Source: a virus. Taken from it: a stretch of 64,000 nt of DNA. The first letter of the stretch is position 1. Each line of letters opens with the position of its first letter. The translations under genes were made by a program, and so were the position numbers. The stretch spans positions 91,232-155,231 of IMG/VR virus record IMGVR_UViG_3300001398_000002, one strand, 5' to 3'. Below are positions 1 through 64,000 of this stretch, piece after piece. The notes beneath the pieces are model-generated. The model saw only the letters and a program-made list of their open reading frames with translations, was not told the DNA's origin and ran no database searches.

Positions 1-24
1 CATGACCCTATGGTCTACACCGAT

Positions 25-101
25 TGGTTCCGGACTAGCGACTCGAACGCTACTCTCCCACGTTCAAAGCGTGGTTATCCTGGCCAGTAGACGATTCCGG
101 A
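25..101 (-). tRNA. tRNA-Gln (TTG), CCA encoded
   Basis: Cloverleaf read on the minus strand: acceptor TCCGGAA/GTCCGGA (last pair mismatched), anticodon stem CCACG/CGTGG with loop CTTTGAA, T-arm TAGCG-TTCGAGT-CGCTA, discriminator A and an encoded CCA. Confidence 0.85.
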
Positions 102-102
102 G

Positions 103-171
103 TGGTAACAAATGGACTCGAACCATAGTAGCTTGGCGTATGAAACCAGCTCTCCTCCTAGGAATGTTACC
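103..171 (-). tRNA. tRNA-Met or tRNA-Ile2-like (CAT)
   Basis: Acceptor GGTAACA/TGTTACC, discriminator A, anticodon loop TTCATAC, T-loop TTCGAGT, no CCA encoded. The outer anticodon and T-stem pairs are mismatched. CAT could be elongator Met or, if lysidine-modified, Ile. The initiator-like CAT tRNA is at 8625-8699. Confidence 0.75.
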
Positions 172-178
172 GTTTTTG

Positions 179-664
179 TTAGCTAAGAGTCCTGAGGGTG
201 CGCGGTTTTTGTCCTCGCCTCAATCTCTGTTTTCGCATCTTCTCTCTACAGTACACACGATGGGCTTCGCAGCATAATTCACATCGACATCCTCGATGAT
301 ATGCTGAATGGGTTCCGCATGGTCTAAGCTTTGGTATTTCGGGTATTTCTCCCACATGCTTAGGTTTCCTCCGTTCATGGTCCGCCAGTTTTATGGCGTT
401 ACAATTAGCACACAGCAGCTGATAATCGGTACTGCCAGTCAGAATCAACTTCAACACTCGTTGGTAGTAGCGGAATCCACTACCTGAGCTTTTCCGATCA
501 ATACCTCCGCCGCCATTCACGTGGTCTATGTGAATGGCTCTTGAATCGGTGAAGCCGCACTTTTTACATGCATCCCCTAGCAGCCTTAAGATCTCCGATC
601 GATTTCGGTTCTTCTTCTCACGCTGGCGAATCCCGTTACGACGTAACTTCTCTGCATGGTCCAT
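179..664 (-). CDS. HNH homing endonuclease in the tRNA array
   Basis: 161 aa counted from the ATG at 664; further upstream the same frame only translates tRNA genes backwards, so the longer start is rejected. A treble-clef HNH is visible: CKKCG at about residue 35, HIDHVNGGGG (catalytic His), then LLCANCNAIK. A second Cys/His cluster (CGTHSAYHRGCRCELCC) follows and probably binds Zn for DNA contact. It is free-standing between tRNA genes like the other HNH genes here, so it presumably homes into this locus. Target and activity are not known. Confidence 0.85.
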   Translation of the reverse strand: MDHAEKLRRNGIRQREKKNRNRSEILRLLGDACKKCGFTDSRAIHIDHVNGGGGIDRKSSGSGFRYYQRVLKLILTGSTDYQLLCANCNAIKLADHERRKPKHVGEIPEIPKLRPCGTHSAYHRGCRCELCCEAHRVYCREKMRKQRLRRGQKPRTLRTLS

Positions 665-705
665 GGCACATAGTGTATCACAGAAAACTATGGCCACACC
701 CGCAG

Positions 706-777
706 CGCTTCTGGCAGGAGTCGAACCTGCGTAAATTCTTTCGGAGAGAATTACCTGTTCCACTAGGATACAGAAGC
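706..777 (-). tRNA. tRNA-Arg (CCG)
   Basis: Acceptor GCTTCTG/CAGAAGC, discriminator G, anticodon stem ATTCT/AGAAT with loop CTCCGAA, T-arm GCAGG-TTCGACT-CCTGC. No CCA encoded. Confidence 0.88.
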
Positions 778-822
778 ATTTGTCTTGTCGTGGGCGAACA
801 GGGGATGAGCCCAGTATCACAG

Positions 823-913
823 CGGATAGGGTGGGATTTGAACCCACGGTGGTGTTTTTAAGTCCCACGTCAAGTTAGCAACCTGGTGCTTTAAGCCGCT
901 CAGCCACCTATCC
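823..913 (-). tRNA. tRNA-Ser (GCT), class II
   Basis: Acceptor GGATAGG/CCTATCC, discriminator G, loop TTGCTAA, long variable arm and T-arm GTGGG-TTCAAAT-CCCAC, all as expected for tRNA-Ser. Confidence 0.9.
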
Positions 914-920
914 AACGAAG

Positions 921-969
921 AGGAAGACGAGGGGTTCGAACCCTCAAAAAGTCCCAGACGACTTCTTCC
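921..969 (-). tRNA. tRNA-like gene lacking the anticodon arm
   Basis: 49 nt. Acceptor GGAAGAA/GTCTTCC pairs in 6 of 7 positions, a D-like arm GTC-GTCTGG-GAC and a perfect T-arm GAGGG-TTCGAAC-CCCTC are present, but only TTTTT stands where the anticodon arm should be. It may be a deletion remnant or a tRNA mimic; similar ones lie at 3130-3181 and 8486-8553. Confidence 0.5.
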
Positions 970-1067
970 ATTAGGTGTCCGAGGAGCGTAGCCGGCTCCC
1001 CGGACGGATTGTTTAAGACTGCTTAGAATCCACCACGGCGTTTAAGATCATCGATCAGCTCTAAAGC

Positions 1068-1169
1068 CCGCACAGCTTGCCGTTAGCTAACTTCCCAGCC
1101 ATGACCGTTAGTGCTCTGACGAGCATGGCTGGGAAGGTCGGAATCGAACCAACATTTACGGAGGATTGC
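1068..1169 (-). tRNA. Permuted tRNA gene, unit 2 (3' half precedes 5' half)
   Basis: Reading the minus strand, the 3' half comes first: anticodon 3' stem CCGTA (1161-1157), T-arm GTTGG-TTCGATT-CCGAC, acceptor CTTCCCA, discriminator G and encoded CCA (ends 1126). After a 28-nt linker comes the 5' half: acceptor TGGGAAG (1097-1091), D-arm AGCT-AACGGCA-AGCT, anticodon 5' stem TGCGG. Acceptor halves match perfectly and TGCGG/CCGTA pair with one wobble. Leader 1170-1177 also pairs with trailer 1046-1053 over 8 bp, which would close the anticodon region of the precursor. The break lies in the anticodon loop, so the anticodon is not resolved. Confidence 0.6.
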
Positions 1170-1244
1170 CGATGACCATTTGAGAGGTGGAACGCAGCAC
1201 TGTAACTCAGCTTGAACCCAAACCTAAACTTGACAGATACCGGT

Positions 1245-1360
1245 GATGCGCCTCTTGCCATATTGGGCCACCTCCCAGTAATGCTCGTTAGCGAACTGAC
1301 GAACATTGGCTGGGAGGGCAGGAATCGAACCTGCACAGGGCTCTCGCCCACATCGTAGTA
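1245..1360 (-). tRNA. Permuted class II tRNA gene, unit 1
   Basis: Minus strand order: GATGT (1354-1350), variable-arm-like hairpin GGGC-GAGA-GCCC, T-arm GCAGG-TTCGATT-CCTGC, acceptor CCTCCCA (1317-1311), discriminator G and CCA (to 1307); then a 29-nt hairpin linker; then 5' half TGGGAGG (1277-1271), a D-arm with 3-bp stem, and GCATC. CCTCCCA and TGGGAGG pair perfectly, and GCATC/GATGT can form the anticodon stem. Long variable arm and G73 suggest Ser. The anticodon is uncertain, possibly ACT. Confidence 0.55.
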
Positions 1361-1401
1361 CATTTCAAAAGGAGTCTTAGATTCAGCTTGGGGTAGTCTT
1401 T

Positions 1402-2136
1402 TCAGGTGGCGAACAGGTAGTCGAACACGGCTTCGCCGGCTGCTACCTTGGGCACCTCCACGAGATTGGCGTGCTCACGGGCAACCTTCGTTGCAGCCAT
1501 GAGCTTCTCCACTCGGTCACGAAGTTCTTGAGCACGGTTGCGGGGAATGGCGCCCGAGTACTTGGTGGTCGACCAGTAGCCGGCTACCTTGTCCTCATGG
1601 ACCACATCCACCTGAGCTGCGTGCTCCTTGGTGGCTTCAGCCTTGACGAAGGCACGCGGGATCTTCTTCGTCTTCGCCGTGCCGACAACGCCAGTACGGT
1701 AACAGTTCTGGTTGGTGTCAAGAGTCCAGGTCTCGTCTTGGGACAAGGTCGGGACCTTCACGATGTACGTGTGGATGTCGGTCAGCTGCTTCTCCAGCCA
1801 AAGCAAGTACGTTGCCGGAACATCCTTGAGGATGACCTTACCGTCCACGACCACGTCGGACTTGGCCGAACAGTTGGCGGTGTCACGAGCTATCGTCACG
1901 TCAAAGAGCGGGATCATGTGCTTGGCGACTTCCTTGAGAGTCTGCTCGACTCGAACCTGCACCTGAACGTTCTCCGGCGGGAACTGCTCGCCCTCTTCTT
2001 CGGCCGGCTTGTAGGTACGGGAGATGCCCGCCAAGAGCGGAGCCTTCTGCAAGGTCTGGTACAAGACCGTGATCTGCTCGTTGGTGTTCGTCTTGGTCTG
2101 CTTCTCGACCGCCAGAATTTGGTTCAGTTTCGCCAT
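1402..2136 (-). CDS. Conserved phage protein, unknown function
   Basis: 244 aa, starting MAKLNQILAVEKQTKTNTNE. The start-to-end pattern (KLN-ILAVE at the N-terminus, LYQ-LQK, SRTY) resembles a hypothetical protein family I know from large actinobacteriophages (DUF7873-type); I cannot give a function. Composition is soluble and mixed-charge, with no signal peptide, membrane segment or known catalytic motif. It lies between tRNA genes and is transcribed with them. Confidence 0.8.
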   Translation of the reverse strand: MAKLNQILAVEKQTKTNTNEQITVLYQTLQKAPLLAGISRTYKPAEEEGEQFPPENVQVQVRVEQTLKEVAKHMIPLFDVTIARDTANCSAKSDVVVDGKVILKDVPATYLLWLEKQLTDIHTYIVKVPTLSQDETWTLDTNQNCYRTGVVGTAKTKKIPRAFVKAEATKEHAAQVDVVHEDKVAGYWSTTKYSGAIPRNRAQELRDRVEKLMAATKVAREHANLVEVPKVAAGEAVFDYLFAT

Positions 2137-2239
2137 TGTCTTCTCTTTTCAATTTAGTCCCGCTCACGACGGGCAACAGTGTGAAGCCGTTCATACACCG
2201 AAGTGCCCTTGGTACCCCCACCTAGGTCGCTACGCCTAG

Positions 2240-2509
2240 TCACGCGCCCAGACGAAGTGTGTCGGCAGGCCCAGCAATCTGCTTACCGCCACGGAATACT
2301 CTGACCCAGGCCTCAGCCAATAGTTTCGTGTACTCCACTATGCGGGCCTCTGTGTCATCAGAGCATTTGATCGCAGGGAATGTCGCAATGACATCCCTAA
2401 TGTCTCCTGTGGCCCTCACTTCGAGTTTCTCCAAAGCACCTATCCGAACGTCGTCAACTGTTACGAAAAGAGACAGCGTTCTCAACTCGACTAGCAACTT
2501 CCTGGGCAT
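2240..2509 (-). CDS. Hypothetical protein (89 aa)
   Basis: 89-aa soluble protein starting MPRKLLVELRTLSLFVTVDD. No recognised motif. Codon use looks coding and it fills the space between the conserved protein at 1402-2136 and tRNA-Ser(GGA). Same strand as the tRNA array. Confidence 0.6.
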   Translation of the reverse strand: MPRKLLVELRTLSLFVTVDDVRIGALEKLEVRATGDIRDVIATFPAIKCSDDTEARIVEYTKLLAEAWVRVFRGGKQIAGPADTLRLGA

Positions 2510-2535
2510 TCACGAAGTGTAGCACAGACCAGCAG

Positions 2536-2623
2536 CGGAGAGCACAGGACTTGAACCTGCAATGGCTTTTAAGGGCCAACGCTGCCTTTCCAAGACAGTG
2601 CCTTACCATTAGGCTAACTCTCC
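2536..2623 (-). tRNA. tRNA-Ser (GGA), class II
   Basis: Acceptor GGAGAGT/GCTCTCC, discriminator G, anticodon stem CTGTC/GGCAG with loop TTGGAAA, long variable arm, T-loop TTCAAGT. Confidence 0.88.
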
Positions 2624-2629
2624 ATGTAG

Positions 2630-2701
2630 TCGGTACGGAAAGAATCGAACTTTCGTGTGCTGTGTATCAGACAACAATCCTAACCATTAGATGACGTACC
2701 G
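2630..2701 (-). tRNA. tRNA-Ile (GAT)
   Basis: Acceptor CGGTACG/CGTACCG perfect, discriminator A, D-stem ATCT/AGGAT, anticodon stem GTTGT/ACAGC with loop CTGATAC, T-arm GAAAG-TTCGATT-CTTTC. Confidence 0.82.
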
Positions 2702-2705
2702 GTAG

Positions 2706-2779
2706 TCGGCGATGCTGGAATCGAACCAGCCTAATGCCCCCGTTCCGAACGGGGTAACCCACCTTGAGTTTGATCGCCG
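2706..2779 (-). tRNA. tRNA-Pro (CGG)
   Basis: Acceptor CGGCGAT/ATCGCCG, discriminator A, anticodon stem CCCCG/CGGGG with loop TTCGGAA, T-loop TTCGATT. Confidence 0.88.
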
Positions 2780-2995
2780 ATGTAATCTTGATTCGGCCCT
2801 AGGGCCTGCTAAGCTAGAACCGTGCGGCTCTGGCTGCTAGTGGTTCTTTTTCTGGGCTGTACCTCACAGTCCCATAGGGAACCCCTCACTCTCCGACTCC
2901 AGAGCCTAGGGCACGGCCTGTAATGGCCCCGCCTCCAGCCTATGGGGATCACGTCGTTTATAGAACACATATGTACTATAAACGTCCTACATGGG

Positions 2996-3082
2996 TGCGT
3001 CATCAGAGAATCGAACTCTGCTACTACCTCGAAGGGGACCTGCATGTCAGACAGATGGGGTCACCAGCTCCACTCACGACGC
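2996..3082 (-). tRNA. Class II-like tRNA, anticodon probably GAC
   Basis: Acceptor GCGTCGT/ATGACGC, discriminator A, T-arm CAGAG-TTCGATT-CTCTG and a long variable arm (CCCC-TTCG-AGG). The best anticodon stem is TCTGT/GCAGG with loop CTGACAT, giving GAC (Val), which is odd for a tRNA with a long variable arm. Identity is uncertain. Confidence 0.6.
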
Positions 3083-3129
3083 ATAAATCAGCCAACGCCA
3101 ACGTTGATCACCATCAGTATTGGCCTAGC

Positions 3130-3181
3130 TCGGGTTGAGGACTCGAACCTCTTGGGCTGCCCTTACCTACCAGGTTCCCGA
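3130..3181 (-). tRNA. tRNA-like gene lacking the anticodon arm
   Basis: 52 nt. T-arm GAGG-TTCGAGT-CCTC, partial acceptor TCGGG/CCCGA and a D-like arm CCT-GGTAGGTA-AGG are recognisable. Only about nine bases lie between the D-like arm and the T-arm. Probably a deletion derivative. Confidence 0.4.
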
Positions 3182-3187
3182 ACTTAG

Positions 3188-3259
3188 TACCGCGTGAAGG
3201 AATCGGACCTTCCTGGTGCTGGGTGTAGACCAGCTGCCCTCCCAGAGGACTAACGCGGC
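3188..3259 (-). tRNA. tRNA-Val (TAC) with C at position 33
   Basis: Acceptor GCCGCGT/ACGCGGT, discriminator A, D-stem GTCC/GGGC, anticodon stem GCTGG/CCAGC closing loop TCTACAC. Position 33 reads C instead of the near-universal U. T-arm GAAGG-TCCGATT-CCTTC. Confidence 0.8.
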
Positions 3260-3274
3260 ACAGTCAACTAGCTG

Positions 3275-4048
3275 CTACTTCACCTCTGATTGACGTTGAG
3301 ACCAATAACCTCTTCCGGGTGTCGTGATCCCGAGTTGCTTACAACGTTTCTTGATAGCAGACCCAGAGACACCAAGTTGGTTAGCTAACTTCGTTACAGG
3401 GGTGGTCCACACCAAAGTGGACAATTCTATAGGATTTGGCCACTCAATCTTCTCTTTGCTGGCAGGTTTAGCAGCAAAAAATTTCACATCCCTACAAGGT
3501 TTACAATAGGGCCCTGATGTCTTTCTCCGTAGAGTGTTCTGGTTGAGGCGCAGTTTCTTTGAACAGGAAACACAAGAAGTCTCGACTATCAACAATGGGT
3601 CAGGCCTGTGTCCAAAGGTGCTTGTCTGACTGTGGCAGTTAGGGCACAGAAATCTCAAATTCTCTTGCCTACAATCTCTCCAATCACCACTCTTATGGTC
3701 GATTTGCAGAGTCAGACGGCCCCCTTGCCATTCGGGGGCTTGGGAGCAGACGGCGCAAACATGCAAGAAGCCCGCTTCAAGCATAGCCATTCTCAATCTA
3801 ACTGTCGTCTCACGATAGTTGATTTCCCTAAGAACCAAAACCTTATCCGATGACCGTCTTCTTGATGAGGGTTGGCCTCTTCTAGAAGGGTTGAAGTGAG
3901 ATGTGTCTAACCGATGCTCAATGATCAGCTTTTTGAAACGAGCCCAAACACCACCGCTTCTTCCATACACACCTAGAAATCCCAGCACGCCTGAAATAGA
4001 ACTGCTCAAGGCAACTGCCTCAGCTAGCTGCTTCTTCGTGTAGACCAT
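3275..4048 (-). CDS. HNH homing endonuclease with C-terminal HTH
   Basis: 257 aa from the ATG at 4048 (M13 of the open frame), where MVYTKKQLAEAV looks like a domain start. HNH core: CAVCSQAP, LQIDHKSGDWRDCRQENLRF, LCPNCHSQT; the His after ID is the catalytic candidate. A second zinc cluster CVSCSKKL...CKPCRD follows. The C-terminus is a helix-turn-helix (TKLANQLGVSGSAIKKRCKQ) ending RGYW, shared with the HNH proteins at 4955, 10160, 12365 and 7676. It ends 15 bases before tRNA-Val, the usual position of these genes in the array. Confidence 0.9.
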   Translation of the reverse strand: MVYTKKQLAEAVALSSSISGVLGFLGVYGRSGGVWARFKKLIIEHRLDTSHFNPSRRGQPSSRRRSSDKVLVLREINYRETTVRLRMAMLEAGFLHVCAVCSQAPEWQGGRLTLQIDHKSGDWRDCRQENLRFLCPNCHSQTSTFGHRPDPLLIVETSCVSCSKKLRLNQNTLRRKTSGPYCKPCRDVKFFAAKPASKEKIEWPNPIELSTLVWTTPVTKLANQLGVSGSAIKKRCKQLGITTPGRGYWSQRQSEVK

Positions 4049-4208
4049 GTACAAACACACCGATAAGTGAAAAAGTGTGTTCACCTGTCCTAATATTTAT
4101 GAAACACCTAGAATATGGCGGCCGTCGAATTCGTTGCTCAGCTATTGCTCACCCTTGTAACTGTTGTCCTTTGGACAACCAGTGAGATCGTCTACAAGTT
4201 GATCTGAG

Positions 4209-4281
4209 CGTCTTCCTCGGGATTCGAACCCGAAATAAAGCTTTCGAAGAGCCTTGTGATATCCAGTTTCACCAAGAAGAC
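4209..4281 (-). tRNA. tRNA-Arg (TCG)
   Basis: Acceptor GTCTTCT/GGAAGAC, discriminator G, anticodon loop CTTCGAA in stem AGGCT/AGCTT, T-arm TCGGG-TTCGAAT-CCCGA. Confidence 0.87.
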
Positions 4282-4285
4282 ATGG

Positions 4286-4358
4286 CGCTTCCCCCGAGAT
4301 TCGAACTCGGATCCAAAGGCTTAGAAGGCCTCGATGCTATCCGTTGCAACAGAGAAGC
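4286..4358 (-). tRNA. tRNA-Arg (TCT)
   Basis: Acceptor GCTTCTC/GGGAAGC, discriminator G, anticodon stem GAGGC/GCCTT with loop CTTCTAA, T-arm CCGAG-TTCGAAT-CTCGG. Confidence 0.88.
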
Positions 4359-4363
4359 GTGCG

Positions 4364-4438
4364 TGGCGTCTCCACTAGGATTTGAACCTAGAACGCGACT
4401 TTCGTAGAGTCGAGTGATATCCGTTTCACCATGGAGAC
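4364..4438 (-). tRNA. tRNA-Arg (ACG), CCA encoded
   Basis: Acceptor GTCTCCA/TGGAGAC, discriminator G, encoded CCA, anticodon stem CGACT/AGTCG with loop CTACGAA. Confidence 0.9.
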
Positions 4439-4440
4439 AT

Positions 4441-4515
4441 TGGTAGTGGCTGAGGGAATCGAACCCTCCTGGTCTACCTTGTCGAAGTAGTGCTCTCCCA
4501 GAGAACGAAGCCACC
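4441..4515 (-). tRNA. tRNA-Val (GAC) with C at position 33, CCA encoded
   Basis: Acceptor GGTGGCT/AGCCACT, discriminator A, encoded CCA. Anticodon stem CTACT/GGTAG closes loop TCGACAA, again with C33. The D-loop TCTGGGA is identical to that of tRNA-Val(TAC) at 3188-3259, so the two are related. Confidence 0.82.
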
Positions 4516-4520
4516 ATCAG

Positions 4521-4595
4521 AGGCGAGAGTGGGAATCGAACCCACGAAAAAACCGGACTTGCAAACCGGCGCCTTACCATTCAGACCATCTCGCC
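4521..4595 (-). tRNA. tRNA-Cys (GCA)
   Basis: Acceptor GGCGAGA/TCTCGCC, discriminator T as expected for Cys, anticodon loop TTGCAAG, T-arm GTGGG-TTCGATT-CCCAC. Confidence 0.9.
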
Positions 4596-4597
4596 AT

Positions 4598-4683
4598 TGG
4601 TGCTACCGACTGGACTTGAACCAGTACGTCCCAAAGAACGCCTCGTTTTGAGTGAGGTGCGGCTGCCATTACGCCACGGTAGC
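4598..4683 (-). tRNA. tRNA-Leu (CAA), CCA encoded
   Basis: Acceptor GCTACCG/CGGTAGC, discriminator A, encoded CCA, loop CTCAAAA, class II variable arm. Confidence 0.87.
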
Positions 4684-4772
4684 ATTACATCTTACAACTC
4701 TTGTATCTTGAGTCCAAGCTAATAGTAAGCTTGCCCTCCCCGTAAAAGTTAACCAGCCTTTCGGGCTAGTTG

Positions 4773-4854
4773 TGCTTCTGGTGGGGATCGAGCCCACACG
4801 TCCCTAAGGACACGACCTTCTAAGGGTCGCTCGGCTGCATTACGACACAGAAGC
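4773..4854 (-). tRNA. tRNA-Leu (TAG), class II
   Basis: Acceptor GCTTCTG/CAGAAGC, discriminator A, anticodon stem CGACC/GGTCG with loop CTTAGAA, variable arm GTCC-TTA-GGAC. The T-loop begins with C (CTCGATC) rather than T. Confidence 0.87.
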
Positions 4855-4887
4855 GTAGATAAGAGTGTTCGAGTCGAAGGTCCGGGT

Positions 4888-4949
4888 TGATTGCAGAAGG
4901 AGTTGAACCTTCACTAAGCCAGGTGCGTCTGCCATTCCGCCATTGGAGC
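4888..4949 (-). tRNA. Truncated tRNA (Leu-like 5' half, no anticodon arm)
   Basis: A D-arm typical of Leu tRNAs (GCGG-AATGGCAG-ACGC) and a T-arm GAAGG-TTCAACT-CCTTC are separated by only 12 bases, and the acceptor halves pair poorly. Probably a tRNA pseudogene. Confidence 0.4.
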
Positions 4950-4954
4950 ATGAG

Positions 4955-5662
4955 TTATCTGAATCTTCTGGAGGGCTTATTTGTAGGAGAATTCACCTTA
5001 GCCCAATAGCCTATGGGTCTGGTTTGGATTCCTCTCCGTAAGCACCTTTTCTTGATTGCAGTAGAGGAGACGCCAAGTGCCTTGGCTACCTGCACAGCTG
5101 ACTGCTCCCAAAGTAATCCCTCCAGCTCTTCATCTGAAGGCCAATGGATCTTTGTGGGTCTGGGGTTGGCGGACCTCTCCCTTTTGATTCCCTCCTCAGG
5201 AGCGCCTCGATGATGGCTCCTAACCTGGCGGGTCTTCAAGGCATGACACCAGACGCACAGTACACGTAAGTTTGATATTTTGTTATTCCCCCTGTCCGAA
5301 TCTACGTGATCTACATCAAGCATTCTAGCGTCTGTGTCGTACCCGCACGAATTACAGCTGGATCCGTATTCAGATAAGGCTCTTTCTCGATAGGAATACT
5401 TTCCCGTACCTCTCTCAAGGTGACCACCGTAGCTTGAGGCCCTTTCTTTGCAGAGCCTAGAGCAGAACACCAGGCCACTTTTAGAAAGTTTCAACCGACG
5501 TGCTCTGATGCTGAAAGGGGTTGAACATTGGGCACAAGTTACTGTGATATGTTTATTACGTAACTTGTGCCCACAATCCACAGAACAGGCTCGACGCTTG
5601 GGCAAAGCATGCTTGGAGGCTGTGTATTCCTTCTGACAGACTTCGCAGTTCTTTATGGGCAT
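4955..5662 (-). CDS. HNH homing endonuclease with zinc fingers and C-terminal HTH
   Basis: 235 aa. The N-terminus has two Cys4-type fingers (CEVCQKEY...CSVDCG and CAQCSTPF...CSRLC). The HNH core is at about 100-145: CNSCGYDTD, LDVDHVDSDRGNNKISNLRVL, CVWCHALK. A helix-turn-helix near the C-terminus (VQVAKALGVSSTAIKKRC) ends in IGYW, the same architecture as the neighbours at 3275 and 10160. It lies between a truncated tRNA and the tRNA-like element at 5699-5786. Confidence 0.9.
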   Translation of the reverse strand: MPIKNCEVCQKEYTASKHALPKRRACSVDCGHKLRNKHITVTCAQCSTPFSIRARRLKLSKSGLVFCSRLCKERASSYGGHLERGTGKYSYRERALSEYGSSCNSCGYDTDARMLDVDHVDSDRGNNKISNLRVLCVWCHALKTRQVRSHHRGAPEEGIKRERSANPRPTKIHWPSDEELEGLLWEQSAVQVAKALGVSSTAIKKRCLRRGIQTRPIGYWAKVNSPTNKPSRRFR

Positions 5663-5698
5663 ACCCTAGTAGTATTACAAGTGAATTGCGCAAACCAA

Positions 5699-5786
5699 GT
5701 GCTAGTGGAGCTGGGGAGAGTTGAACTCCCGTGCGCTTGCGTGCGAAGCAAGGCCCCGTCCCGACGGACAACCCCGTATCTACTAG
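5699..5786 (-). tRNA. tRNA-like element, anticodon CGC (Ala?)
   Basis: Clear anticodon arm CTTGC-TTCGCAC-GCAAG and T-arm GGGAG-TTCAACT-CTCCC. A 7-bp outer stem TAGTAGA/TCCACTA (one wobble) can form only if four extra bases sit between the T-stem and acceptor. Either an unusual tRNA or a pseudogene. Confidence 0.4.
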
Positions 5787-5872
5787 TGCTGTTGATAGGA
5801 CTCGAACCTACACGGGATTTGCATCCCACTGACACCTCAAGCCAGGGCGGCTACCAATTACGCCACAACAGC
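5787..5872 (-). tRNA. tRNA-Leu (GAG), class II
   Basis: Acceptor GCTGTTG/CAACAGC, discriminator A, stem CTGGC/GTCAG with loop TTGAGGT, variable arm GGGAT-GCAA-ATCCC. Confidence 0.87.
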
Positions 5873-6046
5873 ATGCTGTCGCTCTATACATCGTGAATGC
5901 GTTTGCTTGAAACGCTTCCACCATCTCCAGTATGTTAGTTCCTTGCCTCCGAAGCGGACGCCAGTCACCCAGGCTGAGGTCGCCTTGCATCTCTCACAAT
6001 GAGCTGTCTTGTGAGGGCCTAAGATAGTCCACTCTTTTCTGCTCGA
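5858..6046 (-). CDS. Small hypothetical protein (62 aa)
   Basis: Starts MSSRKEWTILGPHKTAHCER; preceded by AAAAGGGGTG, a usable ribosome site. HCERC could be half of a zinc site; the rest is Trp- and basic-rich. It starts 13 bases after the aminotransferase stop, so the two are probably co-transcribed. Its end runs 15 bases into tRNA-Leu(GAG). Confidence 0.45.
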   Translation of the reverse strand, partial: SSRKEWTILGPHKTAHCERCKATSAWVTGVRFGGKELTYWRWWKRFKQTHSRCIERQHAVVA

Positions 6047-6059
6047 CATGGCACCCCTT

Positions 6060-7049
6060 TTACATCTTGTTGAGTCTTTGAACCGCACTTGTCAGTGTGG
6101 TCTTCGACACAGCCAAGCTCAGGCGCACCATCGAGGCGTCTCCAAAGGAGGCGCCATCCATCACATTGACCTTAGCCTTGACCGCGTCAAACCTAGGGCC
6201 TTTCTTGCACCACCCAAACATCCCAACGGATGACTTAGGGGTCAAAACTTTAGGGTCGAGGTCCAAGAGCTTCTCGTGAGCCCAGGCAAGATGATCTCGC
6301 ATCTCCCTGGAGAAACTCTTCCGAAGCTCGGGGTCAGCCGAATCCGCCTCAAGAATCGACAACAGCACTCTCTGAGAGGCCGTCGATATCCCTGCGGTAG
6401 TGGCTTCCACGAAGCTCGTCAAGGCGCTGTAGTAGACCGGGTTGTGGCACACGACCCAGCCTAGCCTCAGCCCTGACAAACCATACATCTTTGAAACACT
6501 GAACACCTGCATATCGCCCAGAGCGGTCAGCTTGTAATCGTCGGGGAGATAGCTCTCCGTGTAGTAGGCCGCATCGTGGATGATTGGCACCGAGGTATTG
6601 CAAAAGTCAGCGGTCTTTTCCTCGGAAAGAACGAAGCCGTCGGGATTGTTTGGCATCACCAATAGGTGAGCGTCTGCCTTCAAGCTGTTGGTCACCGACT
6701 TCAGGCCGGCACGAGCCATCATGAAGGGGAACGAGGCCCAGTAGGGCTTCCTGTAGGCCACCGAACGGGCTCCCTGCTGGCGGACCGCATGTAGTGCTGC
6801 GAAGATGCCATGCTTAGCGCCCACCGTGAGAACGACGGGTGCTTGGTACTTCTCCTCCAAAAGCTTCACCAGAGGCCCGTAGCCGTTCGGCGGGGCATAC
6901 TCCCAGATCTTCGGAAGACCAGAAAAACTGAAGGAATCCAAGTTGTAAGTCTGACTTACAACTTCCCGTAGGAAGTGGGGCTCGCCTATCCCCAGGTCGA
7001 TGCAGTCGGCCGGAAGGAGGGTTCGAGCCATCAATACGTCGTTGGACAT
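6060..7049 (-). CDS. PLP-dependent aminotransferase, class I/II fold
   Basis: 329 aa. Fold-type I landmarks occur in order: a TVGAKHGIFAAL segment for phosphate binding, MPNNPDG (the NPxG motif), HDAAYY (Asp and Tyr contacting the cofactor), then SVSKMYGLSGLRLGW, where the Lys after S is the Schiff-base lysine and the Arg-Leu-Gly-Trp pattern is typical of the aspartate aminotransferase superfamily. It is about 60 residues shorter than usual bacterial members, mostly at the N-terminus. The substrate cannot be read from the sequence. Such enzymes are rare in phages. The alternative start M7 (7031) is possible. Confidence 0.85.
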   Translation of the reverse strand: MSNDVLMARTLLPADCIDLGIGEPHFLREVVSQTYNLDSFSFSGLPKIWEYAPPNGYGPLVKLLEEKYQAPVVLTVGAKHGIFAALHAVRQQGARSVAYRKPYWASFPFMMARAGLKSVTNSLKADAHLLVMPNNPDGFVLSEEKTADFCNTSVPIIHDAAYYTESYLPDDYKLTALGDMQVFSVSKMYGLSGLRLGWVVCHNPVYYSALTSFVEATTAGISTASQRVLLSILEADSADPELRKSFSREMRDHLAWAHEKLLDLDPKVLTPKSSVGMFGWCKKGPRFDAVKAKVNVMDGASFGDASMVRLSLAVSKTTLTSAVQRLNKM

Positions 7050-7109
7050 GCTCTAGCGATTTCACAGAGGGATTAGTCGGAGAGGGAACCCCGAGGAACC
7101 CGTTGTCTC

Positions 7110-7198
7110 TCACCCGATTTTCTTCAGGGCTTCTTGAATTGCCCAGTAGCCCCTAGGCTTGGTTTCGACACCTCGTTTTAAGCAATGCTTCTTGATAG
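7110..7198 (-). pseudogene. C-terminal debris of an HNH endonuclease
   Basis: The frame reads AIKKHCLKRGVETKPRGYW, then 10 more residues and TGA. This is the last part of the helix-turn-helix plus RGYW ending of the HNH proteins at 3275, 4955 and 10160. No HNH core remains. The fragment starts exactly at the 3' end of tRNA-Asp, so deletion or replacement has removed the rest of the gene. Confidence 0.75.
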
Positions 7199-7269
7199 CC
7201 CCGAAGGGAATCGAACCCTCCTCGACACAGCGTGACAAGCTGCCGTCTACACCAGTGGACTTCGGGAGC
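7196..7269 (-). tRNA. tRNA-Asp (GTC)
   Basis: Anticodon stem GCAGC/GCTGT with loop TTGTCAC, T-arm GAGGG-TTCGATT-CCCTT, acceptor GCTCCCG/CGGGGCT with one mismatch and two wobbles. Confidence 0.75.
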
Positions 7270-7279
7270 AAAGTATCAG

Positions 7280-7352
7280 GGTGACCAGCGGGGATCGAAC
7301 CCGTCTAAACGCGAGTCACAGTCGCGTGTCCATCCATTGAACATTGGCCACC
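7280..7352 (-). tRNA. tRNA-His (GTG)
   Basis: Acceptor GTGGCCA/TGGTCAC with C73 and a G just before position 1, the His identity pair. Anticodon stem CGCGA/TCGCG with loop CTGTGAC. Confidence 0.92.
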
Positions 7353-7359
7353 ATAGTAG

Positions 7360-7433
7360 CGTCCTCGGCAAGATTCGAACTTGCGACCTGAGCTTTAGGA
7401 AAGCCCTGCACTATCCAGCTGTGCTACGAGGAC
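7360..7433 (-). tRNA. tRNA-Arg (CCT)
   Basis: Acceptor GTCCTCG/CGAGGAC, discriminator G, anticodon stem GGGCT/AGCTC with loop TTCCTAA, T-arm GCAAG-TTCGAAT-CTTGC. Confidence 0.9.
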
Positions 7434-7447
7434 ATTGTATGCAGGTT

Positions 7448-7528
7448 CACCGTGGGGTGGGATCAAACCACCGACCTCAGAAGCACCAGGGCCTGCGCCT
7501 GGTATAGCCTCTATTTTGTTCCCGGACG
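7448..7528 (-). tRNA. Degenerate tRNA-like sequence
   Basis: Anticodon-like hairpin CCAGG-CGCAGGC-CCTGG and T-arm GGTGG-TTTGATC-CCACC are spaced as in a tRNA with an enlarged variable loop, but no 5' strand pairs with CCACGGT. Probably a pseudogene. Confidence 0.35.
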
Positions 7529-7545
7529 CGAACCAGGACACGGAG

Positions 7546-7630
7546 TGCCGTCGGAGGGACTTGAACCCTCATACCCACAAGGGGCCATCGTTCTCAGCGA
7601 TGCGTGTATGCCAAATTCCACCACGACGGC
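7546..7630 (-). tRNA. tRNA-Leu (GAG), second copy
   Basis: Acceptor GCCGTCG/CGACGGC, discriminator A, anticodon stem CATCG/CGATG with loop CTGAGAA, long variable arm, T-arm GAGGG-TTCAAGT-CCCTC. Sequence differs from the GAG tRNA at 5787. Confidence 0.88.
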
Positions 7631-7675
7631 GTATCTCGAACCATGTGCTAGTCTATCTATATGTTCGCTAGTACA

Positions 7676-8401
7676 ATGTCAAACCGCACTTGGTCCGACG
7701 AAGAACTGCGAAAAGCGCTGGCTTCCAGCTACACCATCGCAGATACCCTCAGAAATCTAGGGATTTCCACGAGTCCTGGCAACTACAAGACAGTCAAAGG
7801 GTACATCACACGCCTAGGCTTGGACATATCCCACCATACGGGTAGAGCCCACGGTACTTCTGTGACACCTCTCAAACAATCCCTTGAAGAGATCCTGGTC
7901 GAGGACAGCACATACCGCAACACGGTTGCCCTCAAACAGCGTCTATTCAAGGCAGGGTTGCTGAAAGAAGTTTGTCTAAAATGTGGGTTGCTTCCTGTTT
8001 GGGAAGAAGAACCCATCACACTCCAATTGGATCATATCAACGGAGACCCATTCGACAACCGCCTTGATAATCTAAGGATCTTGTGCCCCAACTGCCACTC
8101 TCAAACTAAGACCTTCACAAGGAGTAAAACTAAAGGGAGATACAAGAAACAAGCAGCCAAATGTTCTGACTGTCATGCACCTGTATTCAGAAACTCTAAA
8201 AGATGCGAGGCATGCTATGGTCAGAGCATAACCAAGATTAACTGGCCGTCTGCAAGGGAGTTGGCTAAACGAGTCTTGAACAGTTCTAAAGTTCAAGTAG
8301 CCAGAGAGCTGGGAGTTTCTGAAGCAGCCGTTCGCAAACGGATGAAGAAATTTGGTGGCTACCCTCCGTTACGATCGGAGCCCTCTATGGCTTCAACATA
8401 G
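7676..8401 (+). CDS. HNH homing endonuclease with N- and C-terminal HTH
   Basis: 241 aa from the ATG at 7676 (MSNRTWSDEELRKALASSYT). The N-terminus looks like a DNA-binding helical region (TIADTLRNLGIST). HNH core: CLKCGLLPVW, LQLDHINGDPFDNRLDNLRI, LCPNCHSQTKT; then CSDCHAPVF...CEACYG and a C-terminal HTH (VQVARELGVSEAAVRKRMKK). It is one of the few plus-strand genes in the tRNA array, so it must have its own promoter or be silent. Confidence 0.9.
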   Translation: MSNRTWSDEELRKALASSYTIADTLRNLGISTSPGNYKTVKGYITRLGLDISHHTGRAHGTSVTPLKQSLEEILVEDSTYRNTVALKQRLFKAGLLKEVCLKCGLLPVWEEEPITLQLDHINGDPFDNRLDNLRILCPNCHSQTKTFTRSKTKGRYKKQAAKCSDCHAPVFRNSKRCEACYGQSITKINWPSARELAKRVLNSSKVQVARELGVSEAAVRKRMKKFGGYPPLRSEPSMAST

Positions 8402-8432
8402 CGCTTCCACCAGGTTAGCTTGGTAGCCATTT

Positions 8433-8482
8433 GATTCGTTGTACGGGTGTCGAACCCGCCAGCCAGTCGAGCCTCCCACCAC
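8433..8482 (-). tRNA. tRNA 3'-end remnant
   Basis: T-arm GCGGG-TTCGACA-CCCGT followed by ACAACGA and A73 is recognisable, but no matching acceptor 5' strand or anticodon arm lies nearby. Probably debris. Confidence 0.35.
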
Positions 8483-8485
8483 TGA

Positions 8486-8553
8486 TACACGGGAATCGAA
8501 CCCGTAGGCCTGCATCGTCTGCTCACCCCTAGCAATGAATCAGTACCCCGTAG
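8486..8553 (-). tRNA. tRNA-like gene with a reduced anticodon arm
   Basis: Acceptor CTGATTC/GTATCAG pairs in 6 of 7, D-arm TGCT-AGGGGTG-AGCA is perfect and T-arm ACGGG-TTCGATT-CCCGT is perfect. Only 14 bases lie between D-stem and T-stem, too few for an anticodon arm plus variable loop. Confidence 0.5.
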
Positions 8554-8615
8554 GAGAATCGAACTCCTGTCACCTGGGTGAAAACCAAGTATCCTAACCG
8601 TTAGACGAACGGGGC
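8544..8615 (-). tRNA. tRNA-Glu (TTC)
   Basis: Acceptor GCCCCGT/ACGGGGT, discriminator A, anticodon stem CTTGG/CCAGG with loop TTTTCAC, D-arm TCGTCTAACGGTTAGGAT typical of Glu. Confidence 0.9.
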
Positions 8616-8624
8616 ATAGCGTAG

Positions 8625-8699
8625 TTGCGGAGACTCCGATTTGAACAGAGAACCTTCGGCTTATGAGGCCGACGCGCTACCAGGTTGCGCCATCCCGCA
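8625..8699 (-). tRNA. tRNA-fMet-like (CAT)
   Basis: The D-arm and anticodon arm (GCAACCTGGTAGCGCGTCGG, loop CTCATAA) follow the bacterial initiator pattern closely. Acceptor TGCGGGA/CTCCGCA, discriminator A. Position 1:72 is T-A instead of the usual unpaired C·A, so initiator function is uncertain. Confidence 0.85.
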
Positions 8700-8744
8700 A
8701 TAGAGATTGTAGACTACTTCTTTCGCCCCGTCTACAAGGGGTAG

Positions 8745-8815
8745 AGCCTCTCCTGAGAATCGAACTCAGCCCGACGGTATACGAAACCGTTGCTCCGCCT
8801 TGGAGCTAAAGAGGC
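8745..8815 (-). tRNA. tRNA-Thr (CGT)
   Basis: Acceptor GCCTCTT/GAGAGGC, discriminator T, anticodon stem ACGGT/ACCGT with loop TTCGTAT. Confidence 0.88.
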
Positions 8816-8944
8816 ATAGACACGGTCATCACGTTTCAGAGAAGTTGCCGGTGTTCCCGGTCGACTCTTTGACTGCAACCTCTTGCGAGGCGGTGACTGC
8901 CCAACCGAAGAAACCTTCGGCCCATGTGATGGGCAATGACTGAG

Positions 8945-9018
8945 AGCTGGCGATGGGATTCGAACCCACCTAAACTTGCTTACCATGCAAGTGCACTCCC
9001 AAGAGATGCTACGCCAGC
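8945..9018 (-). tRNA. tRNA-Thr (GGT)
   Basis: Acceptor GCTGGCG/CGCCAGC, discriminator T, anticodon stem CTTGC/GCAAG with loop ATGGTAA. The 130 bases between this and the previous tRNA hold no gene, only small hairpins. Confidence 0.9.
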
Positions 9019-9023
9019 GTGAG

Positions 9024-9096
9024 AGCCTACGAGAGGCATCGAACCTCCAACCTCCTGAGTACAAAACAGGGGCACCGCCAATTGTGCTACGTAGGC
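9024..9096 (-). tRNA. tRNA-Thr (TGT)
   Basis: Acceptor GCCTACG/CGTAGGC, discriminator T, loop TTTGTAC, T-arm GGAGG-TTCGATG-CCTCT. With CGT and GGT this makes three adjacent Thr tRNAs. Confidence 0.87.
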
Positions 9097-9126
9097 ATAA
9101 AAGAGTCTCCGAGTAGTGAAGCAGGG

Positions 9127-9245
9127 ATTGCTCTTGCGAGCCAGATTTACCGTCTGGTGCCCGGCCATTGGGCGTCTCCTTCACAAGAGGTCTCAGAGAT
9201 TGAGGCATCTTGTGAAGGAGGCAGGATTCGAACCTACTATTTGCG
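9127..9245 (-). tRNA. Permuted tRNA-Tyr-like gene (GTA)
   Basis: Minus strand order: T-arm GTAGG-TTCGAAT-CCTGC (9237-9221), acceptor 3' strand CTCCTTC (9220-9214), A73; linker 9209-9183; then the 5' half: acceptor GAAGGAG (9182-9176), D-arm GCCC-AATGGCC-GGGC, a complete anticodon arm CCAGA-CGGTAAA-TCTGG (9157-9141) and variable arm CTC-GCAA-GAG. Joined in canonical order this is a full class II tRNA with anticodon GTA and A73, as in tRNA-Tyr. CTCCTTCACAAG and CTTGTGAAGGAG form a 12-bp helix across the linker. Position 33 is G. A conventional tRNA-Tyr is at 13171-13253. Confidence 0.7.
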
Positions 9246-9272
9246 TGTATGCTTCTAGGAGTGGAGACTCCT

Positions 9273-9351
9273 TAGTCCAAGGTGCGGGAATCGAACCCAC
9301 ACTAGAGATACTGGGTGCTACCCAGGGGCGCCATCAACGTCCATCCGGACT
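9273..9351 (-). tRNA. Unusual tRNA, anticodon AGC (Ala?)
   Basis: Acceptor AGTCCGG/TTGGACT (7 pairs with two wobbles), anticodon arm CTGG-GTAGCAC-CCAG, T-arm GTGGG-TTCGATT-CCCGC. Three extra bases lie between T-stem and acceptor, giving an elongated acceptor-T stack. It may be functional or decaying. Confidence 0.5.
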
Positions 9352-9423
9352 CCGGCATTCCACTCTTCACCATCCCCGTAATCCCGATTGGTATAGCTAT
9401 AACCTTTCGGCGGGTTTCTTGGG

Positions 9424-9495
9424 AGCGAGTGGCGGGAATCGAACCCGCTGGCACTAGTTTGGAAAACTAGCGCCCCACCATGGGGCTTCACTCGC
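9424..9495 (-). tRNA. tRNA-Gly (TCC)
   Basis: Acceptor GCGAGTG/CACTCGC, discriminator T, anticodon stem CTAGT/ACTAG with loop TTTCCAA. Nearly identical to the copy at 10084-10155. Confidence 0.92.
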
Positions 9496-9871
9496 GTTTC
9501 TTATCGACGGCCTCATCGACCACCTTCTCAGACTTCTCTTTTTGGTCCTTCGTGCGGTTCTTAGGATCGTAGTCCCAATTGATCGTCCCACGAGGGTGCT
9601 CTTCCTGATGCTTAGTCAGGTCTTTCTTGGTCTTTTCGTCGTCGCGCTTTTCCTTAGCCTTGCCGCGGTTCTTTTCAGCCTTTTCCTGGTCCTTCTTGAT
9701 CTTAGCGTGAGGGGCTACCTCATCCTTGATCCTCTGGACATCGGCGTCCTCGACTCGATGCTTGGACTTGTCAGCCTTCGGGTGGGCGTCCAGATACGTT
9801 TTCAAGGCCTTTTCCGAGGGGAAGGTCTTGGCAAGCTTGTATCGGAGGGCGACGCGACTGGCTGCTGACAT
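9488..9871 (-). CDS. Charged protein with N-terminal RVAxRY peptide
   Basis: 127 aa from M29 of the open frame (9871); upstream codons are less protein-like. It begins MSAASRVALRYKLAKTF and continues SEKALKTYLDAHPKADKSKHRVE. Both elements recur in the protein at 19175-19741 (RVAARFAMEH..., LKDYLHEHPGADPKNHHVE). The C-terminal two thirds are Lys/Glu-rich and probably coiled or disordered. No known function; the shared N-terminus may be a targeting or processing peptide. The stop overlaps tRNA-Gly by a few bases. Confidence 0.7.
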   Translation of the reverse strand: MSAASRVALRYKLAKTFPSEKALKTYLDAHPKADKSKHRVEDADVQRIKDEVAPHAKIKKDQEKAEKNRGKAKEKRDDEKTKKDLTKHQEEHPRGTINWDYDPKNRTKDQKEKSEKVVDEAVDKKRE

Positions 9872-9910
9872 AGGTATGGCTCCTAAGTGGCCATACCTAT
9901 AAGTAAAAAT

Positions 9911-9985
9911 TGGCTCCTGAGGAAGGGATCGAACCTTCGCTAGGCGGATTAACAATCCGCTGCCTTACCGCTTGGCTACCCAGGA
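9911..9985 (-). tRNA. tRNA-Asn (GTT), CCA encoded
   Basis: Acceptor TCCTGGG/CTCAGGA, discriminator G, encoded CCA, anticodon stem GCGGA/TCCGC with loop TTGTTAA. Confidence 0.92.
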
Positions 9986-10000
9986 ATGCGTAACGGTCAG

Positions 10001-10072
10001 CACTAGGGGAAGGAATCGAACCCTCATCTTCTCCGGTAACAGCGGAACACATTGCCTTTATGCTACCCTAGT
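10001..10072 (-). tRNA. tRNA-Asn (GTT), second copy
   Basis: Acceptor ACTAGGG/CCCTAGT, discriminator G, anticodon stem TTCCG/CGGAG with loop CTGTTAC. Confidence 0.85.
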
Positions 10073-10083
10073 ATGTCGTCGAG

Positions 10084-10155
10084 AGCGGGTGGCGGGAATC
10101 GAACCCGCTGATCCTAGTTTGGAAAACTAGTGCCCCACCATGGGGCTTCACTCGC
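10084..10155 (-). tRNA. tRNA-Gly (TCC), second copy
   Basis: Nearly identical to 9424-9495 (same anticodon arm, D-arm and T-arm). The acceptor 3' strand is CACCCGC, leaving one A·C mismatch with GCGAGTG. Confidence 0.87.
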
Positions 10156-10159
10156 ATCG

Positions 10160-10903
10160 TTACTTTTTGGTCCAAAACCCTCTTGAGGGGGTGTCTATCC
10201 CTCTAGCTAAGCATCTTTGCTTCACTGCTGTACCAGAAACACCCAAATTTTTAGCGATCTTAGTGGTGGGCATCTCCCACACCAAAGATTTCAATTGAGA
10301 GTCAGAGGGCCAGTCAGCTTTTTCTCTTCGAGTAGCTATGGATGAAGAACACTTCTTTCCACAATAACAGTTACCCCTCTTAAATCTCCTAGGAGTGACC
10401 GATACGGGTGCCTCACACACCACACAGGCTGTCACAATTAAAGCCTGCTTCAAGCCTTTAGGTCCGTAATCCTCTGTCTGAGTGTGACAATTAGGGCACA
10501 GAAATCGAAGGTTACTCTTTGCGTTGTTGAGGAAGTCGCTGTCAATGTGATCAACTTGTAAAGTTAGTGGCCGACCACACCACTCGGGTCCTGCCCCACA
10601 GACAGCACACTTATGGGATACGCCATCTCTGAGAAGAGCGTTCCGTAGTGTAGCGTGATCAAGTCTGCGCGTGCTCACCTGAGAGAACACCTCTGCGGGT
10701 GTTCGTCTTACACGGCCCTTATTCGAAGACACCCCAATGAAGTGGCTTCGATCTATCCCGAACTCGTCCACTCGCCGCCTAATCAAAGACCACAAGGATC
10801 CACTGCTAGTGACCCCTATTTTACGCAACAACTCGGTAAAATTGGTGCTCTCTTTAACTAGAGGGGCGAGGTACTCGTAAGTGTACTTTCGTTGATGGGA
10901 CAT
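10160..10903 (-). CDS. HNH homing endonuclease with C-terminal HTH
   Basis: 247 aa from the ATG at 10903; the earlier in-frame start translates tRNA. HNH core: CAVCGAGPEWCGRPLTLQ, VDHIDSDFLNNAKSNLRF, LCPNCHTQTEDYG. A treble of Cys pairs follows (CVVCEAPV...CYCGKKC), then the HTH TKIAKNLGVSGTAVKQRC and the ending RGFW. Very close in layout to the protein at 3275-4048. The stop lies 4 bases before tRNA-Gly. Confidence 0.9.
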   Translation of the reverse strand: MSHQRKYTYEYLAPLVKESTNFTELLRKIGVTSSGSLWSLIRRRVDEFGIDRSHFIGVSSNKGRVRRTPAEVFSQVSTRRLDHATLRNALLRDGVSHKCAVCGAGPEWCGRPLTLQVDHIDSDFLNNAKSNLRFLCPNCHTQTEDYGPKGLKQALIVTACVVCEAPVSVTPRRFKRGNCYCGKKCSSSIATRREKADWPSDSQLKSLVWEMPTTKIAKNLGVSGTAVKQRCLARGIDTPSRGFWTKK

Positions 10904-10933
10904 ACAATGGGGAGGTTGATAGATGGTATATTG

Positions 10934-11017
10934 CTGACAGGGTTGGATTCGAACCAACGACGGTATTTCTACTTCCGGTTAACAGCCGGACCCCTGCTTC
11001 CACTCGGGTACCTGTCA
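10934..11017 (-). tRNA. Class II tRNA with Asn anticodon (GTT)
   Basis: Acceptor TGACAGG/CCTGTCA, discriminator G, D-stem CCC/GGG, anticodon stem TCCGG/CCGGA with loop CTGTTAA, variable arm GTA-GAAA-TAC, T-arm GTTGG-TTCGAAT-CCAAC. The long variable arm and D-arm are those of Ser/Tyr tRNAs, yet the anticodon reads Asn codons. Confidence 0.75.
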
Positions 11018-11022
11018 ATGAG

Positions 11023-11094
11023 AGCGGGTGACGGGAATCGAACCGACCGAATCGATCTTGGCAAGATCGGAATCCACCTTGGCGTAACACCCGC
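11023..11094 (-). tRNA. tRNA-Gly (GCC)
   Basis: Acceptor GCGGGTG/CACCCGC, discriminator T, anticodon stem CGATC/GATCG with loop TTGCCAA. The T-stem is weak (GTCGG/CCCGT). Confidence 0.82.
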
Positions 11095-11095
11095 G

Positions 11096-11809
11096 TTACT
11101 TTCTAGAAGAGTATTTAGCAGCACAGGACCTTCCACAGAAGGGTCCTTTATGGCCCTTCTGTGCATTAGCCTTCACATACCCTGCAACCTTAACCGCTTG
11201 CTGGCCACACTCCAAGCACGTTATTTTGACCATCGCAGTACCGTTGTGCTGCTTTGGGTCAGAGGGTGTCTCCATTGACTGGTCCTCAGCATATTGAAGA
11301 TTGAGCGGTACTGACTGCCAATCCTCGAAGTGGCCTTGTTCTCTTATGCTGTGCAACACAGGAACAATCAATTCCCACGCAGCATAAGGCATAGAGCCTC
11401 TCATGTAATTACAACGTAGGCAGGCGGGCATCACATTTGCTTGCACATGCCCTAAGGAGTTGTCTTTTCTATCGAGGGTCATGCGAAGTCGAGTCTCACC
11501 GCAGTACTGACACCCCTTGGCAATTAGGCACCGAATGACCTCTCTGTCCAAATCGTTGACCAATCCTCGTTTTCTGTCGGAGGCCTTACAGTCTACGTAA
11601 ATAGCCCAATCTGGATATAGACGCCGTCTAGCGGCAATTTTGCCATGGGCTTTTCGGCCCTCATTTTTGACTCTGTCAGGATTGGCCTTCTTCTTTTGGA
11701 GGTGCCTGCACTGGTTGCACTGAGTCCGACGACCAACTTTAGCCATCTCAAAAGAGGTCAGTAGCTTAGGGTCGTGGCACACAGAGCAAATGGCTGTTTC
11801 TGGTTGCAT
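11096..11809 (-). CDS. HNH endonuclease, DRKDNSLGH subfamily
   Basis: 237 aa. N-terminal zinc ribbon (CSVCHDPK...CNQCRH), then the nuclease core CQYCGETRLRMTLDRKDNSLG with the His after LG as catalytic candidate, then ACLRCNYMRGSMPYAAWE. The C-terminus has a further zinc ribbon (CLECGQQA...CGRSCAAKY). The core closely matches the HNH at 32151-32924 (LGLDRVDNSLGHTQHN, ACERCNYIRRDMPYEAW) and differs from the RGYW-type HNH genes of the array. It ends two bases from tRNA-Gly(GCC). Confidence 0.85.
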   Translation of the reverse strand: MQPETAICSVCHDPKLLTSFEMAKVGRRTQCNQCRHLQKKKANPDRVKNEGRKAHGKIAARRRLYPDWAIYVDCKASDRKRGLVNDLDREVIRCLIAKGCQYCGETRLRMTLDRKDNSLGHVQANVMPACLRCNYMRGSMPYAAWELIVPVLHSIREQGHFEDWQSVPLNLQYAEDQSMETPSDPKQHNGTAMVKITCLECGQQAVKVAGYVKANAQKGHKGPFCGRSCAAKYSSRK

Positions 11810-11860
11810 ACAAGGGGCAGGCTTACAAGTGGATTACTGCCCCTCCAATACGCCACTCAG

Positions 11861-11931
11861 TGCCCCCAAGGAGAATTGAACTCCTCTTACCAGGTTGAGA
11901 ACCTAGTGTCCTACCAATAGACGATGGGGGC
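11861..11931 (-). tRNA. tRNA-Glu (CTC)
   Basis: Acceptor GCCCCCA/TGGGGGC, discriminator A, anticodon stem CTAGG/CCTGG with loop TTCTCAA. Confidence 0.9.
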
Positions 11932-11937
11932 AAAATT

Positions 11938-11988
11938 GGGTGACAGTTCACACGCACTCCCGAAGGAGTTTTGTGTGCCCTGTCGCCC
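11938..11988. ncRNA. Long imperfect hairpin between tRNA genes
   Basis: Nested pairing GGGTGACAG/CTGTCGCCC, CACAC/GTGTG and ACTCC/GGAGT closed by CGAA gives one rod of about 19 bp. No ORF. The region 11989-12221 shows nothing else recognisable. It could be a processing signal or a small RNA. Confidence 0.4.
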
Positions 11989-12221
11989 ACGGACAAACCA
12001 GGAGAGAATTCCGAGTTCCTAATGGAGATGGTGCTCCACCGCTTTTTGCACTCTACCTTGTGAGGTCGAGCTTACTCTGCGGACAGCCAATCACAGCGCC
12101 GGCTTCATTCCGGATGTGTTGGATGCGTTTTTCCGAGCCCTGACGGGATCGGTGGAAACGAATTCAAAGTGTCCTGTTCAAATTTTCAAGGAGCAGGGAA
12201 GGTGTAAGCCTTCCTTACTAG

Positions 12222-12292
12222 TTCCGGGGCAAGGGATCGAACCTCGATTTACTGAGTCAGAGTCAGTTGGCCTACCATTAGCCGAACCCGGA
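12222..12292 (-). tRNA. tRNA-Gln (CTG)
   Basis: Acceptor TCCGGGT/CCCCGGA (one mismatch), discriminator A, anticodon stem ACTGA/TCAGT with loop CTCTGAC. Confidence 0.85.
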
Positions 12293-12316
12293 ATATTTCG
12301 TGTCTGTATCTCTTCG

Positions 12317-12391
12317 TGGGTGTAGGGGGACTTGAACCCGACCAACTAACCGCTTAAGAGGCGGCTACTCTACCATTGAGTTATACACCCG
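12317..12391 (-). tRNA. tRNA-Lys (CTT)
   Basis: Acceptor GGGTGTA/TACACCC, discriminator A, anticodon stem GCCGC/GCGGT with loop CTCTTAA. Confidence 0.9.
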
Positions 12392-13000
12392 TTGTCGTTG
12401 CCAGTAACCTCTACCTGGAGTCTCTATGCCTCTCAGTTTACATCGTTTGGAAATAGCTTTGTCGGAGACATTCAGTTGCTTTGCGACAGCACTCACAGGC
12501 ATCTGCCACACTATTTGGGCCAGCTCAGAATCGCTGGGCCAGCTCGTAACTTCCTGATCTTTGTGAGTACATAGTGTGCTGCAAAATTTGCGTTCAGGCT
12601 CATCTGTCTCAAAAACCTTTTTGCAAACAAGGCAGTAGTGACTGACTGCTTTTAACCCCGGTGGCCTCTCTGGTATGACTTCCCTTACCTTCACGGTAAG
12701 CTCTTCATGCTTAGAGTCCGTCAGCCGTTCATGCTCTTCCCTGTGACAATTGGAACACAGCATCTTACACTTGATCAGTTCTGCTTTGACACTTTCCCAA
12801 GATCTGGTGGAAGAAGCTATCCCGAAGTCTTTCTCATTTGGATCGGTGTGGTGGAATTCCAAAGCGGACAGACATTTGTCATATCCGCAGGTCTCACACT
12901 TGCCGCCCTTATAGTCGACTGCTCGTTGCTTCAACCTCTTGTGCCTAATCCTCATCTTCAGAGTGGTGTAATCTGAGTGTAGCTGTCGATCCCTTTGCAT
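12365..13000 (-). CDS. HNH homing endonuclease with C-terminal HTH
   Basis: 211 aa. HNH core: CETCGYDKCLSALEFHHTDPNEKDF (split here as CETCGY and LEFHHTDP), then MLCSNCHREEHE. A small zinc cluster (CLVCKKVF...CSTLC) and the HTH VSAVAKQLNVSDKAISKRC end in RGYW. The last 27 bases of the gene overlap the 5' part of tRNA-Lys(CTT), so the nuclease reading frame and tRNA share sequence. Confidence 0.87.
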   Translation of the reverse strand: MQRDRQLHSDYTTLKMRIRHKRLKQRAVDYKGGKCETCGYDKCLSALEFHHTDPNEKDFGIASSTRSWESVKAELIKCKMLCSNCHREEHERLTDSKHEELTVKVREVIPERPPGLKAVSHYCLVCKKVFETDEPERKFCSTLCTHKDQEVTSWPSDSELAQIVWQMPVSAVAKQLNVSDKAISKRCKLRGIETPGRGYWQRQRVYNSMVE

Positions 13001-13042
13001 ACTAGGATCGGTTTACAAGCAGATTAAGACACCCATTTAAGG

Positions 13043-13114
13043 TGGGCCAGGCCGGGTTCGAACCGGCGATCATTCGATTAAAAGTCGAAAGCTTTACCAC
13101 TTAGCTACTGGCCC
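13043..13114 (-). tRNA. tRNA-Lys (TTT)
   Basis: Acceptor GGGCCAG/CTGGCCC, discriminator A, anticodon stem TTCGA/TCGAA with loop CTTTTAA. Confidence 0.92.
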
Positions 13115-13170
13115 GCAGGGTGTCAGCAGCTCTGTTTGATTCTCCTCTCCATGATATGTGTTTCTCCTAG

Positions 13171-13253
13171 TGGGTCGCCTAGGAGTCGAACCTAGATAGC
13201 CAATTGACATCTGATTTACAGTCAGACCTGCGTCCCGGCGCAGCACACGACCC
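13171..13253 (-). tRNA. tRNA-Tyr (GTA), conventional
   Basis: Acceptor GGGTCGT/GCGACCC, discriminator A, anticodon stem TCTGA/TCAGA with loop CTGTAAA, class II variable arm. It is the first tRNA after the terminator at 13274. Confidence 0.9.
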
Positions 13254-13273
13254 GTAATTTCTGAGCCCTAAAA

Positions 13274-13308
13274 CGAAAAAAACCGCTCTTCCTTTCGGAG
13301 GCGGTTTC
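13274..13308 (-). terminator. Rho-independent terminator upstream of the tRNA array
   Basis: On the minus strand AACCGCCTCC-GAAA-GGAAGAGCGGTT is followed by a T tract. It would stop transcripts from 13339-13569 before the tRNA genes. Confidence 0.8.
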
Positions 13309-13338
13309 AGATCCCTTTGGGGGTGATCCTAAACCGCC

Positions 13339-13569
13339 TTACGCTTCTGCCTCCAGATTGCCAGCGAACGAAATGGAGGCTGGTTGCGAATACTTCTGGC
13401 TATCCTGGCGGAGGCCGCCGAGCGTTGAGGTCGTCATGGGGGACTGACCGCCGAAGCCTCGGCCCAACTTGATCCCACTGACGGTCCGTCCCAACTTGAC
13501 CCCACACCACAGCACAGAAGCTGTTAGCTCCGGTTTGCTGGTATGTGTGGTTGCGGTTGAAGTAGACAT
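13339..13569 (-). CDS. Hypothetical protein (76 aa)
   Basis: Starts MSTSTATTHTSKPELTASVL. Low complexity Ser/Thr-rich N-terminus and Gly-rich middle (KLGRGFGGQSP). No known motif. It is followed at 30 bases by the terminator, which supports a real transcript. Confidence 0.5.
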   Translation of the reverse strand: MSTSTATTHTSKPELTASVLWCGVKLGRTVSGIKLGRGFGGQSPMTTSTLGGLRQDSQKYSQPASISFAGNLEAEA

Positions 13570-13686
13570 GACCTTTTGCTTTTGGATAGGTGCTGGCTCT
13601 GCAACCAGCGTCCCTAGTAAGTACAGTGCTATAAGTGAAACGTCAAGTAGAAAGTTTGGGTCGGGTGATCTTTTCTTTGAGAGGCT

Positions 13687-14085
13687 TCAGTTGGGCTTGG
13701 GAACTAGCTTCAGTTCATTGGCTTCGGCGCCATGGTGAGGGCAGTTCGCTGCATGCTCTGCCTCCAGGCTCTTGATTTCAGCCAGGTAATCTAAGCATTT
13801 TTCGGTCCAGGCTTTGGGTCCGGTAGCTGCCACCTGCTCAGGGCCGAAGATCCCGACCAACATATCCACGTCGTACTCTTCTTGAATGTAGATTGGAACG
13901 ATACGGAAACCGTCCGCAATCATGGCTTCAACCGATGGCCACATTTCCTCACCCTCATCTTCATGCTCGAAGGAAGCCCAGGCGGCTACCGGCACGAAAA
14001 TTGGGTTCCCTTCAGCCGTAGTGAAAACGGCCAGCCAGCCAGGGTTGGCCGCAATCATCGTGGTGATCTTTGAGGACATGGACAT
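13687..14085 (-). CDS. Hypothetical protein (about 132 aa)
   Basis: Start chosen at M57 of the open frame (14085, or M59 at 14079), because upstream codons overlap the opposite-strand gene at 14126 and a GGTGTATACC motif lies just before it. Acidic soluble protein (HEDEGEEMWPSVEAMIADGF, CPHHGAE near the end). No known domain. Confidence 0.65.
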   Translation of the reverse strand: MSMSSKITTMIAANPGWLAVFTTAEGNPIFVPVAAWASFEHEDEGEEMWPSVEAMIADGFRIVPIYIQEEYDVDMLVGIFGPEQVAATGPKAWTEKCLDYLAEIKSLEAEHAANCPHHGAEANELKLVPKPN

Positions 14086-14125
14086 ATCCGGTGGTATACA
14101 CCAGAAATCCATAGGGTTTTGATAA

Positions 14126-14758
14126 ATGAGCTTTGGGGTGAACCCATTTCCAGCAGAAGTGCAGCATACCCTGAGGACTGCCTCGATCCTGCCAAAAAGG
14201 GCGGCCAAGCAGTTCACCACGAGCGTGTGTAGCCCAGAGTGGAACAAGTTCATCGAGGAGTGGGCCCCGAAGTGCTACGCCTTCATCGCCCAAGCCCTAG
14301 GCCCCTACCAACAGGAGCCCATGTCTGAGATCCTCTCGATCCATGATGGGGCCCACTCGGGTGGTGCCAACGCCAGCTTCCAACCCGACAACGGTCAGGT
14401 CCGCCTCTCACCATCCATCGTTGAGGGCAAGCCAGGAACGACCTTGGAGAAGCTCACCCACGAGTTCATGCACGCTTCATTGGCAGGGTTCCCTGAGGGA
14501 GATCCCTTTTGTGAGGAGGGCGCTGTCGATTACAGTGTTTGGGTTATGGCACATGCCCCTATCTGGGGTGAACACCGCCAAGCCATGATTGATGCTGCTG
14601 CTTTCAACATCGAATGTCGTCGTGATCGTGCTATGAGAGACTTGTCGGACTATGACCGCAAGCGCTGGGCTGGAGGACTCTTCTTCAACCTAGCCTATGG
14701 CCCATGGATCGTGACTCGTCTCAAGCTACGTAAGGCTGAAGGCAACTTCACCTGGTGA
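14126..14758 (+). CDS. Putative zinc metallopeptidase (HExxH)
   Basis: 210 aa. LTHEFMHASL at about residue 111-120 carries the HExxH zinc-binding and catalytic motif, and CEEGAVDY about 17 residues on may supply the third ligand. There is no signal peptide, so it would act in the cytoplasm or virion. Family not recognised; possible roles include maturation of phage proteins or attack on host proteins. It has no same-strand neighbour. Confidence 0.65.
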   Translation: MSFGVNPFPAEVQHTLRTASILPKRAAKQFTTSVCSPEWNKFIEEWAPKCYAFIAQALGPYQQEPMSEILSIHDGAHSGGANASFQPDNGQVRLSPSIVEGKPGTTLEKLTHEFMHASLAGFPEGDPFCEEGAVDYSVWVMAHAPIWGEHRQAMIDAAAFNIECRRDRAMRDLSDYDRKRWAGGLFFNLAYGPWIVTRLKLRKAEGNFTW

Positions 14759-14761
14759 GTA

Positions 14762-15382
14762 TTATAGCAAGCCTTTGGTCTTTAGGTGCTCGTAGCGCCG
14801 CTTAGTATTTTCAACGAACACTTCAAAGGTCTGTGCTCTTTTTTCTCTGTTGCACGAAGCACAGCACGATACACAATTGTCCGGTTCATACCCCCTGGTA
14901 TTGTCCATACGGTCGATGCCATTACGTCTTAAGCTGGGGTTCATGTTTGCACCTTTGGGCAATTGATTAGGAGGTCTCCCACAATAATGACAAATACCAG
15001 TCACCAAACTAGTGTAGGCCTCTAAGTCTAGTGCCCAATGATTGGAGGGGTGAGTAGATACTGGGCTACCTTCCACAGAGGCAAATTGATTGGAACCTAA
15101 CTTCCCTCGCTGCCGACGATAGCCTACCTTGCGAACATAGAGGTTCATGTCTGCAAGCCATGGCTCCACGAGGGACTTCAGACTTGTGTTGGAGGCCGCT
15201 AACTTTTCTCTATGCAAGCAACCACACGAAGTGGTATTTCCAGTGCGCAAATTAGGACCTGTGAATAACTTGGTTGTGCCGCAAGAACAAAGACACTCCC
15301 ACATGGAGGGTGCTTCAGACTTCCTAATGACTGTCAACCGTCCAAAGACCTGTCCTGAAATATCTATCAGCCTCATACCCAT
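14762..15382 (-). CDS. HNH homing endonuclease with N-terminal zinc ribbon
   Basis: 206 aa from the ATG at 15382 (MGMRLIDISGQVFGRLTVI). The N-terminal domain (GQVFGRLTVI, WECLCSCGTTKLF, LRTGNTTSCGCL) is the zinc ribbon commonly fused to phage HNH nucleases. The core is CHYCGRPPNQ, RNGIDRMDNTRGYEPDNCVS and CCASCNREK. It sits between the metallopeptidase and a truncated GIY-YIG fragment, suggesting repeated mobile-element traffic at this locus. Confidence 0.88.
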   Translation of the reverse strand: MGMRLIDISGQVFGRLTVIRKSEAPSMWECLCSCGTTKLFTGPNLRTGNTTSCGCLHREKLAASNTSLKSLVEPWLADMNLYVRKVGYRRQRGKLGSNQFASVEGSPVSTHPSNHWALDLEAYTSLVTGICHYCGRPPNQLPKGANMNPSLRRNGIDRMDNTRGYEPDNCVSCCASCNREKRAQTFEVFVENTKRRYEHLKTKGLL

Positions 15383-15385
15383 TAA

Positions 15386-15541
15386 ATGAGCACAAGTGAA
15401 GTATTGCCTCAGATAACGAATGCTGCCTGGTTCGTCTACATCATCACGAACGATGCCACGCTGCTCTACACGGGCGTCACGACAGAACCAGAGCGCAGAC
15501 TCCGTGAGCACAATGGCTGGACGAAAGGTGCTCTGAAGTAA
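15386..15541 (+). pseudogene. Truncated GIY-YIG nuclease (N-terminal 51 aa)
   Basis: The reading frame gives WFVYIITNDATLLYTGVTTE followed by PERRLREHNGWTKGALK and TAA. VYII...LYTGVTT...RRLREHN matches the first half of the YhbQ/UvrC-type GIY-YIG domain (GIY and YIG strands and conserved Arg). The second half with the catalytic Glu is missing. Its 3' end overlaps the opposite-strand gene at 15466-15906. Confidence 0.7.
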
Positions 15542-15906
15542 GCTGTGCCGTCACCCTTTTCCACGATAGGGTCGACATCCTGATAGTACACCTTGTGCAG
15601 CACTGGATGAGTCGGCAGAGTGCTGACCTCATTGGCCTTGATCTCTTCCCACTCAGCCTTGACCTGAGCCAGAGATCCAGAGAAAGCCTTCTTGGCACCC
15701 TTGTAAGGTTCCTGACTCTGAAGCACCAAGGCCTCTTCGAGCTTGTAGCCCCCTAGATAGTCCAGGACCTGCACCAGCTCTGGCATTCGCAAGCTGCCCT
15801 CAGCACCCTTCCGGAGCTTGAGGAGAAGGGCCTGCATCTTCTCCGGCTTCATTGGCCGGGCCGCCGCATAACGTATGGTCACTCTTGCGGCAGGGGTAGA
15901 GGACAT
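15466..15906 (-). CDS. Hypothetical protein with RVxxRY N-terminus
   Basis: 146 aa, MSSTPAARVTIRYAAARPMK at the start, matching the RVAxRY peptide of 9488, 19175 and 26829. The middle is helical and charged. The C-terminal 25 or so residues are antisense to the truncated GIY-YIG gene, so the original C-terminus may have been replaced when that element inserted or deleted. Confidence 0.65.
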   Translation of the reverse strand: MSSTPAARVTIRYAAARPMKPEKMQALLLKLRKGAEGSLRMPELVQVLDYLGGYKLEEALVLQSQEPYKGAKKAFSGSLAQVKAEWEEIKANEVSTLPTHPVLHKVYYQDVDPIVEKGDGTAYFRAPFVQPLCSRSLRSGSVVTPV

Positions 15907-15932
15907 GTCAAATCCCCTTGCTCAAAAGCACA

Positions 15933-16433
15933 TTATAAACCCATTGCAAGGCGGAACAGGCTTCGCTCGTCCTGAACCTCAATGTTGGACTCAGGTACCT
16001 CCCCGATGACGTTCTCATAGCCCATCAAAAAGGCTCGCCATTCCTTGGAATAGAACCCTAGGCTAGGTACCCCTAAATAGGCTGAGGAATTCCACACCTG
16101 GATCCTACAAGGGAAGGCCTCGATCAGGGTGTTCAAGCGGTCTTGGCTGACGGGGACCCCTAAGATCGAAACTATAGGGGATCCCTCAACAACGGACTTT
16201 CCCGAGGATAGGGCCTCGATGAACTCCGAAGGTTCTGCCTTCAACAACTTAAGAACTGAGGACAGAGAATCCATAGTACCCTTAAAGCGAGCAAAGTGCT
16301 TACCTCTGGAGGCTACGAACCAGATCTTGTCCGACGCAATTCCCCACGCCGAGCCCTGGGGATCGATGACCGTGAATGGTTGGCTGAACACTCTGTCCTC
16401 CAAACCTACAAACCTCACAAGAGGGTCAGTCAT
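15933..16433 (-). CDS. Hypothetical protein (166 aa)
   Basis: MTDPLVRFVGLEDRVFSQPF at the start; the start at 16433 overlaps the methyltransferase stop by 8 bases. An upstream in-frame ATG at 16469 is also possible. Soluble, no motif recognised. Likely translated with the methyltransferase. Confidence 0.65.
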   Translation of the reverse strand: MTDPLVRFVGLEDRVFSQPFTVIDPQGSAWGIASDKIWFVASRGKHFARFKGTMDSLSSVLKLLKAEPSEFIEALSSGKSVVEGSPIVSILGVPVSQDRLNTLIEAFPCRIQVWNSSAYLGVPSLGFYSKEWRAFLMGYENVIGEVPESNIEVQDERSLFRLAMGL

Positions 16434-19152
16434 TCGACATCGCAAGGTCAAAGAGGTCTCGTTGGACATGGGCTTCCTCGTACAATTTCGCTACAAGTGT
16501 GACACGCTCCACCGAGGTCTTGTAGGAGGGCTCGTCCCTCTCAATTCCCGTGAAGTTGACGCCTTCTTCGATGGCTGCGTGGAGAGTGGACCCGGACCCG
16601 CAGTAGGGATCAATGGTGAGTCCCCCCTTTCGTGTGACCAATCGAATGAGCCACTTCATGAGAGCAATAGGCTTCTTCGTCGGATGTTCGTTCTCTATGC
16701 GCCCGCCTAACGTCGTCTCGTTCTTAGACGGCTTGGCTGTGTAAAAGAACGGGGCCTCGGGTAGTTCTTGGCCTTCGAACTGCTGGAAAAACCTGGAGGC
16801 TCCTCCTTGATTCAGGGGCCCGCTCTTGAGGAGCCCGGTTTGGGTTTCCAAGGCCAGGACAGGACAACCTTCTACACAGTTCCAAACTTCCACGGTTTCG
16901 GTTCCATCCTCTTCAGCATGGTGCACCGGAGAGGTCTCTGGGCCGGTAAAAGCAGATGGTGGGCGGTTGTCGTTCCAAGCGGGGTGAGCCTTAACCTTGG
17001 TGGTTCCGCTGTGCTGGCAGCCCTCAGAATGCGTGAGCAAGATGTTGGCAGGCCACCTACCCCCTTCCTGCACATCGTTAGCTCCTGAGAGGTCTGAGGA
17101 GTTCTTCCAGGAATCTCCTCGGACACCGCCTTTGGCTTTGACGGCCTCAACCTGTGCCTTGTGCTTCTCGAAGTCGTCTTTGCTGGCGTGCTTGACTCGG
17201 GTAGCATCAATGTTGATCCCCCCGGTCCCGTACTTGAGCACATTCTCCACGAGGGTCTTTTCTACCGGCTTGCGAAAGACCAGAATCGGCTCCCAAGCAG
17301 GCTTCAGTGCACTGCCAAGATTCTCTAGGCTATCGTAAAAGGACTTGTCTAAGGAGCCACACCAGGAACAGACTCTTGCCCTCGCATGACCCCATCTACC
17401 TGTATCGTCAAGCAAGATTCTTCTAGAGTGACAACGACCTGTATCGAACTCAAAATTCTGGTCGTTGCCGCCTCTATCTTGTGATGACACGAATCGCACA
17501 GAGCTACCAAGTTCTCCAAATTGTTGGTCCCCCCGAATCGGAACGGTTTCAAGTGATGCACGTGAAGAGTCCTTTTTGGGATCTGTTTGCAGCATCGACA
17601 AGCTTTGTCCCGCTGTAACACCAGAGCCTTCAGAGCTTTCCACCCTCGCCCGTAGCGCAGACTCTCTGAATCCCGAGTCTTCTGCCCCATCGATGCACAC
17701 GGGTGTGAACAGTAGTTTTTCTTGTTCTTGCGGATCTCTTTCATCCTCTTGCGGGCCTTTTTCCCGCAAGTCAGGCACACTATCACTACATGTAGCTTCG
17801 TTCTGTGAGCTGTTATACCTAGCGTGCGTCGATGATGGCGTACGCGATTCTCTGAACTCGACGTTCTGGGCAGCCCCATCTGAACTGCTAGCTGCATATC
17901 GGAGATTGTCCCCAACAGAACCTCCAATTCCGGAGTCCATTCTAGTTTCTTTGAGACACGTACAGTATGCATTTACTACTGTGTGTTCATCAGTAGGTTC
18001 TCGCGAACCAACCCACGAACCTATCTTTTTCTTGACAACCTTACCTGGGTTACTGCTCTTGGGCATCCCCATCCCTTGGACCCACTGAAGAACAGGAACG
18101 CCGAACTCATGAGCGATCGTGTCGCGGTTCTCGAACCCTGCGGCTCGGAGCCCCATTGAAATGAGGTCGAAGGTTCGGGTCCCCCCGAAGCAGAGGACAT
18201 AAGCCCCTGGCTTGAGTATGCGGTAGACCTCTTTCCAGACGGAGACACTAGGAATCTCCCATCCCTTATTCATAAAGTCCTTTTGAGCAACTCTGGGAGA
18301 ATGGAACCGACCCAAAACAACGGCTGGGATAGAAATGTCGAACGAGTCTGTCCGGTCTGTTTGATCGCCTACCTCGCTGCCCAAAAGTACTTGGACAAGG
18401 GAAAACAAACTACCTGCTCCAGGAAGTGCTCCTACATTCTTAGGGGGCAAGAGAAACAGACCAAAGTCAGCCTCTCCTGTGATGTTTGCAGGACGGATTT
18501 CACCCGTCATGTTTCCCACATCAAGAGTAAGCATGGCGGGAATTTTTGCTCCCCCACCTGTCATTATCTTGGTAGACGATTCGGTTTCAGTAAGAGGATC
18601 GTGATCAAGCCATACCAGTACACTGAAGGTGGTCGGACTCGATTGAGTAAAGCAGCGGCACGTCTCTATGCATCCGGAAAAGCACTGGCTTTTCCCAAGA
18701 CTGAACTGGCCGTGGTTGAAGCTTTGGGGCTTCTCGGAGTGAGTTTCATTCACCAACATGTCATCGAGCTTGACGACAGGTCCTTTGTAACCGATTTTTT
18801 CTTCCCCGACAGAAAGCTGATCATCGAGTTGGATCGTCCCGGATGGCACAACAGGGCCACTCGCCACTACGATATGGAACGAGATCAAATTCTCCGGGAC
18901 TTGGGAATCACTGTGATTCGTCTCAGGGACAACGGGAAGCTCGACCACGCTGTTCAAACAGTTCTTGCGACCCTGTTTGAGGGGGCCTAGCGAGTCGGCG
19001 CCTTGAAGATATGCCAGGATATCTTCAAGGGTGGGCTCTCTGTCGGCAAGGCCATAAGGCACGTCAGTGACGCAGCTGTCATATGTGCAGTCCGGCAGTT
19101 CTTTCAGACGAACGAGGCAATCACCTAAAAGGACCTGGTTGAGAAACTCCAT
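16426..19152 (-). CDS. DNA N4/N6-methyltransferase interrupted by two insertions
   Basis: The exon-like parts together form one site-specific methyltransferase. First part (19152 to about 19000): LLGDCLVRLKELPD and VTDVPYG, the DPPY-type catalytic motif with V for P. Middle (about 18280-18010): GWEIPSVSVWKEVYRILKPG and LCFGGTRTFD. Last (about 17370-16426): ALKPAWEPILVFRKP and DPYCGSGST, the AdoMet-binding motif. Normal family members are continuous across both junctions. The frame happens to stay open through both insertions, but those stretches carry other nuclease genes and do not look like methyltransferase. GGTGTATA lies just before the start. Confidence 0.8.
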   Translation of the reverse strand: MEFLNQVLLGDCLVRLKELPDCTYDSCVTDVPYGLADREPTLEDILAYLQGADSLGPLKQGRKNCLNSVVELPVVPETNHSDSQVPENLISFHIVVASGPVVPSGTIQLDDQLSVGEEKIGYKGPVVKLDDMLVNETHSEKPQSFNHGQFSLGKSQCFSGCIETCRCFTQSSPTTFSVLVWLDHDPLTETESSTKIMTGGGAKIPAMLTLDVGNMTGEIRPANITGEADFGLFLLPPKNVGALPGAGSLFSLVQVLLGSEVGDQTDRTDSFDISIPAVVLGRFHSPRVAQKDFMNKGWEIPSVSVWKEVYRILKPGAYVLCFGGTRTFDLISMGLRAAGFENRDTIAHEFGVPVLQWVQGMGMPKSSNPGKVVKKKIGSWVGSREPTDEHTVVNAYCTCLKETRMDSGIGGSVGDNLRYAASSSDGAAQNVEFRESRTPSSTHARYNSSQNEATCSDSVPDLREKGPQEDERDPQEQEKLLFTPVCIDGAEDSGFRESALRARVESSEGSGVTAGQSLSMLQTDPKKDSSRASLETVPIRGDQQFGELGSSVRFVSSQDRGGNDQNFEFDTGRCHSRRILLDDTGRWGHARARVCSWCGSLDKSFYDSLENLGSALKPAWEPILVFRKPVEKTLVENVLKYGTGGINIDATRVKHASKDDFEKHKAQVEAVKAKGGVRGDSWKNSSDLSGANDVQEGGRWPANILLTHSEGCQHSGTTKVKAHPAWNDNRPPSAFTGPETSPVHHAEEDGTETVEVWNCVEGCPVLALETQTGLLKSGPLNQGGASRFFQQFEGQELPEAPFFYTAKPSKNETTLGGRIENEHPTKKPIALMKWLIRLVTRKGGLTIDPYCGSGSTLHAAIEEGVNFTGIERDEPSYKTSVERVTLVAKLYEEAHVQRDLFDLAMSND
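17349..17972 (-). CDS. HNH endonuclease inside methyltransferase insertion 2
   Basis: 207 aa, same strand as the methyltransferase but another frame. Cysteine pairs CLTCGKKARKRM and YCSHPCASMG precede the HNH core CRCCKQIPKRTLHVHHLKPF, then FGGTNNLENLVALCDSCHHK, which is a classical HNH pattern. The insertion separates GMPKSSNPGK from the ALKPAWEP segment of the methyltransferase, so this is probably an intron-borne homing nuclease. Confidence 0.8.
   Translation of the reverse strand: MHTVRVSKKLEWTPELEVLLGTISDMQLAVQMGLPRTSSSENRVRHHRRTLGITAHRTKLHVVIVCLTCGKKARKRMKEIRKNKKNYCSHPCASMGQKTRDSESLRYGRGWKALKALVLQRDKACRCCKQIPKRTLHVHHLKPFRFGGTNNLENLVALCDSCHHKIEAATTRILSSIQVVVTLEESCLTIQVDGVMRGQESVPGVAP
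18301..18990 (+). CDS. Vsr/DUF559-like endonuclease inside methyltransferase insertion 1
   Basis: 229 aa from the ATG at 18301, antisense to the methyltransferase. N-terminal Cys pairs (CPVCLIAY...CSRKC, CDVC...CSPTC) form zinc ribbons. The C-terminal domain has the restriction-endonuclease-like pattern PKTELAVVEAL, VTDFFFPDRKLIIELD, RDQILRDLGITVIRLRDN typical of DUF559/Vsr-type nucleases found as homing enzymes. Because it reads opposite to the host gene, the insertion cannot be an intein. Confidence 0.8.
   Translation: MEPTQNNGWDRNVERVCPVCLIAYLAAQKYLDKGKQTTCSRKCSYILRGQEKQTKVSLSCDVCRTDFTRHVSHIKSKHGGNFCSPTCHYLGRRFGFSKRIVIKPYQYTEGGRTRLSKAAARLYASGKALAFPKTELAVVEALGLLGVSFIHQHVIELDDRSFVTDFFFPDRKLIIELDRPGWHNRATRHYDMERDQILRDLGITVIRLRDNGKLDHAVQTVLATLFEGA
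19001..19030. repeat. 12-bp perfect inverted repeat in methyltransferase coding sequence
   Basis: CCTTGAAGATAT and ATATCTTCAAGG flank six bases. It codes for part of the methyltransferase first exon (LEDILAYLQG) and lies next to insertion 1. Confidence 0.6.
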
Positions 19153-19174
19153 GATCGGAGTCTATACACCGAAG

Positions 19175-19741
19175 TCAGAGGTTGCCTGAGACTCCCAGGG
19201 CGGTCACACGGTGGATATCGCCGTACAGCTCATCAGCAGCTTTGGCAATTGCCTTTGCTGAGAAGCCGTGCATCGAGCCTTCCTTGGCGTCGCTGAGGGC
19301 GTCTTCGAGCTTCTTCAAGCTACCCTTCATGTATCCGAATTCCTTGTCCGCAGACTTGGATTTCATACCCGACAACTTTTTGTGTAGCTGCACACCCAAG
19401 TCGTGTAGTTCTGAGCCGGCGGCATGGGTCTTGTCCAAAGCTTCTTTGGCCTTGGGTCCGTCCTGCTTGTCAGCCTGCTCCGCAAAACGACTGATTGCTT
19501 TCAGCTTCTTCTCAGCGTTCTGACCATGACGCATGAACTCTTTGGAGGCCTTGTCATCCCCACCTGAAGAGGGCTTGTTGTCCTTCTTCTCGACGTGGTG
19601 GTTCTTTGGATCCGCCCCTGGATGCTCGTGGAGGTAATCCTTCAGCTCCTCAGGCGAGCTGTGCTCCATGGCAAAACGAGCGGCCACCCGCTTGATCAGC
19701 CCTGCCTGGCGAAACCTTACGACCACGTTCTTCGATTTCAT
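19175..19741 (-). CDS. Protein with RVAARF N-terminus and HPGAD motif
   Basis: 188 aa. N-terminus KRVAARFAMEHSSPEELKDY then LHEHPGADPKNHHVEKKD, sharing both motifs with the 9488 protein. The rest is a long helical, Lys/Ala/Glu-rich stretch, probably coiled coil. It overlaps the sigma-like gene upstream by 4 bases (ATGA), so translation is coupled. Function unknown. Confidence 0.7.
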   Translation of the reverse strand: MKSKNVVVRFRQAGLIKRVAARFAMEHSSPEELKDYLHEHPGADPKNHHVEKKDNKPSSGGDDKASKEFMRHGQNAEKKLKAISRFAEQADKQDGPKAKEALDKTHAAGSELHDLGVQLHKKLSGMKSKSADKEFGYMKGSLKKLEDALSDAKEGSMHGFSAKAIAKAADELYGDIHRVTALGVSGNL

Positions 19742-20514
19742 GCTGCGTCCCTCAGGTACTTCATGAGTATCTGCTTAACCAACGGCTCCACTAGGTTCTC
19801 GATCTGGATGAACCTAGGCTCAGACACCCCCCATTGGGCGGCCATCTCTTTGTTCTTGAGCCCTTCCAGCTTACCCTCGAACCACTCTACAGCTCTGGGA
19901 TCGAGCTTTGAAAGTTCATCCACAATGCGGTGAACTTCCGACTGAGGGATCATCCCATCCAGATGCTTGAAGGCACTGGGGTCTGACAAGTCGATGGTCT
20001 CACCCATGTCATCGGTCAAAGACTCCGGAGTCAAACGATCGTTGTTCCGACCCTTCTGCTCACGTTTGATGTCGAGGACCGTTCGCAAAGCCGTCTTGTA
20101 GAGCAAGGCCTCAGACTGCTTGAGGTCAAAGCCGCCCTGGAAGCGGATCTTACCTCGGGCAATGTCCATCATCATCCGACTCATTACCTCTTCCGTGGTC
20201 TCGATGTTATGGGTCTTAGACATCAAAAAAGCGTAGATCCTCTTGCCGAATTCCGAGCCGTAACCCCTGGGAAGCTTATCTGGACCCCTAGGCCCCTGGA
20301 CCTTGTCCGCGTAGGACTCGGCTGACTCCCCGTTGATGGGTGGCATGTCCGTGACCCCTGCCTTGATCATCTCAGCGTAGACCAAGCGCCCAAAGGCATC
20401 GATGTACCCTGAAGCGAGCTTCAGAAAGAGGTTCGCGACCCTGTAACCCCACGGAAATGAGGCGTAGATCCTACGACTTAGGGCTTCAGCCCGAGCAATT
20501 ACAGGATGGTGCAC
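19738..20514 (-). CDS. Sigma-factor-like protein
   Basis: 258 aa. The central part LLYKTALRTVLDIKREQKGR resembles the end of sigma region 2, and the C-terminus NKEMAAQWGVSEPRFIQIEN is a region 4-type helix-turn-helix. Overlaps the next gene by 4 bases. It is a candidate for reading the non-host-like promoter motifs found in this window. Similarity is by pattern only; it could be another HTH regulator. Confidence 0.55.
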   Translation of the reverse strand: MHHPVIARAEALSRRIYASFPWGYRVANLFLKLASGYIDAFGRLVYAEMIKAGVTDMPPINGESAESYADKVQGPRGPDKLPRGYGSEFGKRIYAFLMSKTHNIETTEEVMSRMMMDIARGKIRFQGGFDLKQSEALLYKTALRTVLDIKREQKGRNNDRLTPESLTDDMGETIDLSDPSAFKHLDGMIPQSEVHRIVDELSKLDPRAVEWFEGKLEGLKNKEMAAQWGVSEPRFIQIENLVEPLVKQILMKYLRDAA

Positions 20515-20557
20515 AGAGATCCTCTGAAAAGGATCCCTGATAGAAGGACTAGTGGTC

Positions 20558-22054
20558 TTACTCCCCGACGCGGACTTTGGCCCTAACGGAGTCCATAGCC
20601 CCCCTCAGAGTCAGGTTCTTCCTGGAATTGGCCACCACACAGTCCAAGACGGCCATACCTTGTTCAGAGCAGGGGGTAATGTCATGACGACGGATCTCCG
20701 AGGCCAGGTCCAACATAGCTTCCATAGGCATGTCGGTATCATCAGGGATATTAGCCTCCCACGAGCTAGCCTCTTCCAAGAGCATGGTCTTCGAATAGAC
20801 CCCGGTGGACCCCCCGGACAGGACAACACGGGAATCCAGGCCCCGCTCCTGATGACGGCGGTTACGATACCGGATCAAATTCTTGAAGTGATTCTTCACA
20901 GCGGTCGCCAAATAGGACTTGAAACCGCGCTCGGTCGCCTCAGGACGGCAACGATCTGGATCCCTGACGGTCGGCAGCAAGCCGCTGACATCCAACGTTT
21001 CGATCTGTGCCGTCGAATACAAGGCATCGTCAGCTAACTCCACGCCTTGAACGGGTTTGATGCTGAAGGGAGCCTTCTTCAGCGCACTAGAAAATTGCTT
21101 GGAAGTGATCCCCAAGAAAATCAGACACTGAGGGTAGGTCATCGTAGACGGGAGCTTCGACATCGCGATCTCGGCGAACTTGCGAAGCACGTCAGCTCTG
21201 ATGAGTTTCAGCCAGACTTCTTGGCAGACCTCCTGGATTTCATCGGAGGTCTTGATCTTGGATGACCGCTGAACCTGATCATGGACGTAGGTACCATACT
21301 TGAGGACCACACCGTCGTAGTTCTTCGGTAACCCCTTGGGCCAAGGAGGGTCCGGGGTGACCGCCACAGGGATCTCTTGAACGGCCGGTGGCGGGACAAC
21401 AGTCAGCTTCGGTTTTTCGACAACCTTCACCACCGGCTGGACGGTCGCCAAGATGTTGTCGAGGTATTCCTTGAAGGCTAGAGTCCTACGAGGACAGAAA
21501 GGCTTGGTCACAGCAATCTGATTGGAGCCGTCGAGGAACCTAGCAGCCTCCCACAGAGTGGGGCCGTAATAGACGATGTCCCGTGAGGTCAGGTTGTCGC
21601 CGTTACGAGCGGGCAGAGGTGCGATGTTACACCACTTCAAGCCATCGCCGTTGCTCTTGGTCATCGAATGCAGGGTACGACGCCAACCAGCATCATCGAG
21701 GCCCAAGAGGGCCAGGGTGTCCTCCCAAGACATCTCGTCAGGTATTGTCTCGTCAGTCACGAACGCTTCGAGGGCTTCTTGCTCCCTCAGCTCGGAGAGG
21801 ACTTCGGTATTGGTGAGGCCACACCGTTTGGCAGTCGCCACAATCTGTTTTCGACACATCGCCCACAAGGCACGGTAGTCCCTAGGCAACCCCGCCATCG
21901 CCCTCTGACCTGTGACAGGCTGCCACAGCGGAATAAGACCCTGAGGCGGCACAGTGCCACAGTATTGTTTACGTGGCGTAGATAAACCGCTTGTACTCCC
22001 GCTGGCGGTTTTCGGCACGGAAGATGCTTTAGAAGAGCGTGTTGGATACGGCAT
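20558..22054 (-). CDS. Large sigma-factor-like protein
   Basis: 498 aa from M14 of the open frame; the upstream codons are weak. Residues in the second half include EIQEVCQEVWLKLIRADVLR and FKSYLATAVKNHFKNLIRYR, the helix pattern of sigma-70 region 2 (core binding and -10 reading). The N-terminal half is unlike known sigma factors, with a Pro/Val-rich linker (VVEKPKLTVVPPPAVQEIPV) in the middle. A phage sigma or RNA polymerase accessory factor is the likeliest role. Confidence 0.55.
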   Translation of the reverse strand: MPYPTRSSKASSVPKTASGSTSGLSTPRKQYCGTVPPQGLIPLWQPVTGQRAMAGLPRDYRALWAMCRKQIVATAKRCGLTNTEVLSELREQEALEAFVTDETIPDEMSWEDTLALLGLDDAGWRRTLHSMTKSNGDGLKWCNIAPLPARNGDNLTSRDIVYYGPTLWEAARFLDGSNQIAVTKPFCPRRTLAFKEYLDNILATVQPVVKVVEKPKLTVVPPPAVQEIPVAVTPDPPWPKGLPKNYDGVVLKYGTYVHDQVQRSSKIKTSDEIQEVCQEVWLKLIRADVLRKFAEIAMSKLPSTMTYPQCLIFLGITSKQFSSALKKAPFSIKPVQGVELADDALYSTAQIETLDVSGLLPTVRDPDRCRPEATERGFKSYLATAVKNHFKNLIRYRNRRHQERGLDSRVVLSGGSTGVYSKTMLLEEASSWEANIPDDTDMPMEAMLDLASEIRRHDITPCSEQGMAVLDCVVANSRKNLTLRGAMDSVRAKVRVGE

Positions 22055-22282
22055 TAACCCTCGTTTCGGTACATGTACGGACCCAACGGCCATGGGTCCG
22101 TGTAACTTAAGCCCCGTGCACCCCTACCTACATTGTCCCTTGAAAAAGACGTAGTTGGGGAGCCTTCCCTCATAATTGAGCTGAGGCGATCTAGTCAAGA
22201 GTGAAAGAGCACTCGCGAAAATAAGACCTTTCGCGAGCCATCAGCGCTGCCATTTGACCGTCAACTTCTGCGGTGTATATTC

Positions 22283-22843
22283 ATGTGTAATTCCGAACAG
22301 ATTGATCCAATGATCGCATCCGAACTCTCCAACAAGATCCGTAAGACCTCACAGAGCCGCAAAGCCCTGTCGTTGGCGCTTACGTATTTGGATCACCCGG
22401 GACTCGAACTTCGAAACGAAGTTCTGGCGGAAGTCGACAGGCTGCATTCGCGCAGCCGAGGCACAGCGGTGGAAGATGTGACCATTCGTTGCGCCCTCGC
22501 AAAGATTTTGGGTGTACCCTTCACCTGCCAAAAGGTTGAGGTCGTCCAATCCCCCACCGTTCGAAAACGCTTCGGCATACTTGCCTCGGCGTGGATGGAG
22601 TGGGCGGCCGGCCTGAGCCCTTGGGCACTGTTGCAAAAAGCCCCCGCTCACGCCGTGGAGTTTGGTGGCGCCCTTCAGTGGATGAGCCTTGACCCGTGGC
22701 AAGCAGCTATCGAAGCGCTGGCCGTGAACGATACGGACGAAGCCCGTAGGCTCTTCCGCCGTTCGGTTCAGCTCGGCACCCAATGCCAAACCGATAGTAA
22801 TACGGTCGTACAGTGGGCGTATACGGCATCCTTCTTCAGATGA
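22283..22843 (+). CDS. Hypothetical protein (up to 186 aa)
   Basis: Opens at ATG 22283 just after GGTGTATATT; if that motif is a -10 box the true start is a later Met (22310, MIASELSNKIRKTS). Mixed helical protein with Trp-rich middle (FGILASAWMEWAAGLSPW). No known domain. The overlapping minus-strand frame (22349-22849) is judged a shadow. Confidence 0.6.
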   Translation: MCNSEQIDPMIASELSNKIRKTSQSRKALSLALTYLDHPGLELRNEVLAEVDRLHSRSRGTAVEDVTIRCALAKILGVPFTCQKVEVVQSPTVRKRFGILASAWMEWAAGLSPWALLQKAPAHAVEFGGALQWMSLDPWQAAIEALAVNDTDEARRLFRRSVQLGTQCQTDSNTVVQWAYTASFFR

Positions 22844-23741
22844 AATCATCGAGGTAGGTTCACTTTTATAGGGGCAGGAAGAGCTTCAACGAAGTTATCC
22901 AGAGCCGCTTGATCTGCTGAGGATAGCGCTTCGCGCTTCTCCACGAGGTCTTCCTAGCAATAGCTGCCTCAGGAGAACTCTGAGCAATGAGGTCTCTGGC
23001 TTTCATCAGGCAGACTCCCTACGAGTCCCGCCTCAGAACTAGGACTTGAGCAACTCGGAGTGAGTATCTCATCCTTACCTGACAATAGTCCGGCTGTCCA
23101 GCCTAACTACCCGTGAGGTATGACATTATCTGACCTACTCTGACAGAGTCCATTTGAGCTGTCTGCTACCGCTACTACTCTACCTGCTACTGAACTATTC
23201 CTTGATGCATGACTACTTGGTATTCCTGTACGACTATCGATACTGATGCTGTTTGTAGAGGGTTCTCAGACTTCGAAGAGATAGTAAGATCAAGAAGATA
23301 GAAAGAGAGATCTTGATCTAGTAGACAGGGAATGGAACACGTAGAGAGAACACTACCTGAGAAGGTCAGGGAGTGGATGCTCTGGGAAGTGTTCTGGATC
23401 ATCACTGGCTATTCTTCTACTTAGCTGTCGGAAGCCCTTGGGTCATCCAAGACCTCAAGGAGTACCTAGCTAGGAGACCTCGTTGCTTTGACTCAGTGCA
23501 ACGTAGGCGGGTTCCTAGAACGAGCGATCCTTCTCCATCGGAGAGAAGGTCTGAGCAGTTGGTTTTTATTTTCACAGGATTGTTCAACTTCGGAGTAAGC
23601 TGATCCTGCCCTCGAAAGGACACGGAACCTAGTAACCGTGGTCTGTGACAGTTCCAACTCACTGGCTAGCGAGCCGGAACCTTCAGTGGTACACCAAATG
23701 GGGCGAGGATGCCAAGCTCTTTGTGAGACAGGAGAGACAAA
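22844..23741. other. 900-base region without a gene
   Basis: No frame of convincing codon use. Several hairpins are visible: AGATCAAGA/TCTTGATCT near 23288-23321 and CCTTCTCC/GAGAGAAGG near 23527-23550. CT-rich runs occur at about 23150-23220. It may carry structured RNA, a replication or packaging element, or decayed sequence. Confidence 0.5.
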
Positions 23742-24062
23742 ATGCTCAGTGTGCTAAAAATAGCTGATGTTTCAGGAGAGCCAAAAGTGAAGCTCGACCT
23801 ACCGGGGCCTCTCAGGAACGGAGACCTCGTTGCTCTGAGGTTTTGTTTGGAGCGCAAGAATGGTGGTCGGTACGAAGTGCTCGACGTGAACGGCCGCTTC
23901 CGAGTTACAGCAGTAGGCTTCGATGCCTCTCTGTCGCCTCACAAGCAGCTCCTGAGCGTCGAGGCCGCCGAGGTTGCCCCAGCGTGGGTCGCCATCAAGA
24001 AGCCAGCCACAGCGCCTCGTAGGCTCTCCCCCGCTGTGTCGCCCCGAACCCCTGTCGTCTAG
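23742..24062 (+). CDS. Hypothetical protein (106 aa)
   Basis: Preceded by AGGAGAG at good spacing. MLSVLKIADVSGEPKVKLDL then GPLRNGDLVALRFCLERKNG: a beta-rich protein of a type often seen in large phages. Stops with TAG, overlapping the stop of the converging gene at 24059. Confidence 0.75.
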   Translation: MLSVLKIADVSGEPKVKLDLPGPLRNGDLVALRFCLERKNGGRYEVLDVNGRFRVTAVGFDASLSPHKQLLSVEAAEVAPAWVAIKKPATAPRRLSPAVSPRTPVV

Positions 24063-24256
24063 AGCTTCAAGGCCGAAGCTGCTTCGACGGCTTCGGAGAT
24101 GATCTCCGCGAAGAACTGATCGAACTTCGAGAACGGGATCTTCAACGTGAGACGGGCACCGATCAAAAGCGGACCGGCCACCTTGTCGGAGTAGGCTGCC
24201 GTCAAACTCTTGCGAGTGACTCTGGTCTTGCGTAGGAGGCGTTCAGCTGGTCCCAT
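24059..24256 (-). CDS. Hypothetical protein (65 aa)
   Basis: MGPAERLLRKTRVTRKSLTA; basic N-terminus then an amphipathic helix (FDQFFAEIISEAVEAASALK). Ends with TAG overlapping the end of 23742-24062. Function unknown. Confidence 0.65.
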   Translation of the reverse strand: MGPAERLLRKTRVTRKSLTAAYSDKVAGPLLIGARLTLKIPFSKFDQFFAEIISEAVEAASALKL

Positions 24257-24265
24257 GACATTACC

Positions 24266-24451
24266 TCAAGGGTCGTGTGGCGGGAGCTGCGTACGGAGCC
24301 AGCAGGGCCCGCCACGGACGCTTCCACCCAGACCCTCACGGAATAGGTCTAACTCTCGTTGACCTTGGCGCTTACCGGCTAACCAGCCGATGGTGATGCC
24401 CAGCAACAAGAAGACCGAAGCTCCAATGGCAGTAAGGAAGGCTTCGGTCAT
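24266..24451 (-). CDS. Small membrane protein (61 aa)
   Basis: Start at the ATG 24451, nine bases after GGTGTA. One transmembrane segment FLTAIGASVFLLLGITIGWL near the N-terminus, followed by a charged tail. Function unknown. Confidence 0.65.
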   Translation of the reverse strand: MTEAFLTAIGASVFLLLGITIGWLAGKRQGQRELDLFREGLGGSVRGGPCWLRTQLPPHDP

Positions 24452-24484
24452 GACCCCATTTACACCAGGCACTCAGCGGCGTAC

Positions 24485-24511
24485 TTAACTTCTCTATCCG
24501 CCATCCGTTAT
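24485..24511 (+). promoter_or_regulatory. Promoter-like motif TTAACTTC-N11-TCCGTT
   Basis: TTAACTTC and TCCGTT separated by 11 bases, ending 10 bases before the ATG of 24520. One of seven copies in the window. Confidence 0.7.
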
Positions 24512-24519
24512 GAGGGACC

Positions 24520-24651
24520 ATGGCCTACACGAAGATGAAAGCTGAGATGAAGGGCGACACCAGCCGTTGGTGCAGGCGTGCCGAGGCAAAGAAGACCTCG
24601 AAGAAGGTACGTCGCACCAACGACAAGAAGGCCATCAAAGAGAAGGCCTAG
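24520..24651 (+). CDS. Small basic protein (43 aa)
   Basis: MAYTKMKAEMKGDTSRWCRR then Lys/Arg-rich (KKTSKKVRRTNDKKAIKEKA). Probably nucleic-acid binding. Promoter-like motif directly upstream. TAG stop, overlapping the end of the converging gene at 24648. Confidence 0.7.
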   Translation: MAYTKMKAEMKGDTSRWCRRAEAKKTSKKVRRTNDKKAIKEKA

Positions 24652-24830
24652 TTCATCCAGTCCTCTGGAGGGTCGAACGTTCCCGTGAGGGCTTCACCCT
24701 CGTACATCTCAAGGCCGCCGCACCAACGGTGGGTGTCAACGAAGGCGTCGAGGTCAGCCTCTTGGTGTAGATCTGCCTTCACATCGTGTTTGGGGCATCG
24801 TATTACGACTGGCTTATCCGACTCGCTCAT
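24648..24830 (-). CDS. Hypothetical protein (60 aa)
   Basis: MSESDKPVVIRCPKHDVKAD, acidic, with three Cys/His residues (RCPKH, HRWC) that could bind a metal. Starts inside the end of 24814-25239, so the pair is probably coupled. Confidence 0.7.
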   Translation of the reverse strand: MSESDKPVVIRCPKHDVKADLHQEADLDAFVDTHRWCGGLEMYEGEALTGTFDPPEDWMN

Positions 24831-25239
24831 AGCGTTTGAACCTTGTCAGTTGAATGCGCCGACCGTCATCAGTGACGACGTGACCCTCTTCAACAGCAAG
24901 TACAATAAAAGACGCTTTACGACGTGGGTCCTTCGGACGCCAAGTTTCCCCGACCTGGGGGCCGGAAGTTGTTTGAGCCACGACAGCTGAAACAGCCTTT
25001 TCGACCTTGGGTAGGGCCCAAACGTCGCCCACTACTTTTTCCAGTCGGAACGGATCTTGACAGGTCACCAAATATTTGGTGCCGGTGACGTTGAACAGCG
25101 TACCCACTCTCGTGGAGATCCGCTTCAGCACGTCTTCGTCGCTGTCTAAGGCGCCGACCTTAACAACCGCCATGTGGCGAGTACCGTCCGGAAGGCGGAC
25201 CCCAATCTTCTCTTCGAAACTTTGATTCTGTGTGAGCAT
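24814..25239 (-). CDS. Hypothetical protein (141 aa)
   Basis: MLTQNQSFEEKIGVRLPDGT; beta-rich with a tail typical of small SH3/OB-like folds (GETWRPKDPRRKASFIVLAV). No catalytic motif. Overlaps 24648-24830. Confidence 0.75.
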   Translation of the reverse strand: MLTQNQSFEEKIGVRLPDGTRHMAVVKVGALDSDEDVLKRISTRVGTLFNVTGTKYLVTCQDPFRLEKVVGDVWALPKVEKAVSAVVAQTTSGPQVGETWRPKDPRRKASFIVLAVEEGHVVTDDGRRIQLTRFKRYERVG

Positions 25240-25283
25240 CGGCGCGGAGCATAGGCACTTTGCTGAGCAAAGTCGAGACCTTT

Positions 25284-25475
25284 TCAGCTCAACGGTAGTT
25301 GATTCTCAAGAATCCAAGCACGGTAGGCGTCAAACCCGATGAGGCCGAAGTTATGTAGTGCTTGTTGCTCTTTGGAAAGCTCGCACTTGCGGACGAAGCT
25401 ATCATTCATTGCAGTCACCTCGGAAGGGTTTCCGGAAGCACTGAAATCAACGAATGTTTTGGCTTCGGTCTTCAT
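25284..25475 (-). CDS. Hypothetical protein (63 aa)
   Basis: MKTEAKTFVDFSASGNPSEV, soluble, no motif. A TTAACTTT-N11-TCCGTT promoter-like motif ends 12 bases before the ATG, which supports the start. Confidence 0.65.
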   Translation of the reverse strand: MKTEAKTFVDFSASGNPSEVTAMNDSFVRKCELSKEQQALHNFGLIGFDAYRAWILENQLPLS

Positions 25476-25484
25476 GATGATTGA

Positions 25485-25512
25485 TAGAACGGATCCCGAG
25501 GTCGAAAGTTAA
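25485..25512 (-). promoter_or_regulatory. Promoter-like motif TTAACTTT-N11-TCCGTT
   Basis: Same two boxes and 11-base spacing as at 24485; directs the minus-strand gene 25284-25475. Confidence 0.65.
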
Positions 25513-25856
25513 GTGGGCCGAATCGAAACTACCCGCCTGGCGTCGTATACTCTTTTTGGAGACACCTGCCGATCAAAATAGCTAGGAGCAGGGCACATGT
25601 AGGTAGTCGTGGTGATCATTACCGGAGGAGTCACCTTCGAAGAGAGCAGCCAGTTAAAGGCTTCATTCAATGCTCTAAACAACAAGCCATCATCGCCGGG
25701 ATGTCGGTCAGGGTGGTACTTAAAGGCTAGGGCTTTGAATTTCTGACGGGCTTCAGCCTTCAGCGAATCCAGCGCTTCTACAGTGTGGGTAGTCCCCAAC
25801 CTTTCGGGAGTAGCTCCCAGCTCAGCCAGTAGTCGACTTGTCAGTCCCACGCTCAA
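25509..25856 (-). CDS. J-domain protein (DnaJ-like)
   Basis: 115 aa. FKALAFKYHPDRHPGDDG contains the HPD tripeptide that activates Hsp70 ATPase; the following LLFRALNEAFNWLLSS is the matching last helix. No Gly/Phe or zinc domain follows, so it is a minimal J-protein that may recruit host DnaK. Starts inside the dcd gene (overlap of 35 bases). Confidence 0.85.
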   Translation of the reverse strand: MSVGLTSRLLAELGATPERLGTTHTVEALDSLKAEARQKFKALAFKYHPDRHPGDDGLLFRALNEAFNWLLSSKVTPPVMITTTTYMCPAPSYFDRQVSPKRVYDARRVVSIRPT

Positions 25857-26469
25857 GGCGTTCTATAGAAAGGGTCTCAATCCCGTCCTCAGCGAGCTGC
25901 TTCCAGCAGCGGGATCCCACGGGGCCCTTCGCTCTGTCCCCAGTGTAATTCCCGTTGTAGGGCCGCAATTCACCTACAAGCGTGTGGAACCGAATCTGAC
26001 CAATGCGCATGCCCGGGTAGACCCACACAGCGTGGACAACTGTCACCTCCAGGGTGACCTGCCCTCGGAAGGACGGGTCCAAGTATCCAGCAGTCTCGTG
26101 GATTTTGGTGAAAAGGCGTCCGATACTGCTTTTGCCGTCAAGTACCGGCACGAACTCCTCAGCGCAGATGATCTCTTCAGTGTGGAGGAGATAGCCGATG
26201 CCTGGCTTCAATACGAAGCCACTCTTGGGCAGCTCGAACTGTAGGGTAGGGTTATCCTTGGCTGAGTCCAAGACCCCGTCCTTCGGGTAGAAGCTCCGAC
26301 CACTGGGGTCGGACAGGTCTCTGTGCTCAACCACTTCCGAGTAGACGGCCCCGAGACCGCCTAGGGTCAGGTCAAAGCTGGCGGGGTTCGACTTCTTGAG
26401 ATCCCACGGCGTGATCTCAATGTTGCCGCCCGTTACCTGTCGCTCTATTTCCGGCCCGCTTAAAATCAT
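25822..26469 (-). CDS. dcd: dCTP deaminase / dUTPase-superfamily enzyme
   Basis: 215 aa. GKSSIGRLFTKIHETAGYLD followed by PSFRGQVTLEV, and later MRIGQIRF, are the signature motifs of dCTP deaminase (catalytic Glu in the VTLEV strand). Typical length is about 190. It would convert dCTP to dUTP and, if bifunctional, to dUMP, feeding thymidylate synthesis. A separate dUTPase (44613-45050) would complete the route. The N-terminal part (FDLTLGG) also fits. Confidence 0.9.
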   Translation of the reverse strand: MILSGPEIERQVTGGNIEITPWDLKKSNPASFDLTLGGLGAVYSEVVEHRDLSDPSGRSFYPKDGVLDSAKDNPTLQFELPKSGFVLKPGIGYLLHTEEIICAEEFVPVLDGKSSIGRLFTKIHETAGYLDPSFRGQVTLEVTVVHAVWVYPGMRIGQIRFHTLVGELRPYNGNYTGDRAKGPVGSRCWKQLAEDGIETLSIERLERGTDKSTTG

Positions 26470-26491
26470 GGCCCGGCGTTACTACACCAGC

Positions 26492-26872
26492 TCAATCGCG
26501 GATGATGTCGTAGCGCGTAACATCAAGCTCGGGAGTGATAGAGTAAACGTATCCGCCTGTGTTGTTGATCGGGTCGAGATAGTTCGACGGGTTGAAGTCG
26601 GAACGCCAGACGGCATGCCCGAACGAGTTGCCTTGGTAAAGGAAGTACGTCTTGCCTACTCTCTGAGCAACATAAGCCGCAGCCAACGTAGCGCTTTGGA
26701 GATCGCCTTGGCTACGGGCTTTCAGCTTCATTTTCTTGAGCCCGGCAGAAGCTTGGGCTTCAGGGTGAGCTGGACCCAGCTTCAGGCGGGTTCCCGCTGT
26801 GCGGTCGTAGGAGTAAGCCACGATTTCCTCAGTGGTAATCGTACTGAACGCCTTCAGAACTCCAGGTGTCAC
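26492..26872 (-). CDS. Hypothetical protein (126 aa)
   Basis: MTPGVLKAFSTITTEEIVAY, no known motif. Starts inside the end of 26829-27722 (44-base overlap). Probably real because it fills the operon and codon use is normal. Confidence 0.6.
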   Translation of the reverse strand: MTPGVLKAFSTITTEEIVAYSYDRTAGTRLKLGPAHPEAQASAGLKKMKLKARSQGDLQSATLAAAYVAQRVGKTYFLYQGNSFGHAVWRSDFNPSNYLDPINNTGGYVYSITPELDVTRYDIIRD

Positions 26873-27722
26873 GCAATGTGTTCATGTCCATCTTGTTGAC
26901 CTTGGACAGATTCGTCTTTAGCCAAGTATAGAACAGGAGGGCGTCCTTCTTGTTCCTGGGGGAGAACAATGTGTCCTGATTGAAGGAGTTCCCTTTAGGG
27001 CCCATGTGCTTGACCGAGTTGACCACTGAGAAATCCAGCGGGTCAGCCTTGATCCGGATCCCTGTGTCCGTCTCTAGCTGGATGGGCGCAGAAGAAGCGG
27101 GTAGGACGTTGATCCCCTTTTCCTTGAACTCCGACATCTCGATTTCGTTCGGATAGTCGTGTTGGACATCCTTGATCAGCCTCACGATGGCGTTGTAGTC
27201 CCCTTGCTCAGGCAAGACCTTCCCCATGTTGTCCATCCAAGCCGCCGCGTCACCCTTGTAGTAGTGGGTGGTACTCAGGACGAATCCTTCGACGGATTTT
27301 CCACGCTTGCCGGCATTGGTCAGATCCCAAACCCTAAAGTGATCTCTCCAGCGCTGGATCCGGACATTGTCCTCAGCGGAGACGTAAACACGACCTTCCT
27401 CGATGCCAGCCTGTTTGATGTATCGTGCAACGACTCGTTTGGTGCTGTTCATGGTGTCTCCCGCTTGCTTTTCGAGTAGCTTCTTCATTGCGTTCTCTTT
27501 TACGTCCGCTCGCCACACCTTGAACAGGCCAAAAACTTTGTTGCCTTTACGGCCTTTTGGCACTGGCTCGACCTCTATTGTCGGATTTCCCCAGTGATCT
27601 TGGGAGAAGGCTACGATTTTTCCGGTGTGGTTCTTCCAGCGTCCGTACAAGACCGTATCTCCCACAGAGAAATACGAGGCTAAGTAGCGCCTTGCTACAC
27701 GGTACGTTAGGCCACTGGGCAT
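26829..27722 (-). CDS. Two-part protein with two RVaxRY peptides
   Basis: 297 aa. The first 90 residues start MPSGLTYRVARRYLASYFSV and hold an SH3-like stretch (VGDTVLYGRWKNHTGKIVAF). At residue 91 a second start-like segment MNSTKRVVARYIKQAG appears, so two proteins with the same type of N-terminal peptide seem fused, or an internal start at 27452 is used. The second part has no known domain. Confidence 0.65.
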   Translation of the reverse strand: MPSGLTYRVARRYLASYFSVGDTVLYGRWKNHTGKIVAFSQDHWGNPTIEVEPVPKGRKGNKVFGLFKVWRADVKENAMKKLLEKQAGDTMNSTKRVVARYIKQAGIEEGRVYVSAEDNVRIQRWRDHFRVWDLTNAGKRGKSVEGFVLSTTHYYKGDAAAWMDNMGKVLPEQGDYNAIVRLIKDVQHDYPNEIEMSEFKEKGINVLPASSAPIQLETDTGIRIKADPLDFSVVNSVKHMGPKGNSFNQDTLFSPRNKKDALLFYTWLKTNLSKVNKMDMNTLRDTWSSEGVQYDYH

Positions 27723-27912
27723 ACTTAGGTGTTAGCTAAAAGACAATAATTTCGCCATACTTGGAACAGAGCACACCTAATGAGGATTCTTTTATGTGTC
27801 CATTCATTAGATATGTCTACTAAAATAGACCTAACAGGACAAGGAGTCAACCTAGTGGTCAACGGGCGTTAGACAAGCTGTCTTGGGCTCGCCAATTCCT
27901 ACTAGAATACTC

Positions 27913-28704
27913 TTAAGCCTTGAAGTTCATGCCGTTGGTCGGGACCCAGATGTCCTCGGTCATGTTCCAGGTGAAGACCTCTTCCGCCATGATGCAGAAG
28001 CCATTCTCGCCCCAGTCCGGACCCCAGGAGTTCTTCACGATGAAGCCCTTGCCCGTGATGTACCCAACGACCATCATCGCATGACCACCCTTGACGGCAC
28101 CAGCAGGCCGTTTCCAAGGGGTCATGTCCGAGATCCCCTCGAAGACATCGTCGACCTGGGTTCCGAAAACCACTGGATGGTGGGCTCGGAGGGCCTCCAG
28201 CATCTTGTCAATACGAGCCTGACCAGTTTCAACTATGCGGTAATAACTGTGGATTCGATGCCCGGTGGCAGCCCGCATAGACATCACATCAGGTAGGAAC
28301 CCTACCTTGGCGGAATCATAGGGCCAGCCTCCCTGACCGCTGGCAAGGTCCTCCCGACAGATCCCGAAGCTGGCCAACACTTGGAAGCAATTCCGGATGT
28401 GGGTCCCCTCGTTCTTGGAGAGGTTCCCGTCCATGTTCCTGGCCAGAGTCCAGACGAACATTCGGGAGAGCTGAACCGGGGACAACCCCTGGATAGCATT
28501 CAGGACTTCTACTGAGTCGGCAGTGGCGTTGCCAGTGCAAGACTCCAAGTCGTACTGGTTGGTAACTGTGCAGAAAGGCCTGAGATCAGGGTCTCCTGCC
28601 GTCACCTGGGTTAGTTTGGGGGCTAACTGAAGGGAAAAGTTGTTGGCAGAGGACTCCCCGTCCGCTTTTACGGGGTCTGGGCGGTAGCCGTAGACGTGTG
28701 CCAT
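27913..28704 (-). CDS. Papain-like cysteine protease (C1 type)
   Basis: 263 aa. Catalytic triad can be read: NQYDLESCTGNATA (oxyanion Gln and nucleophile Cys), GGHAMMVVGY (His), VKNSWGPDWGENGF (Asn). There is no signal peptide or propeptide, so it acts inside the cell or in the virion. Rare in phages. Possible roles: virion protein maturation or cleavage of host proteins. The AT-rich 190 bases upstream of 27913 to 27723 contain no gene. Confidence 0.88.
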   Translation of the reverse strand: MAHVYGYRPDPVKADGESSANNFSLQLAPKLTQVTAGDPDLRPFCTVTNQYDLESCTGNATADSVEVLNAIQGLSPVQLSRMFVWTLARNMDGNLSKNEGTHIRNCFQVLASFGICREDLASGQGGWPYDSAKVGFLPDVMSMRAATGHRIHSYYRIVETGQARIDKMLEALRAHHPVVFGTQVDDVFEGISDMTPWKRPAGAVKGGHAMMVVGYITGKGFIVKNSWGPDWGENGFCIMAEEVFTWNMTEDIWVPTNGMNFKA

Positions 28705-28766
28705 ATGTCTACGGTGGGAAAAGAAGAATCACGATTCTACCGATGAGTCCCCTCGAATAGGTACCC

Positions 28767-29099
28767 ATGATCAAGCACGTCTCCCTTATCCTAGGTCTTT
28801 GGTTGGCCGTAGCCTGTGCTGAGCAACCAACAGCCGGTTTTCCTCCCCCAAATTCCGACCTATGCCCCAAGATGTGTGCCCACTTGGCTGACCTAAAATG
28901 CCCTGAAGCCGAGGCGTTGTACAACAATGACCTGCCCGGACCTCCTGACGTGCCCAATGAGACTTGCACGATGTTCTGCACGGAGATGCAGGACAAATAT
29001 GTCAACATGAGTCCCAAGTGTGTCCTGGCAGTAACCTCCTGTGACGGCATTGAGCCGGCCAGGGCATTGGACCCCGTCACCTGTGCTGCCCACAAATAA
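28767..29099 (+). CDS. Cys-rich secreted lipoprotein
   Basis: 110 aa. The N-terminus MIKHVSLILGLWLAVACAEQ is a signal peptide ending in a lipobox-like AVAC, so the mature protein would start at Cys17 with lipid attached. Eight further Cys (CPKMC, KCPEA, ETCTMFC, KCVLAV, SCDG, TCAA) suggest disulfides in the envelope. Could alter receptors or block superinfection; function unknown. Confidence 0.7.
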   Translation: MIKHVSLILGLWLAVACAEQPTAGFPPPNSDLCPKMCAHLADLKCPEAEALYNNDLPGPPDVPNETCTMFCTEMQDKYVNMSPKCVLAVTSCDGIEPARALDPVTCAAHK

Positions 29100-29493
29100 A
29101 GACGATCGACCCTACGCAGCGGTCTTTCTGGACGAGGACGCTCAGGAGAAGCTCCTCGAATGGTGGGAGATCACTCTAGGGATCCCCTTCCACGCTCATG
29201 TGCTTGCCCATCACATGACCATCAAGTACGACCCGAACGAGGACGAAATCCTCCAGATTGATGTGGGTGCCTCCGCCAATATGGTGGTCATCGGCTACGC
29301 CTCAGATCAACATGGTCAGGCAGTATTGGTCCGTCCCAACGTTTACTCCCACAACACCCATCCTCACGTAACTATTGCCGTTGCCCCTGGCGTGAACCCG
29401 GTGTATTCCAACGAGCTGCTGAGCCGAACCCGTAAGGTCACCCTAGTTCGAGGTCCGACCCTTACGGGAGTGGTGGACATTCGCATCGACTGA
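29083..29493 (+). CDS. 2H phosphoesterase superfamily protein
   Basis: About 136 aa from GTG 29083. Two HxTx motifs, AHHMTIKY and HPHVTIAV, placed about 85 residues apart give the paired His of 2H (LigT-like) enzymes, which open 2',3'-cyclic phosphates or cleave cyclic oligonucleotides. Next gene carries a cREC domain, a known partner of RNA repair and 2H proteins. Candidate roles: tRNA-end repair or cleavage of immune cyclic nucleotides. Overlaps the lipoprotein gene by 17 bases. Confidence 0.75.
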   Translation: MLPTNKDDRPYAAVFLDEDAQEKLLEWWEITLGIPFHAHVLAHHMTIKYDPNEDEILQIDVGASANMVVIGYASDQHGQAVLVRPNVYSHNTHPHVTIAVAPGVNPVYSNELLSRTRKVTLVRGPTLTGVVDIRID

Positions 29494-29512
29494 AATGGTG
29501 TAGTATCCAGCC

Positions 29513-30334
29513 ATGTCCATTGACGTGGTTGCAAAAATTGGCGGGATCTTCGCCCTTCTCGTTCTGATCCATTTCGTAGCTGACTGGGTCTTCCAATCCC
29601 ATGCGGAGGCAATGGCGAAACCGAAGAACCATTGGGTTCGAGCACGACACTGCCTGATCTACACGGTCATCTGCTGTGCTTCGTTGATGCTCGTGAATCC
29701 GGCCTGGTACGTCATCGGCATGTCCGCGGTCATCCTCTGGCTGAGCCACTTCATGGAGGACACTTACATTCCCGTGTTCGTCTGGGCGAAGTATATCCGG
29801 AAGCCGGGCCCGATGAATAATCTCACGGACTTCGTGGTCTTCGCTGAGTCGACCCTTGGCAAGATCTTGCTCATAGCCATCGACCAAATCGTGCATTTGG
29901 TGTTCATGCTGCCGGTCGCGATCATGGTTGTATCGCCGCAGGCCTTCCCGGTGTGCAGTCTTGTCAGCTTCCTAGGTCTAGGAGGCCTGGGCGCTCTCTG
30001 CGTCGTTGGAGCCAAGACCTTCAAGCTCCCTTGGAAGCTCTGGCTAGACGACCAATTGGATGAGGTTCCCCGTCGAGCGGTACCAGAGGGGTACATCGGA
30101 GCCAAGTCCACGACCGAGGCCAGCCTCCTGATTGTGTCTAAGGGCTTGCCCGCTGTGATGGACCTGGACCACGACCTGGGTGGTGAGGACACGGCGATGG
30201 TGTTCCTCAAGTGGCTTGCGGAGAAGTTCCCCAATGGTCCGGTTCCGGAGTATGCCATCCACTCAGAAAACATTGAGGGGCAGAAGGCCATCCGTTCTTT
30301 CCTGGATAGCTGGAAGAAGAGCCTCACCCTCTGA
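29513..30334 (+). CDS. DUF3307 membrane domain fused to cREC domain
   Basis: 273 aa. Residues 1-150 are membrane-embedded (LLVLIHFVADWVFQSHAEAM, several later hydrophobic helices), with HFVADWVFQ and the RHCLIYT pattern of phage DUF3307 proteins. Residues about 165-270 read KLWLDDQ, MDLDHDLGGEDT and YAIHSEN, matching the receiver-like cyclic-phosphate-processing domain (cREC). The fusion would tether a cREC to the inner membrane, next to the 2H gene. Confidence 0.75.
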   Translation: MSIDVVAKIGGIFALLVLIHFVADWVFQSHAEAMAKPKNHWVRARHCLIYTVICCASLMLVNPAWYVIGMSAVILWLSHFMEDTYIPVFVWAKYIRKPGPMNNLTDFVVFAESTLGKILLIAIDQIVHLVFMLPVAIMVVSPQAFPVCSLVSFLGLGGLGALCVVGAKTFKLPWKLWLDDQLDEVPRRAVPEGYIGAKSTTEASLLIVSKGLPAVMDLDHDLGGEDTAMVFLKWLAEKFPNGPVPEYAIHSENIEGQKAIRSFLDSWKKSLTL

Positions 30335-30591
30335 TGTTGGTTATCCAGATCCAGATGTGGCCCAAGGGCGACAAGACCAAGGCCTACTCCCTGGGCACTT
30401 TGAAGGTCGCCCTTAGCCGAACCCTGTCAAAAAACTTCTCGAATCGAGGGTATGACTGGGACATCACCAAAAAAGGTGATAAAGGTACCTGGAAGAAAGG
30501 CCAGATCACTGGCCACAATCCCCGCGTCCGAGGTCAATGGGACCTCGTGTACCGGATCCTCAAGCAAGCTGTTGGGGAACGAAACCCTTAA
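30334..30591 (+). CDS. Hypothetical protein (85 aa)
   Basis: MLVIQIQMWPKGDKTKAYSL, basic, beta-rich start. Overlaps the previous stop (TGATG). No known motif. Confidence 0.65.
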   Translation: MLVIQIQMWPKGDKTKAYSLGTLKVALSRTLSKNFSNRGYDWDITKKGDKGTWKKGQITGHNPRVRGQWDLVYRILKQAVGERNP

Positions 30592-30615
30592 CTTTATTGC
30601 TCCGTTGCCGTTAGA
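30588..30615 (+). promoter_or_regulatory. Promoter-like motif TTAACTTT-N11-GCCGTT
   Basis: Variant of the TTAACTTC-N11-TCCGTT family, ending 10 bases before the ATG of 30623. Confidence 0.55.
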
Positions 30616-30622
30616 AACCATC

Positions 30623-31381
30623 ATGTCAGGCCGTACGATCTACATCGGGGACATCCACGGGTGTATCCAGGAGTTCACAGAGCTTTACGTAAAGCTCTGT
30701 GTGAAAGAGTCCGACACGGTCATCTGCTTGGGCGACTTCATGGACAAGGGGCCGTCGCCTGCTGCTTGTGTCGAGTTCGCTAGAGTGAACGGACTGATGA
30801 GTATTCTCGGGAATCATGAGGAGCGCCACCTTCGATGGCGTCGTCATTGGGAGCGAAGCCAGGCTGACTCAGCTTACATTAATCCTATGACACGGCCTTT
30901 CAGCCCCCAAGATGAACAAGCGAACTTGAGCCTAGGTTCACGAAATCTGGAATGGATCAAGACTTTGCCAGTTGTACTGAAACCTAGGTTTGATTGGGTT
31001 GCAGTCCATGGTGGCTTGATGCCAAGGATCCCGTTAAGGAGACAACCAGAGGACAAGATCATGCGGCTGAGGTGGGTCAATGCTGAAGGAGGGTACATCC
31101 CTCTGGACTACTCTGACCTGTCCCAACCTGTGGGCGCGTCACATTGGGCGGAAGTGTACGACGGGCCCTACAATGTAGTCTATGGCCACGAAGCTCACAG
31201 CCTGTCTACACCCCGCATCGATGTCAGACCTCAAGGTGTGACCTGCTACGGCATCGACACGGGTGTTGTTTACGGTGGGCGTCTGACCGCTCTGATAGTG
31301 AGTGACAGCCCCTCCGTGGACTTCGTTCAGGTTCAGGCCAAGACTCGTTACATGGAACCCCACATACCGATTCCGGACTGA
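30623..31381 (+). CDS. PPP-type metallophosphatase
   Basis: 252 aa from the ATG at 30623, set by the promoter-like motif. Metal-site motifs in order: GDIHGC, GDFMDKG, GNHEERH, then AVHGGL and YGHEAH. This is the ApaH/PrpE/serine-threonine phosphatase family, acting on phosphoproteins or on dinucleoside polyphosphates. Phage homologues such as lambda phosphatase are known. Confidence 0.9.
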   Translation: MSGRTIYIGDIHGCIQEFTELYVKLCVKESDTVICLGDFMDKGPSPAACVEFARVNGLMSILGNHEERHLRWRRHWERSQADSAYINPMTRPFSPQDEQANLSLGSRNLEWIKTLPVVLKPRFDWVAVHGGLMPRIPLRRQPEDKIMRLRWVNAEGGYIPLDYSDLSQPVGASHWAEVYDGPYNVVYGHEAHSLSTPRIDVRPQGVTCYGIDTGVVYGGRLTALIVSDSPSVDFVQVQAKTRYMEPHIPIPD

Positions 31382-31384
31382 CTC

Positions 31385-31627
31385 ATGCATTCACTAGCCG
31401 TCAAAGCCATAGTCGCTTCAGTTAAGCTCCGTCAAACCCAAGGGGACTGCCCAACTGAGCCTCCTTTTACACGGGAGCAACTTGAGGACACCCTCGTGTC
31501 TTTGGCCGGGATGTACGAGAAGACTGGTGGGCAACTCCTCGCAGCAATAGGCCCTAAAGGGGATCCTGGGCCCCAATGTCCTGCTTGCGGTGGTTATCCT
31601 GAGACTCGTTTCTACGGACCTAAGTAA
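31385..31627 (+). CDS. Hypothetical protein (80 aa)
   Basis: MHSLAVKAIVASVKLRQTQG; CPACGG near the C-terminus could be half of a zinc site. Starts right after the phosphatase stop, probably co-translated. Confidence 0.65.
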   Translation: MHSLAVKAIVASVKLRQTQGDCPTEPPFTREQLEDTLVSLAGMYEKTGGQLLAAIGPKGDPGPQCPACGGYPETRFYGPK

Positions 31628-31629
31628 GG

Positions 31630-32154
31630 TTACTCAGGTAGGATCAAGCCAGAGTCACTTTCAACCCAGCCTGCTGGTAACGCTTTGGCCTTGCCCGCAG
31701 GCTTGAGGTTCTTTAGGACAGCTCGGAACTGAGGGTTATCCAAAGCGACCATGTGGTGCTTTTGATTGACCCTAGTCTTCTGCACTCGTGCGATGCATTC
31801 AGTTCCTGCCCAACCGTGAAGGAAGTGCAGGGTCAATGCGGACACTAGCCCTGACCGGTTGATGCCGGCGGCACAAGTCACAAGAGCTTTACCACCGTCC
31901 TGTATTTCCTGAGCTACCTCGTGGGCTGCTTCAACGGCTATTTGAAGCAGGTCCCTAGGCATTTTGCTAACGTAGTCATCGCTGTTGGGGGCGTAGATGA
32001 TCCTGACGCCAGGGTAGTCCTCTGCTGGAGGCTGTATTTCCCCAGCACAGAACACCAAGAGCGTGAAGCCCGACTTAGCAACATGTTCCCCGTATCGGGG
32101 GTAGGAGCCCTGCCACAGGTTGGGAACTATCTCGTCCGCTTCTACTCGCCTCAT
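31630..32154 (-). CDS. Dual-specificity protein phosphatase-like
   Basis: 174 aa. VTCAAGINRSGLVSAL is the Cx5R phosphate-binding loop (CAAGINR) and NSDDY upstream can supply the general acid. Size fits small DSPs. Substrates may be phosphoproteins, RNA 5' ends or phosphoinositides. Overlaps the HNH gene upstream by 4 bases. Confidence 0.85.
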   Translation of the reverse strand: MRRVEADEIVPNLWQGSYPRYGEHVAKSGFTLLVFCAGEIQPPAEDYPGVRIIYAPNSDDYVSKMPRDLLQIAVEAAHEVAQEIQDGGKALVTCAAGINRSGLVSALTLHFLHGWAGTECIARVQKTRVNQKHHMVALDNPQFRAVLKNLKPAGKAKALPAGWVESDSGLILPE

Positions 32155-32924
32155 CGCTTACCTTTTCTGTTAGGCACGCCACGCTCTGCCTGGAGCAGCT
32201 GAGCCAAAGTAGTCTCTCCTTTGGGAAGTCCTCTAAGGCCATAGTAAAGGGCACGGTCGTAGTAAGGCCATGTCACATCCTTACCAACAACTGGGCGTTT
32301 ATCTGTGGACTTGGGCCACTCCCCATAAACGCTGAAAAATGTGTCTGCATCGGCTAAGATCAAGGCTTCTGTTAGTGGTGCACCTAGTCTAGCGTCCACA
32401 GGCATTTCTCGTCGGATCCCTTTGCGTAACTTTGCGTTATTGGGGTACCACTCTCCGAAGGCGCCGCAATCCAGCACCTGCCTGAGAGTGGGCACAAATA
32501 AGAGCCAAGCCTCATAAGGCATGTCTCGTCGGATATAGTTACAGCGCTCACAGGCAGGCACCACATTGTGTTGAGTGTGTCCCAAAGAATTGTCTACGCG
32601 ATCTAGGCCCAGCCATCGTATGTCCGTCTCATCACAGTAGGAGCAACCTTTAGCGAGCTGCTCCTCCACAAATTCCTTTGTGAGGTCACAGGTCAATCCC
32701 TTATCCCTGTCTACCCTTGTGGAGTCTTTCACCAAGAAAGCCGCCTTATTGTGCCCAGAAGCTCGTTGTATTTTAGAGCGTTCTGAAGCCAGTCGAATTG
32801 AGTTCGGACTCTTGACTTTTGGGTAACACTCTTTACATCTGGACTTAAATACCACGGCGCCCTTAGGAGTCGTGTAGGCTACGTAGAAGGCCTCAAGTGG
32901 CTTAGGCCCACACTCAACACACAC
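32151..32924 (-). CDS. HNH endonuclease at the end of nadE
   Basis: About 257 aa from a GTG at 32924; the frame stays open for 260 bases more, but there it only reads nadE out of frame. Zinc ribbon CVECGPKP...CKECYPK, then the core CSYCDETDIRWLGLDRVDNS with LGHTQHN, and ACERCNYIRRDMPYEAW, very like the HNH at 11096. It starts within the last codons of nadE (11-base overlap), so it probably inserted at the end of that gene. Confidence 0.75.
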   Translation of the reverse strand: MCVECGPKPLEAFYVAYTTPKGAVVFKSRCKECYPKVKSPNSIRLASERSKIQRASGHNKAAFLVKDSTRVDRDKGLTCDLTKEFVEEQLAKGCSYCDETDIRWLGLDRVDNSLGHTQHNVVPACERCNYIRRDMPYEAWLLFVPTLRQVLDCGAFGEWYPNNAKLRKGIRREMPVDARLGAPLTEALILADADTFFSVYGEWPKSTDKRPVVGKDVTWPYYDRALYYGLRGLPKGETTLAQLLQAERGVPNRKGKR

Positions 32925-34890
32925 CTTCAGCTTTGGCGTAGGCTCGCAGTGCGGCAAGCTCTTGGACGAAGCCTCCTGAGAGGATTGGGAACCTGCACCA
33001 TGTTTTGGGGTCAAGACTTTCTTCATCGACGTGGAATCCTGGGGAAAGCCGATCGCGCTTCCACTGATTCCTGGCCCATAAAAGAAAAAACCGCTCGATC
33101 CAGAGAAGAAGGTCCTTTTCAGCGTACATTGAGAACCTACGACGAACAGACCTGTAGACATCAGTTGGAGACTTCTTGCCCACAATGGCCTCCTTTTCTA
33201 CTGCATCTAGAACTTCGTAAGGCATGAGGTCGGTCTCATCTGTCTGCGCCGAAGTCCCTGGGCGAAGCTCTGCTGTCGGCTTCTGCTTGATCACAGCTTC
33301 CAGGGAAGGGAAGTCTAGTCTTGCGGAGTCCCGTAGCCAACGGAGCAAGAAGGCTTTGCCGATACCACCAATCGGCGCAATACTGCCGGCGGTATCACCG
33401 TCCATTGTACAATACCCCACCGCCGCTTCACTTCGGTTGCTGGTAGTGATCAGGAGCTTCCCCTCGACATTTGCTACCATCCAGATGCTAGGCGCTCGGA
33501 CACGGGCTTGGATGTTTTGTAGGGCCAGATCATCAGTCTCCCAGGATAGCTCCCGACCCAAAGCCGTCGACATCATTGATTTGTAGCCCTCCACGAGGCT
33601 GTCTACGGAGACGATCAAGAACTTGGCCCCCAGCTCTTCGGCAACGACTGTTGCTGCGTTTAAAGTCACGTCAGAGCTGTTCTTGGTGCCTTGGTACATG
33701 CACGTGAGGATGTCCTTGAACCCTGTTCCAGGTTCGAGTCCCAAGTGTTCGAGGAACAGCTCTTCCCCAAAGGTGTCCACACCGATGTCCCACATCTTTC
33801 GGACCAGCACGGCACAAGCGGCCGAGTCAGCCCCACCGCTGAGGGAGATCACAAACCCCTTAGAATGGGCTTTACGCATGTAGTCACACAAGGCCAAGGA
33901 GATGGCGTTGGTGAATTCGTCGTGGGTCTCGTCCTCCTGTATGGCATGCCCGTTGGATACCCCTTCTTCGGTGGCCTCCAGGGCCTGATACCCTTGCATG
34001 ACACGACACTTCCCCAACTTAGGCGTGAAGCTGGCCGTGGCAGACTGCTGAGTCCTCGTGGCATCAATGTCGATGACCGCCGTCAGGAGTTCCACAGGTT
34101 TGAACGAAAATCGTCGCCCAAACCCTACGATGCTCCCTTTGGTAGCGATGAGGTTACCGCCGTCGTAGATAGCCCGCCCGGCTTCATTGCCCAGCAAGTT
34201 CGCGTAGAGATAGGTTGTGCCGAAAGCTCGGGACCCTTCCATGACGAACCTTTGACGGACCTCATACTTGCCGAAAGCAAAGTGGGAAGCCGAGGGGTTC
34301 ATCGTGATGTCTACCCCGTACTGAGAGAGCAGAGCACCAGGACGGTTGGCCACCCAGGCGTCTTCACAGATTTCGAAGCCTACCCGCACGACGGCTGACT
34401 CCCCCGTGTGACGGAATTCGAAGATCATGTCTCCAATCGGGACGTAGAGTTCGTCGTCGATGAAGTTGGTTACGTCCTGATGACCCGCAGGCCAGGGCTT
34501 GAACCAACGAGGCTCGTAGTGCAGCCCGTCGCCGGCTAGATGTTGCTTGGGTACGAACCCTAAGATCCTGCCGGAATCGATCATGGCCACAACGTTGTAC
34601 AGGGCGTTGTTGTGCAAGAACGGCAACCCTACACAGACCTTGATCTTCAGCTCTGCCTCGGAGATGTCCTTGGCGATCATCTTCAGAACTTGGAGCGCCG
34701 TCTGCTGAACATCGTACGAGTGAAAGTGATCCTCACACCCGTAGCCGGTGATGCACAGCTCCGGGAGGCAGAGGATCTGCACTCCTTCTGCCGCCGCCAT
34801 GTTAATGGCTTCGACGATGTTCTCGTAGTTACCCGTCCAATCGAGAGGGGCCTGATTGACGGAAGCTGTCCCTACCTTTAGAAGGTGCAT
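32914..34890 (-). CDS. nadE: Glutamine-dependent NAD+ synthetase
   Basis: 658 aa from M13 (34890), two bases after the stop of the PncB gene. Residues 1-270 are a nitrilase-type glutaminase domain (LCLPELCITGYGCEDHF with Glu, KVCVGLPF with Lys, and GFEICEDAW with Cys). Residues about 330-620 are the synthetase: SLSGGADSAACAVL (ATP-pyrophosphatase loop), TSNRSEAAVGYCTMDGDTAG. The last step NaAD to NAD+ uses ATP and ammonia from glutamine. Typical family length. Confidence 0.95.
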   Translation of the reverse strand: MHLLKVGTASVNQAPLDWTGNYENIVEAINMAAAEGVQILCLPELCITGYGCEDHFHSYDVQQTALQVLKMIAKDISEAELKIKVCVGLPFLHNNALYNVVAMIDSGRILGFVPKQHLAGDGLHYEPRWFKPWPAGHQDVTNFIDDELYVPIGDMIFEFRHTGESAVVRVGFEICEDAWVANRPGALLSQYGVDITMNPSASHFAFGKYEVRQRFVMEGSRAFGTTYLYANLLGNEAGRAIYDGGNLIATKGSIVGFGRRFSFKPVELLTAVIDIDATRTQQSATASFTPKLGKCRVMQGYQALEATEEGVSNGHAIQEDETHDEFTNAISLALCDYMRKAHSKGFVISLSGGADSAACAVLVRKMWDIGVDTFGEELFLEHLGLEPGTGFKDILTCMYQGTKNSSDVTLNAATVVAEELGAKFLIVSVDSLVEGYKSMMSTALGRELSWETDDLALQNIQARVRAPSIWMVANVEGKLLITTSNRSEAAVGYCTMDGDTAGSIAPIGGIGKAFLLRWLRDSARLDFPSLEAVIKQKPTAELRPGTSAQTDETDLMPYEVLDAVEKEAIVGKKSPTDVYRSVRRRFSMYAEKDLLLWIERFFLLWARNQWKRDRLSPGFHVDEESLDPKTWCRFPILSGGFVQELAALRAYAKAEGVC

Positions 34891-34891
34891 A

Positions 34892-36358
34892 TCAGCACTC
34901 CTCCAGGATACGCTTCTTGGCGGCACGACACTCGCTCACCAAACGCTGAGTTTCTGGGGAGTACACCAACGATCCTGGACGGCCTGGGTATAGCGGAGAG
35001 GTCATCTCCTGGCCGCTCAGGCAGAAGACATCAGAGTTGGGATGATCCTCGCCTTCTTGGTAAACATAGCCGATCACATCACTGTGCACAGCCGGCTTTG
35101 GACGATAGATTTGCGGACGGCCGGGAATAGACTCCTTGGCCCCACCGGGCTCATCTCCGAACTTCATGACCGCACGATTTCCTGTCTGAGAGAGCTTCCA
35201 CACTGCGGAGACGGTATCCCGCTCGAAGGACGGCCAGGGGGTTTTATTGAGGAACCCCCCAAAGCCATAACACTGGCGATCTTCCGGCCATTTGATCTGC
35301 TTTCGAAGTTCTTCAAATTCTACAGTCAGGTCGTGGTTCCAGCCACTTTCCAGGGCCAAGTTGGGTGTCAACCCAAGCTCTCTGGCACGGACCACGGTGA
35401 ACATGTAATGTCCTCGGATACCTTCTTCCGAGTCGAAACGAATGCCCGCATTACGGTCGGGGGCTTCCCCAATCGCACGCAAGGCGGCAGGCACTCCAGA
35501 GCGAATAGTGTCGAAGGTGTCGGGTAAGTAGAACAAGAAGCCTGGAAAACGATCCCGCATAGTGGCAAAAGCACAGTAGTCCCCACCCATCCGCTGAGGG
35601 TGCTCGTGACCCATTGTACCTACGGGGGTCATCCCCAGCCTGCGAGCAAGTTCCATATTGGAGGTGCGAAGAATGCCCGCATCTTTGATTGCTCGGAGCG
35701 CGATCTCGTGCTGCTCCATGCAAGACACTCCACGCATACCGACTTCGAAGATGCGATCTGGATTGTGCACCACGTCAACGAGCTTTCGAGCACGAGCGTA
35801 TACGGCGTCATAGTACTGCTGCTCGCAGACTTCGATCTGAAACCTTTGGGCGGCCCGAACGCCCAAAGGTTTCAGAGAATCCAGGGTTTCCAGGATGATC
35901 TCTTTCTCACGTTCGCATGTAACGTACCGAATCTTTTCGGCTAGAGAAGGGTCGGCGGACATGTACGCCGTCGCTACTTGGATGCGAAGATGCAGTTGCA
36001 GAGTCTTGGGCTCCAGCCAGCTCACGAGAGTTGAAGGCCCCCTTCCACTGAACGCAGCTTCACGGTTGTAGAACCATCCGCCTTGAGGTACGGATAGGAT
36101 CTTCACTTGATCTTTCAGCGTGAAGGCCTTACGAGTACCAGCACCGGCCTCGTAGTTGTGTTCTTTCAGGTAGTTATAATCCTCTTCCGTCGGCGTCGGT
36201 AGGATGCTCTGAATGAATTTGTTGACATCAAGTGGCATGTAGTGCCAGCCTTGGGCCCCGCCACGCCGATGCGCGTAGTAAAAGTTTTCGTCTCGCAACG
36301 GGAAACCCGCTTCGGTCATCGAGGCTTTGTATGCGTCACTCTCTAAAGCTGTAGTCAT
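34892..36358 (-). CDS. pncB: Nicotinate phosphoribosyltransferase (NAPRTase/NAMPT family)
   Basis: 488 aa from the ATG at 36358, nine bases after GGTGTA. Landmarks: DAYKASMTEAGFP at the N-terminus, FEVGMRGVSCMEQHEIALRA, GTMGHEHPQRMGGDY (active-site loop) and YLPDTFDTIRSGVP, which match nicotinate phosphoribosyltransferase best. It would make nicotinate mononucleotide from nicotinate and PRPP. NAMPT activity on nicotinamide cannot be excluded. Directly upstream of nadE, in one operon. Confidence 0.88.
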   Translation of the reverse strand: MTTALESDAYKASMTEAGFPLRDENFYYAHRRGGAQGWHYMPLDVNKFIQSILPTPTEEDYNYLKEHNYEAGAGTRKAFTLKDQVKILSVPQGGWFYNREAAFSGRGPSTLVSWLEPKTLQLHLRIQVATAYMSADPSLAEKIRYVTCEREKEIILETLDSLKPLGVRAAQRFQIEVCEQQYYDAVYARARKLVDVVHNPDRIFEVGMRGVSCMEQHEIALRAIKDAGILRTSNMELARRLGMTPVGTMGHEHPQRMGGDYCAFATMRDRFPGFLFYLPDTFDTIRSGVPAALRAIGEAPDRNAGIRFDSEEGIRGHYMFTVVRARELGLTPNLALESGWNHDLTVEFEELRKQIKWPEDRQCYGFGGFLNKTPWPSFERDTVSAVWKLSQTGNRAVMKFGDEPGGAKESIPGRPQIYRPKPAVHSDVIGYVYQEGEDHPNSDVFCLSGQEMTSPLYPGRPGSLVYSPETQRLVSECRAAKKRILEEC

Positions 36359-36481
36359 GATCAAACATACACCGAACAAGCTAACTTTTCTTCAGGAATC
36401 GCCTCTTAAGTTCCTGGAGGGAGCGGTCGTTAGTACCTGGGACGGCCCTGAAATGCCGTCCCCAAAGAAAAGAGAAATCCA

Positions 36482-36694
36482 ATGGCACCTAGAGTCGAAA
36501 CAAATAGTGACTTCCGTGATATTTTGGCTGCTGCCAAAACCCAAGGGTGGAAAACAGTCCAAACCAACAGGGGGCATTACAAGTTCTTGGCCCCCAATGG
36601 CAAGGACATGGTCCACACCGCAGGCTCCCCCAGCGACATGCGAGCCATCAAGAACCTGACTGCTCGCCTACGTCAACGAGGCCTGAACATATGA
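36482..36694 (+). CDS. HicA-like mRNA interferase-type protein
   Basis: 70 aa. GWKTVQTNRGHYKFLAPNGK with catalytic-type His, then HTAGSPSDMRAIKNLTARLR, is the dsRBD-like HicA/YcfA fold. No HicB partner is visible next door; the following gene overlaps by 4 bases but is not HicB-like. Could cut or bind RNA. A GGACGGC/GCCGTCC hairpin lies just upstream (36442-36463). Confidence 0.8.
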   Translation: MAPRVETNSDFRDILAAAKTQGWKTVQTNRGHYKFLAPNGKDMVHTAGSPSDMRAIKNLTARLRQRGLNI

Positions 36695-37080
36695 AGTGGG
36701 ATATTGACAAGGCCCTCACGGCCTTGGAGGATAGTCAGATACCTGGGACGACGATCAGCAGAGTCTTCCTGTACGGCGTCGAGATCATGGATAGGGCAGG
36801 CATTGTCCCTACTGCCGAGGAGCTGGCCAAGGACAGTATACAAGCCTGGTGTCTGGCTCTGGGAAGGATCCAAGAGCACAAGCTATTCATCCACGGCAGG
36901 ACCCTCCGAGCTGCCTACCTCAAAGCTAGGAAGGTAATCAAAAAGCTTTCGAGTGAAGAACTGGTGCACTACGGCCTCAAAAAACCGAAGTACAGCAAAG
37001 GCTTCGAGGAAGCTCGCAAATTCCGAAAGAAGACCAAGCGTCGTGGGAAGCAAGATCGACAGTCTCATCCGACTAGCTAG
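36691..37080 (+). CDS. Hypothetical protein (129 aa)
   Basis: MKWDIDKALTALEDSQIPGT; overlaps the HicA-like gene by ATGA, so translation is coupled. Helical, ending in a very basic tail (RKKTKRRGKQDRQSH). Not similar to HicB by eye. Stops with TAG. Confidence 0.7.
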   Translation: MKWDIDKALTALEDSQIPGTTISRVFLYGVEIMDRAGIVPTAEELAKDSIQAWCLALGRIQEHKLFIHGRTLRAAYLKARKVIKKLSSEELVHYGLKKPKYSKGFEEARKFRKKTKRRGKQDRQSHPTS

Positions 37081-37258
37081 GCGTCGAGCCCTCGAACTGG
37101 AAAAGCATAGAGCGCAAGAGGAGCTGGCGGAGGCCAAGAAGAAGATTCAGGATGTTACCTGGGCCATCTTCCACGAGCCTCAGCCAGAGCCTTTGGTCAA
37201 TTCCTTCGAGGCAATGATCCGCTACAAGGAGAGGACCTCCCCTGGTGTAAAGCGCTAG
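37043..37258 (+). CDS. Hypothetical coiled-coil protein (about 71 aa)
   Basis: GTG start at 37043 assumed. SLIRLARRRALELEKHRAQE and following residues form a charged helix. Overlaps 36691-37080 by 38 bases in another frame. Start uncertain. Confidence 0.45.
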   Translation: MGSKIDSLIRLARRRALELEKHRAQEELAEAKKKIQDVTWAIFHEPQPEPLVNSFEAMIRYKERTSPGVKR

Positions 37259-37327
37259 GATGCCCCGCACAGCCCAACTAACTTTGGCACAGACCTGGTA
37301 GGAAGCGAAATAGGTCGAATTAAGGTC

Positions 37328-37510
37328 TTGGCGTTAGCTTCTGTAACGATGGCAGGGTCTTTAGATCGCATCGACAGTGGTCTAGGGTACGATCTGGGTA
37401 ACATACAATGGGTACACAAAAACGTGAATCAGATGAAGTGGACCCTGAGCCAGGCAGCCTTTATAGAAATTTGTCTGGCTGTGGCAGGTAACATCAAGGA
37501 GGTCTCATGA
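37328..37510 (+). pseudogene. C-terminal fragment of an HNH homing endonuclease
   Basis: SLDRIDSGLGYDLGNIQWVH followed by KNVNQMKWTLSQAAFIEICL matches the second half of the T7-type His-Me finger nucleases (SLDRID...GNVQWV...N.MK...F). The N-terminal half with zinc Cys pairs is missing. It overlaps the ADP-ribosylglycohydrolase start by 4 bases. Confidence 0.7.
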
Positions 37511-38454
37511 TTCCGGCGACACTCACTGGCCTGGCTGTGGGGGATAGTCTTGGAGGGCCCTTTGAAACCCATCACTTCTCCTCGGAAGCGTTGCTGGACT
37601 GGGATGGTTCCTTCCGCTCATGGGACATCAACACCCTTCAGCCCAATCTGAAGCCAGGGCAGTGGACTGACGACACGAAGATGGCCACAGCCCTGGCCAC
37701 GAGCCTAGCGGCCAGCGGAACCTATGACCCCGTAGGGGCAGCTCAGAACTACATTGAGTGGTATGCCTCCAACGACCACAGAGGTATGGGCAAAGCCACC
37801 AAGGAGGCCCTGGAGCGTATCCTGAGTGGGCACCACTGGCTCGACTCCGGTGTGCCCAGCGAAGGGAACGGTTCGGCTATGCGGGCCGCCCCCCTGGGCT
37901 TGTTCTACTACAACAGCCCAGGAACGGCCGCCATCGCCGCCAGGATCGACTCTCGAATCACGCACAGCTCGGAGGCATCCGTCGAAGGGGCCGTTATCAT
38001 TGCAGTGGCTACAGCCCTGCTAGTGAATGCCCCTCCGCCAAACTTGGACCCACGCTCCGACGACAATTTCATCCGAAGAGTCCTGTACTACACAACGTAC
38101 GAGGGGGACATCATCTCGAAGCTCGTGGATGTCCAGGATCTCCTAAGTGAGCTTCCCACAGAGCCCGTCGCCCGCCTCAAGGAAACCTTGAAGGCTCTTT
38201 TGGAGATGGGGACCGGAGCCCACGTGGTTCAGACGGTTCCAGCCGCCCTCCTCTGTTTTCTGGCCACCAGCAACTTTGCCGATGCTGTTGAGATCGCTGT
38301 CCGAGCTGGCGGGGACACGGACACAACCGCCGCCATCACCGGGGCATTGGCAGGGACCTTCTACGGAGTAGGACAGGTTCAGCCCTACTTGAATGAGCTT
38401 GAAGACGCTCCCATTCTCCTTCGGCTGGACAAGGAACTGTACGAGAAACCATGA
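37507..38454 (+). CDS. ADP-ribosylglycohydrolase (DraG/ARH family)
   Basis: 315 aa. Metal and substrate motifs in order: GDSLGGPFE, GQWTDDTKMA, GNGSAMRAAPLG and GGDTDTTAAITGALAGTFYG. These make the binuclear Mg site of ARH enzymes, which remove ADP-ribose from proteins or nucleic acids. Full length. It could reverse host ADP-ribosylation or recycle ADP-ribose from NAD+-consuming defence; the NAD+ genes are close by (32.9-36.4 kb). Confidence 0.93.
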   Translation: MIPATLTGLAVGDSLGGPFETHHFSSEALLDWDGSFRSWDINTLQPNLKPGQWTDDTKMATALATSLAASGTYDPVGAAQNYIEWYASNDHRGMGKATKEALERILSGHHWLDSGVPSEGNGSAMRAAPLGLFYYNSPGTAAIAARIDSRITHSSEASVEGAVIIAVATALLVNAPPPNLDPRSDDNFIRRVLYYTTYEGDIISKLVDVQDLLSELPTEPVARLKETLKALLEMGTGAHVVQTVPAALLCFLATSNFADAVEIAVRAGGDTDTTAAITGALAGTFYGVGQVQPYLNELEDAPILLRLDKELYEKP

Positions 38455-38645
38455 TCACATTTCTCCTCATTGTCATCGCAGTACTTCTGGCTGTAATCGG
38501 CTGCTTTTGGAGTATAGGGCCATGTGGAGAATCTTCGAATCCCTTAAGTCTCACTTGCATTGGACGTAGGGAAGATCATGAAGACCTACACAATCACGTA
38601 CGACGGCCACACCCCCAATCATTCCAGCCCAATTCCAGCGCCTGA
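38451..38645 (+). CDS. Small membrane protein (64 aa)
   Basis: ATGA overlap with the previous gene. MITFLLIVIAVLLAVIGCFW is one transmembrane helix; the tail is polar and overlaps the next gene. Function unknown. Confidence 0.55.
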   Translation: MITFLLIVIAVLLAVIGCFWSIGPCGESSNPLSLTCIGRREDHEDLHNHVRRPHPQSFQPNSSA

Positions 38646-38916
38646 GCGTGATGTGATCCCCGGAGACATCTACGAATTCACCCGGGAATATTCGACCTTA
38701 GCAGGTGTGATCTACAATGTTGGGGACCAAGTGGAGATCCTCGACAGGACAACCCAAGCACCTCATCGTCGAGCTTCCTCTCAGAACTTCGTGGTAAAGT
38801 GTAAACACTTTACCAGCGTCTGGTCTAACATTCCGTGGGCGGTAGCCGAAGGCAGGCTAATCTTCGTGTCGTCTACGGTAGAACGCCTAGCCGCTTCCTC
38901 GCAGCCGTCGCGATAG
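38578..38916 (+). CDS. Hypothetical protein (112 aa)
   Basis: Start MKTYTITYDGHTPNHSSPIP at 38578. Beta-rich, soluble, no motif. Its end overlaps the converging gene at 38873. Confidence 0.65.
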   Translation: MKTYTITYDGHTPNHSSPIPAPERDVIPGDIYEFTREYSTLAGVIYNVGDQVEILDRTTQAPHRRASSQNFVVKCKHFTSVWSNIPWAVAEGRLIFVSSTVERLAASSQPSR

Positions 38917-39199
38917 TGAAGAGATCCTCTGGGAAGGCATCTGCTGAAGTCAGCATAGATAACCAGGGACTATTACCAGCCTTGGGGAAGCGCTCTACAA
39001 CTTCCTTACGGTAGGCTTCAATTGCGATCCTAGGCTGGCCTTCCAACACCCCTGGGAATTTGGTCAGAAGCTCGAATTCGAGAAGCATGAGGACCCCCAG
39101 TTCAAGAGCCTCGGGATCTCCAAACATAGGGCCGTGGCTATGGAACGCCTCAAGGCGTTTCGTCACAAATCTTTCGACCCGCTTCTTCATGTTTTCCAT
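38873..39199 (-). CDS. Hypothetical protein (108 aa)
   Basis: MENMKKRVERFVTKRLEAFH; helical. GGTGTA lies nine bases before the ATG, and the divergent GroES gene has its own GGTGTATA beside it. Confidence 0.7.
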   Translation of the reverse strand: MENMKKRVERFVTKRLEAFHSHGPMFGDPEALELGVLMLLEFELLTKFPGVLEGQPRIAIEAYRKEVVERFPKAGNSPWLSMLTSADAFPEDLFTIATAARKRLGVLP

Positions 39200-39201
39200 T
39201 A

Positions 39202-39226
39202 CACCGATCTGGTGTATAGCCTAGAT
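39202..39226. promoter_or_regulatory. Divergent pair of GGTGTA promoter-like motifs
   Basis: GGTGTAATGG faces the gene at 39199 (nine bases before its ATG) and GGTGTATAGC faces GroES. The GroES copy leaves room for AAGGAG before the ATG. Confidence 0.6.
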
Positions 39227-39237
39227 CAAGGAGTCAC

Positions 39238-39552
39238 ATGGCAAAGACCGTCAAAGACATCACCCCTCTTCACGATAACGTAGTCATTCAAGTCATCGAG
39301 CGCGAAGGCGTCACCAAGGGTGGGATCTACATCCCCCCGACCGCACGGGATCATGACCTCTCCTGGCGTGCCTCTGTCATTTCCGTAGGCCCAGGTCGCA
39401 TCCTCGAAAACGGACGCCGCGTCGAATCTGACGTTCGCAAGGGAGATACTGTGCTCCTGGGTAAGTACATGGGTACTGAGGTCGAGCTGGAAGGCGTCAA
39501 GTACGTCATCGTCAAGGAAGAACACATCCTCGGAGTCGAGGAACCCGTCTGA
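39238..39552 (+). CDS. groES: GroES-type co-chaperonin
   Basis: 104 aa. PLHDNVVIQVIEREGVTKGG, then the mobile-loop region GGIYIPPTARDHD and VISVGPGRILENGRRV match GroES. It would cap host GroEL, as phage T4 gp31 does. Preceded by AAGGAG and a GGTGTATA motif. Confidence 0.95.
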   Translation: MAKTVKDITPLHDNVVIQVIEREGVTKGGIYIPPTARDHDLSWRASVISVGPGRILENGRRVESDVRKGDTVLLGKYMGTEVELEGVKYVIVKEEHILGVEEPV

Positions 39553-39887
39553 TGCCTAGCTTGCCCCGATGCCTAGCTTGTTCCCAGGAGAACTGTGCGT
39601 TCAAAGCGTGTGCTTGTTCTTGTCACAAGGACGGGGACGAGCCTGAGGTAAAGGGGTTGGATTCCGACCTTGAGACTATGAATCGTGCTGGGCTACTAGC
39701 CGAAGTCAAGAAGCTCAGGGCCGGAATCCGTACTCATCGAGATGCCACGGGACACAACCTCTGTTGGTTTGTCCCCGAGCTTTGGAGTCTGTTACCTGAG
39801 AGGGTCGAGCCCACCCCTGAGGTCCCCGCTCAAGACGAGTTCCTCCGTTGCTGTGCAACCTACCGCCAGACCCTGAACAAACCATGA
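39552..39887 (+). CDS. Hypothetical protein with Cys-rich N-terminus (111 aa)
   Basis: CLACSQENCAFKACACSCHK at the N-terminus can bind Zn. The C-terminal ATGHNLCWFVPELWSLLPE is a block I associate with many phage hypothetical proteins. Overlaps GroES by one base and the next gene by four. Confidence 0.75.
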   Translation: MPSLPRCLACSQENCAFKACACSCHKDGDEPEVKGLDSDLETMNRAGLLAEVKKLRAGIRTHRDATGHNLCWFVPELWSLLPERVEPTPEVPAQDEFLRCCATYRQTLNKP

Positions 39888-40225
39888 CACAACAATACGT
39901 AGAACGACCGATGATGCAGGCTGAGAGCTTCTCCCTCGCATCTGAGTTAGGTCTTTACGCAGGGCACTCCTTTTCTGCGGCCCCTCCTTCAAGGAAGCCC
40001 AAGAAAGAATGCCTATGTACGTATTGCGGACAGAAGCACCCAAATGTGCTCATATCCGTGTTGTGCTGCCTCTTCTCTCCCGCACCTACTGGGTGGTGCG
40101 CTTGGTGTGGGGACCCTGTGAGGGGTAAAGGCAAGGCCAAAAAGCGAAGCTTCTGTTCAATCCCTTGCGCCAACTCACTTCGAACTGACGCACTCATGAA
40201 TCGTGGTTACAAACAACGTTCTTGA
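39884..40225 (+). CDS. Zinc-finger protein (113 aa)
   Basis: CTYCGQKHP and CAWCGDPVRGKGKAKKRSFC then SIPC form two Cys pairs of the type found at the N-termini of HNH nucleases here. No HNH core is present, so it may be a stand-alone finger or HNH debris. Confidence 0.6.
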   Translation: MTQQYVERPMMQAESFSLASELGLYAGHSFSAAPPSRKPKKECLCTYCGQKHPNVLISVLCCLFSPAPTGWCAWCGDPVRGKGKAKKRSFCSIPCANSLRTDALMNRGYKQRS

Positions 40226-40231
40226 AATTTA

Positions 40232-40324
40232 GCCCATGTCGCTCAGTGGTCCAGAGCAGCAAATTCTAAATTTGCGTGAAATTCTAACGAATTCGGAACG
40301 TGGGTTCGAATCCCACCGTGGGCA
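40232..40324 (+). tRNA. Amber suppressor tRNA (anticodon CTA), class II
   Basis: Plus strand. Acceptor GCCCATG/CGTGGGC, discriminator A, D-arm GCTC-AGTGGTCCA-GAGC, anticodon stem GCAAA/TTTGC with loop TTCTAAA, long variable arm AATTC-TAAC-GAATT, T-arm GTGGG-TTCGAAT-CCCAC. All stems are sound. Anticodon CTA reads UAG. Class II with A73 suggests charging with Leu or Tyr. No CCA encoded. Confidence 0.88.
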
Positions 40325-40460
40325 CGGATATGCTTTCGTATGGCATTGTCGGATACTCCAAGTTCTCTAGCCAGCACAGTGAACGGGGTTGTCTTGAGAC
40401 GGTCTAAGATCGTCTCCAAGGGCGGCCATGCGATCTTTTTTGGGTGGGCCTTAGGGTCCT
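40325..40460 (-). pseudogene. HNH C-terminal (HTH) debris between two tRNAs
   Basis: The minus-strand frame reads KIAWPPLETILDRLKTTPFT, then VLARELGVSDNAIRKHIRA, the C-terminal HTH of the array HNH proteins. No nuclease core remains, and the frame runs on antisense into the amber tRNA. Confidence 0.7.
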
Positions 40461-40465
40461 TATTA

Positions 40466-40558
40466 GCTCCTATCGCTCAGCGGCCAGAGCAGCAGATTCT
40501 TAAAACTGCAAGAGTCCTTACGGACGAAGATCGTGGGTTCGAGTCCCACCGTGGGGCG
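40466..40558 (+). tRNA. Degraded or frameshift-type class II tRNA, sister of the amber tRNA
   Basis: It shares D-arm and T-arm with 40232-40324. The acceptor pairs only at GCTCC/GGGGC, and the anticodon region GCAGA-TTCTTAAA-ACTGC has an 8-base loop that could expose CTT, TTA or a four-base anticodon. Probably decaying, possibly a special suppressor. Confidence 0.45.
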
Positions 40559-40559
40559 C

Positions 40560-40781
40560 TCAGTAGAACCGCCAGAGATCCCTGTAGACGGTTTTGGGCC
40601 GACGATCGGGAAGCTCGTCAAACCTTTCGAGGTCCATCAATCGACGGGTCAGGATGCGCCAGTCTCGGGCAGACCTGTTCCGCACTGATTTCAGTGACCT
40701 AGGTCTGTAGCTGTAGGCGTACTTGCGTCCACGGCGGCGAAGGGATTTGTGCTTGTTTTTGCGTCTGTAGTTGATGTGCAT
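40560..40781 (-). CDS. Very basic small protein (73 aa)
   Basis: MHINYRRKNKHKSLRRRGRK; over one third Arg/Lys, likely nucleic-acid binding. It lies 22 bases after the PTH2 gene on the same strand. Confidence 0.6.
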   Translation of the reverse strand: MHINYRRKNKHKSLRRRGRKYAYSYRPRSLKSVRNRSARDWRILTRRLMDLERFDELPDRRPKTVYRDLWRFY

Positions 40782-40802
40782 AACTACATGAGCACACCCT
40801 CC

Positions 40803-41153
40803 TTACTTGAACGCCAACGGCAGACCTCGGCACAGCTTCTTTGCTGCCGGGCCGAATGCCACTGCTGTGAGTTCGTTGTCACGATCAGGTTCCCTAAAAG
40901 GTGCCGCGGATATACCACACACCCTAGCCTTTTCCAAAAGATGATTCAGCTAGGTCTCGTCCCTGACCTCCAGAAGAGCCAAGGTATTGGACTCTCGATA
41001 CCAGATGGCGTCTTCGAGGGGATACAGGTGGTTGAACTCACGGAGGGCGTGAGCGGCTTGAACCGCCCGCTGACCCACCGGGAGGTCCGTCCTGGTTACG
41101 AGATAGACTTTGGCGGGTTGCATCGGGGTTTTGCCCGAGTCTTGACTGCTCAT
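40803..41153 (-). CDS. PTH2-type peptidyl-tRNA hydrolase with in-frame TAG
   Basis: First part: KVYLVTRTDLPVGQRAVQAA, then HALREFNHLYPLEDAIWYRE and SNTLALLEVRDET, followed by TAG at 40950-40952. In the same frame the protein continues LNHLLEKARVCGISAAPFRE and PDRDNELTAVAFGPAAKKLC to TAA at 40803. The parts before and after are one PTH2-family domain. Full length needs UAG decoding; the CTA-anticodon tRNA at 40232 is 480 bases away. A recent nonsense mutation is the alternative. The start touches the TnpB stop. Confidence 0.85.
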
Positions 41154-42305
41154 TTAAGCCGCCCTTTCTCTGGACTTCGGCTGGCCTTGCAGGCCACGAA
41201 CCTCGCTCAAACCGAGCGCTTTTATATTCAATGCAGCGTTCTGATCTCGATCCATGATGAGTCCACACTGAGGGCAATCATGGACGCGGTCCCGAAGTCC
41301 CTTTGGGACAACGGTTCCGCAGGCATGACACCTCTGTGTGGTCCCTCTTGGATCTACCGCCACCGCTAATTTGCCAGCGTTCTCAGCTTTGCTTTTTAGG
41401 CAGTGGATTGTGATTGACCAGGATGCGTCCAAGATTGATTTCGCTAGAGACGAGCCCTCGATCATTGAGTGGATCGAGAGGTCTTCGTAACAGACTACAT
41501 CAAAGCGGTCGAAGAGAGATTTTGCCAGCTTTCTGGCGTGATCTAACCTCTGATTCTTGATGTGGGCATGAGCCCTTTGAACAAGGACTTTTGCTCGCTG
41601 GCGAGAGCGGCTGCCCCTGCGCTTACGTGATAAAGAACGTTGGCGCTTGGCTAACAACTCTTGGCCAGCTCGGAAGAGCCTAGGATTGTCAAGGACATCC
41701 CCGGAGTCCAATGTCGCGAAGTGGGTGAGTCCTAGGTCGATGCCGACGGAATTCGTGAGGTCGACATCAATCTTGGGGGCGACTCCTAGATCGCACTGGA
41801 AGATAACGAACCAACGATCCCCATCTCGCTTGACAATGATGTCCTTGATCGTCCCCTTGTGAGGTCGATACTGGTTGAACTTGACCAGGCCTAGCTTGGG
41901 GATAGGCACTTGAGCTGAGGAGCCTTTGACCTTGGAAATGACCTCACAGAAACGGCCCATCAACGAGAAAGAATCGTAACGCTTACTGCTCTTGAATCTG
42001 GGGAAGCCAGGGGCTTCACCAGATTTCACACGACGGAAAAATGCCTTGTAAGCAAGGTCAAGGCGCTTGAGGGGGGATCTGAGGATAGCTGCTGGGATTG
42101 CTCCGAATGCGGGGTCCTGAGATCGGATTAGGGTCAGTGACCGGTATTGGTCGTAACAGGAAGTCTCTTTTTTGAGCTTGACCCAAGAACCCTTCTTCTC
42201 TTCCAAGGCCCCGTTGTATAGGCTACCGCACGCTAAGAGCCAGTCGGCCAAAGTAGCCTCCTGGTCCTTCGTAGGATGTAACGGGTAGCGATAGGAGCGA
42301 ATCAT
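41154..42305 (-). CDS. tnpB: TnpB, copy 1 (RNA-guided RuvC-type nuclease)
   Basis: 383 aa, full length. N-terminal RSYRYPLHPTKDQEATL, then NSVGIDLGLTHFATL (first RuvC Asp), VCYEDLSI (Glu), the CHACGTVVP...CPQCG zinc finger, and MDRDQNAALNIKA (last Asp). TnpB nucleases of IS200/IS605 cut DNA guided by RNA made from the element end. No TnpA transposase is in the window. Starts within the 3' end of the small gene at 42302 (ATGA). Confidence 0.93.
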   Translation of the reverse strand: MIRSYRYPLHPTKDQEATLADWLLACGSLYNGALEEKKGSWVKLKKETSCYDQYRSLTLIRSQDPAFGAIPAAILRSPLKRLDLAYKAFFRRVKSGEAPGFPRFKSSKRYDSFSLMGRFCEVISKVKGSSAQVPIPKLGLVKFNQYRPHKGTIKDIIVKRDGDRWFVIFQCDLGVAPKIDVDLTNSVGIDLGLTHFATLDSGDVLDNPRLFRAGQELLAKRQRSLSRKRRGSRSRQRAKVLVQRAHAHIKNQRLDHARKLAKSLFDRFDVVCYEDLSIHSMIEGSSLAKSILDASWSITIHCLKSKAENAGKLAVAVDPRGTTQRCHACGTVVPKGLRDRVHDCPQCGLIMDRDQNAALNIKALGLSEVRGLQGQPKSRERAA

Positions 42306-42433
42306 TCAGGCAATACTAGCACAATAGTTTTTATAGGACATCGGCATTTGTGCTTCGGGCAGGTAGGGGTGTTCACGTAGGGAACGCAGCTCAGATGGGT
42401 AGCGACTTCAGTGCATTGAGGCCCGGTGCCCAC
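42302..42433 (-). CDS. Small Cys-rich protein (43 aa)
   Basis: GTG start; CVPYVNTPTCPKHKCRCPIK holds a possible zinc site. Its TGA overlaps the TnpB start by 4 bases, which supports coupling, and it lies in frame after the stop of 42467-43384. Short, so uncertain. Confidence 0.4.
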   Translation of the reverse strand: MGTGPQCTEVATHLSCVPYVNTPTCPKHKCRCPIKTIVLVLPE

Positions 42434-42466
42434 ACTCCGATATTCGTCTTCATCGTCAACGGGGAG

Positions 42467-43384
42467 TCACTCCCGGTGCTCACATTTGGGCGCAATGATC
42501 TTTTTGGCATATGCGAAAGCCGCTAGGATGCTGTCGGCAGAGTGTTCTCGGAAGAACTTGTCCTCAAGGGTCTTCCCGTCCTTGAACAAGCTCAGCTTCA
42601 CGGGGCCTGTATTCACAGCCCATTCGAAGTCGATTGTGTAAGGCTGGGTCGGAGTCTTGGAGGCAATGCGCTTGCAAAAGCGGCTCTCCTCGATCGTAAA
42701 CTCCGTGTCCCAACCCTGATGGGTCCGGCCAACACTGTAGTGAGCCTCCGGATTCAGCAGAGGGTCTTTCAGCTCCTCAACGAAGGCCAGGTAGAGGGGG
42801 TCGTTGTCGAAGAATTCCGTCCACCACTGCTCGTGCTTCCTACGGCGATCAGCACGGTCAAGCATCGCCTCGGTCGAAACCCAGAGCTTCTCTGCGGCCT
42901 GACCTGAGATCATGTTGTAGAGCAAGTCCTGGTCATCGAAGTTTATTCGGCCCCACCAGGCCACCACTTCATTGCCCGAGAAGTCCAAGGGAGGCCGCTC
43001 TTTAGCTCGCTTGTAATAACCCTCTGAGTCCTTGCAGTGAGCCCCTATGGTGCGTTGCCCTCCCGTATAGTCCGTGTGCTTGCCTACGCTCTCCTGGAAG
43101 TCCTTGTGGCGAAAGTACAGCTCTTTGATCTGGTCATCATCGAGCTGGACGATCGCGAAGTTCCTCCCATTGAGGTAACCCTCTTCTGGTTCCGGGCTCA
43201 GGCCTACTACGCCGTCGAGAACGCATTCGATCCAGTACTCCCGGGCATCCATCCGGACGACACCCGAAAGCATCCCGTCCCAATAGTTGCTATGCCAAAG
43301 GACCTCGAAGTCTTTTCCCCGCTCCTTGAACGGGAACTCTCGAATCGCTAGGAAGTCAGCTTTGGCCTCAGCTAGGGTTGTCAT
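42467..43384 (-). CDS. Hypothetical protein (305 aa)
   Basis: MTTLAEAKADFLAIREFPFK; Trp/Tyr-rich and acidic with no known domain (e.g. WHSNYWDGMLSGVVRMDARE). Overlaps 43368-43733 by 17 bases. Normal codon use. Confidence 0.7.
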   Translation of the reverse strand: MTTLAEAKADFLAIREFPFKERGKDFEVLWHSNYWDGMLSGVVRMDAREYWIECVLDGVVGLSPEPEEGYLNGRNFAIVQLDDDQIKELYFRHKDFQESVGKHTDYTGGQRTIGAHCKDSEGYYKRAKERPPLDFSGNEVVAWWGRINFDDQDLLYNMISGQAAEKLWVSTEAMLDRADRRRKHEQWWTEFFDNDPLYLAFVEELKDPLLNPEAHYSVGRTHQGWDTEFTIEESRFCKRIASKTPTQPYTIDFEWAVNTGPVKLSLFKDGKTLEDKFFREHSADSILAAFAYAKKIIAPKCEHRE

Positions 43385-43733
43385 CAGCCCAGGACCCTTC
43401 CGAGGCCTTGGCCTCGTCGTCGTTGCCGAATGCCGTCTGGATGATGGCTGTCACCCGGTAAACGCTAGGTTCCTCGTGGCAGGTCGCCTCCAGCACCTTG
43501 TAGGCCCGACCCCGAAGCAGGCCGTAGGCGATGTAGTGGGCTCTCAGGCTGAACTGGGTATTGATGACGTAGTGATTCTTGAGATCACAACGCTCCTGGC
43601 CTGTCTCCGGCCTGTGCTTGCCTGTGGCGTCGAACCTCAGGTCGAACAACTTGGCCCGAAGCTCTGGCTTCTCAGCAGAAAATGTCTTGATGGCCTCTCG
43701 AACGTGACTGATCGCGGCTTTATGAGAATTCAT
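43368..43733 (-). CDS. Hypothetical protein (121 aa)
   Basis: MNSHKAAISHVREAIKTFSA; soluble, helical start then mixed. Reads into 42467-43384, so the two form an operon. No motif known. Confidence 0.7.
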   Translation of the reverse strand: MNSHKAAISHVREAIKTFSAEKPELRAKLFDLRFDATGKHRPETGQERCDLKNHYVINTQFSLRAHYIAYGLLRGRAYKVLEATCHEEPSVYRVTAIIQTAFGNDDEAKASEGSWADDNPS

Positions 43734-43874
43734 AATCGACTCCTGTAGTTAGATGGTGGCCTATATGGGTATATGGGTAGACACACGCTACGGGAGGGGC
43801 TCGCGATTTATGTGGCGGAGGCAGCTACAAGAACATGCTGGGAATACTAAGGGTTGTGGCACCAGCTGTCAAGG

Positions 43875-44249
43875 CTACTTTCGATGGACCTCGTATGGAA
43901 TGACGGGGACTGCATTTTTTATGCGTCCGTGCATGTCCCGACTACCCTTCCCCAGGTTTGGATCCTTGTGGAATATCAGGGCCAAGTCGAAGTAGTCCCC
44001 TTCAATGTGCTCACGGTCAAGCATCACCTGGTTTCTGAGGGGTCCGGCCGAGGGCCAGGTCCTACCGTCGGCTTCAGCCGGGTAGCCCCGCACTACGAAT
44101 CCTAGGCGTCGTCCTACGTCGGCGGCAATGCGGTCGGCCCCAGCGCAGTCCCCGTGGATGAGGACGGTACCTGGAGGGAAGCGTTTCAGAACAGCTTCGA
44201 TAGGCTTCTGGTCTAACCATTTCCTCGACCCGCAGACCAAAACCTTCAT
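43875..44249 (-). CDS. SLOG-domain protein (DUF2493/YspA-like)
   Basis: 124 aa. VLVCGSRKW, IHGDCAGADRIAADVGRRLG and the AGPLRNQVML segment are the nucleotide-binding loops of the SLOG superfamily (DprA/YspA type). Such proteins bind nucleotide or NAD-derived ligands and occur in phages and defence systems. GGTGTA lies nine bases before the start. Confidence 0.85.
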   Translation of the reverse strand: MKVLVCGSRKWLDQKPIEAVLKRFPPGTVLIHGDCAGADRIAADVGRRLGFVVRGYPAEADGRTWPSAGPLRNQVMLDREHIEGDYFDLALIFHKDPNLGKGSRDMHGRIKNAVPVIPYEVHRK

Positions 44250-44305
44250 CCAGGATTTTACACCGGGGTTATAGGCACATCTTCCTAGGCGGTGTAGGTA
44301 CAGGG

Positions 44306-44533
44306 ATGATTAACTCTGAAAAGTCCCGTGTCCTGATCAACGACTTCGCCAAAGACATCATCGAGCTGGTTCGAGAGAGCCTCCTCGAAGAGACCCAGAA
44401 TATCCTTGCCGCCAAGTTCGAGGCCCGTCAGTTGCCGGCCGCAAGAAGCCCGAAGAGGCTTGGCAGCCCCAAGTCACGGGTCAAGATCTTGGCCGAGCCC
44501 ACTGGCCCTCAGTTGCCAACCTCAGAGATCTGA
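44306..44533 (+). CDS. Hypothetical protein (75 aa)
   Basis: MINSEKSRVLINDFAKDIIE; helical first half, Pro-rich tail. GGTGTA is nine bases before the ATG. Followed by a bidirectional terminator. Confidence 0.65.
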   Translation: MINSEKSRVLINDFAKDIIELVRESLLEETQNILAAKFEARQLPAARSPKRLGSPKSRVKILAEPTGPQLPTSEI

Positions 44534-44568
44534 GGTATGGGTTGAAATGAGTTGAAACGCTAGGAAGT

Positions 44569-44605
44569 AGAACCCTCAAAGACCCTGGTCGCCTTTGAGG
44601 GTTCT
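44569..44605. terminator. Bidirectional terminator-like hairpin
   Basis: 13-bp perfect stem AGAACCCTCAAAG/CTTTGAGGGTTCT between convergent genes 44306 and 44613. No long T run, so strength is uncertain. Confidence 0.7.
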
Positions 44606-44612
44606 GCGCTAT

Positions 44613-45050
44613 TTAGACTCCGGTTGAGCCGAAGCCGCCCGATCCACGATCGGTCTCGGACAGGGTTTCGACGACAATGAATTCAGCTTGGGTGACTGGG
44701 GCGATCACCAGTTGGGCGATACGGTCTCCCGGGTTAATCACATAGGGCTCACTGCCTAGGTTGATCAGTAAAACCCCGATCTCTGCTCGGTAGTCGCTGT
44801 CAATTGTACCAGGGCCGTTAGTGATACTGATGCCATGCTTCATGGCCAGCCCAGAACGGGGGCGTACCTGCCCCTCATAGCCTTCAGGAAGAGCGATGGC
44901 GATCCCGGTGGGCACTGCTGCCCTCTCGAACGGAGCGAGCTTCAGAGGCTCTTTAAGTGCTGCCTGGAGGTCAACAGCTGCCGCCCCAGAGGTGGCATAG
45001 CTTGGAGCTTTGGTGACGATGTCACCTAGGAGTTTTATTTCAACTTTCAT
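44613..45050 (-). CDS. dut: dUTPase
   Basis: 145 aa from [10 protein letters not shown] at 45050. All five trimeric dUTPase motifs: [55 protein letters not shown] (C-terminal P-loop-like arm). It hydrolyses dUTP to dUMP and pairs with the dCTP deaminase at 25822. Confidence 0.96.
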
Positions 45051-45052
45051 AA

Positions 45053-45319
45053 TCATACTTTCGGGTAGGGGTTGACTGGAGCGCTTCCGCCGATGGCAAA
45101 GTTCACTCGGATATTGCCCGCAGAGCAACCCTCGTTCCAGGTCTTGTGAGCGACCTTGGCTTCGAGTAGGGCGAACGCCTGAGCTGCCGTTGCCATACGG
45201 ACGTAGGTTTCTCCTCCGGTACCGACCCTAACGTACTCGGAGGCAGAACTGGGATCGTCCCGCCAGTCGCCGCCGTAGGTGACTTCGTAAGCGAGTTCTC
45301 GATGGGCTTGAGTGGTCAC
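45053..45319 (-). CDS. Hypothetical protein (88 aa)
   Basis: GTG start at 45319 overlapping the nadD stop (GTGA). [20 protein letters not shown] then a beta-rich region. Located between nadD and dut in one operon; function unknown. Confidence 0.65.
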
Positions 45320-45873
45320 AGGTAGAGCCCGTGCTTCTCGATGTATTCTCGAACAGCCCGGGGCAGGTACCTGCCGGCTGCATGGTAGTCCTGCTTGTGC
45401 AAGGCGTCCCTGACGATCGTCGAGCTGATAGCGGGAGAGATAGGCGTCGGATCTCCAGGAGCGAGAGGAGCGATTCCCGCTCGGCCGATGACAAGAGGCG
45501 GAGCCAACTCCTCGATGACATCCCAACCCTCCCATTTCGGTGCGTGATCCATGAGGTCAGCCCCCATGACGAAGCGGTAGTTGGTTTGTGGGTGGCGTTT
45601 TTTCAACTCCAGGATCAAGCGTGAGGTGATGCTCTCCCCACCCAAGTCTTCTTCGATGGGGGAAACATCAACCCTGGGTAGCCAACCAAAGGCATGGTTA
45701 CACATCATCATTCGATGGTGGAACCCGGCCAGCTTCTTTCCCGACTGCTGAAAGCAGGGGACAACAAGGATGCCGTCCACGTCAGGGTCATTGAGTAGAA
45801 GGTGGGAGACCACCATGACGTGTCCCAGATGTACGGGGTCGAAGCTTCCGCCGTATATGGCAACGTTGCTCAC
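45316..45873 (-). CDS. nadD: Nicotinate-nucleotide adenylyltransferase
   Basis: 185 aa. GGSFDPVHLGHVMVV is the nucleotidyltransferase HxGH loop (HLGH) and ISSTIVRDAL the ISSTxxR phosphate-binding motif near the C-terminus. Converts nicotinate mononucleotide and ATP to NaAD. With pncB and nadE it completes the Preiss-Handler path in this window. Overlaps the CCA-like gene by 4 bases. Confidence 0.92.
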   Translation of the reverse strand: MSNVAIYGGSFDPVHLGHVMVVSHLLLNDPDVDGILVVPCFQQSGKKLAGFHHRMMMCNHAFGWLPRVDVSPIEEDLGGESITSRLILELKKRHPQTNYRFVMGADLMDHAPKWEGWDVIEELAPPLVIGRAGIAPLAPGDPTPISPAISSTIVRDALHKQDYHAAGRYLPRAVREYIEKHGLYL

Positions 45874-46403
45874 TTGAAACGGTCCTTGTTGGCGTGCATG
45901 AAGGCAATGACGGTCTCTACACTGGTTTGACGAGGAAGCTCCTCGTTTTCGACAGCAGACGTGAGCTTACGCATCACCGCTCCCAGCTCCCTGGAGGGAG
46001 GAATTCCGAACTCCTTGGTGATAGTCTCTCCCAGGCCGGAAACCAAGGCCGGCAGAATTGCTGCAATTCGAGCAAGCTCATCTGCACGATCCCGAAGTTC
46101 CTTCATCGTCTCGAAGTGTTTCCTGCGCTTTGCCTCGTTCTTCGAGGAGATGTCCGCTCTGGCCAGAGCCACTAGGTCATTGAAGTGGGATCCCGCCAGC
46201 CGTTGGAGGCGAGCGACCGCACTGTCCGTCCACGAGGAATCGTACTCCTCAATGTAGCCCAGGTTGTAAATAAGGAACTTGATGTCCCTGACCTCGTCGG
46301 CTTCGAAGAAGTTGACACGTTTGGCCGCACCGGCAAAGAGTTTGGCACTGACCTTCTCATGGCCGATGAAAGACTGCTCTGATATGGGAGAACGCCAATT
46401 CAT
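45870..46403 (-). CDS. CCA-adding enzyme C-terminal domain, stand-alone
   Basis: 177 aa. FIGHEKVSAKLFAGAAKRVN, YDSSWTDSAVARLQRLAGSH, LVALARADISSKN and the FGIPPSRELGAVMRKL segment follow the C-terminal half of bacterial tRNA nucleotidyltransferase/HD proteins. The nucleotidyltransferase head is absent, so alone it cannot add CCA. It may bind tRNA or work with the host enzyme. Most tRNAs here lack encoded CCA. Confidence 0.65.
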   Translation of the reverse strand: MNWRSPISEQSFIGHEKVSAKLFAGAAKRVNFFEADEVRDIKFLIYNLGYIEEYDSSWTDSAVARLQRLAGSHFNDLVALARADISSKNEAKRRKHFETMKELRDRADELARIAAILPALVSGLGETITKEFGIPPSRELGAVMRKLTSAVENEELPRQTSVETVIAFMHANKDRFK

Positions 46404-46559
46404 GGCTAAGTTATAACTGTAAGACCACCCTAACTAAGTACTGTGCCGCTATCATCCCCTAAACAGGCTTCACACCATTCTTCTGAATGGGCCATGCTCG
46501 ACCGTGCTAACCGAATACTGGCATGTCGAACAATCGTCCCGTGCATGTCGGGCGAGTGC

Positions 46560-46733
46560 TTACAGGGACTTGATCGCATTGCAAACGTCATCACGAAACA
46601 TGTGCCTCTGAGCAATAGGGTAAATGCGCATACGACGTTCAAGCATAGCTTTCACAGCTTCGATGAAGTCTTCCTCGTTAAGCTCGTGAAAAGCGTCGGC
46701 GGCATCTTCCATAGAGATCGAATTATTGTCCAT
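46560..46733 (-). CDS. Small acidic protein (57 aa)
   Basis: MDNNSISMEDAADAFHELNE; helical. A TTAATTTC-N11-TCCGTT motif ends nine bases before the ATG. The plus-strand frame over this region is a shadow. Confidence 0.65.
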   Translation of the reverse strand: MDNNSISMEDAADAFHELNEEDFIEAVKAMLERRMRIYPIAQRHMFRDDVCNAIKSL

Positions 46734-46739
46734 GTCCTA

Positions 46740-46767
46740 TAGAACGGATCGACCTCGAAGAAATTAA
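46740..46767 (-). promoter_or_regulatory. Promoter-like motif TTAATTTC-N11-TCCGTT
   Basis: Same boxes and spacing as the other copies; serves 46560-46733. Confidence 0.65.
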
Positions 46768-47015
46768 GTCGATGCTCCCCGAATCCGGCAAAGCAGAGCA
46801 TAGCCTAGAATCCAGGCCATCATCGCCAGGCCCCATGGCCCAAAAAAGACTCCCAACAGAGCGATAGCAAAGTAACCGCCCGTGTAGGCCTCAGCGGCCC
46901 AGATGAAATCCCCAAGGTCTCGATACCGACAGGTAGGTATTCTGCGGGAGACTTGGTTGGCTTTGAAGATGAGCCAAGTGGCGAAAACCGTCAGTGTGAT
47001 CAGATACATGGACAT
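46764..47015 (-). CDS. Small membrane protein (83 aa)
   Basis: Two or three hydrophobic helices: MYLITLTVFATWLIFKANQV and GGYFAIALLGVFFGPWGLAM plus AWILGYALLC. GGTGTA precedes it. Function unknown. Confidence 0.7.
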   Translation of the reverse strand: MSMYLITLTVFATWLIFKANQVSRRIPTCRYRDLGDFIWAAEAYTGGYFAIALLGVFFGPWGLAMMAWILGYALLCRIRGAST

Positions 47016-47049
47016 TAGGGTAATTTTCTGAGATACTACACCATCTTAG

Positions 47050-48222
47050 ATGATCCGTTCTTATCGATACCCGCTGCATCCGACGAAGACCCAAGAAGTA
47101 ATTCTGCTACACTGGCTTCGCTTGTGTTGTAGCCTCTACAACGGGGCGTTGGAAGAGCGAATCAACTGCTATCGTAGATTCGGCAAAAGTTTGACCAGAT
47201 ACGATCAACAGAAATCCCTGACCCTCATTCGATCCCAAGACCCTGAATTCAGGACGATTCCAGCCACTATCCTCAGGACCCCTCTCAAGCGCCTTGACCA
47301 CGCCTACAAGGCATTCTTCCGTCGTCTAAAGTCTGGCGAAACGCCGGGATTCCCTCGCTTCCGTAGCTCTAAACGGTATAACTCTTTCTCGCTCATGGGA
47401 CAGTTCTCTGAGCCGATCCCAAAGGCCAGTGGCTATTCAGCCCGAGTCAAAATCCCTAAGTTAGGCCTAATCAAGTTCAACCAGTACCGCCCCCACAAGG
47501 GAATGCTCAAGGACATCTCAGTTCGCAGAGAGGGTAATCGCTGGTTCGTGATCTTTCAGTGTGACCTCGGAGCCGCTCCCGAGGTCGTTGTCGACCCCAC
47601 GAAGTCCGTCGGTATCGACCTCGGGTTGGCTCATTTCAGCACCCTCGATTCTGGTGAAACGATCGAGAACCCTCGCTTCTTCAAGGCCGGTCAGGATCTA
47701 TTGGCCAGGCGCCAACGCGCTCTGCAACGCAAGCGCCGGGGCAGCAACAGTCGGAAGCGAGCTAAGATCCTAGTCCAGCGGGCTCACGCCCATATCAAGA
47801 ATCAGCGCCTAGATCACGCTAGGAAGCTCGCTAAGAGTCTTTTCGAATTGAATGACATCGTCTGCTACGAAGACCTTTCAATAGCCCAGATGATCGAAGG
47901 CTCATATCTAGCCAAATCAATCACAGATGCATCCTGGTCAATCACCATTCACTGCCTAAAATGCAAAGCGGAAGAAGCTGGCAAGTTAGCAGTAGGGGTA
48001 GATCCAAGAGGGACCACACAGAGGTGTCATGCGTGCGGGTCCGTCGTCCCCAAGGGACTTCGGGACCGCGTCCATAGCTGCCCTGTCTGTGGTCTCGTCA
48101 TGGACAGAGATCAGAACGCTGCATTGAATATAAAAGCGCTCGGTTTGAGCGCGGTCTTGGGGATGAAGCCCCAGCCGAATTCCAGAGTCTATGGAAGAAA
48201 CCCTTTCATTAGCCGTTCGTAA
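47050..48222 (+). CDS. tnpB: TnpB, copy 2
   Basis: 390 aa, plus strand. RSYRYPLHPTKTQEVILLHW, KSVGIDLGLAHFSTL, VCYEDLSI, CHACGSVVP...CPVCG and MDRDQNAALNIKA keep the RuvC triad and zinc finger, so it may be active. About 80 percent identical in pattern to copy 1, but the N-terminus is more diverged. The reliable homology ends near LNIKALGLS; the last residues overlap the gene at 48189. Confidence 0.92.
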   Translation: MIRSYRYPLHPTKTQEVILLHWLRLCCSLYNGALEERINCYRRFGKSLTRYDQQKSLTLIRSQDPEFRTIPATILRTPLKRLDHAYKAFFRRLKSGETPGFPRFRSSKRYNSFSLMGQFSEPIPKASGYSARVKIPKLGLIKFNQYRPHKGMLKDISVRREGNRWFVIFQCDLGAAPEVVVDPTKSVGIDLGLAHFSTLDSGETIENPRFFKAGQDLLARRQRALQRKRRGSNSRKRAKILVQRAHAHIKNQRLDHARKLAKSLFELNDIVCYEDLSIAQMIEGSYLAKSITDASWSITIHCLKCKAEEAGKLAVGVDPRGTTQRCHACGSVVPKGLRDRVHSCPVCGLVMDRDQNAALNIKALGLSAVLGMKPQPNSRVYGRNPFISRS

Positions 48223-48617
48223 CGGCTAATGCGCTCGATCACTTTAGGTTTACGAACCTTTTTTCTTAAAGGCAGCCTCAATATCGGAGCGTGCAAGTAG
48301 CATTGAGCAACAAAGGGGATAGTGAGGGTGACGACTTCCCCCTCGACCACGACCCAGTCTTGCTTCGTCAAAAAGCTCAGGCTGTACTCGAAGTCCTTAG
48401 CTTCAATCCCGTAATGCATCGCGTAGTAGTTCACGAGATCCGTTATTTTGAACGGGCGCCAACTCTTCCTGGCCTGGCACAGACGCACAATCCAGAGGGC
48501 TAGTGTCTCCTGCTCACGTTGACCAAACGCTCCGATAAAGGCACTATCTCCGTCGATATCTTTGGGACGTATCGGGGTGTCGGAAGTGCGTTCAATGAGG
48601 AGGAGTGGCGTGGACAT
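48189..48617 (-). CDS. Hypothetical protein (142 aa)
   Basis: MSTPLLLIERTSDTPIRPKD; winged-helix-like layout is possible (FLTKQDWVVVEGEVVTLTIP) but not assured. Overlaps the TnpB 3' end. Confidence 0.65.
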   Translation of the reverse strand: MSTPLLLIERTSDTPIRPKDIDGDSAFIGAFGQREQETLALWIVRLCQARKSWRPFKITDLVNYYAMHYGIEAKDFEYSLSFLTKQDWVVVEGEVVTLTIPFVAQCYLHAPILRLPLRKKVRKPKVIERISRYERLMKGFLP

Positions 48618-48627
48618 TTTCAGGCGG

Positions 48628-48963
48628 TCAGTTTAGGCCCTCGTTACGTGGAATGTATCCTAGAAACTCGGCATCTACGAGGAAGCATACATCGTGGGCA
48701 TCGCTGATGCTAGGTTGAATGTAGAGCCGCCCGTGTGCCCATCCGAACCCGTCCCTGAAAGTGAGGGACATGACAATCTGCCCCTCTTCCCAGACAAAGG
48801 AATCGGTGTCGTATGCAAGGGATGCAGGATCAATCGTAGTCTCGACCTGGAGTTGTAATCCAGCCAAGATCACGGTTTTGGTCATTTCAACCATGAAAGG
48901 CAGATCTGTCTGCCCGCCCGTGTAGTCTGAGAGAGATGAAGGCATCCTACAAATGGGATGCAC
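48628..48963 (-). CDS. Hypothetical protein (up to 111 aa)
   Basis: Beta-rich protein (FVWEEGQIVMSLTFRDGFGW). Start uncertain: M1, M7 or M24 (MVEMTKTVILAG). No known domain. Confidence 0.6.
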   Translation of the reverse strand: MHPICRMPSSLSDYTGGQTDLPFMVEMTKTVILAGLQLQVETTIDPASLAYDTDSFVWEEGQIVMSLTFRDGFGWAHGRLYIQPSISDAHDVCFLVDAEFLGYIPRNEGLN

Positions 48964-49016
48964 CCTAATGTTCTATCAACCCCAAGATCTATTTATGGTG
49001 GATTGGCAAAACCCGG

Positions 49017-49093
49017 GATTCGGTGTATACTCCTAGGAGCGCCCTGGAATTGCCCGTAGTTCTTTAGTTCTGCGATTTGCTTTCCGGGGCGCC
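49017..49093 (+). ncRNA. Possible small structured RNA after a GGTGTATA motif
   Basis: CGGTGTATACTCC is followed by a long hairpin: GCGCCCTGGAA near 49040 pairs with TTCCGGGGCGC near 49083-49093. No plus-strand ORF follows. The 3' part overlaps the antisense gene 49064-49171. Confidence 0.4.
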
Positions 49094-49171
49094 CCTCTTT
49101 GGCACCTTAGTCCGTAGGGTTGCGAACAGCAGTCCGACTACGAAGACAATGATGAAGGTGCCGAAAATCAT
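49064..49171 (-). CDS. Small membrane protein (35 aa)
   Basis: MIFGTFIIVFVVGLLFATLR: one transmembrane helix and a basic tail. Short, but codon use and the hydrophobic pattern support it. Confidence 0.5.
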   Translation of the reverse strand: MIFGTFIIVFVVGLLFATLRTKVPKRGAPESKSQN

Positions 49172-49191
49172 AGGGTAAGGTACGTCTAGCC

Positions 49192-49458
49192 TTAGATAGA
49201 GGATAAGGGGTCGTCAGCCAAAAGGTCCCATTTCGATGTGAACTTGATCTTTTTGCCCCTAGGTTTGAATTTCAGAAGAAAGTTATTCGCTGACCAGGAA
49301 GCTTCCTTGGTTTTGGACAGGCGGGTCCCACGCACGGTCACTGTGGCGTAATGCCCGTGAGTACCCGTATAATGGTGCACCCCTAAGACCTCGACAACGT
49401 AACCGGACTCTATGTGTTTCCAACGTCGGTAAGCGATCTCGAACGGCTTTTCGGACAA
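49192..49458 (-). CDS. Hypothetical protein (88 aa)
   Basis: MSEKPFEIAYRRWKHIESGY; basic, SH3-like beta pattern (GYVVEVLGVHHYTGTHGHYA). Function unknown. Starts five bases after the phosphoesterase stop. Confidence 0.7.
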   Translation of the reverse strand: MSEKPFEIAYRRWKHIESGYVVEVLGVHHYTGTHGHYATVTVRGTRLSKTKEASWSANNFLLKFKPRGKKIKFTSKWDLLADDPLSSI

Positions 49459-49463
49459 CGGTC

Positions 49464-50309
49464 TCAGAAAATGCCCCTGTCCGCCCAGCTGGAGTCTTTC
49501 ATCCGGATCAAGACTTTGGTGTCCGCAATCTCCAAGACGCCTGTGAGGTCAGGCGAACCGTACTTGGCCTTCCCCGTCAAGACCTTGAGGTTGGGGGCTG
49601 CGTCATAGATCCCGAAGCTGTGGGTGTGTCCACACAGAACTAGAATCCGCTTCGTGGGATTGGCTGAAGCCACTTCCAGGAGGATATCTCCCATAGCCTT
49701 CGAAGAGAACCACGGGAGGTAGTTGTCGTTACTGAGGCCGCCTTCGTGCCAGCAGGCACCTTTGAAGGGCGGGAAGTGCGTGGCGAACAAGACTAGTTCA
49801 TGGTCTTTGATCGCCGCTTCCAAAATAGGGCGAGCTGCCTTAGCAGCGAGCTGGGCTTTAGCTCGGATCTTGGCCAAGAGGTCGTCTCTTGAGATGTAAC
49901 TTTTCAGCTCCCCGATGAGAGACCAATCCGCCATATTGAACCTGGCGTAAGCGTGACCGTACTCAGCGTCGTACCAGCCCTCGTGGCCAACGAGGGCTAC
50001 ACCTGGGTCTATTTCCACGACCCCGCTCTTGGTGAGCCAGCCAGGCACCTTTGCCATGGCCATATCAACCTCAGCGAAGGAACTCATGTAGTAATCGTGG
50101 TTGCCCATTATGAAGTACACGGGCTTGACGAACCCTTCCTGTACTTGCTTGACGTGATAGACCACCTCTGGACCTTCTGAGATATCCCCAGTCAAGATCA
50201 TGCTGTCGAAAGGCTGCTCCGCTGCCAGATACTCCCCGAAGGCCTTGGGGGCCTTCGGGTAGTGCAGGAAGTTGAGGTGGGTGTCTGTACTCCAAGCAAT
50301 TCTGGGCAT
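49464..50309 (-). CDS. Calcineurin-like metallophosphoesterase
   Basis: 281 aa from M19 (MPRIAWSTDTHLNFLHYPKA); an earlier Met lies inside a GGTGTATG motif. Metal-site motifs: DTHLNFL, GDISEGP, GNHDYY, THFPPF and GHTHSFG. Substrate could be nucleotides or nucleic acid ends. Separate family from the PPP enzyme at 30623. Confidence 0.88.
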   Translation of the reverse strand: MPRIAWSTDTHLNFLHYPKAPKAFGEYLAAEQPFDSMILTGDISEGPEVVYHVKQVQEGFVKPVYFIMGNHDYYMSSFAEVDMAMAKVPGWLTKSGVVEIDPGVALVGHEGWYDAEYGHAYARFNMADWSLIGELKSYISRDDLLAKIRAKAQLAAKAARPILEAAIKDHELVLFATHFPPFKGACWHEGGLSNDNYLPWFSSKAMGDILLEVASANPTKRILVLCGHTHSFGIYDAAPNLKVLTGKAKYGSPDLTGVLEIADTKVLIRMKDSSWADRGIF

Positions 50310-50335
50310 AGCGGCGGATAGTATCATACACCAAC

Positions 50336-50374
50336 GAAAAAGACCGATGAGAGCTGTTCTCATCGGTCTTTTTG
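50336..50374 (-). terminator. Strong rho-independent terminator
   Basis: Perfect stem AGACCGATGAGA/TCTCATCGGTCT with T runs on both sides. On the minus strand it ends the transcript coming from the promoter at 50434; on the plus strand it may also work. Confidence 0.88.
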
Positions 50375-50404
50375 AGCCTGTCCGTCAGTAATAGACAGGT
50401 CGTA

Positions 50405-50426
50405 GTCTCAGCGTACTGAGCAATCA
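50405..50426 (-). repeat. 22-bp conserved leader repeat, copy 1
   Basis: TGATTGCTCAGTACGCTGAG plus AC, containing the palindrome CTCAGTACGCTGAG. Just downstream of a GGTGTA motif, as in the other two copies. Confidence 0.75.
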
Positions 50427-50435
50427 GTACGCTTC

Positions 50436-50630
50436 TTACACCAATTCAATACCAAAAACCCCAGCCCAGAACTCAGGGTGCTCGTAGGGAGTAGCACAAG
50501 CTCCTAGACTGAAGTCCCCTCGTTGCTGGAACCAAATCCATCGACTGAAGTCGAAGATGAAGCTCCCGTTTCGACGGTAAAACTTCTCGAAGTGTCCCGA
50601 CTCCTTTCGGGTTTCTTCCCAGAAGATCAC
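50436..50630 (-). CDS. Hypothetical protein (64 aa)
   Basis: MIFWEETRKESGHFEKFYRR, aromatic-rich. Overlaps 50627-50902 by 4 bases. Ends next to the small-RNA promoter. Confidence 0.6.
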   Translation of the reverse strand: MIFWEETRKESGHFEKFYRRNGSFIFDFSRWIWFQQRGDFSLGACATPYEHPEFWAGVFGIELV

Positions 50631-50902
50631 CGCAGAGGGACCTTGAGGGTCCGCACGCCTTTGGCGTCCAAGAATTTGACGGAGCCACCACCCTTGATGT
50701 GTTTGACGATACTGAGGTAGATCCCCAGTGCCCGTCGCTCGATGACCTCAGGGCTGTCAGTGGTCAAGACAGCTAGCTCCTTGACCACTCCGGAGCGTTC
50801 GTCTTTGGCCGCTTCAATCGTAGGGACGATGTCCTCTAGAACTTCTTCCACAAATTCGTCGAGGGCGTCACCAACCGTATCCCACAGCTTCTTGAGGCTC
50901 AT
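50627..50902 (-). CDS. Hypothetical protein (91 aa)
   Basis: MSLKKLWDTVGDALDEFVEE; helical acidic N-terminus. GGTGTA ten bases before the ATG. Function unknown. Confidence 0.7.
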   Translation of the reverse strand: MSLKKLWDTVGDALDEFVEEVLEDIVPTIEAAKDERSGVVKELAVLTTDSPEVIERRALGIYLSIVKHIKGGGSVKFLDAKGVRTLKVPLR

Positions 50903-50926
50903 GGCAGGATCCTACACCACAAAAGC

Positions 50927-50957
50927 AAAAGGGCTAGCATCCTCTGCCAGCCCTTTT
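50927..50957 (-). terminator. Terminator after the RRM gene
   Basis: AAAAGGGCT/AGCCCTTTT hairpin on the minus strand 20 bases after the RRM gene stop, with a T run. Confidence 0.75.
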
Positions 50958-50976
50958 CTGCTACTCGACTACGTGA

Positions 50977-51420
50977 TCAGTAGTCGCGGTCACTGCGATC
51001 ACGGTCACGACGCTGCTTGCCACCGCCACCCTTGTTGCGGCCACCGGTTGGAGGCAGCTCGGGAGGAGGGGAGGCTGCATAACCACCGCCACCACTGGAG
51101 TAGCCACCACTGGAGTAGCCACCACTGGACGGCCTGCTGGTGTAGCCACCACCACCGCCACTTTGGCGCGGGGGACGGGCTTCTGCCTCCTTGACGGCCA
51201 GGGGACGGCCATCCAAGAGGGCCCCGTTCAGGGACTCCATGGCGCCGGCAGCTTCCGAGTCGGTAGCGAACTCGACGAAGCCGAATCCGCGGCTCTGACC
51301 GGTCTCACGATCCGTGATGATTTTGGTGCTGGTGATCGACCCACACTTGGCGAAGATCTCCGACAAACTAGCCTCATTCGTGTTGTACGAGAGGTTTCCT
51401 ACGAACAATCTGTTTCCCAT
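50977..51420 (-). CDS. RRM RNA-binding protein with Gly-rich tail
   Basis: 147 aa. LFVGNLSY (RNP2) and RGFGFVEF (RNP1) sit in an 80-residue RRM; the tail is Gly/Ser-rich with SSGGYSSGG repeats and ends in an Arg/Asp-rich stretch. Same layout as cyanobacterial cold-shock Rbp and plant GRP proteins. It would bind RNA. The leader carries the conserved 22-bp hairpin repeat. Confidence 0.93.
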   Translation of the reverse strand: MGNRLFVGNLSYNTNEASLSEIFAKCGSITSTKIITDRETGQSRGFGFVEFATDSEAAGAMESLNGALLDGRPLAVKEAEARPPRQSGGGGGYTSRPSSGGYSSGGYSSGGGGYAASPPPELPPTGGRNKGGGGKQRRDRDRSDRDY

Positions 51421-51463
51421 TCTGACTTACTTGCTTTCTCTTTGCTGGGGGCATCATCCAGCT

Positions 51464-51485
51464 GTCTCAGCGTACTGAGCAATCA
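51464..51485 (-). repeat. 22-bp conserved leader repeat, copy 2
   Basis: TGATTGCTCAGTACGCTGAG plus AC between GGTGTATAATCCC and the RRM start, 44 bases before the ATG. Confidence 0.75.
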
Positions 51486-51490
51486 AGGGA

Positions 51491-51757
51491 TTATACACCA
51501 ACTCCGGCAGTGGGGAATAGCTTTCGAACGATCATGACCGTGAAAGCGACTAGTTGGAGGCCGTAGCTGTAGATCAGAGCACTGCCTACTTTGGTGTGGA
51601 TGGTGTACGCACCCATGAGCCAAAAGCCCGTCCAGACTAGAAGGAGATACCACCAGGACATCCCCTTGGCCTGGCCTTCTCGCCATACTTTGATGACCTG
51701 AAGCCCTGAGGCAATCGTGAATAGCGTAGCGGCCGCCCAACCGAAGTATTGGATCAC
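51491..51757 (-). CDS. SemiSWEET/PQ-loop-like membrane protein
   Basis: 88 aa with three hydrophobic helices. FGWAAATLFTIASGLQVIKV, then WREGQAKGMSWWYLLLVWTG follows the PQ-loop repeat (GL-QV replaces PQ). SemiSWEETs dimerise to carry sugars; a phage copy is unusual. The 3' end overlaps the GGTGTATAAT motif of the RRM gene. Confidence 0.65.
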   Translation of the reverse strand: MIQYFGWAAATLFTIASGLQVIKVWREGQAKGMSWWYLLLVWTGFWLMGAYTIHTKVGSALIYSYGLQLVAFTVMIVRKLFPTAGVGV

Positions 51758-52942
51758 AAAGGATCCGCTACAAAGAAGGTTTCTGAGGTTTTGCTTAAAA
51801 CTTCTAGCTTAAGCTTCGGCTGGCCTTGCAGGCCGTTGACCGCGCTCAAACCGAGCGCTTTGATATTTAGGGCAGCGTTCTGATCTCTGTCCATGACGAG
51901 ACCACAGAAAGGGCAATTGTGGACGCGGACCCGAAGTCCCTTGGGGACGATCTCCCCGCACCCATGGCACCTCTGTGTGGTTCCCCTTGGATCAACCCCA
52001 ATTGCCAGTTTGCCAGCATTCTCAGCTTTGCATCTTAGGCACTTGAGGAGTATAGACCAACCCGCATCCGAGATTGCCTTGCTCAGGTTTCCCTGAATCA
52101 TGTTTGCTATCTGAAGGTTCTCGTAACAGACCACATCGAACCGACTGAAGAGAAACTTTGCCAGCTTCCTAGCGTGATCTAACCTCTGATTCTTGATATG
52201 AAGGTGGGCTCTTTGAACGAGGGTCTTAGCCCGTTGTCTAGACCTGCTGCCTCTGCGCTTACGCGATAGCTTGCGTTGGCGCTTCGCAAGGGTCTCTTGT
52301 CCCGCCTTGAAGAACCTGGGGTTCTCGACCGTCTCACCGGAGTCTAATGTCGCGAAGTGGGTGAGCCCTAGGTCAATACCGACGGACTTCGTGGAGTCGA
52401 CAACGGTCTCTGGGGAGGTTCCCAAATCGCACTGGAAGATCACGAACCATTTACCGGCCTCATGCTTGACAACGGTATTTCTGATCTTCCCAAGATGTGG
52501 TCGATACTGATTGAACTTAACAAGACCTAATTTTGGGACTCTCACTAAGGCTGATGATCCTTCGGTCTTTGGGACGACCTTAGAGGCTGATATCATTAGC
52601 GAGAAAGAGTTGTAACGCTTGCTGCTCTTGAACCGTGGGAAGCCAGGCGTTTCCTCAGACTGCACGCGGCGGAAAAATGCCTTGTAGGAGTGATCCAAGC
52701 GTTTCAAAGGAGACCTCAGGATAGAAGCGGGGATAGCTTCGAATTCAGGGTCTTGCCCGCGAATGGTGGTCAAGGACTTTGATTGATCAACGTAGGTAAT
52801 TCCCTTTTTTGAGTCGACTCCAAGAACCCCTACGTTCTTCTAGAGCCCCGTTGTAGAGACTACAGCACACGCGAAGCCAGTGAAGCAAGGTCGCTTCCTG
52901 GCCCTTCGTCGGATGCAGGGGGTATCGGTAGGAACGATCCAT
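51754..52942 (-). pseudogene. TnpB, copy 3, frameshifted near the N-terminus
   Basis: Begins MDRSYRYPLHPTKGQEATLL at 52942. After SRLKK a run of six A (near 52800) shifts the frame; with one A fewer it joins ITYVDQSKSLTTIRGQDPEF and the rest. Later motifs KSVGIDLGLTHFATL, CYENLQ, CHGCGEIVP...CPFCG and MDRDQNAALNIKA are intact. A sequencing error in the A run is possible. Confidence 0.85.
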
Positions 52943-53008
52943 AGAAATGGGGACTCACTGTACTCTATAAATTTGCCTCTTGCAACAGTGGGCGTTAGCC
53001 TTTCACTC

Positions 53009-53092
53009 ATGGAAAATTATAAGGACGGCTTCTGGCACGGGTTCATGGTAGCACTCTTCATCTTGGGACTACTGGCGGTTTTTGGCACCTAA
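53009..53092 (+). CDS. Small membrane protein (27 aa)
   Basis: MENYKDGFWHGFMVALFILG then LLAVFGT: one transmembrane helix. Short and overlapping the converging gene 53069, so moderate support only. Confidence 0.45.
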   Translation: MENYKDGFWHGFMVALFILGLLAVFGT

Positions 53093-53263
53093 CAAAAGCT
53101 TCCCTTGGTCCAGGACCATGAATACTCCCAACCCTAGGAGGAAGAACACGCCTCCAATCAGAAGGGCTACGCCCGAGGCGATTGCGATCAACGGGTTGGG
53201 GCTGCAGGGATCGGCGTAGTCCTGTCCCCAGGCAAGAGCTGCTTCTTCATCCATGGGGGATAC
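53069..53263 (-). CDS. Small membrane protein (64 aa)
   Basis: Start at ATG 53263, nine bases after GGTGTA. LIAIASGVALLIGGVFFLLG is a long hydrophobic stretch, possibly a helical hairpin. Function unknown. Confidence 0.65.
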   Translation of the reverse strand, partial: VSPMDEEAALAWGQDYADPCSPNPLIAIASGVALLIGGVFFLLGLGVFMVLDQGKLLLGAKNRQ

Positions 53264-53290
53264 TACACCCTTTCCGGTGTAGTTCCAAAC

Positions 53291-53545
53291 ATGACCGTCG
53301 TTCACATTCTCAGGCATGGTAGGTCCTACTGCGGGATGCCTGGAGTCCCTGCGGAATGGCCGAACGGTCATAAATGGCTGTCCTTTGAGGATACGCTAAA
53401 CGCCCATGAGGTGAATTGCCCTACCTGTGTTGAGCATCGAGGTCAGGTCGAACGGACTTTCCCGAAACATTCGCTTAAGTCTTCCATAGACTTGGCCGTA
53501 TCAGAGGACATGCCCGTCACAACAACTAAAAGGCCTTTCCCATGA
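53291..53545 (+). CDS. Hypothetical protein (84 aa)
   Basis: MTVVHILRHGRSYCGMPGVP; HEVNCPTCVEH suggests a metal site. GGTGTA nine bases before the ATG. Divergent from 53069-53263 and overlapping the next gene. Confidence 0.65.
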   Translation: MTVVHILRHGRSYCGMPGVPAEWPNGHKWLSFEDTLNAHEVNCPTCVEHRGQVERTFPKHSLKSSIDLAVSEDMPVTTTKRPFP

Positions 53546-53844
53546 GTCGCCGTCACAGCGTTAGCGCATTCCCTGCGGCTCTAGATGCGGTCGAAGCTAG
53601 AAAAAGCTTCGAAACCGCCTCAAGCATTCTCGCAGGCGCCTCCCACACAGCCAAGTCAATGCCATCGCAAGAGAGTCTACAGAAGGCCTCCAGAGTGCGA
53701 GAACTTTCAACCAAGCTCGTGAACCTCTTAGAGCGCGGTATCACTTCGGGCAACGTCGGCCCCGTGGATGAGGCCGCTAAGTCTCTAGTGAACGAATGTC
53801 TAGCTGTCCAGCGCATGACCCTGCAAGCTCGAAAGAACAAATGA
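53542..53844 (+). CDS. Hypothetical protein (100 aa)
   Basis: MSRRHSVSAFPAALDAVEAR; helical. Overlaps neighbours by 4 bases at both ends, so it belongs to a translationally coupled trio 53291-54107. Confidence 0.7.
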   Translation: MSRRHSVSAFPAALDAVEARKSFETASSILAGASHTAKSMPSQESLQKASRVRELSTKLVNLLERGITSGNVGPVDEAAKSLVNECLAVQRMTLQARKNK

Positions 53845-54107
53845 TCCCCAGCTCGAATGCGTCAAATGCGTCAGATGCGTCAGACGTGATGGAATCCATC
53901 AGCAAAGTGGTCGAACAGTTGCCTGACGACAAGCAAAAGGCCGTCTGGGATAGATTCCACGAGGCCGCTACGCTTTTTCAAGAGGGTAGGCTGGCCGCAG
54001 ATGAGTTCGTTCGACGAATCATCCCAGCCAACTTGTTCACGGCGGAAGAGCGGGCGATCTTGGAAGCCAAGGGAGCTTACCCCCAATACGCCAACAGCCT
54101 TAATTAA
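53841..54107 (+). CDS. Hypothetical protein with NASDAS repeat (88 aa)
   Basis: MIPSSNASNASDASDVMESI: the start is encoded by three tandem near-copies of the 9-mer GCGTCAGAT (about 53858-53884). The rest is helical. Stop overlaps the TnpB copy 4 stop. Confidence 0.65.
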   Translation: MIPSSNASNASDASDVMESISKVVEQLPDDKQKAVWDRFHEAATLFQEGRLAADEFVRRIIPANLFTAEERAILEAKGAYPQYANSLN

Positions 54108-55297
54108 CCTGCTGTCTTTGAGCAGGTTCGTGTCCGGGTTTTGCCCATAAAATCTGAGGATCCTATGGACTTCGGCTGGTCAAATCGACCACTGACCACG
54201 CTCAAACCGAGCGCTTTGATGTTACATCCTGCATTCTGGTCACGATCCATGATGAGGCCGCACTCTGGGCAATCATGGACGCGGTCACGGAGTCCCTTGG
54301 GGACAACGGTTCCGCAGGCATGACACCTCTGTGTGGTCCCTCTTGGATCTACCCCTACCGCTAATTTGCCAGCTTCTTCCGCTTTGCACTTTAGGCAGTG
54401 GATTGTAATTGACCAGGACGCATCTACGATTGATTTCGCTAGATAAGAACCTTCGATCATTGACTGGATCGTGAGGTCTTCGTAACAGACAACGTCAAAC
54501 CGACTGAAGAGTGACTTTGCCAGCTTCCTAGCGTGATCTAATCGCTGATTCTTGATGTGAGCGTGAGCCCTCTGGACAAGGATTTTGGCCCGCTTCCGAC
54601 TAGAACTGCCCTTGCGCTTGCGTTGCAGGGCACGCTGCCGCCGAGCCAGAAGTTCCTGCCCCGCCTTGAAGAACCTGGGGTTCTCGATCGTCTCACCGGA
54701 ATCCAGAGTCGCGAAATGGGTGAGTCCCAGGTCGATACCGACGGACTTCGTGGAGTCGACAACGGTCTCTGGGGAGGTTCCCAAATCGCACTGGAAAATC
54801 ACGAACCAGCGATCCCCTTCTCGCTTGACGAGGATGTCCTTGATCGTTCCCTTGTGAGGGCGGTACTGATTGAAATTCACCAAACCCAATTTGGGGATTT
54901 TGACTTGGGCTGAGCGTTCTTTGATCTTGGGGAGTACTTTAGAGGATCTCATCAACGAAAATGAATCATACCTCTTGCTACCTTTGATCGCTCCTTCGAC
55001 GGATTCTTCCGACGCCTAAAGTCTGGCGAAACACCAGGCTTCCCGCGGTTCAAGTCGCTTAAGCGCTGATCTCAGCACCATCATTGGGATCACTTCAAAA
55101 GCAGGATCCTGAGATCTGATGAGAGTCAGTGACCGGGTCTGATCATTGTAGGAAACGCCCTTTTTGAGCCTGACCCACGAGGACTTCTTCTCTTCCAGGG
55201 CTCCATTGTAAAGACTGCCGCATGTGAGAAGCCAGCCCCTCATGGTCGCTTCCTGACCCCTCGTTGGATGCAGTTGGTAACGAAAGGAACGGATCAT
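54104..55297 (-). pseudogene. TnpB, copy 4, with internal inversion
   Basis: Minus-strand parts: RSFRYQLHPTRGQEATMRGW...LRSALKRL (55297-55056) and SKRYDSFSLM...KSVGIDLGLTHFATL...MDRDQNAGCNIKALGLS (about 54985-54104). Between them, 54986-55055 reads as TnpB on the plus strand (DGFFRRLKSGETPGFPRFKS), so that block is inverted. The final Asp motif also reads NAGCN instead of NAALN. Not functional as one protein. Confidence 0.9.
54986..55055 (+). other. 70-bp inverted block in TnpB copy 4
   Basis: Plus strand encodes FFRRLKSGETPGFPRFKS, the segment missing from the minus-strand frame of copy 4. Confidence 0.85.
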
Positions 55298-55317
55298 TGG
55301 GGTAGGTAGTCTAGCAC

Positions 55318-55587
55318 TTAATTGAGCATCGTCTCGTCATAACCCATCAGTTTTTCGAATAGTTGCTGAGCCTGAAACATCTCCAACTCATTGGGGGTGC
55401 GATTTTTGATGGTGATGCGATAATAGATATCGATGTTCTCCGAATCGTCGGGGGATTCTTTCATCTCAACCCTGACCACCACCTCCGATGGCTGGAGCCT
55501 CAACTCGCTTGCGAGTATCCCGCCCAGGTACGTGCCGATCTCCAGCAGTTCTTCCTCAGGCAGATTAGCCTCCGCTCTAAATTCCAT
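55318..55587 (-). CDS. Hypothetical protein (89 aa)
   Basis: MEFRAEANLPEEELLEIGTY; beta-alpha mix, acidic. Divergent from the small zinc protein at 55624. Function unknown. Confidence 0.65.
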   Translation of the reverse strand: MEFRAEANLPEEELLEIGTYLGGILASELRLQPSEVVVRVEMKESPDDSENIDIYYRITIKNRTPNELEMFQAQQLFEKLMGYDETMLN

Positions 55588-55623
55588 GGGGACCTCCTAT
55601 CTAAGCCGGTGTAAAAACATCCC

Positions 55624-55740
55624 ATGAAACTCTGCTGTGGAGAAGTGCCCTACACTAATTATAGCCTGCGAACGGGCTACTCCATGTACTGCACCATCTG
55701 CTACAAGAGGTCTGACAGGGGGTTACGGTCAAGGCGATGA
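55624..55740 (+). CDS. Small zinc-finger-like protein (38 aa)
   Basis: MKLCCGEVPYTNYSLRTGYS then MYCTICYKR: CC and CTIC form a possible zinc site. GGTGTA lies ten bases before the ATG, which supports the start. Confidence 0.6.
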   Translation: MKLCCGEVPYTNYSLRTGYSMYCTICYKRSDRGLRSRR

Positions 55741-55750
55741 GGCCGAATTC

Positions 55751-56074
55751 GTGTGGGCGCACGGGCCAGAGGGCCTTCCCGCCCAGTGCCCGTTCTGCAA
55801 CTTCCCTGCACGAATCTTGGATCCCATGGGAGAGAACCCTAAGGTGGGGTGTGCTTTGAAGGGCTGCGTTCTTTACGGTCAGCTATTTCCAATCGAGAGG
55901 TGGTGTAAGCCAACCTGCTGGAATGTCGAGCGTTTGGCCATCCGTTGGGAGAAAAAGCCAGAGCTATGGAATGCTCTCAAGGCTCTTCGAAGAGCTGTTG
56001 CCTTGGATGTGCGCGGCAGATTCTTGGCCGACCCTAAAAAAGAGCCCTGTCGTAAACCGCGCAAAGCTGCCTGA
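55751..56074 (+). CDS. Zinc-ribbon protein (about 107 aa)
   Basis: GTG start assumed at 55751. CPFCNFPARIL and VGCALKGC near the N-terminus can bind Zn; the second half is helical and basic. Probably co-transcribed with 55624. Confidence 0.6.
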   Translation: MWAHGPEGLPAQCPFCNFPARILDPMGENPKVGCALKGCVLYGQLFPIERWCKPTCWNVERLAIRWEKKPELWNALKALRRAVALDVRGRFLADPKKEPCRKPRKAA

Positions 56075-56099
56075 AGCCTTTGCTTATACACCTGCTCGG

Positions 56100-56315
56100 A
56101 TGATGGATCTGCCTTTCAGATACTGGGCCCTCGACCTCAGGGGTCGAATGGTCAGCATGTTTCACGACGAATTGTCTGCGGAAACCTACGTCCGGAAACA
56201 GAGTGAGCAGTTAGTGTCCCTTATCCTTAAGGACACTAAGACTGGCTGTCGGTTCAAGTACAATCCTTCAATGGCCTGCTTCGAACTAATTTCCAAACTC
56301 CCGAAGTTATGGTAG
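56100..56315 (+). CDS. Hypothetical protein (71 aa)
   Basis: MMDLPFRYWALDLRGRMVSM; start uncertain because the frame is open further upstream. No motif. Confidence 0.5.
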   Translation: MMDLPFRYWALDLRGRMVSMFHDELSAETYVRKQSEQLVSLILKDTKTGCRFKYNPSMACFELISKLPKLW

Positions 56316-56319
56316 AATC

Positions 56320-56525
56320 CAACTAGGCTTGCCCCGAGCTAGACGTGGTCAAGCTTAGTCATCAGGTCGGCTGAGCAGGTGGAACTTTAGAAACCCCATT
56401 GCCCGCGCAAGCGGGCTAACCCCACACGTTGAAAGGCGTAAGTTGGAAATGGTAATCTAGGAGAACCGATACCCGGTGAAGACGCTGGCCTGGTGACGGT
56501 ACTAATTTTCCAGACAGGGGCGGCG
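56320..56525 (+). ncRNA. Possible structured non-coding RNA
   Basis: About 200 bases without an ORF. Visible hairpins: GCCCGC-GCAA-GCGGGC at about 56410-56425 and ACCG-ATAC-CCGGT near 56465-56479; GGAAAT/ATTTTCC could close the 3' part. No known RNA class recognised. Confidence 0.35.
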
Positions 56526-56540
56526 GTGTATACCAATATT

Positions 56541-56562
56541 TGATTGCTCAGTACGCTGAGAC
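56541..56562 (+). repeat. 22-bp conserved leader repeat, copy 3
   Basis: TGATTGCTCAGTACGCTGAG plus AC, just after GGTGTATACC at 56526-56535 and before the zinc-finger gene at 56571. Confidence 0.75.
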
Positions 56563-56570
56563 AACCCCCG

Positions 56571-56882
56571 GTGTTCCATTGTCAGAAGTGCGGCGTCTCT
56601 GAAGCACTGAAAATGCCGGCAGCTTTGAGCGGGGTCCTCGCCTCTGTGGACAAGTTCAAGGCCGAGCACCTGACCTGCCCGCAGCTATCCTTGCCATTCC
56701 CTGTAGCGTCCTCAACACCTTGTGGTCGCTGCGCAGGCAAAAAACAGGTGCATGTGCCCATGAACTCCAGGCTCATGATGGAGTGTCCTCACTGCGAAGG
56801 TAGCGGTAAAGAACCTCCACAGCCAAAACTCAAGCCATACTGCGCTTGCAGCAGTCCCGGCTGCGACCTCTGTCACCCCTGA
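56571..56882 (+). CDS. Zinc-finger protein, DnaJ-type CxxCxGxG (103 aa)
   Basis: GTG start after the conserved hairpin leader. CQKCG, CGRCAGKKQVHVP and CPHCEGSGK resemble the DnaJ zinc repeats, with a further CACSSPGCDLC at the end. Could bind RNA or chaperones. Confidence 0.65.
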   Translation: MFHCQKCGVSEALKMPAALSGVLASVDKFKAEHLTCPQLSLPFPVASSTPCGRCAGKKQVHVPMNSRLMMECPHCEGSGKEPPQPKLKPYCACSSPGCDLCHP

Positions 56883-57538
56883 CGGAGCAGGTTCTTCACG
56901 ATCGGTCGACGCAGCCAGTTCGTGTCGTCATCCCGGATCTTCTCGAATTCCGGGCGAGGAAACTTGATCCGCCCGACAACCTCAAAGTCGTCCTCGATTT
57001 TGATATAGATCCCTTCCATCCACGAGCTGTCGTCAGTTCCTTCGAGGGAACCTAAATGGGATCGCCACTTAGGCGTCTTGAACGCGGACAGTCCGACGTA
57101 TTGCACGAAGTTGTTGACCTTGCCAAACACTCCTTCGAACAATACCGGCGCCGAGGGGACTCCCAAGGATCCGATGATCTCCGCTCGTTGAGGCGTCGTC
57201 AAGAACCTCTTGGCTTCCTTGTCGTACAGGTCGTACTCGATGAAGTACCCGGGTAATGCATCATAGAAGACCTTATGCTTGGCATAGAGCCATTCACCGA
57301 ACAGGACGTAACGACTCCCTATGGCTCCGTAGAGGGCGTCGATGTTGGAGTGGCCCCATTGCTTGAATAGTTCAAACTGACGCTCTCTGGCGCCTCCTGT
57401 GAGCACGTGGCCCCGACTCTGAAGGATCAGCAGACCCTCAGGGCTGAAGCTGACTCCGGTGTTGGAACCGTCAAGTTTCTCACTGACGATGACCGTGCAC
57501 TTCCGCCAAGCCTTCAAGAGCTTGTCGTCCTTGAGCAC
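56873..57538 (-). CDS. RNA ligase (T4 Rnl2-like family), 5' end possibly frameshifted
   Basis: 221 aa. Nucleotidyltransferase motifs: I EKLDGSN (Lys takes AMP), III FGEWLYAKH, IV MEGIYIKIE, V VGRIKFPR. Upstream, the -1 neighbour frame from ATG 57570 reads as MIK, and the ligase frame reads KYPKTPRLKEVLKDDK, so one extra A in the AAAA run near 57563 seems to break an original start. If real, the gene starts at GTG 57538, overlapping its own AGGAGG. It seals RNA breaks; neighbours include KptA at 60636. Confidence 0.88.
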   Translation of the reverse strand: MLKDDKLLKAWRKCTVIVSEKLDGSNTGVSFSPEGLLILQSRGHVLTGGARERQFELFKQWGHSNIDALYGAIGSRYVLFGEWLYAKHKVFYDALPGYFIEYDLYDKEAKRFLTTPQRAEIIGSLGVPSAPVLFEGVFGKVNNFVQYVGLSAFKTPKWRSHLGSLEGTDDSSWMEGIYIKIEDDFEVVGRIKFPRPEFEKIRDDDTNWLRRPIVKNLLRQG

Positions 57539-57593
57539 CTCCTTGAGACGCGGGGTCTTGGGATATTTTGATCATCGGTGTATATCCTAGCAC

Positions 57594-57728
57594 TTGTCCG
57601 ACCCCGTAGAGCCCAAGAGAACTCCAAAAATCCGCCGCACCCGCCGGGATAGGCGCTACTACGACATCGAGGTCACGCTCATTGAACGCCGCAAAGTAAA
57701 GCGGCGGAAAGTGATTCGGAGAAAATGA
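57594..57728 (+). CDS. Small very basic protein (44 aa)
   Basis: TTG start; SDPVEPKRTPKIRRTRRDRR then YYDIEVTLIERRKVKRRKVI. GGTGTATATCC is upstream. Overlaps the MazG-like gene by ATGA, which supports translation. Confidence 0.55.
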   Translation: MSDPVEPKRTPKIRRTRRDRRYYDIEVTLIERRKVKRRKVIRRK

Positions 57729-57973
57729 GCAGCTACCACCTACGCCCGATCAAGGTTCGAGGAGTCTACGGGTCCCCCTCAAAAATTGCTGAGGAGCTGG
57801 ATGAGCTAGCCGAAGCTTTGGAGCAGGACAACCCCATCCTCGCCCTCTGTGAGCTGGCCGACTTATACGGAGCTATCGAAGGTGTGGCTGAGACTTTGGG
57901 GGTGGCTATGGTCGATGTCGCCAAGATGGCAGCCGGCACCCGCCGCGCCTTCGAGGCTGGAGAGCACAAATGA
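57725..57973 (+). CDS. MazG-like nucleotide pyrophosphohydrolase
   Basis: 82 aa. KIAEELDELAEALEQDNPIL followed by ALCELADLYGAIEG gives the ExxE and ExxD Mg-binding helices of the all-alpha MazG family. Minimal size. It may hydrolyse aberrant NTPs or alarmones. Overlaps both neighbours by 4 bases. Confidence 0.75.
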   Translation: MSSYHLRPIKVRGVYGSPSKIAEELDELAEALEQDNPILALCELADLYGAIEGVAETLGVAMVDVAKMAAGTRRAFEAGEHK

Positions 57974-58533
57974 AACACGGCATCAACTGGGTCAATGTTG
58001 GCAGCGCTGTCGAGATGTACCAAGTCCACGGATACAGGTACGTGGAAGTACCCTGGATTGTCAGTGCCGAAGCCGTGGCGGTGACATTGCCAACCGGAGC
58101 CAAACCGCTGGGGATGGGCAATCAAGGAACCCTTGTGGGCTCTGCCGAGCAGGCTTTCATACAGAAAATGCTCGACGACACCCTAGACTTTGGTAAGCGA
58201 ATGGCCGCCACACCTTGTTTCAGAGACGACACCCCGGACGAGCTTCATCAGAACACCTTCTTCAAGGTAGAGCTGATCGAGTGCCGAAAGACCGATTCCA
58301 AAGACGGGTGGGTACACGCCGCTCTGGGGAACATGGCCTGCCACGCTCTCGACTTCTTTCACTCCCTTGAAGGCGGGGAGGACGCCTATATCCGGCACAC
58401 AGAGGCGGGCCTGGACATCGAATTGAGGGGCGTCGAAATCGGTAGCTACGGTATCCGGCGCCACAGAGATTGGGTCTGGGTCTACGGTACCGGATACGCT
58501 GACCCCAGGTTCAGCGTTGCAGTCAGTCTGTAG
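57970..58533 (+). CDS. Class II aminoacyl-tRNA synthetase-like protein
   Basis: 187 aa. YRYVEVPWIVSAEAVAVTLP, LVGSAEQAFIQKML and ATPCFRDDTPDELHQNTFFK followed by VELI resemble the catalytic core of class II synthetases (motif 2 FRxE reads FRDD here). There is no anticodon-binding domain and motif 3 is unclear. It could be a synthetase-derived enzyme acting on tRNA, protein or nucleotides. Confidence 0.55.
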   Translation: MKHGINWVNVGSAVEMYQVHGYRYVEVPWIVSAEAVAVTLPTGAKPLGMGNQGTLVGSAEQAFIQKMLDDTLDFGKRMAATPCFRDDTPDELHQNTFFKVELIECRKTDSKDGWVHAALGNMACHALDFFHSLEGGEDAYIRHTEAGLDIELRGVEIGSYGIRRHRDWVWVYGTGYADPRFSVAVSL

Positions 58534-59002
58534 GGTCGGAGTTAGCCCACTCCAGTTCCTCGCAGCTCACGTCCATGCCCGCTTCGGCAGCAAGCTGGAT
58601 CACGTGTTTGAGAGGGTCTTCTCCGGCAGGAACGTACTGGGCTAGCCAGGCGATGACACGAAGCCCGTCGGATTGTGCGTGACGTAGGGCGTTATGATCT
58701 GCCCCCGCTTGCATGAGCTTGATGGGATCTTCCCATTTCTCGTGGGAACGGACCGCCTTCTCATACGCCTTCATGGCATCTTCGTACTTCCAGAGAGTGT
58801 CAAGGTCCGCACGCTCGGGCTTGACGGGAGCCTCAGGCTTCTTGTTCGGCTTCTCCGGCACGAAGCCATAGAGCTTCTGGATGGCTCTCATCTGATCCGT
58901 GGTCAGGGCGAGATCCCGGTAGGTCTGTGCTCCCAAGAGTTGGATCAACATGGCCGCTTCAGGCGTGGTGACGGTCGAGCCGTTGTAAGTGGGTCGGTTC
59001 AT
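58523..59002 (-). CDS. Hypothetical protein (159 aa)
   Basis: MNRPTYNGSTVTTPEAAMLI; central Pro/Lys-rich linker (PEKPNKKPEAPVKPERADLD) and helical ends. TTAATTTT-N11-TCCGTT motif nine bases before the ATG. Confidence 0.7.
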   Translation of the reverse strand: MNRPTYNGSTVTTPEAAMLIQLLGAQTYRDLALTTDQMRAIQKLYGFVPEKPNKKPEAPVKPERADLDTLWKYEDAMKAYEKAVRSHEKWEDPIKLMQAGADHNALRHAQSDGLRVIAWLAQYVPAGEDPLKHVIQLAAEAGMDVSCEELEWANSDPTD

Positions 59003-59009
59003 GTCTGTT

Positions 59010-59036
59010 CTAACGGAGCAGGGCCCAGAAAATTAA
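59010..59036 (-). promoter_or_regulatory. Promoter-like motif TTAATTTT-N11-TCCGTT
   Basis: Copy serving 58523-59002, with the usual spacing. Confidence 0.6.
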
Positions 59037-59632
59037 GGACTGATCCGATGCCCTTCGGTCTGCTTGATGATGGCGTCCCGTAGGGATTGAGTACGAGCCC
59101 TGTACTCTGGAGGGGTCAACACGATCATCTTGTCGAACAGGTCGTAATATTTGGCCCTTGTCTCCTTGATCTGCTTGGCCTGGAATTCAGGGGAGGCCTG
59201 GCTCAGAGAACGCAGATTGTCGAGGCGGTCGCAGGCTTTGACCACATAGGCCCGCCAGTCCGTGCACATGTGGAACCGTTCGAGATAGCCCTCTTCAGGG
59301 CACTTAGAGAGGGTCTTCACGATCATGGCCACCTCTTTGCCGAACAGGTGCTCTGTCATCTCCGGGGTGATGTCCCGGGTGTCCTCCAGCCCATCGTGGA
59401 TGAGGGCGGCGATAACCAACTCCGGGAGGACGATCTTGGCGTCTTGGACCACGTTGATCGCTACCCGGCGAACGTGTTCGAAGTAGCGGACGGGCTTTCC
59501 GTCCGCATCCGTCTCCTTGCGGACCTGGGCCCGATGGCCGAACTTGGCGAAGGTGTAGGCCACCTGGACATCGAGCAAAGTGGACGGGGCCAGGAAAGGC
59601 TCCAGCATGGCGAAGAATTCGGCGCGGTTCAT
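59033..59632 (-). CDS. HD hydrolase, RelA/SpoT (MESH1)-like
   Basis: 199 aa from M7; the promoter-like motif at 59639-59666 excludes the earlier Met. AKFGHRAQVRKETDADGKPV, YFEHVRRVA, ALIHDGLEDT and KACDRLDNLRSL match the metal-binding HD pattern of (p)ppGpp hydrolases. It could degrade alarmones during infection. No synthetase domain. Confidence 0.85.
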   Translation of the reverse strand: MNRAEFFAMLEPFLAPSTLLDVQVAYTFAKFGHRAQVRKETDADGKPVRYFEHVRRVAINVVQDAKIVLPELVIAALIHDGLEDTRDITPEMTEHLFGKEVAMIVKTLSKCPEEGYLERFHMCTDWRAYVVKACDRLDNLRSLSQASPEFQAKQIKETRAKYYDLFDKMIVLTPPEYRARTQSLRDAIIKQTEGHRISP

Positions 59633-59638
59633 GATCAG

Positions 59639-59666
59639 TAGAACGGACACGCCCCGAAGAAGTTAA
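59639..59666 (-). promoter_or_regulatory. Promoter-like motif TTAACTTC-N11-TCCGTT
   Basis: Ends nine bases before ATG 59632 and decides that start. Confidence 0.7.
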
Positions 59667-59673
59667 GCTCTTT

Positions 59674-59794
59674 CTGATTCAGCCCACGACATGGGTACAG
59701 CGTCCAAACCGTAGTCACGTGTTCGTGGGCTGAATCAGAGAGAGAATTGCCCCTGGCGTGGACTGCTTGAGGGGAAAGCGCGACACGCCAGGGG
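59674..59794. ncRNA. Two adjacent long perfect hairpins
   Basis: Arms 59674-59689 and 59723-59738 are a 16-bp perfect inverted repeat (CTGATTCAGCCCACGA). Arms 59750-59760 and 59784-59794 are an 11-bp perfect repeat (CCCCTGGCGTG). No ORF. A GGTGTAG motif on the minus strand at about 59856 could drive an RNA through both. Confidence 0.5.
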
Positions 59795-59888
59795 ACTTAG
59801 TAGGCGCCGGAAGCAGCAGGGAGGGGGGTACCTGCACATCGACCGGCTGTCCATTGCTACACCGACTTCTAGCCCGTTTTCGAAAAAA

Positions 59889-59987
59889 TCAGCGAGGGGC
59901 GTGAAATAGTAGAGTGGCCGACATCAGCACGGAAAGAAAGAACAGGACCTCCAGGAGTGTCTCAACCTGGGTCGGTATAGCGATCAT
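59889..59987 (-). CDS. Possible small membrane protein (32 aa)
   Basis: MIAIPTQVETLLEVLFFLSV then LMSATLLFHAPR; GGTGGAG five bases before the ATG. Overlaps the end of 59962-60201. Confidence 0.4.
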   Translation of the reverse strand: MIAIPTQVETLLEVLFFLSVLMSATLLFHAPR

Positions 59988-60201
59988 CTAAGCTCCACCT
60001 GAAGTCCTTGACCGGAGCGCCAATCGCCTGCCTAGCCAAAGCCTTCGTGGCCAAGTCTATCATATCTTGAGCCTTTAGTGTCTCCCAACCCCACGGGACT
60101 CGGACTTCCAGCTGTAGTCCGTTGTAGGACCCTGAATCAGGGGTAGCCCTAAATTTACGACCGTTCCCTAACGTGAAAATCCGCGGAGCTGAAGCAACCA
60201 T
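59962..60201 (-). CDS. Hypothetical protein (79 aa)
   Basis: MVASAPRIFTLGNGRKFRAT; contains VRVPWGWETLKAQDMIDLAT, a segment shared with 63159-63380 (IKAPWGYETLTGPQANRLL), so the two are paralogues of unknown role. Confidence 0.65.
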   Translation of the reverse strand: MVASAPRIFTLGNGRKFRATPDSGSYNGLQLEVRVPWGWETLKAQDMIDLATKALARQAIGAPVKDFRWSLDDRYTDPG

Positions 60202-60227
60202 ATTACAGAGAGTTACTAAAAAGTGCC

Positions 60228-60632
60228 TTATTCGGTGGCACCCAAGGGGAGGAGCCTAGAAGGAATCTCGCCCTCTGGCAAGGCTACGCCACGCTCCTGG
60301 GAAGCTACGGCCATGAAGGCAGCGACCTCGGCCTTGGCCGTGTGCACGACCTTCTCGGTGGCCTCCTGGAACATCTCCAGGAAGAAAGGGGCGTTGGCAG
60401 TCAGTTCTTGGACAGCTTGGTCCAAAGTCTTGGCCGCTGCTTCGCGGTCAGCCTTGGTCAGGTTTTTCTTGGCCATGATCTCGGAGAAGGCCTGCCGCTT
60501 CTTCACGAGGTCCGTGGCCATGCCTTTGATGCGCTCCTTGAACTCAGCTTTGATGTTGTCCCCTTCCGTAGGGATGTTGTCGGGCGGAGCTTCGACGCCT
60601 TTACGATTGAGGCGTTGAATAGTGCAAGGCAC
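60228..60632 (-). CDS. Helical hypothetical protein (134 aa)
   Basis: KAEFKERIKGMATDLVKKRQ and following residues are almost all helix, possibly coiled coil. Divergent from kptA with only 3 bases between the starts. Confidence 0.7.
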   Translation of the reverse strand: MPCTIQRLNRKGVEAPPDNIPTEGDNIKAEFKERIKGMATDLVKKRQAFSEIMAKKNLTKADREAAAKTLDQAVQELTANAPFFLEMFQEATEKVVHTAKAEVAAFMAVASQERGVALPEGEIPSRLLPLGATE

Positions 60633-60635
60633 GCC

Positions 60636-61169
60636 ATGATCAAGCTACAGGTCAAACGAAGCAAGTTGCTCAGCCGGATCCTCCGACATGACCCGGGGGG
60701 TTTCGGGTTGACCCTGGACGAGGCGGGTTGGCTCGATGTCGCCGCATTACTGGGCGTCGTCACCTACATGTCCAGGCAAGACCTCGAAGATGTCGTTGCC
60801 GACAACGACAAGAAGCGCTTCGAGTTCAACGAGGACAAGACTCGAATTCGAGCTTCTCAGGGGCATTCGGTGGAAGTCGGCCTGGGGTACGAAGAGCGGG
60901 AACCTCCGGAGACTCTATATCATGGTACCTCCACCCGATTCGTGGAAGCTGTCTTTGAATCGGGTGGGCTCCAGAAAATGGCCCGGCACCACGTGCACTT
61001 GTCAGCGGATTTGGCTACAGCCCTGATCGTGGCCAATAGGCGTCGCCCGGCCATTATTCTGACCGTGCAAGCGGGTGTCATGCACGCGGACGGGTACAAG
61101 TTCTATCTCTCGACGAACGGAGTCTGGCTAACAGACTCCGTTCCAAAGACATACCTGATCAGCTATTGA
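60636..61169 (+). CDS. kptA: RNA 2'-phosphotransferase (Tpt1/KptA)
   Basis: 177 aa from ATG 60636. SKLLSRILRHDPGGFGLTLD at the N-terminus, DKKRFEFNEDKTRIRASQGH, LYHGTSTRFVEAVF, HVHLSADLATALIV and ILTVQAGVMHADG are the Tpt1 landmarks, including the Arg-His and the NAD-binding H and R residues. The enzyme removes an internal 2'-phosphate from ligated RNA using NAD+. The phage also encodes RNA ligase, a 2H enzyme and NAD+ synthesis genes. Confidence 0.93.
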   Translation: MIKLQVKRSKLLSRILRHDPGGFGLTLDEAGWLDVAALLGVVTYMSRQDLEDVVADNDKKRFEFNEDKTRIRASQGHSVEVGLGYEEREPPETLYHGTSTRFVEAVFESGGLQKMARHHVHLSADLATALIVANRRRPAIILTVQAGVMHADGYKFYLSTNGVWLTDSVPKTYLISY

Positions 61170-61935
61170 GCTGAACAACCGTAGGACGATTGAAGAACCC
61201 GAACTTGGGGTCTTCCTTCGAGGGTACCACACGGGTCTTGATCGTGTAGGTGTTGCCCTTGACCTCCCCGCGGATCCCGCTGGGGAGAGTGCCCCAGGCC
61301 TTCCAACAGCCTTCGGGGGTACGCACCTGGTAGAGGGCCTTCAAGGTGGTGCCGAAACGCCCCTCATCCAGTCGCGTGGACAAGACCTTGACCACGAGTT
61401 GAACACGGTCCTCGAAGGAGGGCACGTCAAGGACTGGAGGTTGGGCACAGCCCACAATGTCCAGTTCCGCCAGCTCAGCCTTTTCGGCTAGGGAGAACAC
61501 GAAGGCCACCTGACGCAGGCTCAAGGAGCCGTACTGGAGCAGCTTGCTGCCAATGTCACGGATGATAGGGTGCTCGACCTTGAGGGCCGTTTCCAGGCCA
61601 GTATGCTTGGCCAGGAACTGTGCTGCCCGCTCCTTAGCAGCCACTCGCAAGGCAGTCCGCTTGGTCTCAGCCTTGAACTCACGGCGGGCTTTGGAAACCT
61701 CGGACTTGAGGCCGGAGTCGTGGGTCTTGGCGACGCAATCGCAACCGACCTTGAATTCCTTGCCGTCGGCCGAGTTGATGAAGAAGGCCCAGCGGATGCT
61801 CGTGAAACAGAAGTCACAGCTGGTGCCGGCACGGGTGTGTCCGTCCGCAGAGGTGTGGACTATTTCCTCGACACGAACGCAACGGAATGGCGCTTTGCCG
61901 AGGAGAGCTTTTTCGAAGGGGTGCCTGTTGTCCAT
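61159..61935 (-). CDS. Zinc-ribbon phage protein (258 aa)
   Basis: CDFCFTSIRWAFFINSADGK then EFKVGCDCVAKT form a Cys4-type site near the N-terminus; the rest is helical and charged. I recognise the CxxC...VGCDCV layout from many phage hypothetical proteins, without known function. TTAACTTC-N11-TCCGTT motif nine bases upstream of the ATG. Confidence 0.75.
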   Translation of the reverse strand: MDNRHPFEKALLGKAPFRCVRVEEIVHTSADGHTRAGTSCDFCFTSIRWAFFINSADGKEFKVGCDCVAKTHDSGLKSEVSKARREFKAETKRTALRVAAKERAAQFLAKHTGLETALKVEHPIIRDIGSKLLQYGSLSLRQVAFVFSLAEKAELAELDIVGCAQPPVLDVPSFEDRVQLVVKVLSTRLDEGRFGTTLKALYQVRTPEGCWKAWGTLPSGIRGEVKGNTYTIKTRVVPSKEDPKFGFFNRPTVVQLNS

Positions 61936-61941
61936 GCTCAG

Positions 61942-61969
61942 TAGAACGGAGCCGCTTCGAGGAAGTTAA
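61942..61969 (-). promoter_or_regulatory. Promoter-like motif TTAACTTC-N11-TCCGTT
   Basis: Consensus copy, ends nine bases before ATG 61935. Confidence 0.7.
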
Positions 61970-62217
61970 GGGGAGCCTTGCGGATGCTCAGAAACCGACT
62001 TCTTGGTCGAAGACTTCCGTTCAATGAGCTTGTACCGTGTTGGGTCACTCAGTACCTCAACGGGGATCCTGAGGGCTCTGCCAATGGGCTGATTCGTAGC
62101 CACTGAGAACACAGTACACAGAAGCTTCTCGCCTTTGAAGGGGCGCCCAATCACCAGTACTTGCCTCCAGGCATGCCTTTTGCGAAGGTCCTGGTAGAGC
62201 TGCCCTGCTTCGATCAT
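61966..62217 (-). CDS. Hypothetical protein (83 aa)
   Basis: MIEAGQLYQDLRKRHAWRQV; basic beta-rich. Overlaps 62214-62438 by 4 bases; its end overlaps the promoter-like motif of 61159-61935. Confidence 0.65.
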   Translation of the reverse strand: MIEAGQLYQDLRKRHAWRQVLVIGRPFKGEKLLCTVFSVATNQPIGRALRIPVEVLSDPTRYKLIERKSSTKKSVSEHPQGSP

Positions 62218-62438
62218 GACTCCGCCTTGAAGCCGATGTACATGGTCGACTCATCACCATGCCTGTAGCCGTCACAATACTGCCCCACAGCGGCCTGTTC
62301 GATTTCATGGGCCAATGCCCTAGCCCCATGGGCGCAAAGCAGCACAGAGCCTCCTGGGAAGCTCACACGCACTTCTCCGGTACCTTCCCGATTTGCTGTT
62401 ATCGGAAACGGCTTCAGTTCTTCTTTTGCCACATCCAC
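62214..62438 (-). CDS. Hypothetical protein (74 aa)
   Basis: MDVAKEELKPFPITANREGT; beta-rich. Starts inside the small membrane gene at 62414 and is translationally linked to 61966. Confidence 0.65.
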   Translation of the reverse strand: MDVAKEELKPFPITANREGTGEVRVSFPGGSVLLCAHGARALAHEIEQAAVGQYCDGYRHGDESTMYIGFKAES

Positions 62439-62500
62439 CTACCAGCTCCTAGACGGTAACCTACGATGATCCCCAGGAATGCCACAATCAGATGAACCAT
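62414..62500 (-). CDS. Small membrane protein (28 aa)
   Basis: MVHLIVAFLGIIVGYRLGAG then RWMWQKKN: one transmembrane helix. GGTGTA nine bases before the ATG supports it. Confidence 0.5.
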   Translation of the reverse strand: MVHLIVAFLGIIVGYRLGAGRWMWQKKN

Positions 62501-62517
62501 TCGGGGTCATACACCGG

Positions 62518-63162
62518 TCAGTACTTAGACTGGATTTCTTGCGGGGCGTCAATCACTTGATACCAGCGGGGACCTCTCAGGCCCAAGATCTGGTCTTCGT
62601 ACATCCGGATGATGCGATCGATTCCGTCCGTGCGCCAGCCAGAATCGTGGTAGCAGATCTGTTCCCAGGCAGTGGTGGTCTTGACGTAATCTTTGCCTGG
62701 CTTCGGACAGCCATCACCGTCATCATCGAAGTCCATGTCATCCAAGGAGATGATGTCCCACGTCTGGCGACAGTAGACGCCGACGTAGTTCATCGGCCCG
62801 TAGACCAACATTTCGAGATACCGGTAACCGTCTTCCTTGTCGGCATTGATCGGAAGGCGAAAGGTCACGAGCACTTCCTTGTGAGGGTCGGGCTCGTCTC
62901 CGTACTCGATCCATTTAAAGCCTAGAGCTGTCAGAACCTCTGAGCACCAAAGTCGAGCGGCCTGAGCTTCGGCCGGCTCGACATGCTTTTCAGGCATGTT
63001 GGAAATGCTGAGCCGGTCGATGAGTGTCATCCAGAGCAAGGCGGCAAAAAAGGACATCCCTTTGAAGGCGAAAGTCCTTGAGGGTCCTGTCACTTCAATG
63101 AAGGCAATGTCGAACTGCTCTCGTGAAGGCAGCGTTCCGATCGGAATCCTGATGGGGTTCAT
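62518..63162 (-). CDS. Hypothetical protein (214 aa)
   Basis: MNPIRIPIGTLPSREQFDIA; a central Asp-rich patch (SLDDMDFDDDGDGCPKPGKD) could bind a cation. No known fold. Overlaps 63159-63380 by 4 bases. Confidence 0.7.
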   Translation of the reverse strand: MNPIRIPIGTLPSREQFDIAFIEVTGPSRTFAFKGMSFFAALLWMTLIDRLSISNMPEKHVEPAEAQAARLWCSEVLTALGFKWIEYGDEPDPHKEVLVTFRLPINADKEDGYRYLEMLVYGPMNYVGVYCRQTWDIISLDDMDFDDDGDGCPKPGKDYVKTTTAWEQICYHDSGWRTDGIDRIIRMYEDQILGLRGPRWYQVIDAPQEIQSKY

Positions 63163-63380
63163 GACGCTAGCAGTCGATTGGCTTGTGGGCCGGTTAGGGT
63201 CTCATAACCCCAAGGAGCCTTGATGGTTACTGTCACGTGCTCGGGGTTCGAGAAGATGATCGCCTCTACCTTCACGGGCATTGGCTGAGAATCTACCGTG
63301 GGGGCGTAGTAGGCCAGCTCACCGTCAGGAATGACTGAGCCGGTCCGGGTGATATACGCACCGCAGGATCCCTCAAACAT
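63159..63380 (-). CDS. Hypothetical protein (73 aa), paralogue of 59962
   Basis: Start M37 of the open frame (MFEGSCGAYITRTGSVIPDG). Shares APWGYETL with the protein at 59962-60201. Overlaps neighbours at both ends. Confidence 0.6.
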   Translation of the reverse strand: MFEGSCGAYITRTGSVIPDGELAYYAPTVDSQPMPVKVEAIIFSNPEHVTVTIKAPWGYETLTGPQANRLLAS

Positions 63381-63570
63381 TGGGTCCGCCCGTTCGGAGG
63401 TATTGGTCAATGGCGTGAGGGTCTTCTCCTTCGAGGTCCTCCAGGGTCTCTGCTTGAGGGGCCTTCCGCAGCCATGCCAGGGCTTCATCGAAGGTCACCA
63501 GATGACCAGCGATATCTAGCTCGTCGTTGATTTTGATCAACGTTTCTAGGTCAATGAAGGTATCTACCAT
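63373..63570 (-). CDS. Hypothetical protein (65 aa)
   Basis: MVDTFIDLETLIKINDELDI; acidic helical. Overlaps 63159-63380 by 8 bases. Confidence 0.6.
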   Translation of the reverse strand: MVDTFIDLETLIKINDELDIAGHLVTFDEALAWLRKAPQAETLEDLEGEDPHAIDQYLRTGGPNV

Positions 63571-63650
63571 TCTAAAGGGGCAGTACTAGTGGTCGACACC
63601 CTTTAGTAGGAAACCCTCTTGGGGGTCGATGAACACTGGTTTGGGCTTGT

Positions 63651-63896
63651 TCACGGAGCTTCCAAGACCTCTAGGATGGCCGCAGCGTTGACGGCTTCAA
63701 ACTGGAACCTAAGGGGCCAGATCCCTGACGCCGTATTGATGCGACTCGATACGACCCAGTACAGTCCGTCCCAGAATCGAGCCTGGCCGGCGATCGGGGC
63801 TCGAATGGCCCACATGCCATTGGCGAGGCGAAGCATTGCCATACCGTCTTCACGCTCTAAAACGGTGGGTGTGATCGTGTGCTTGGTAGTTGCCAT
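63651..63896 (-). CDS. Hypothetical protein (81 aa)
   Basis: MATTKHTITPTVLEREDGMA; beta-rich with aromatic residues (ARFWDGLYWVVSSRI). Starts just after the partial gene at 63898. Confidence 0.6.
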   Translation of the reverse strand: MATTKHTITPTVLEREDGMAMLRLANGMWAIRAPIAGQARFWDGLYWVVSSRINTASGIWPLRFQFEAVNAAAILEVLEAP

Positions 63897-63897
63897 T

Positions 63898-64000
63898 TTA
63901 GACGGGGTATCCTTGGGAATTGACTTCGAGGGGGACGCCTTCGGAGTCGACCAATTCCTTGGTCACAGCGTTTTCTAACCGCCAGAGCTGTCCGCCCAGC
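63898..64000 (-). CDS. Partial gene running off the window
   Basis: The last 33 codons read LGGQLWRLENAVTKELVDSE then GVPLEVNSQGYPV and TAA. The start lies beyond the window. No motif. Confidence 0.55.
   Translation of the reverse strand, partial: LGGQLWRLENAVTKELVDSEGVPLEVNSQGYPV

Follow-up and report, generated by a model that had tools for sequence, protein, structure and literature searches.

Divergent PTH2-like genes of phages carry in-frame stop codons beside stop-decoding tRNAs and are candidate targets of suppression

Background

Phage tRNAs with anticodon CTA and genetic code 15, in which TAG stands for Gln as in crAss-like and Lak phages, are known to occur together (PMC9523058, PMC13037316). 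The loci described here are like code 15 in that a phage CTA tRNA would read an in-frame TAG and unlike it in extent, as many genes contain TAG in code 15 phages whereas here it is essentially one gene family that does so, usually at about codon 2-9, and the genomes concerned still use TAG as a stop. A synthetic suppressor-tRNA feedforward loop (PMC7969014) is a comparable arrangement in which a suppressor tRNA gates its target via an amber codon; that loop was engineered in E. coli, whereas the phage system would be a natural one that gates a tRNA-acting fold and in which stop and anticodon co-vary.

Orphan amber suppressors, in phages without known recoding as here, are present in XacN1 and Summit, and targets of their amber suppressor tRNAs were not found in the papers on these phages (PMC5852040 and PMC9022506). 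The suppressor tRNAs of non-recoded phages had no known target, and the PTH2-like family appears to be a widespread one, present in isolates that include mycobacteriophages, GAP32, ME3, XacN1 and CM1. Canonical archaeal/eukaryotic-type PTH2 is itself noted in a survey of jumbo phages (PMC7824862), which makes no mention of suppressor tRNAs or stop codons. The PTH2-like family shares its fold and superfamily with that protein, often with both in one phage, and is set apart from it in being divergent, in lacking the lysine of the GKxxA motif, in carrying a stop and in adjoining stop-decoding tRNAs. Our literature search returned no report tying PTH2 to suppressor tRNAs; many subscription papers lay outside its scope and priority is therefore uncertain.

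Results

An amber codon within the PTH2-like gene of the window

The analysed window makes up the right-hand 64 kb of the virus record, which totals 155,231 bases. A preliminary description had placed here a PTH2-type gene interrupted by TAG and a structurally sound CTA tRNA close to it, and had proposed that the complete hydrolase appears once the suppressor tRNA is made. The features of the locus, in window coordinates, are as follows.

40803..41153, minus strand: PTH2-like gene, encoding 116 residues if the amber is decoded, ending at TAA
40950..40952, minus strand: in-frame amber at codon 68 (ACC TAG CTG), in the first turn of a predicted helix
41154..42305, minus strand: intact TnpB (IS605 OrfB), directly upstream, its TAA abutting the ATG of the PTH2-like gene
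40232..40324, plus strand: tRNA with anticodon CTA, cognate to the amber, with a long variable arm and a full acceptor stem
about 40475-40549, plus strand: degenerate duplicate of the CTA tRNA, Rfam 22.3 bits, under the gathering score of 29

The minus-strand frame from 41153 to 40803 opens with MSSQDSGKTPMQPAKVYLVTRTDLPVG, reaches the amber through SNTLALLEVRDET, resumes with LNHLLEKARVCG and closes with FREPDRDNELTAVAFGPAAKKLCRGLPLAFK before the TAA, and besides the TAG at 40950-40952, its sole internal stop, it holds no further stop or frameshift. When a residue is assigned to the amber, the frame scores 34 bits against Pfam PTH2 (PF01981; cut-off 23), and it is the only PTH2 match in the 155-kb record, marked '1 TAG'. 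The AlphaFold2 model, for which 30 aligned phage sequences were the input, has a mean pLDDT of 94.5, and the predicted structure matches the solved PTH2s 2zv3, 3erj, 1q7s and 1xty with a TM of about 0.7-0.77; on this model we confidently assign the protein to the PTH2 fold. The conservation noted earlier on both sides of the TAG was borne out, the ratio of identity to clade mates after versus before the amber being 0.95 for the window gene and 0.88 +/- 0.12 when intact mates are compared pairwise, with 9/9 of the conserved residues checked present, and the gene appears free of decay downstream of the amber. The amber falls in an alignment column that varies greatly across the family (Q 9, K 8, E 7, A 6, D 6; also G, H and S), so that most inserted residues should be tolerated.

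The CTA tRNA was called by ARAGORN at 40232-40325 and by Rfam at 40232-40324 (59.2 bits; gathering score 29), in agreement with the preliminary description. It lies ~480 bp from the PTH2-like gene and on the opposite strand, the strands (gene minus, tRNA plus) not having been given before. With its long variable arm, G1-C72 and A73 it is a candidate Leu, Tyr or Ser type, and judged by its sequence it is an intact tRNA and a putative amber suppressor. The degenerate copy, which sits between this tRNA and the gene, has an extra anticodon-loop base (TTCTTAAA) and an imperfect acceptor stem, and its best alignment partner among all tRNAs of the genome is the CTA tRNA. Near the locus Rfam detected tRNAs and nothing else. 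An array of 38 minus-strand tRNA genes also occupies 25-13253 of the window, 27 kb from the CTA tRNA, which is on the other strand.

A divergent family distinct from canonical PTH2

The tRNA-linked PTH2-like proteins reach Pfam scores of about 19-45 bits, whereas canonical phage PTH2s mostly score 98-118 bits. The conserved lysine of the GKxxA(Q) motif is catalytically important in Sulfolobus Pth2. This residue is absent from the divergent family, which has Q, L, T, Y and others instead, and is retained in 11/11 canonical PTH2 paralogues. With the lysine lost, catalysis is uncertain and enzyme activity is not to be assumed for the PTH2-like protein, which could possibly act by binding alone. 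The complete PTH2 enzyme of the preliminary description thus holds as to fold and score, and the protein is better regarded as a divergent paralogue of uncertain activity. Several phages hold a canonical PTH2 elsewhere in the genome beside the divergent one, and such second copies, with a normal start and the conserved lysine, were seen at W02 16397, W07 174048 and G004 280580, among others.

An HD-signature domain is fused ahead of the PTH2-like domain in XacN1 (L055, 5440-6300), CM1 (L054), L030 and L160; Pfam HD scored over its cut-off in L030 and under it in CM1, and none was detected in XacN1. At L140 the same-frame gene directly upstream, similar to a small HD-type (p)ppGpp hydrolase, runs into the MA-TAG start. 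One scan covering some 85,000 species of bacteria and archaea returned a single relative, in Achromobacter (L212), whose gene opens with a plain start and has no neighbouring tRNA, and the family is therefore essentially phage-borne at the sensitivity of that scan.

A stop codon close to the start across the family

An early stop was present in 63/97 unique loci (58 amber, 5 opal), as curated by eye; the loci are interrelated and fall into 61 clusters at 60% identity, with the early stop an amber in 30 of these and an opal in 5. Such genes open with a start codon followed by 0-7 others, after which come the stop (at about codons 2-9) and the conserved domain, as in the following openings.

L020: MS-TAG-IKEGDKL
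L019: MTH-TAG-IDNKL
L044: MK-TAG-INNHKL
ME3: MT-TAG-IHENKK
GAP32: MAQ-TAG-NEKTW
Arash: ML-TAG-NKHW
LR756501 (735-kb): MS-TAG-IYKL
Myrna: V-TAG-VTRES
Cane17: M-TAG-VTNPQ
ahead of the XacN1 fusion: MK-TAG-TIKAMK

The HD fusions share this feature, with openings MK-TAG (in both XacN1 and CM1), MNSNTGW-TAG and MNT-TAG, and in XacN1 the HD-PTH2-like ORF364, which follows MK-TAG, makes a clear candidate for the target of that phage's CUA tRNAs. Among non-fused cases, 51/58 offer no alternative start (ATG, GTG or TTG) in the stretch from the stop to strand 1 of the domain, and a Shine-Dalgarno-like core precedes the start in 39/58 (background 21%). The base 3' of the early stop (n=58) is A in 40, G in 15, C in 3 and T in 0. 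A context rich in A and G and free of T after the stop is generally held to be favourable to suppression. In four mycobacteriophage cases a GTG, the annotated start, directly follows the TAG and the start is ambiguous there. If the early stop is indeed read, present annotation misses PTH2-like genes or sets their starts too late.

Early stops are absent from the canonical PTH2 paralogues of such phages (0/11). Ambers further into the gene also occur, codon 68 of the window among them: L059 and L150 have a second amber in a loop before strand 2 (FP-TAG-IYEQW and PP-TAG-RHPNI), L140 has one in a similar place (PP-TAG-EDHPH), and one clade mate of the window gene, L165, has EHG-TAG-VAKQW.

We also looked for other target genes with an early stop. 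Fusions of the XacN1/CM1 type aside, the 12 TAG, 20 TGA and 4 TAA candidates in 4.25 Mb of strand are at chance level and were rejected; they are mostly antisense frames, and one TAG case is the CM1 fusion itself.

Stop-decoding tRNAs cluster with the gene and match its stop

At 50 loci, 22/52 of the tRNAs lying within 500 bp of the PTH2-like gene were stop-decoding, as were 0/52 of those at 4-6.5 kb, with an odds ratio of 9.1 (p=5e-8) for distances under 1.5 kb versus further. Dozens of distant phages share the pair of PTH2-like gene and stop-decoding tRNA, with both on the same strand in all loci but the window. Where the fetched DNA contained both an early stop and a stop-decoding tRNA, the stop is cognate to the nearest such tRNA in 45/45 loci (TAG/CTA 41/41, TGA/TCA 4/4; Fisher 6.7e-6, the loci not being fully independent). 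On a maximum-likelihood tree, many of whose forks are weakly resolved, opal represents 5 separate changes in a mostly amber background. Such matching is as expected if selection sees the decoding of the codon, and leader peptides or chance fit it badly. From these sequences the PTH2-like gene looks like a dedicated target of phage suppressor tRNAs.

The association extends beyond genes with an early stop, as 15/61 clusters have the CTA tRNA without one. The window and its nearest clade mates are without a start-proximal amber and on the tree the CTA tRNA is kept in their clade despite this. That the pairing is kept in the 15 clusters suggests that the protein is probably functionally tied to the tRNA and not merely its target. 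Conversely, the CTA tRNA is missing from the fetched DNA in 12 amber clusters. Among the large genomes checked further, a CTA tRNA was present in six, namely XacN1 (PMC5852040), CM1, LR756511, G024, G025 and G027, and a strict pattern found none in G023, G026, G015 and LR745206; the genome-wide CTA pattern also matched tRNA-Arg(TCT), for which reason matched regions were re-scanned.

No TAA gate was seen in the PTH2-like gene beside TTA-anticodon tRNAs (L016 and the Lak phages L050 and L053). Lak phages with a TTA tRNA near the PTH2-like gene additionally read TAG as sense. Odd tRNAs adjoin the gene at L017 (6378-6455), L026 (8256-8331), L027 (5882-5959), L025, L032 and L052, with anticodon loops of eight bases, read CCTA or TTCG, plus AAT anticodons, and could possibly be frameshift-type decoders.

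Alternative explanations

Given the known association of phage CTA tRNAs with code 15, TAG might be sense throughout these genomes and the PTH2-like gene one of many that contain it. We scanned for stop junctions by a codon-based method that requires strong coding character in 120 nt on each side of the stop, and whose strictness makes it miss even the PTH2-like gene, so that it informs on general recoding only. The whole window record gave 0 TAG, 1 TAA and 2 TGA junctions, and the contig of L150 and 160 kb of LR756501 gave 0 TAG, against 77 TAG junctions for the control, 160 kb from a recoded Lak phage. TAG ends 2/80 high-scoring genes in the window genome, while Myrna uses terminal TAG normally, in 30% of its genes, and G004, which has a TTA tRNA, ends 34% of its genes in TAA; the stop-decoding tRNAs are therefore not tools of general recoding, and with 30% TAG endings suppression in Myrna cannot be strong and general. 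With 0 TAG junctions in 155 kb we rejected general recoding for the window genome, it is effectively refuted in every non-Lak genome examined, and as an account of the PTH2-like stop it is hardly credible. The same use of stops bears on a further proposal, in which the suppressor tRNA disrupts host termination as a means of shut-off and the gated PTH2-like protein is an antidote, made in proportion to the poison, that clears peptidyl-tRNAs. The 15 clusters that keep the pair without an early stop agree with a product tied to the tRNA beyond the role of target, but strong suppression would require a phage to keep the cognate stop out of its own genes, which neither Myrna nor G004 does; since both use it freely, host shut-off via strong suppression is unsupported, and we hold the antidote explanation to be decidedly unlikely. 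The early stop could also be the end of a leader mini-ORF, with the protein starting after it at GTG or a rare ATT and the tRNA unrelated, as the annotated GTG directly after TAG in mycobacteriophages and an ATT after TAG in many others might suggest. Many loci, however, carry the non-start codons AAC, AAT, ACC, GAC, AGA or CTA after the stop, the SD cores lie ahead of the ATG, and this explanation predicts neither the matching of TAG with CTA and TGA with TCA through separate switches nor ambers inside PTH2-like genes, making it very unlikely.

A different question is whether the window copy is dead, through an ordinary nonsense mutation that followed TnpB insertion and is tolerated or on the way to loss, in a family that may otherwise be gated. 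TnpB abuts the gene, the second tRNA copy is degenerate and two other TnpB copies of the window also have TAGs. In addition, the preliminary description had counted relatives with a sense codon at this position and an unchanged tRNA set against its proposal and, taken literally, the comparison goes against it: close relatives do have a sense codon there, and near the gene in these relatives lay CTA, TTA and eight-base-loop CCTA tRNAs. Elsewhere in the family, however, the stops lie at about codons 2-9, and internal ambers are found in the clade mate L165 as well as in L059, L150 and L140. The single lesion in the frame, the equal conservation before and after the amber, the checked residues and the intact cognate tRNA also argue against decay, which we consider unlikely. 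The window is an atypical member of its family in the position of its stop, in its opposite-strand tRNA and in the C that follows the TAG, as in only 3/58 early stops, and its amber, seen in a single genome, may have arisen by recent nonsense mutation or through misassembly.

Proposed mechanism

We propose that the PTH2-like family is suppressor-gated, the stop being decoded by the phage's own neighbouring tRNA, and place the probability of this at roughly 0.7. Without the suppressor a ribosome would terminate after a peptide of 1-8 residues, and with it the full PTH2-like protein would be made, TGA and a tRNA of anticodon TCA taking the place of TAG and CTA in a few lineages. We infer from these patterns both that readthrough occurs in infection and what it serves. 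In the window lineage the CTA tRNA (40232-40324) would insert an amino acid at the tolerant codon 68. The suppressor-dependent expression put forward in the preliminary description is thus strongly supported for the family by the matched start-proximal stops, and at the window codon itself the amber is likely to be read. This suggests that phages naturally use nonsense suppression to gate a protein concerned with translation quality.

The likeliest purpose would be feedback, in which the protein made by suppression binds or hydrolyses the suppressor or short peptidyl-tRNAs that have dropped off, an action that would limit the side effects of suppression. The gate is laid out like a minigene, where a start, one to a few codons and a stop give drop-off that is handled by Pth. 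The bar minigene of phage lambda is such a case of early peptidyl-tRNA drop-off. Early drop-off is documented (PMC10192219); here the minigene would be the 5' end of a PTH-like gene, and the link to drop-off is only suggestive. A self-regulating suppression module, in which the PTH2-like protein needs the tRNA and acts back on the suppressor or on early dropped-off peptidyl-tRNAs, is put forward tentatively, as somewhat short of an even chance. If true, nonsense suppression would here be the basis of a natural circuit with negative feedback whose stop and anticodon switch together in evolution.

TnpB copies and other features of the window

The TnpB directly upstream is probably a neighbour and not part of the module. 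The window has four TnpB copies, at 51754-53010 (minus), 54104-55297 (minus), 47050-48222 (plus) and 41154-42305 (minus), with nucleotide identities among them of about 73-75%. Homology between the copies ends within the gene. The copies at 51754-53010 and 54104-55297 each have an in-frame TAG and a degraded look. At 37507-38454 on the plus strand the window also encodes a strong match to ADP-ribosylglycohydrolase (Pfam, 235 bits).
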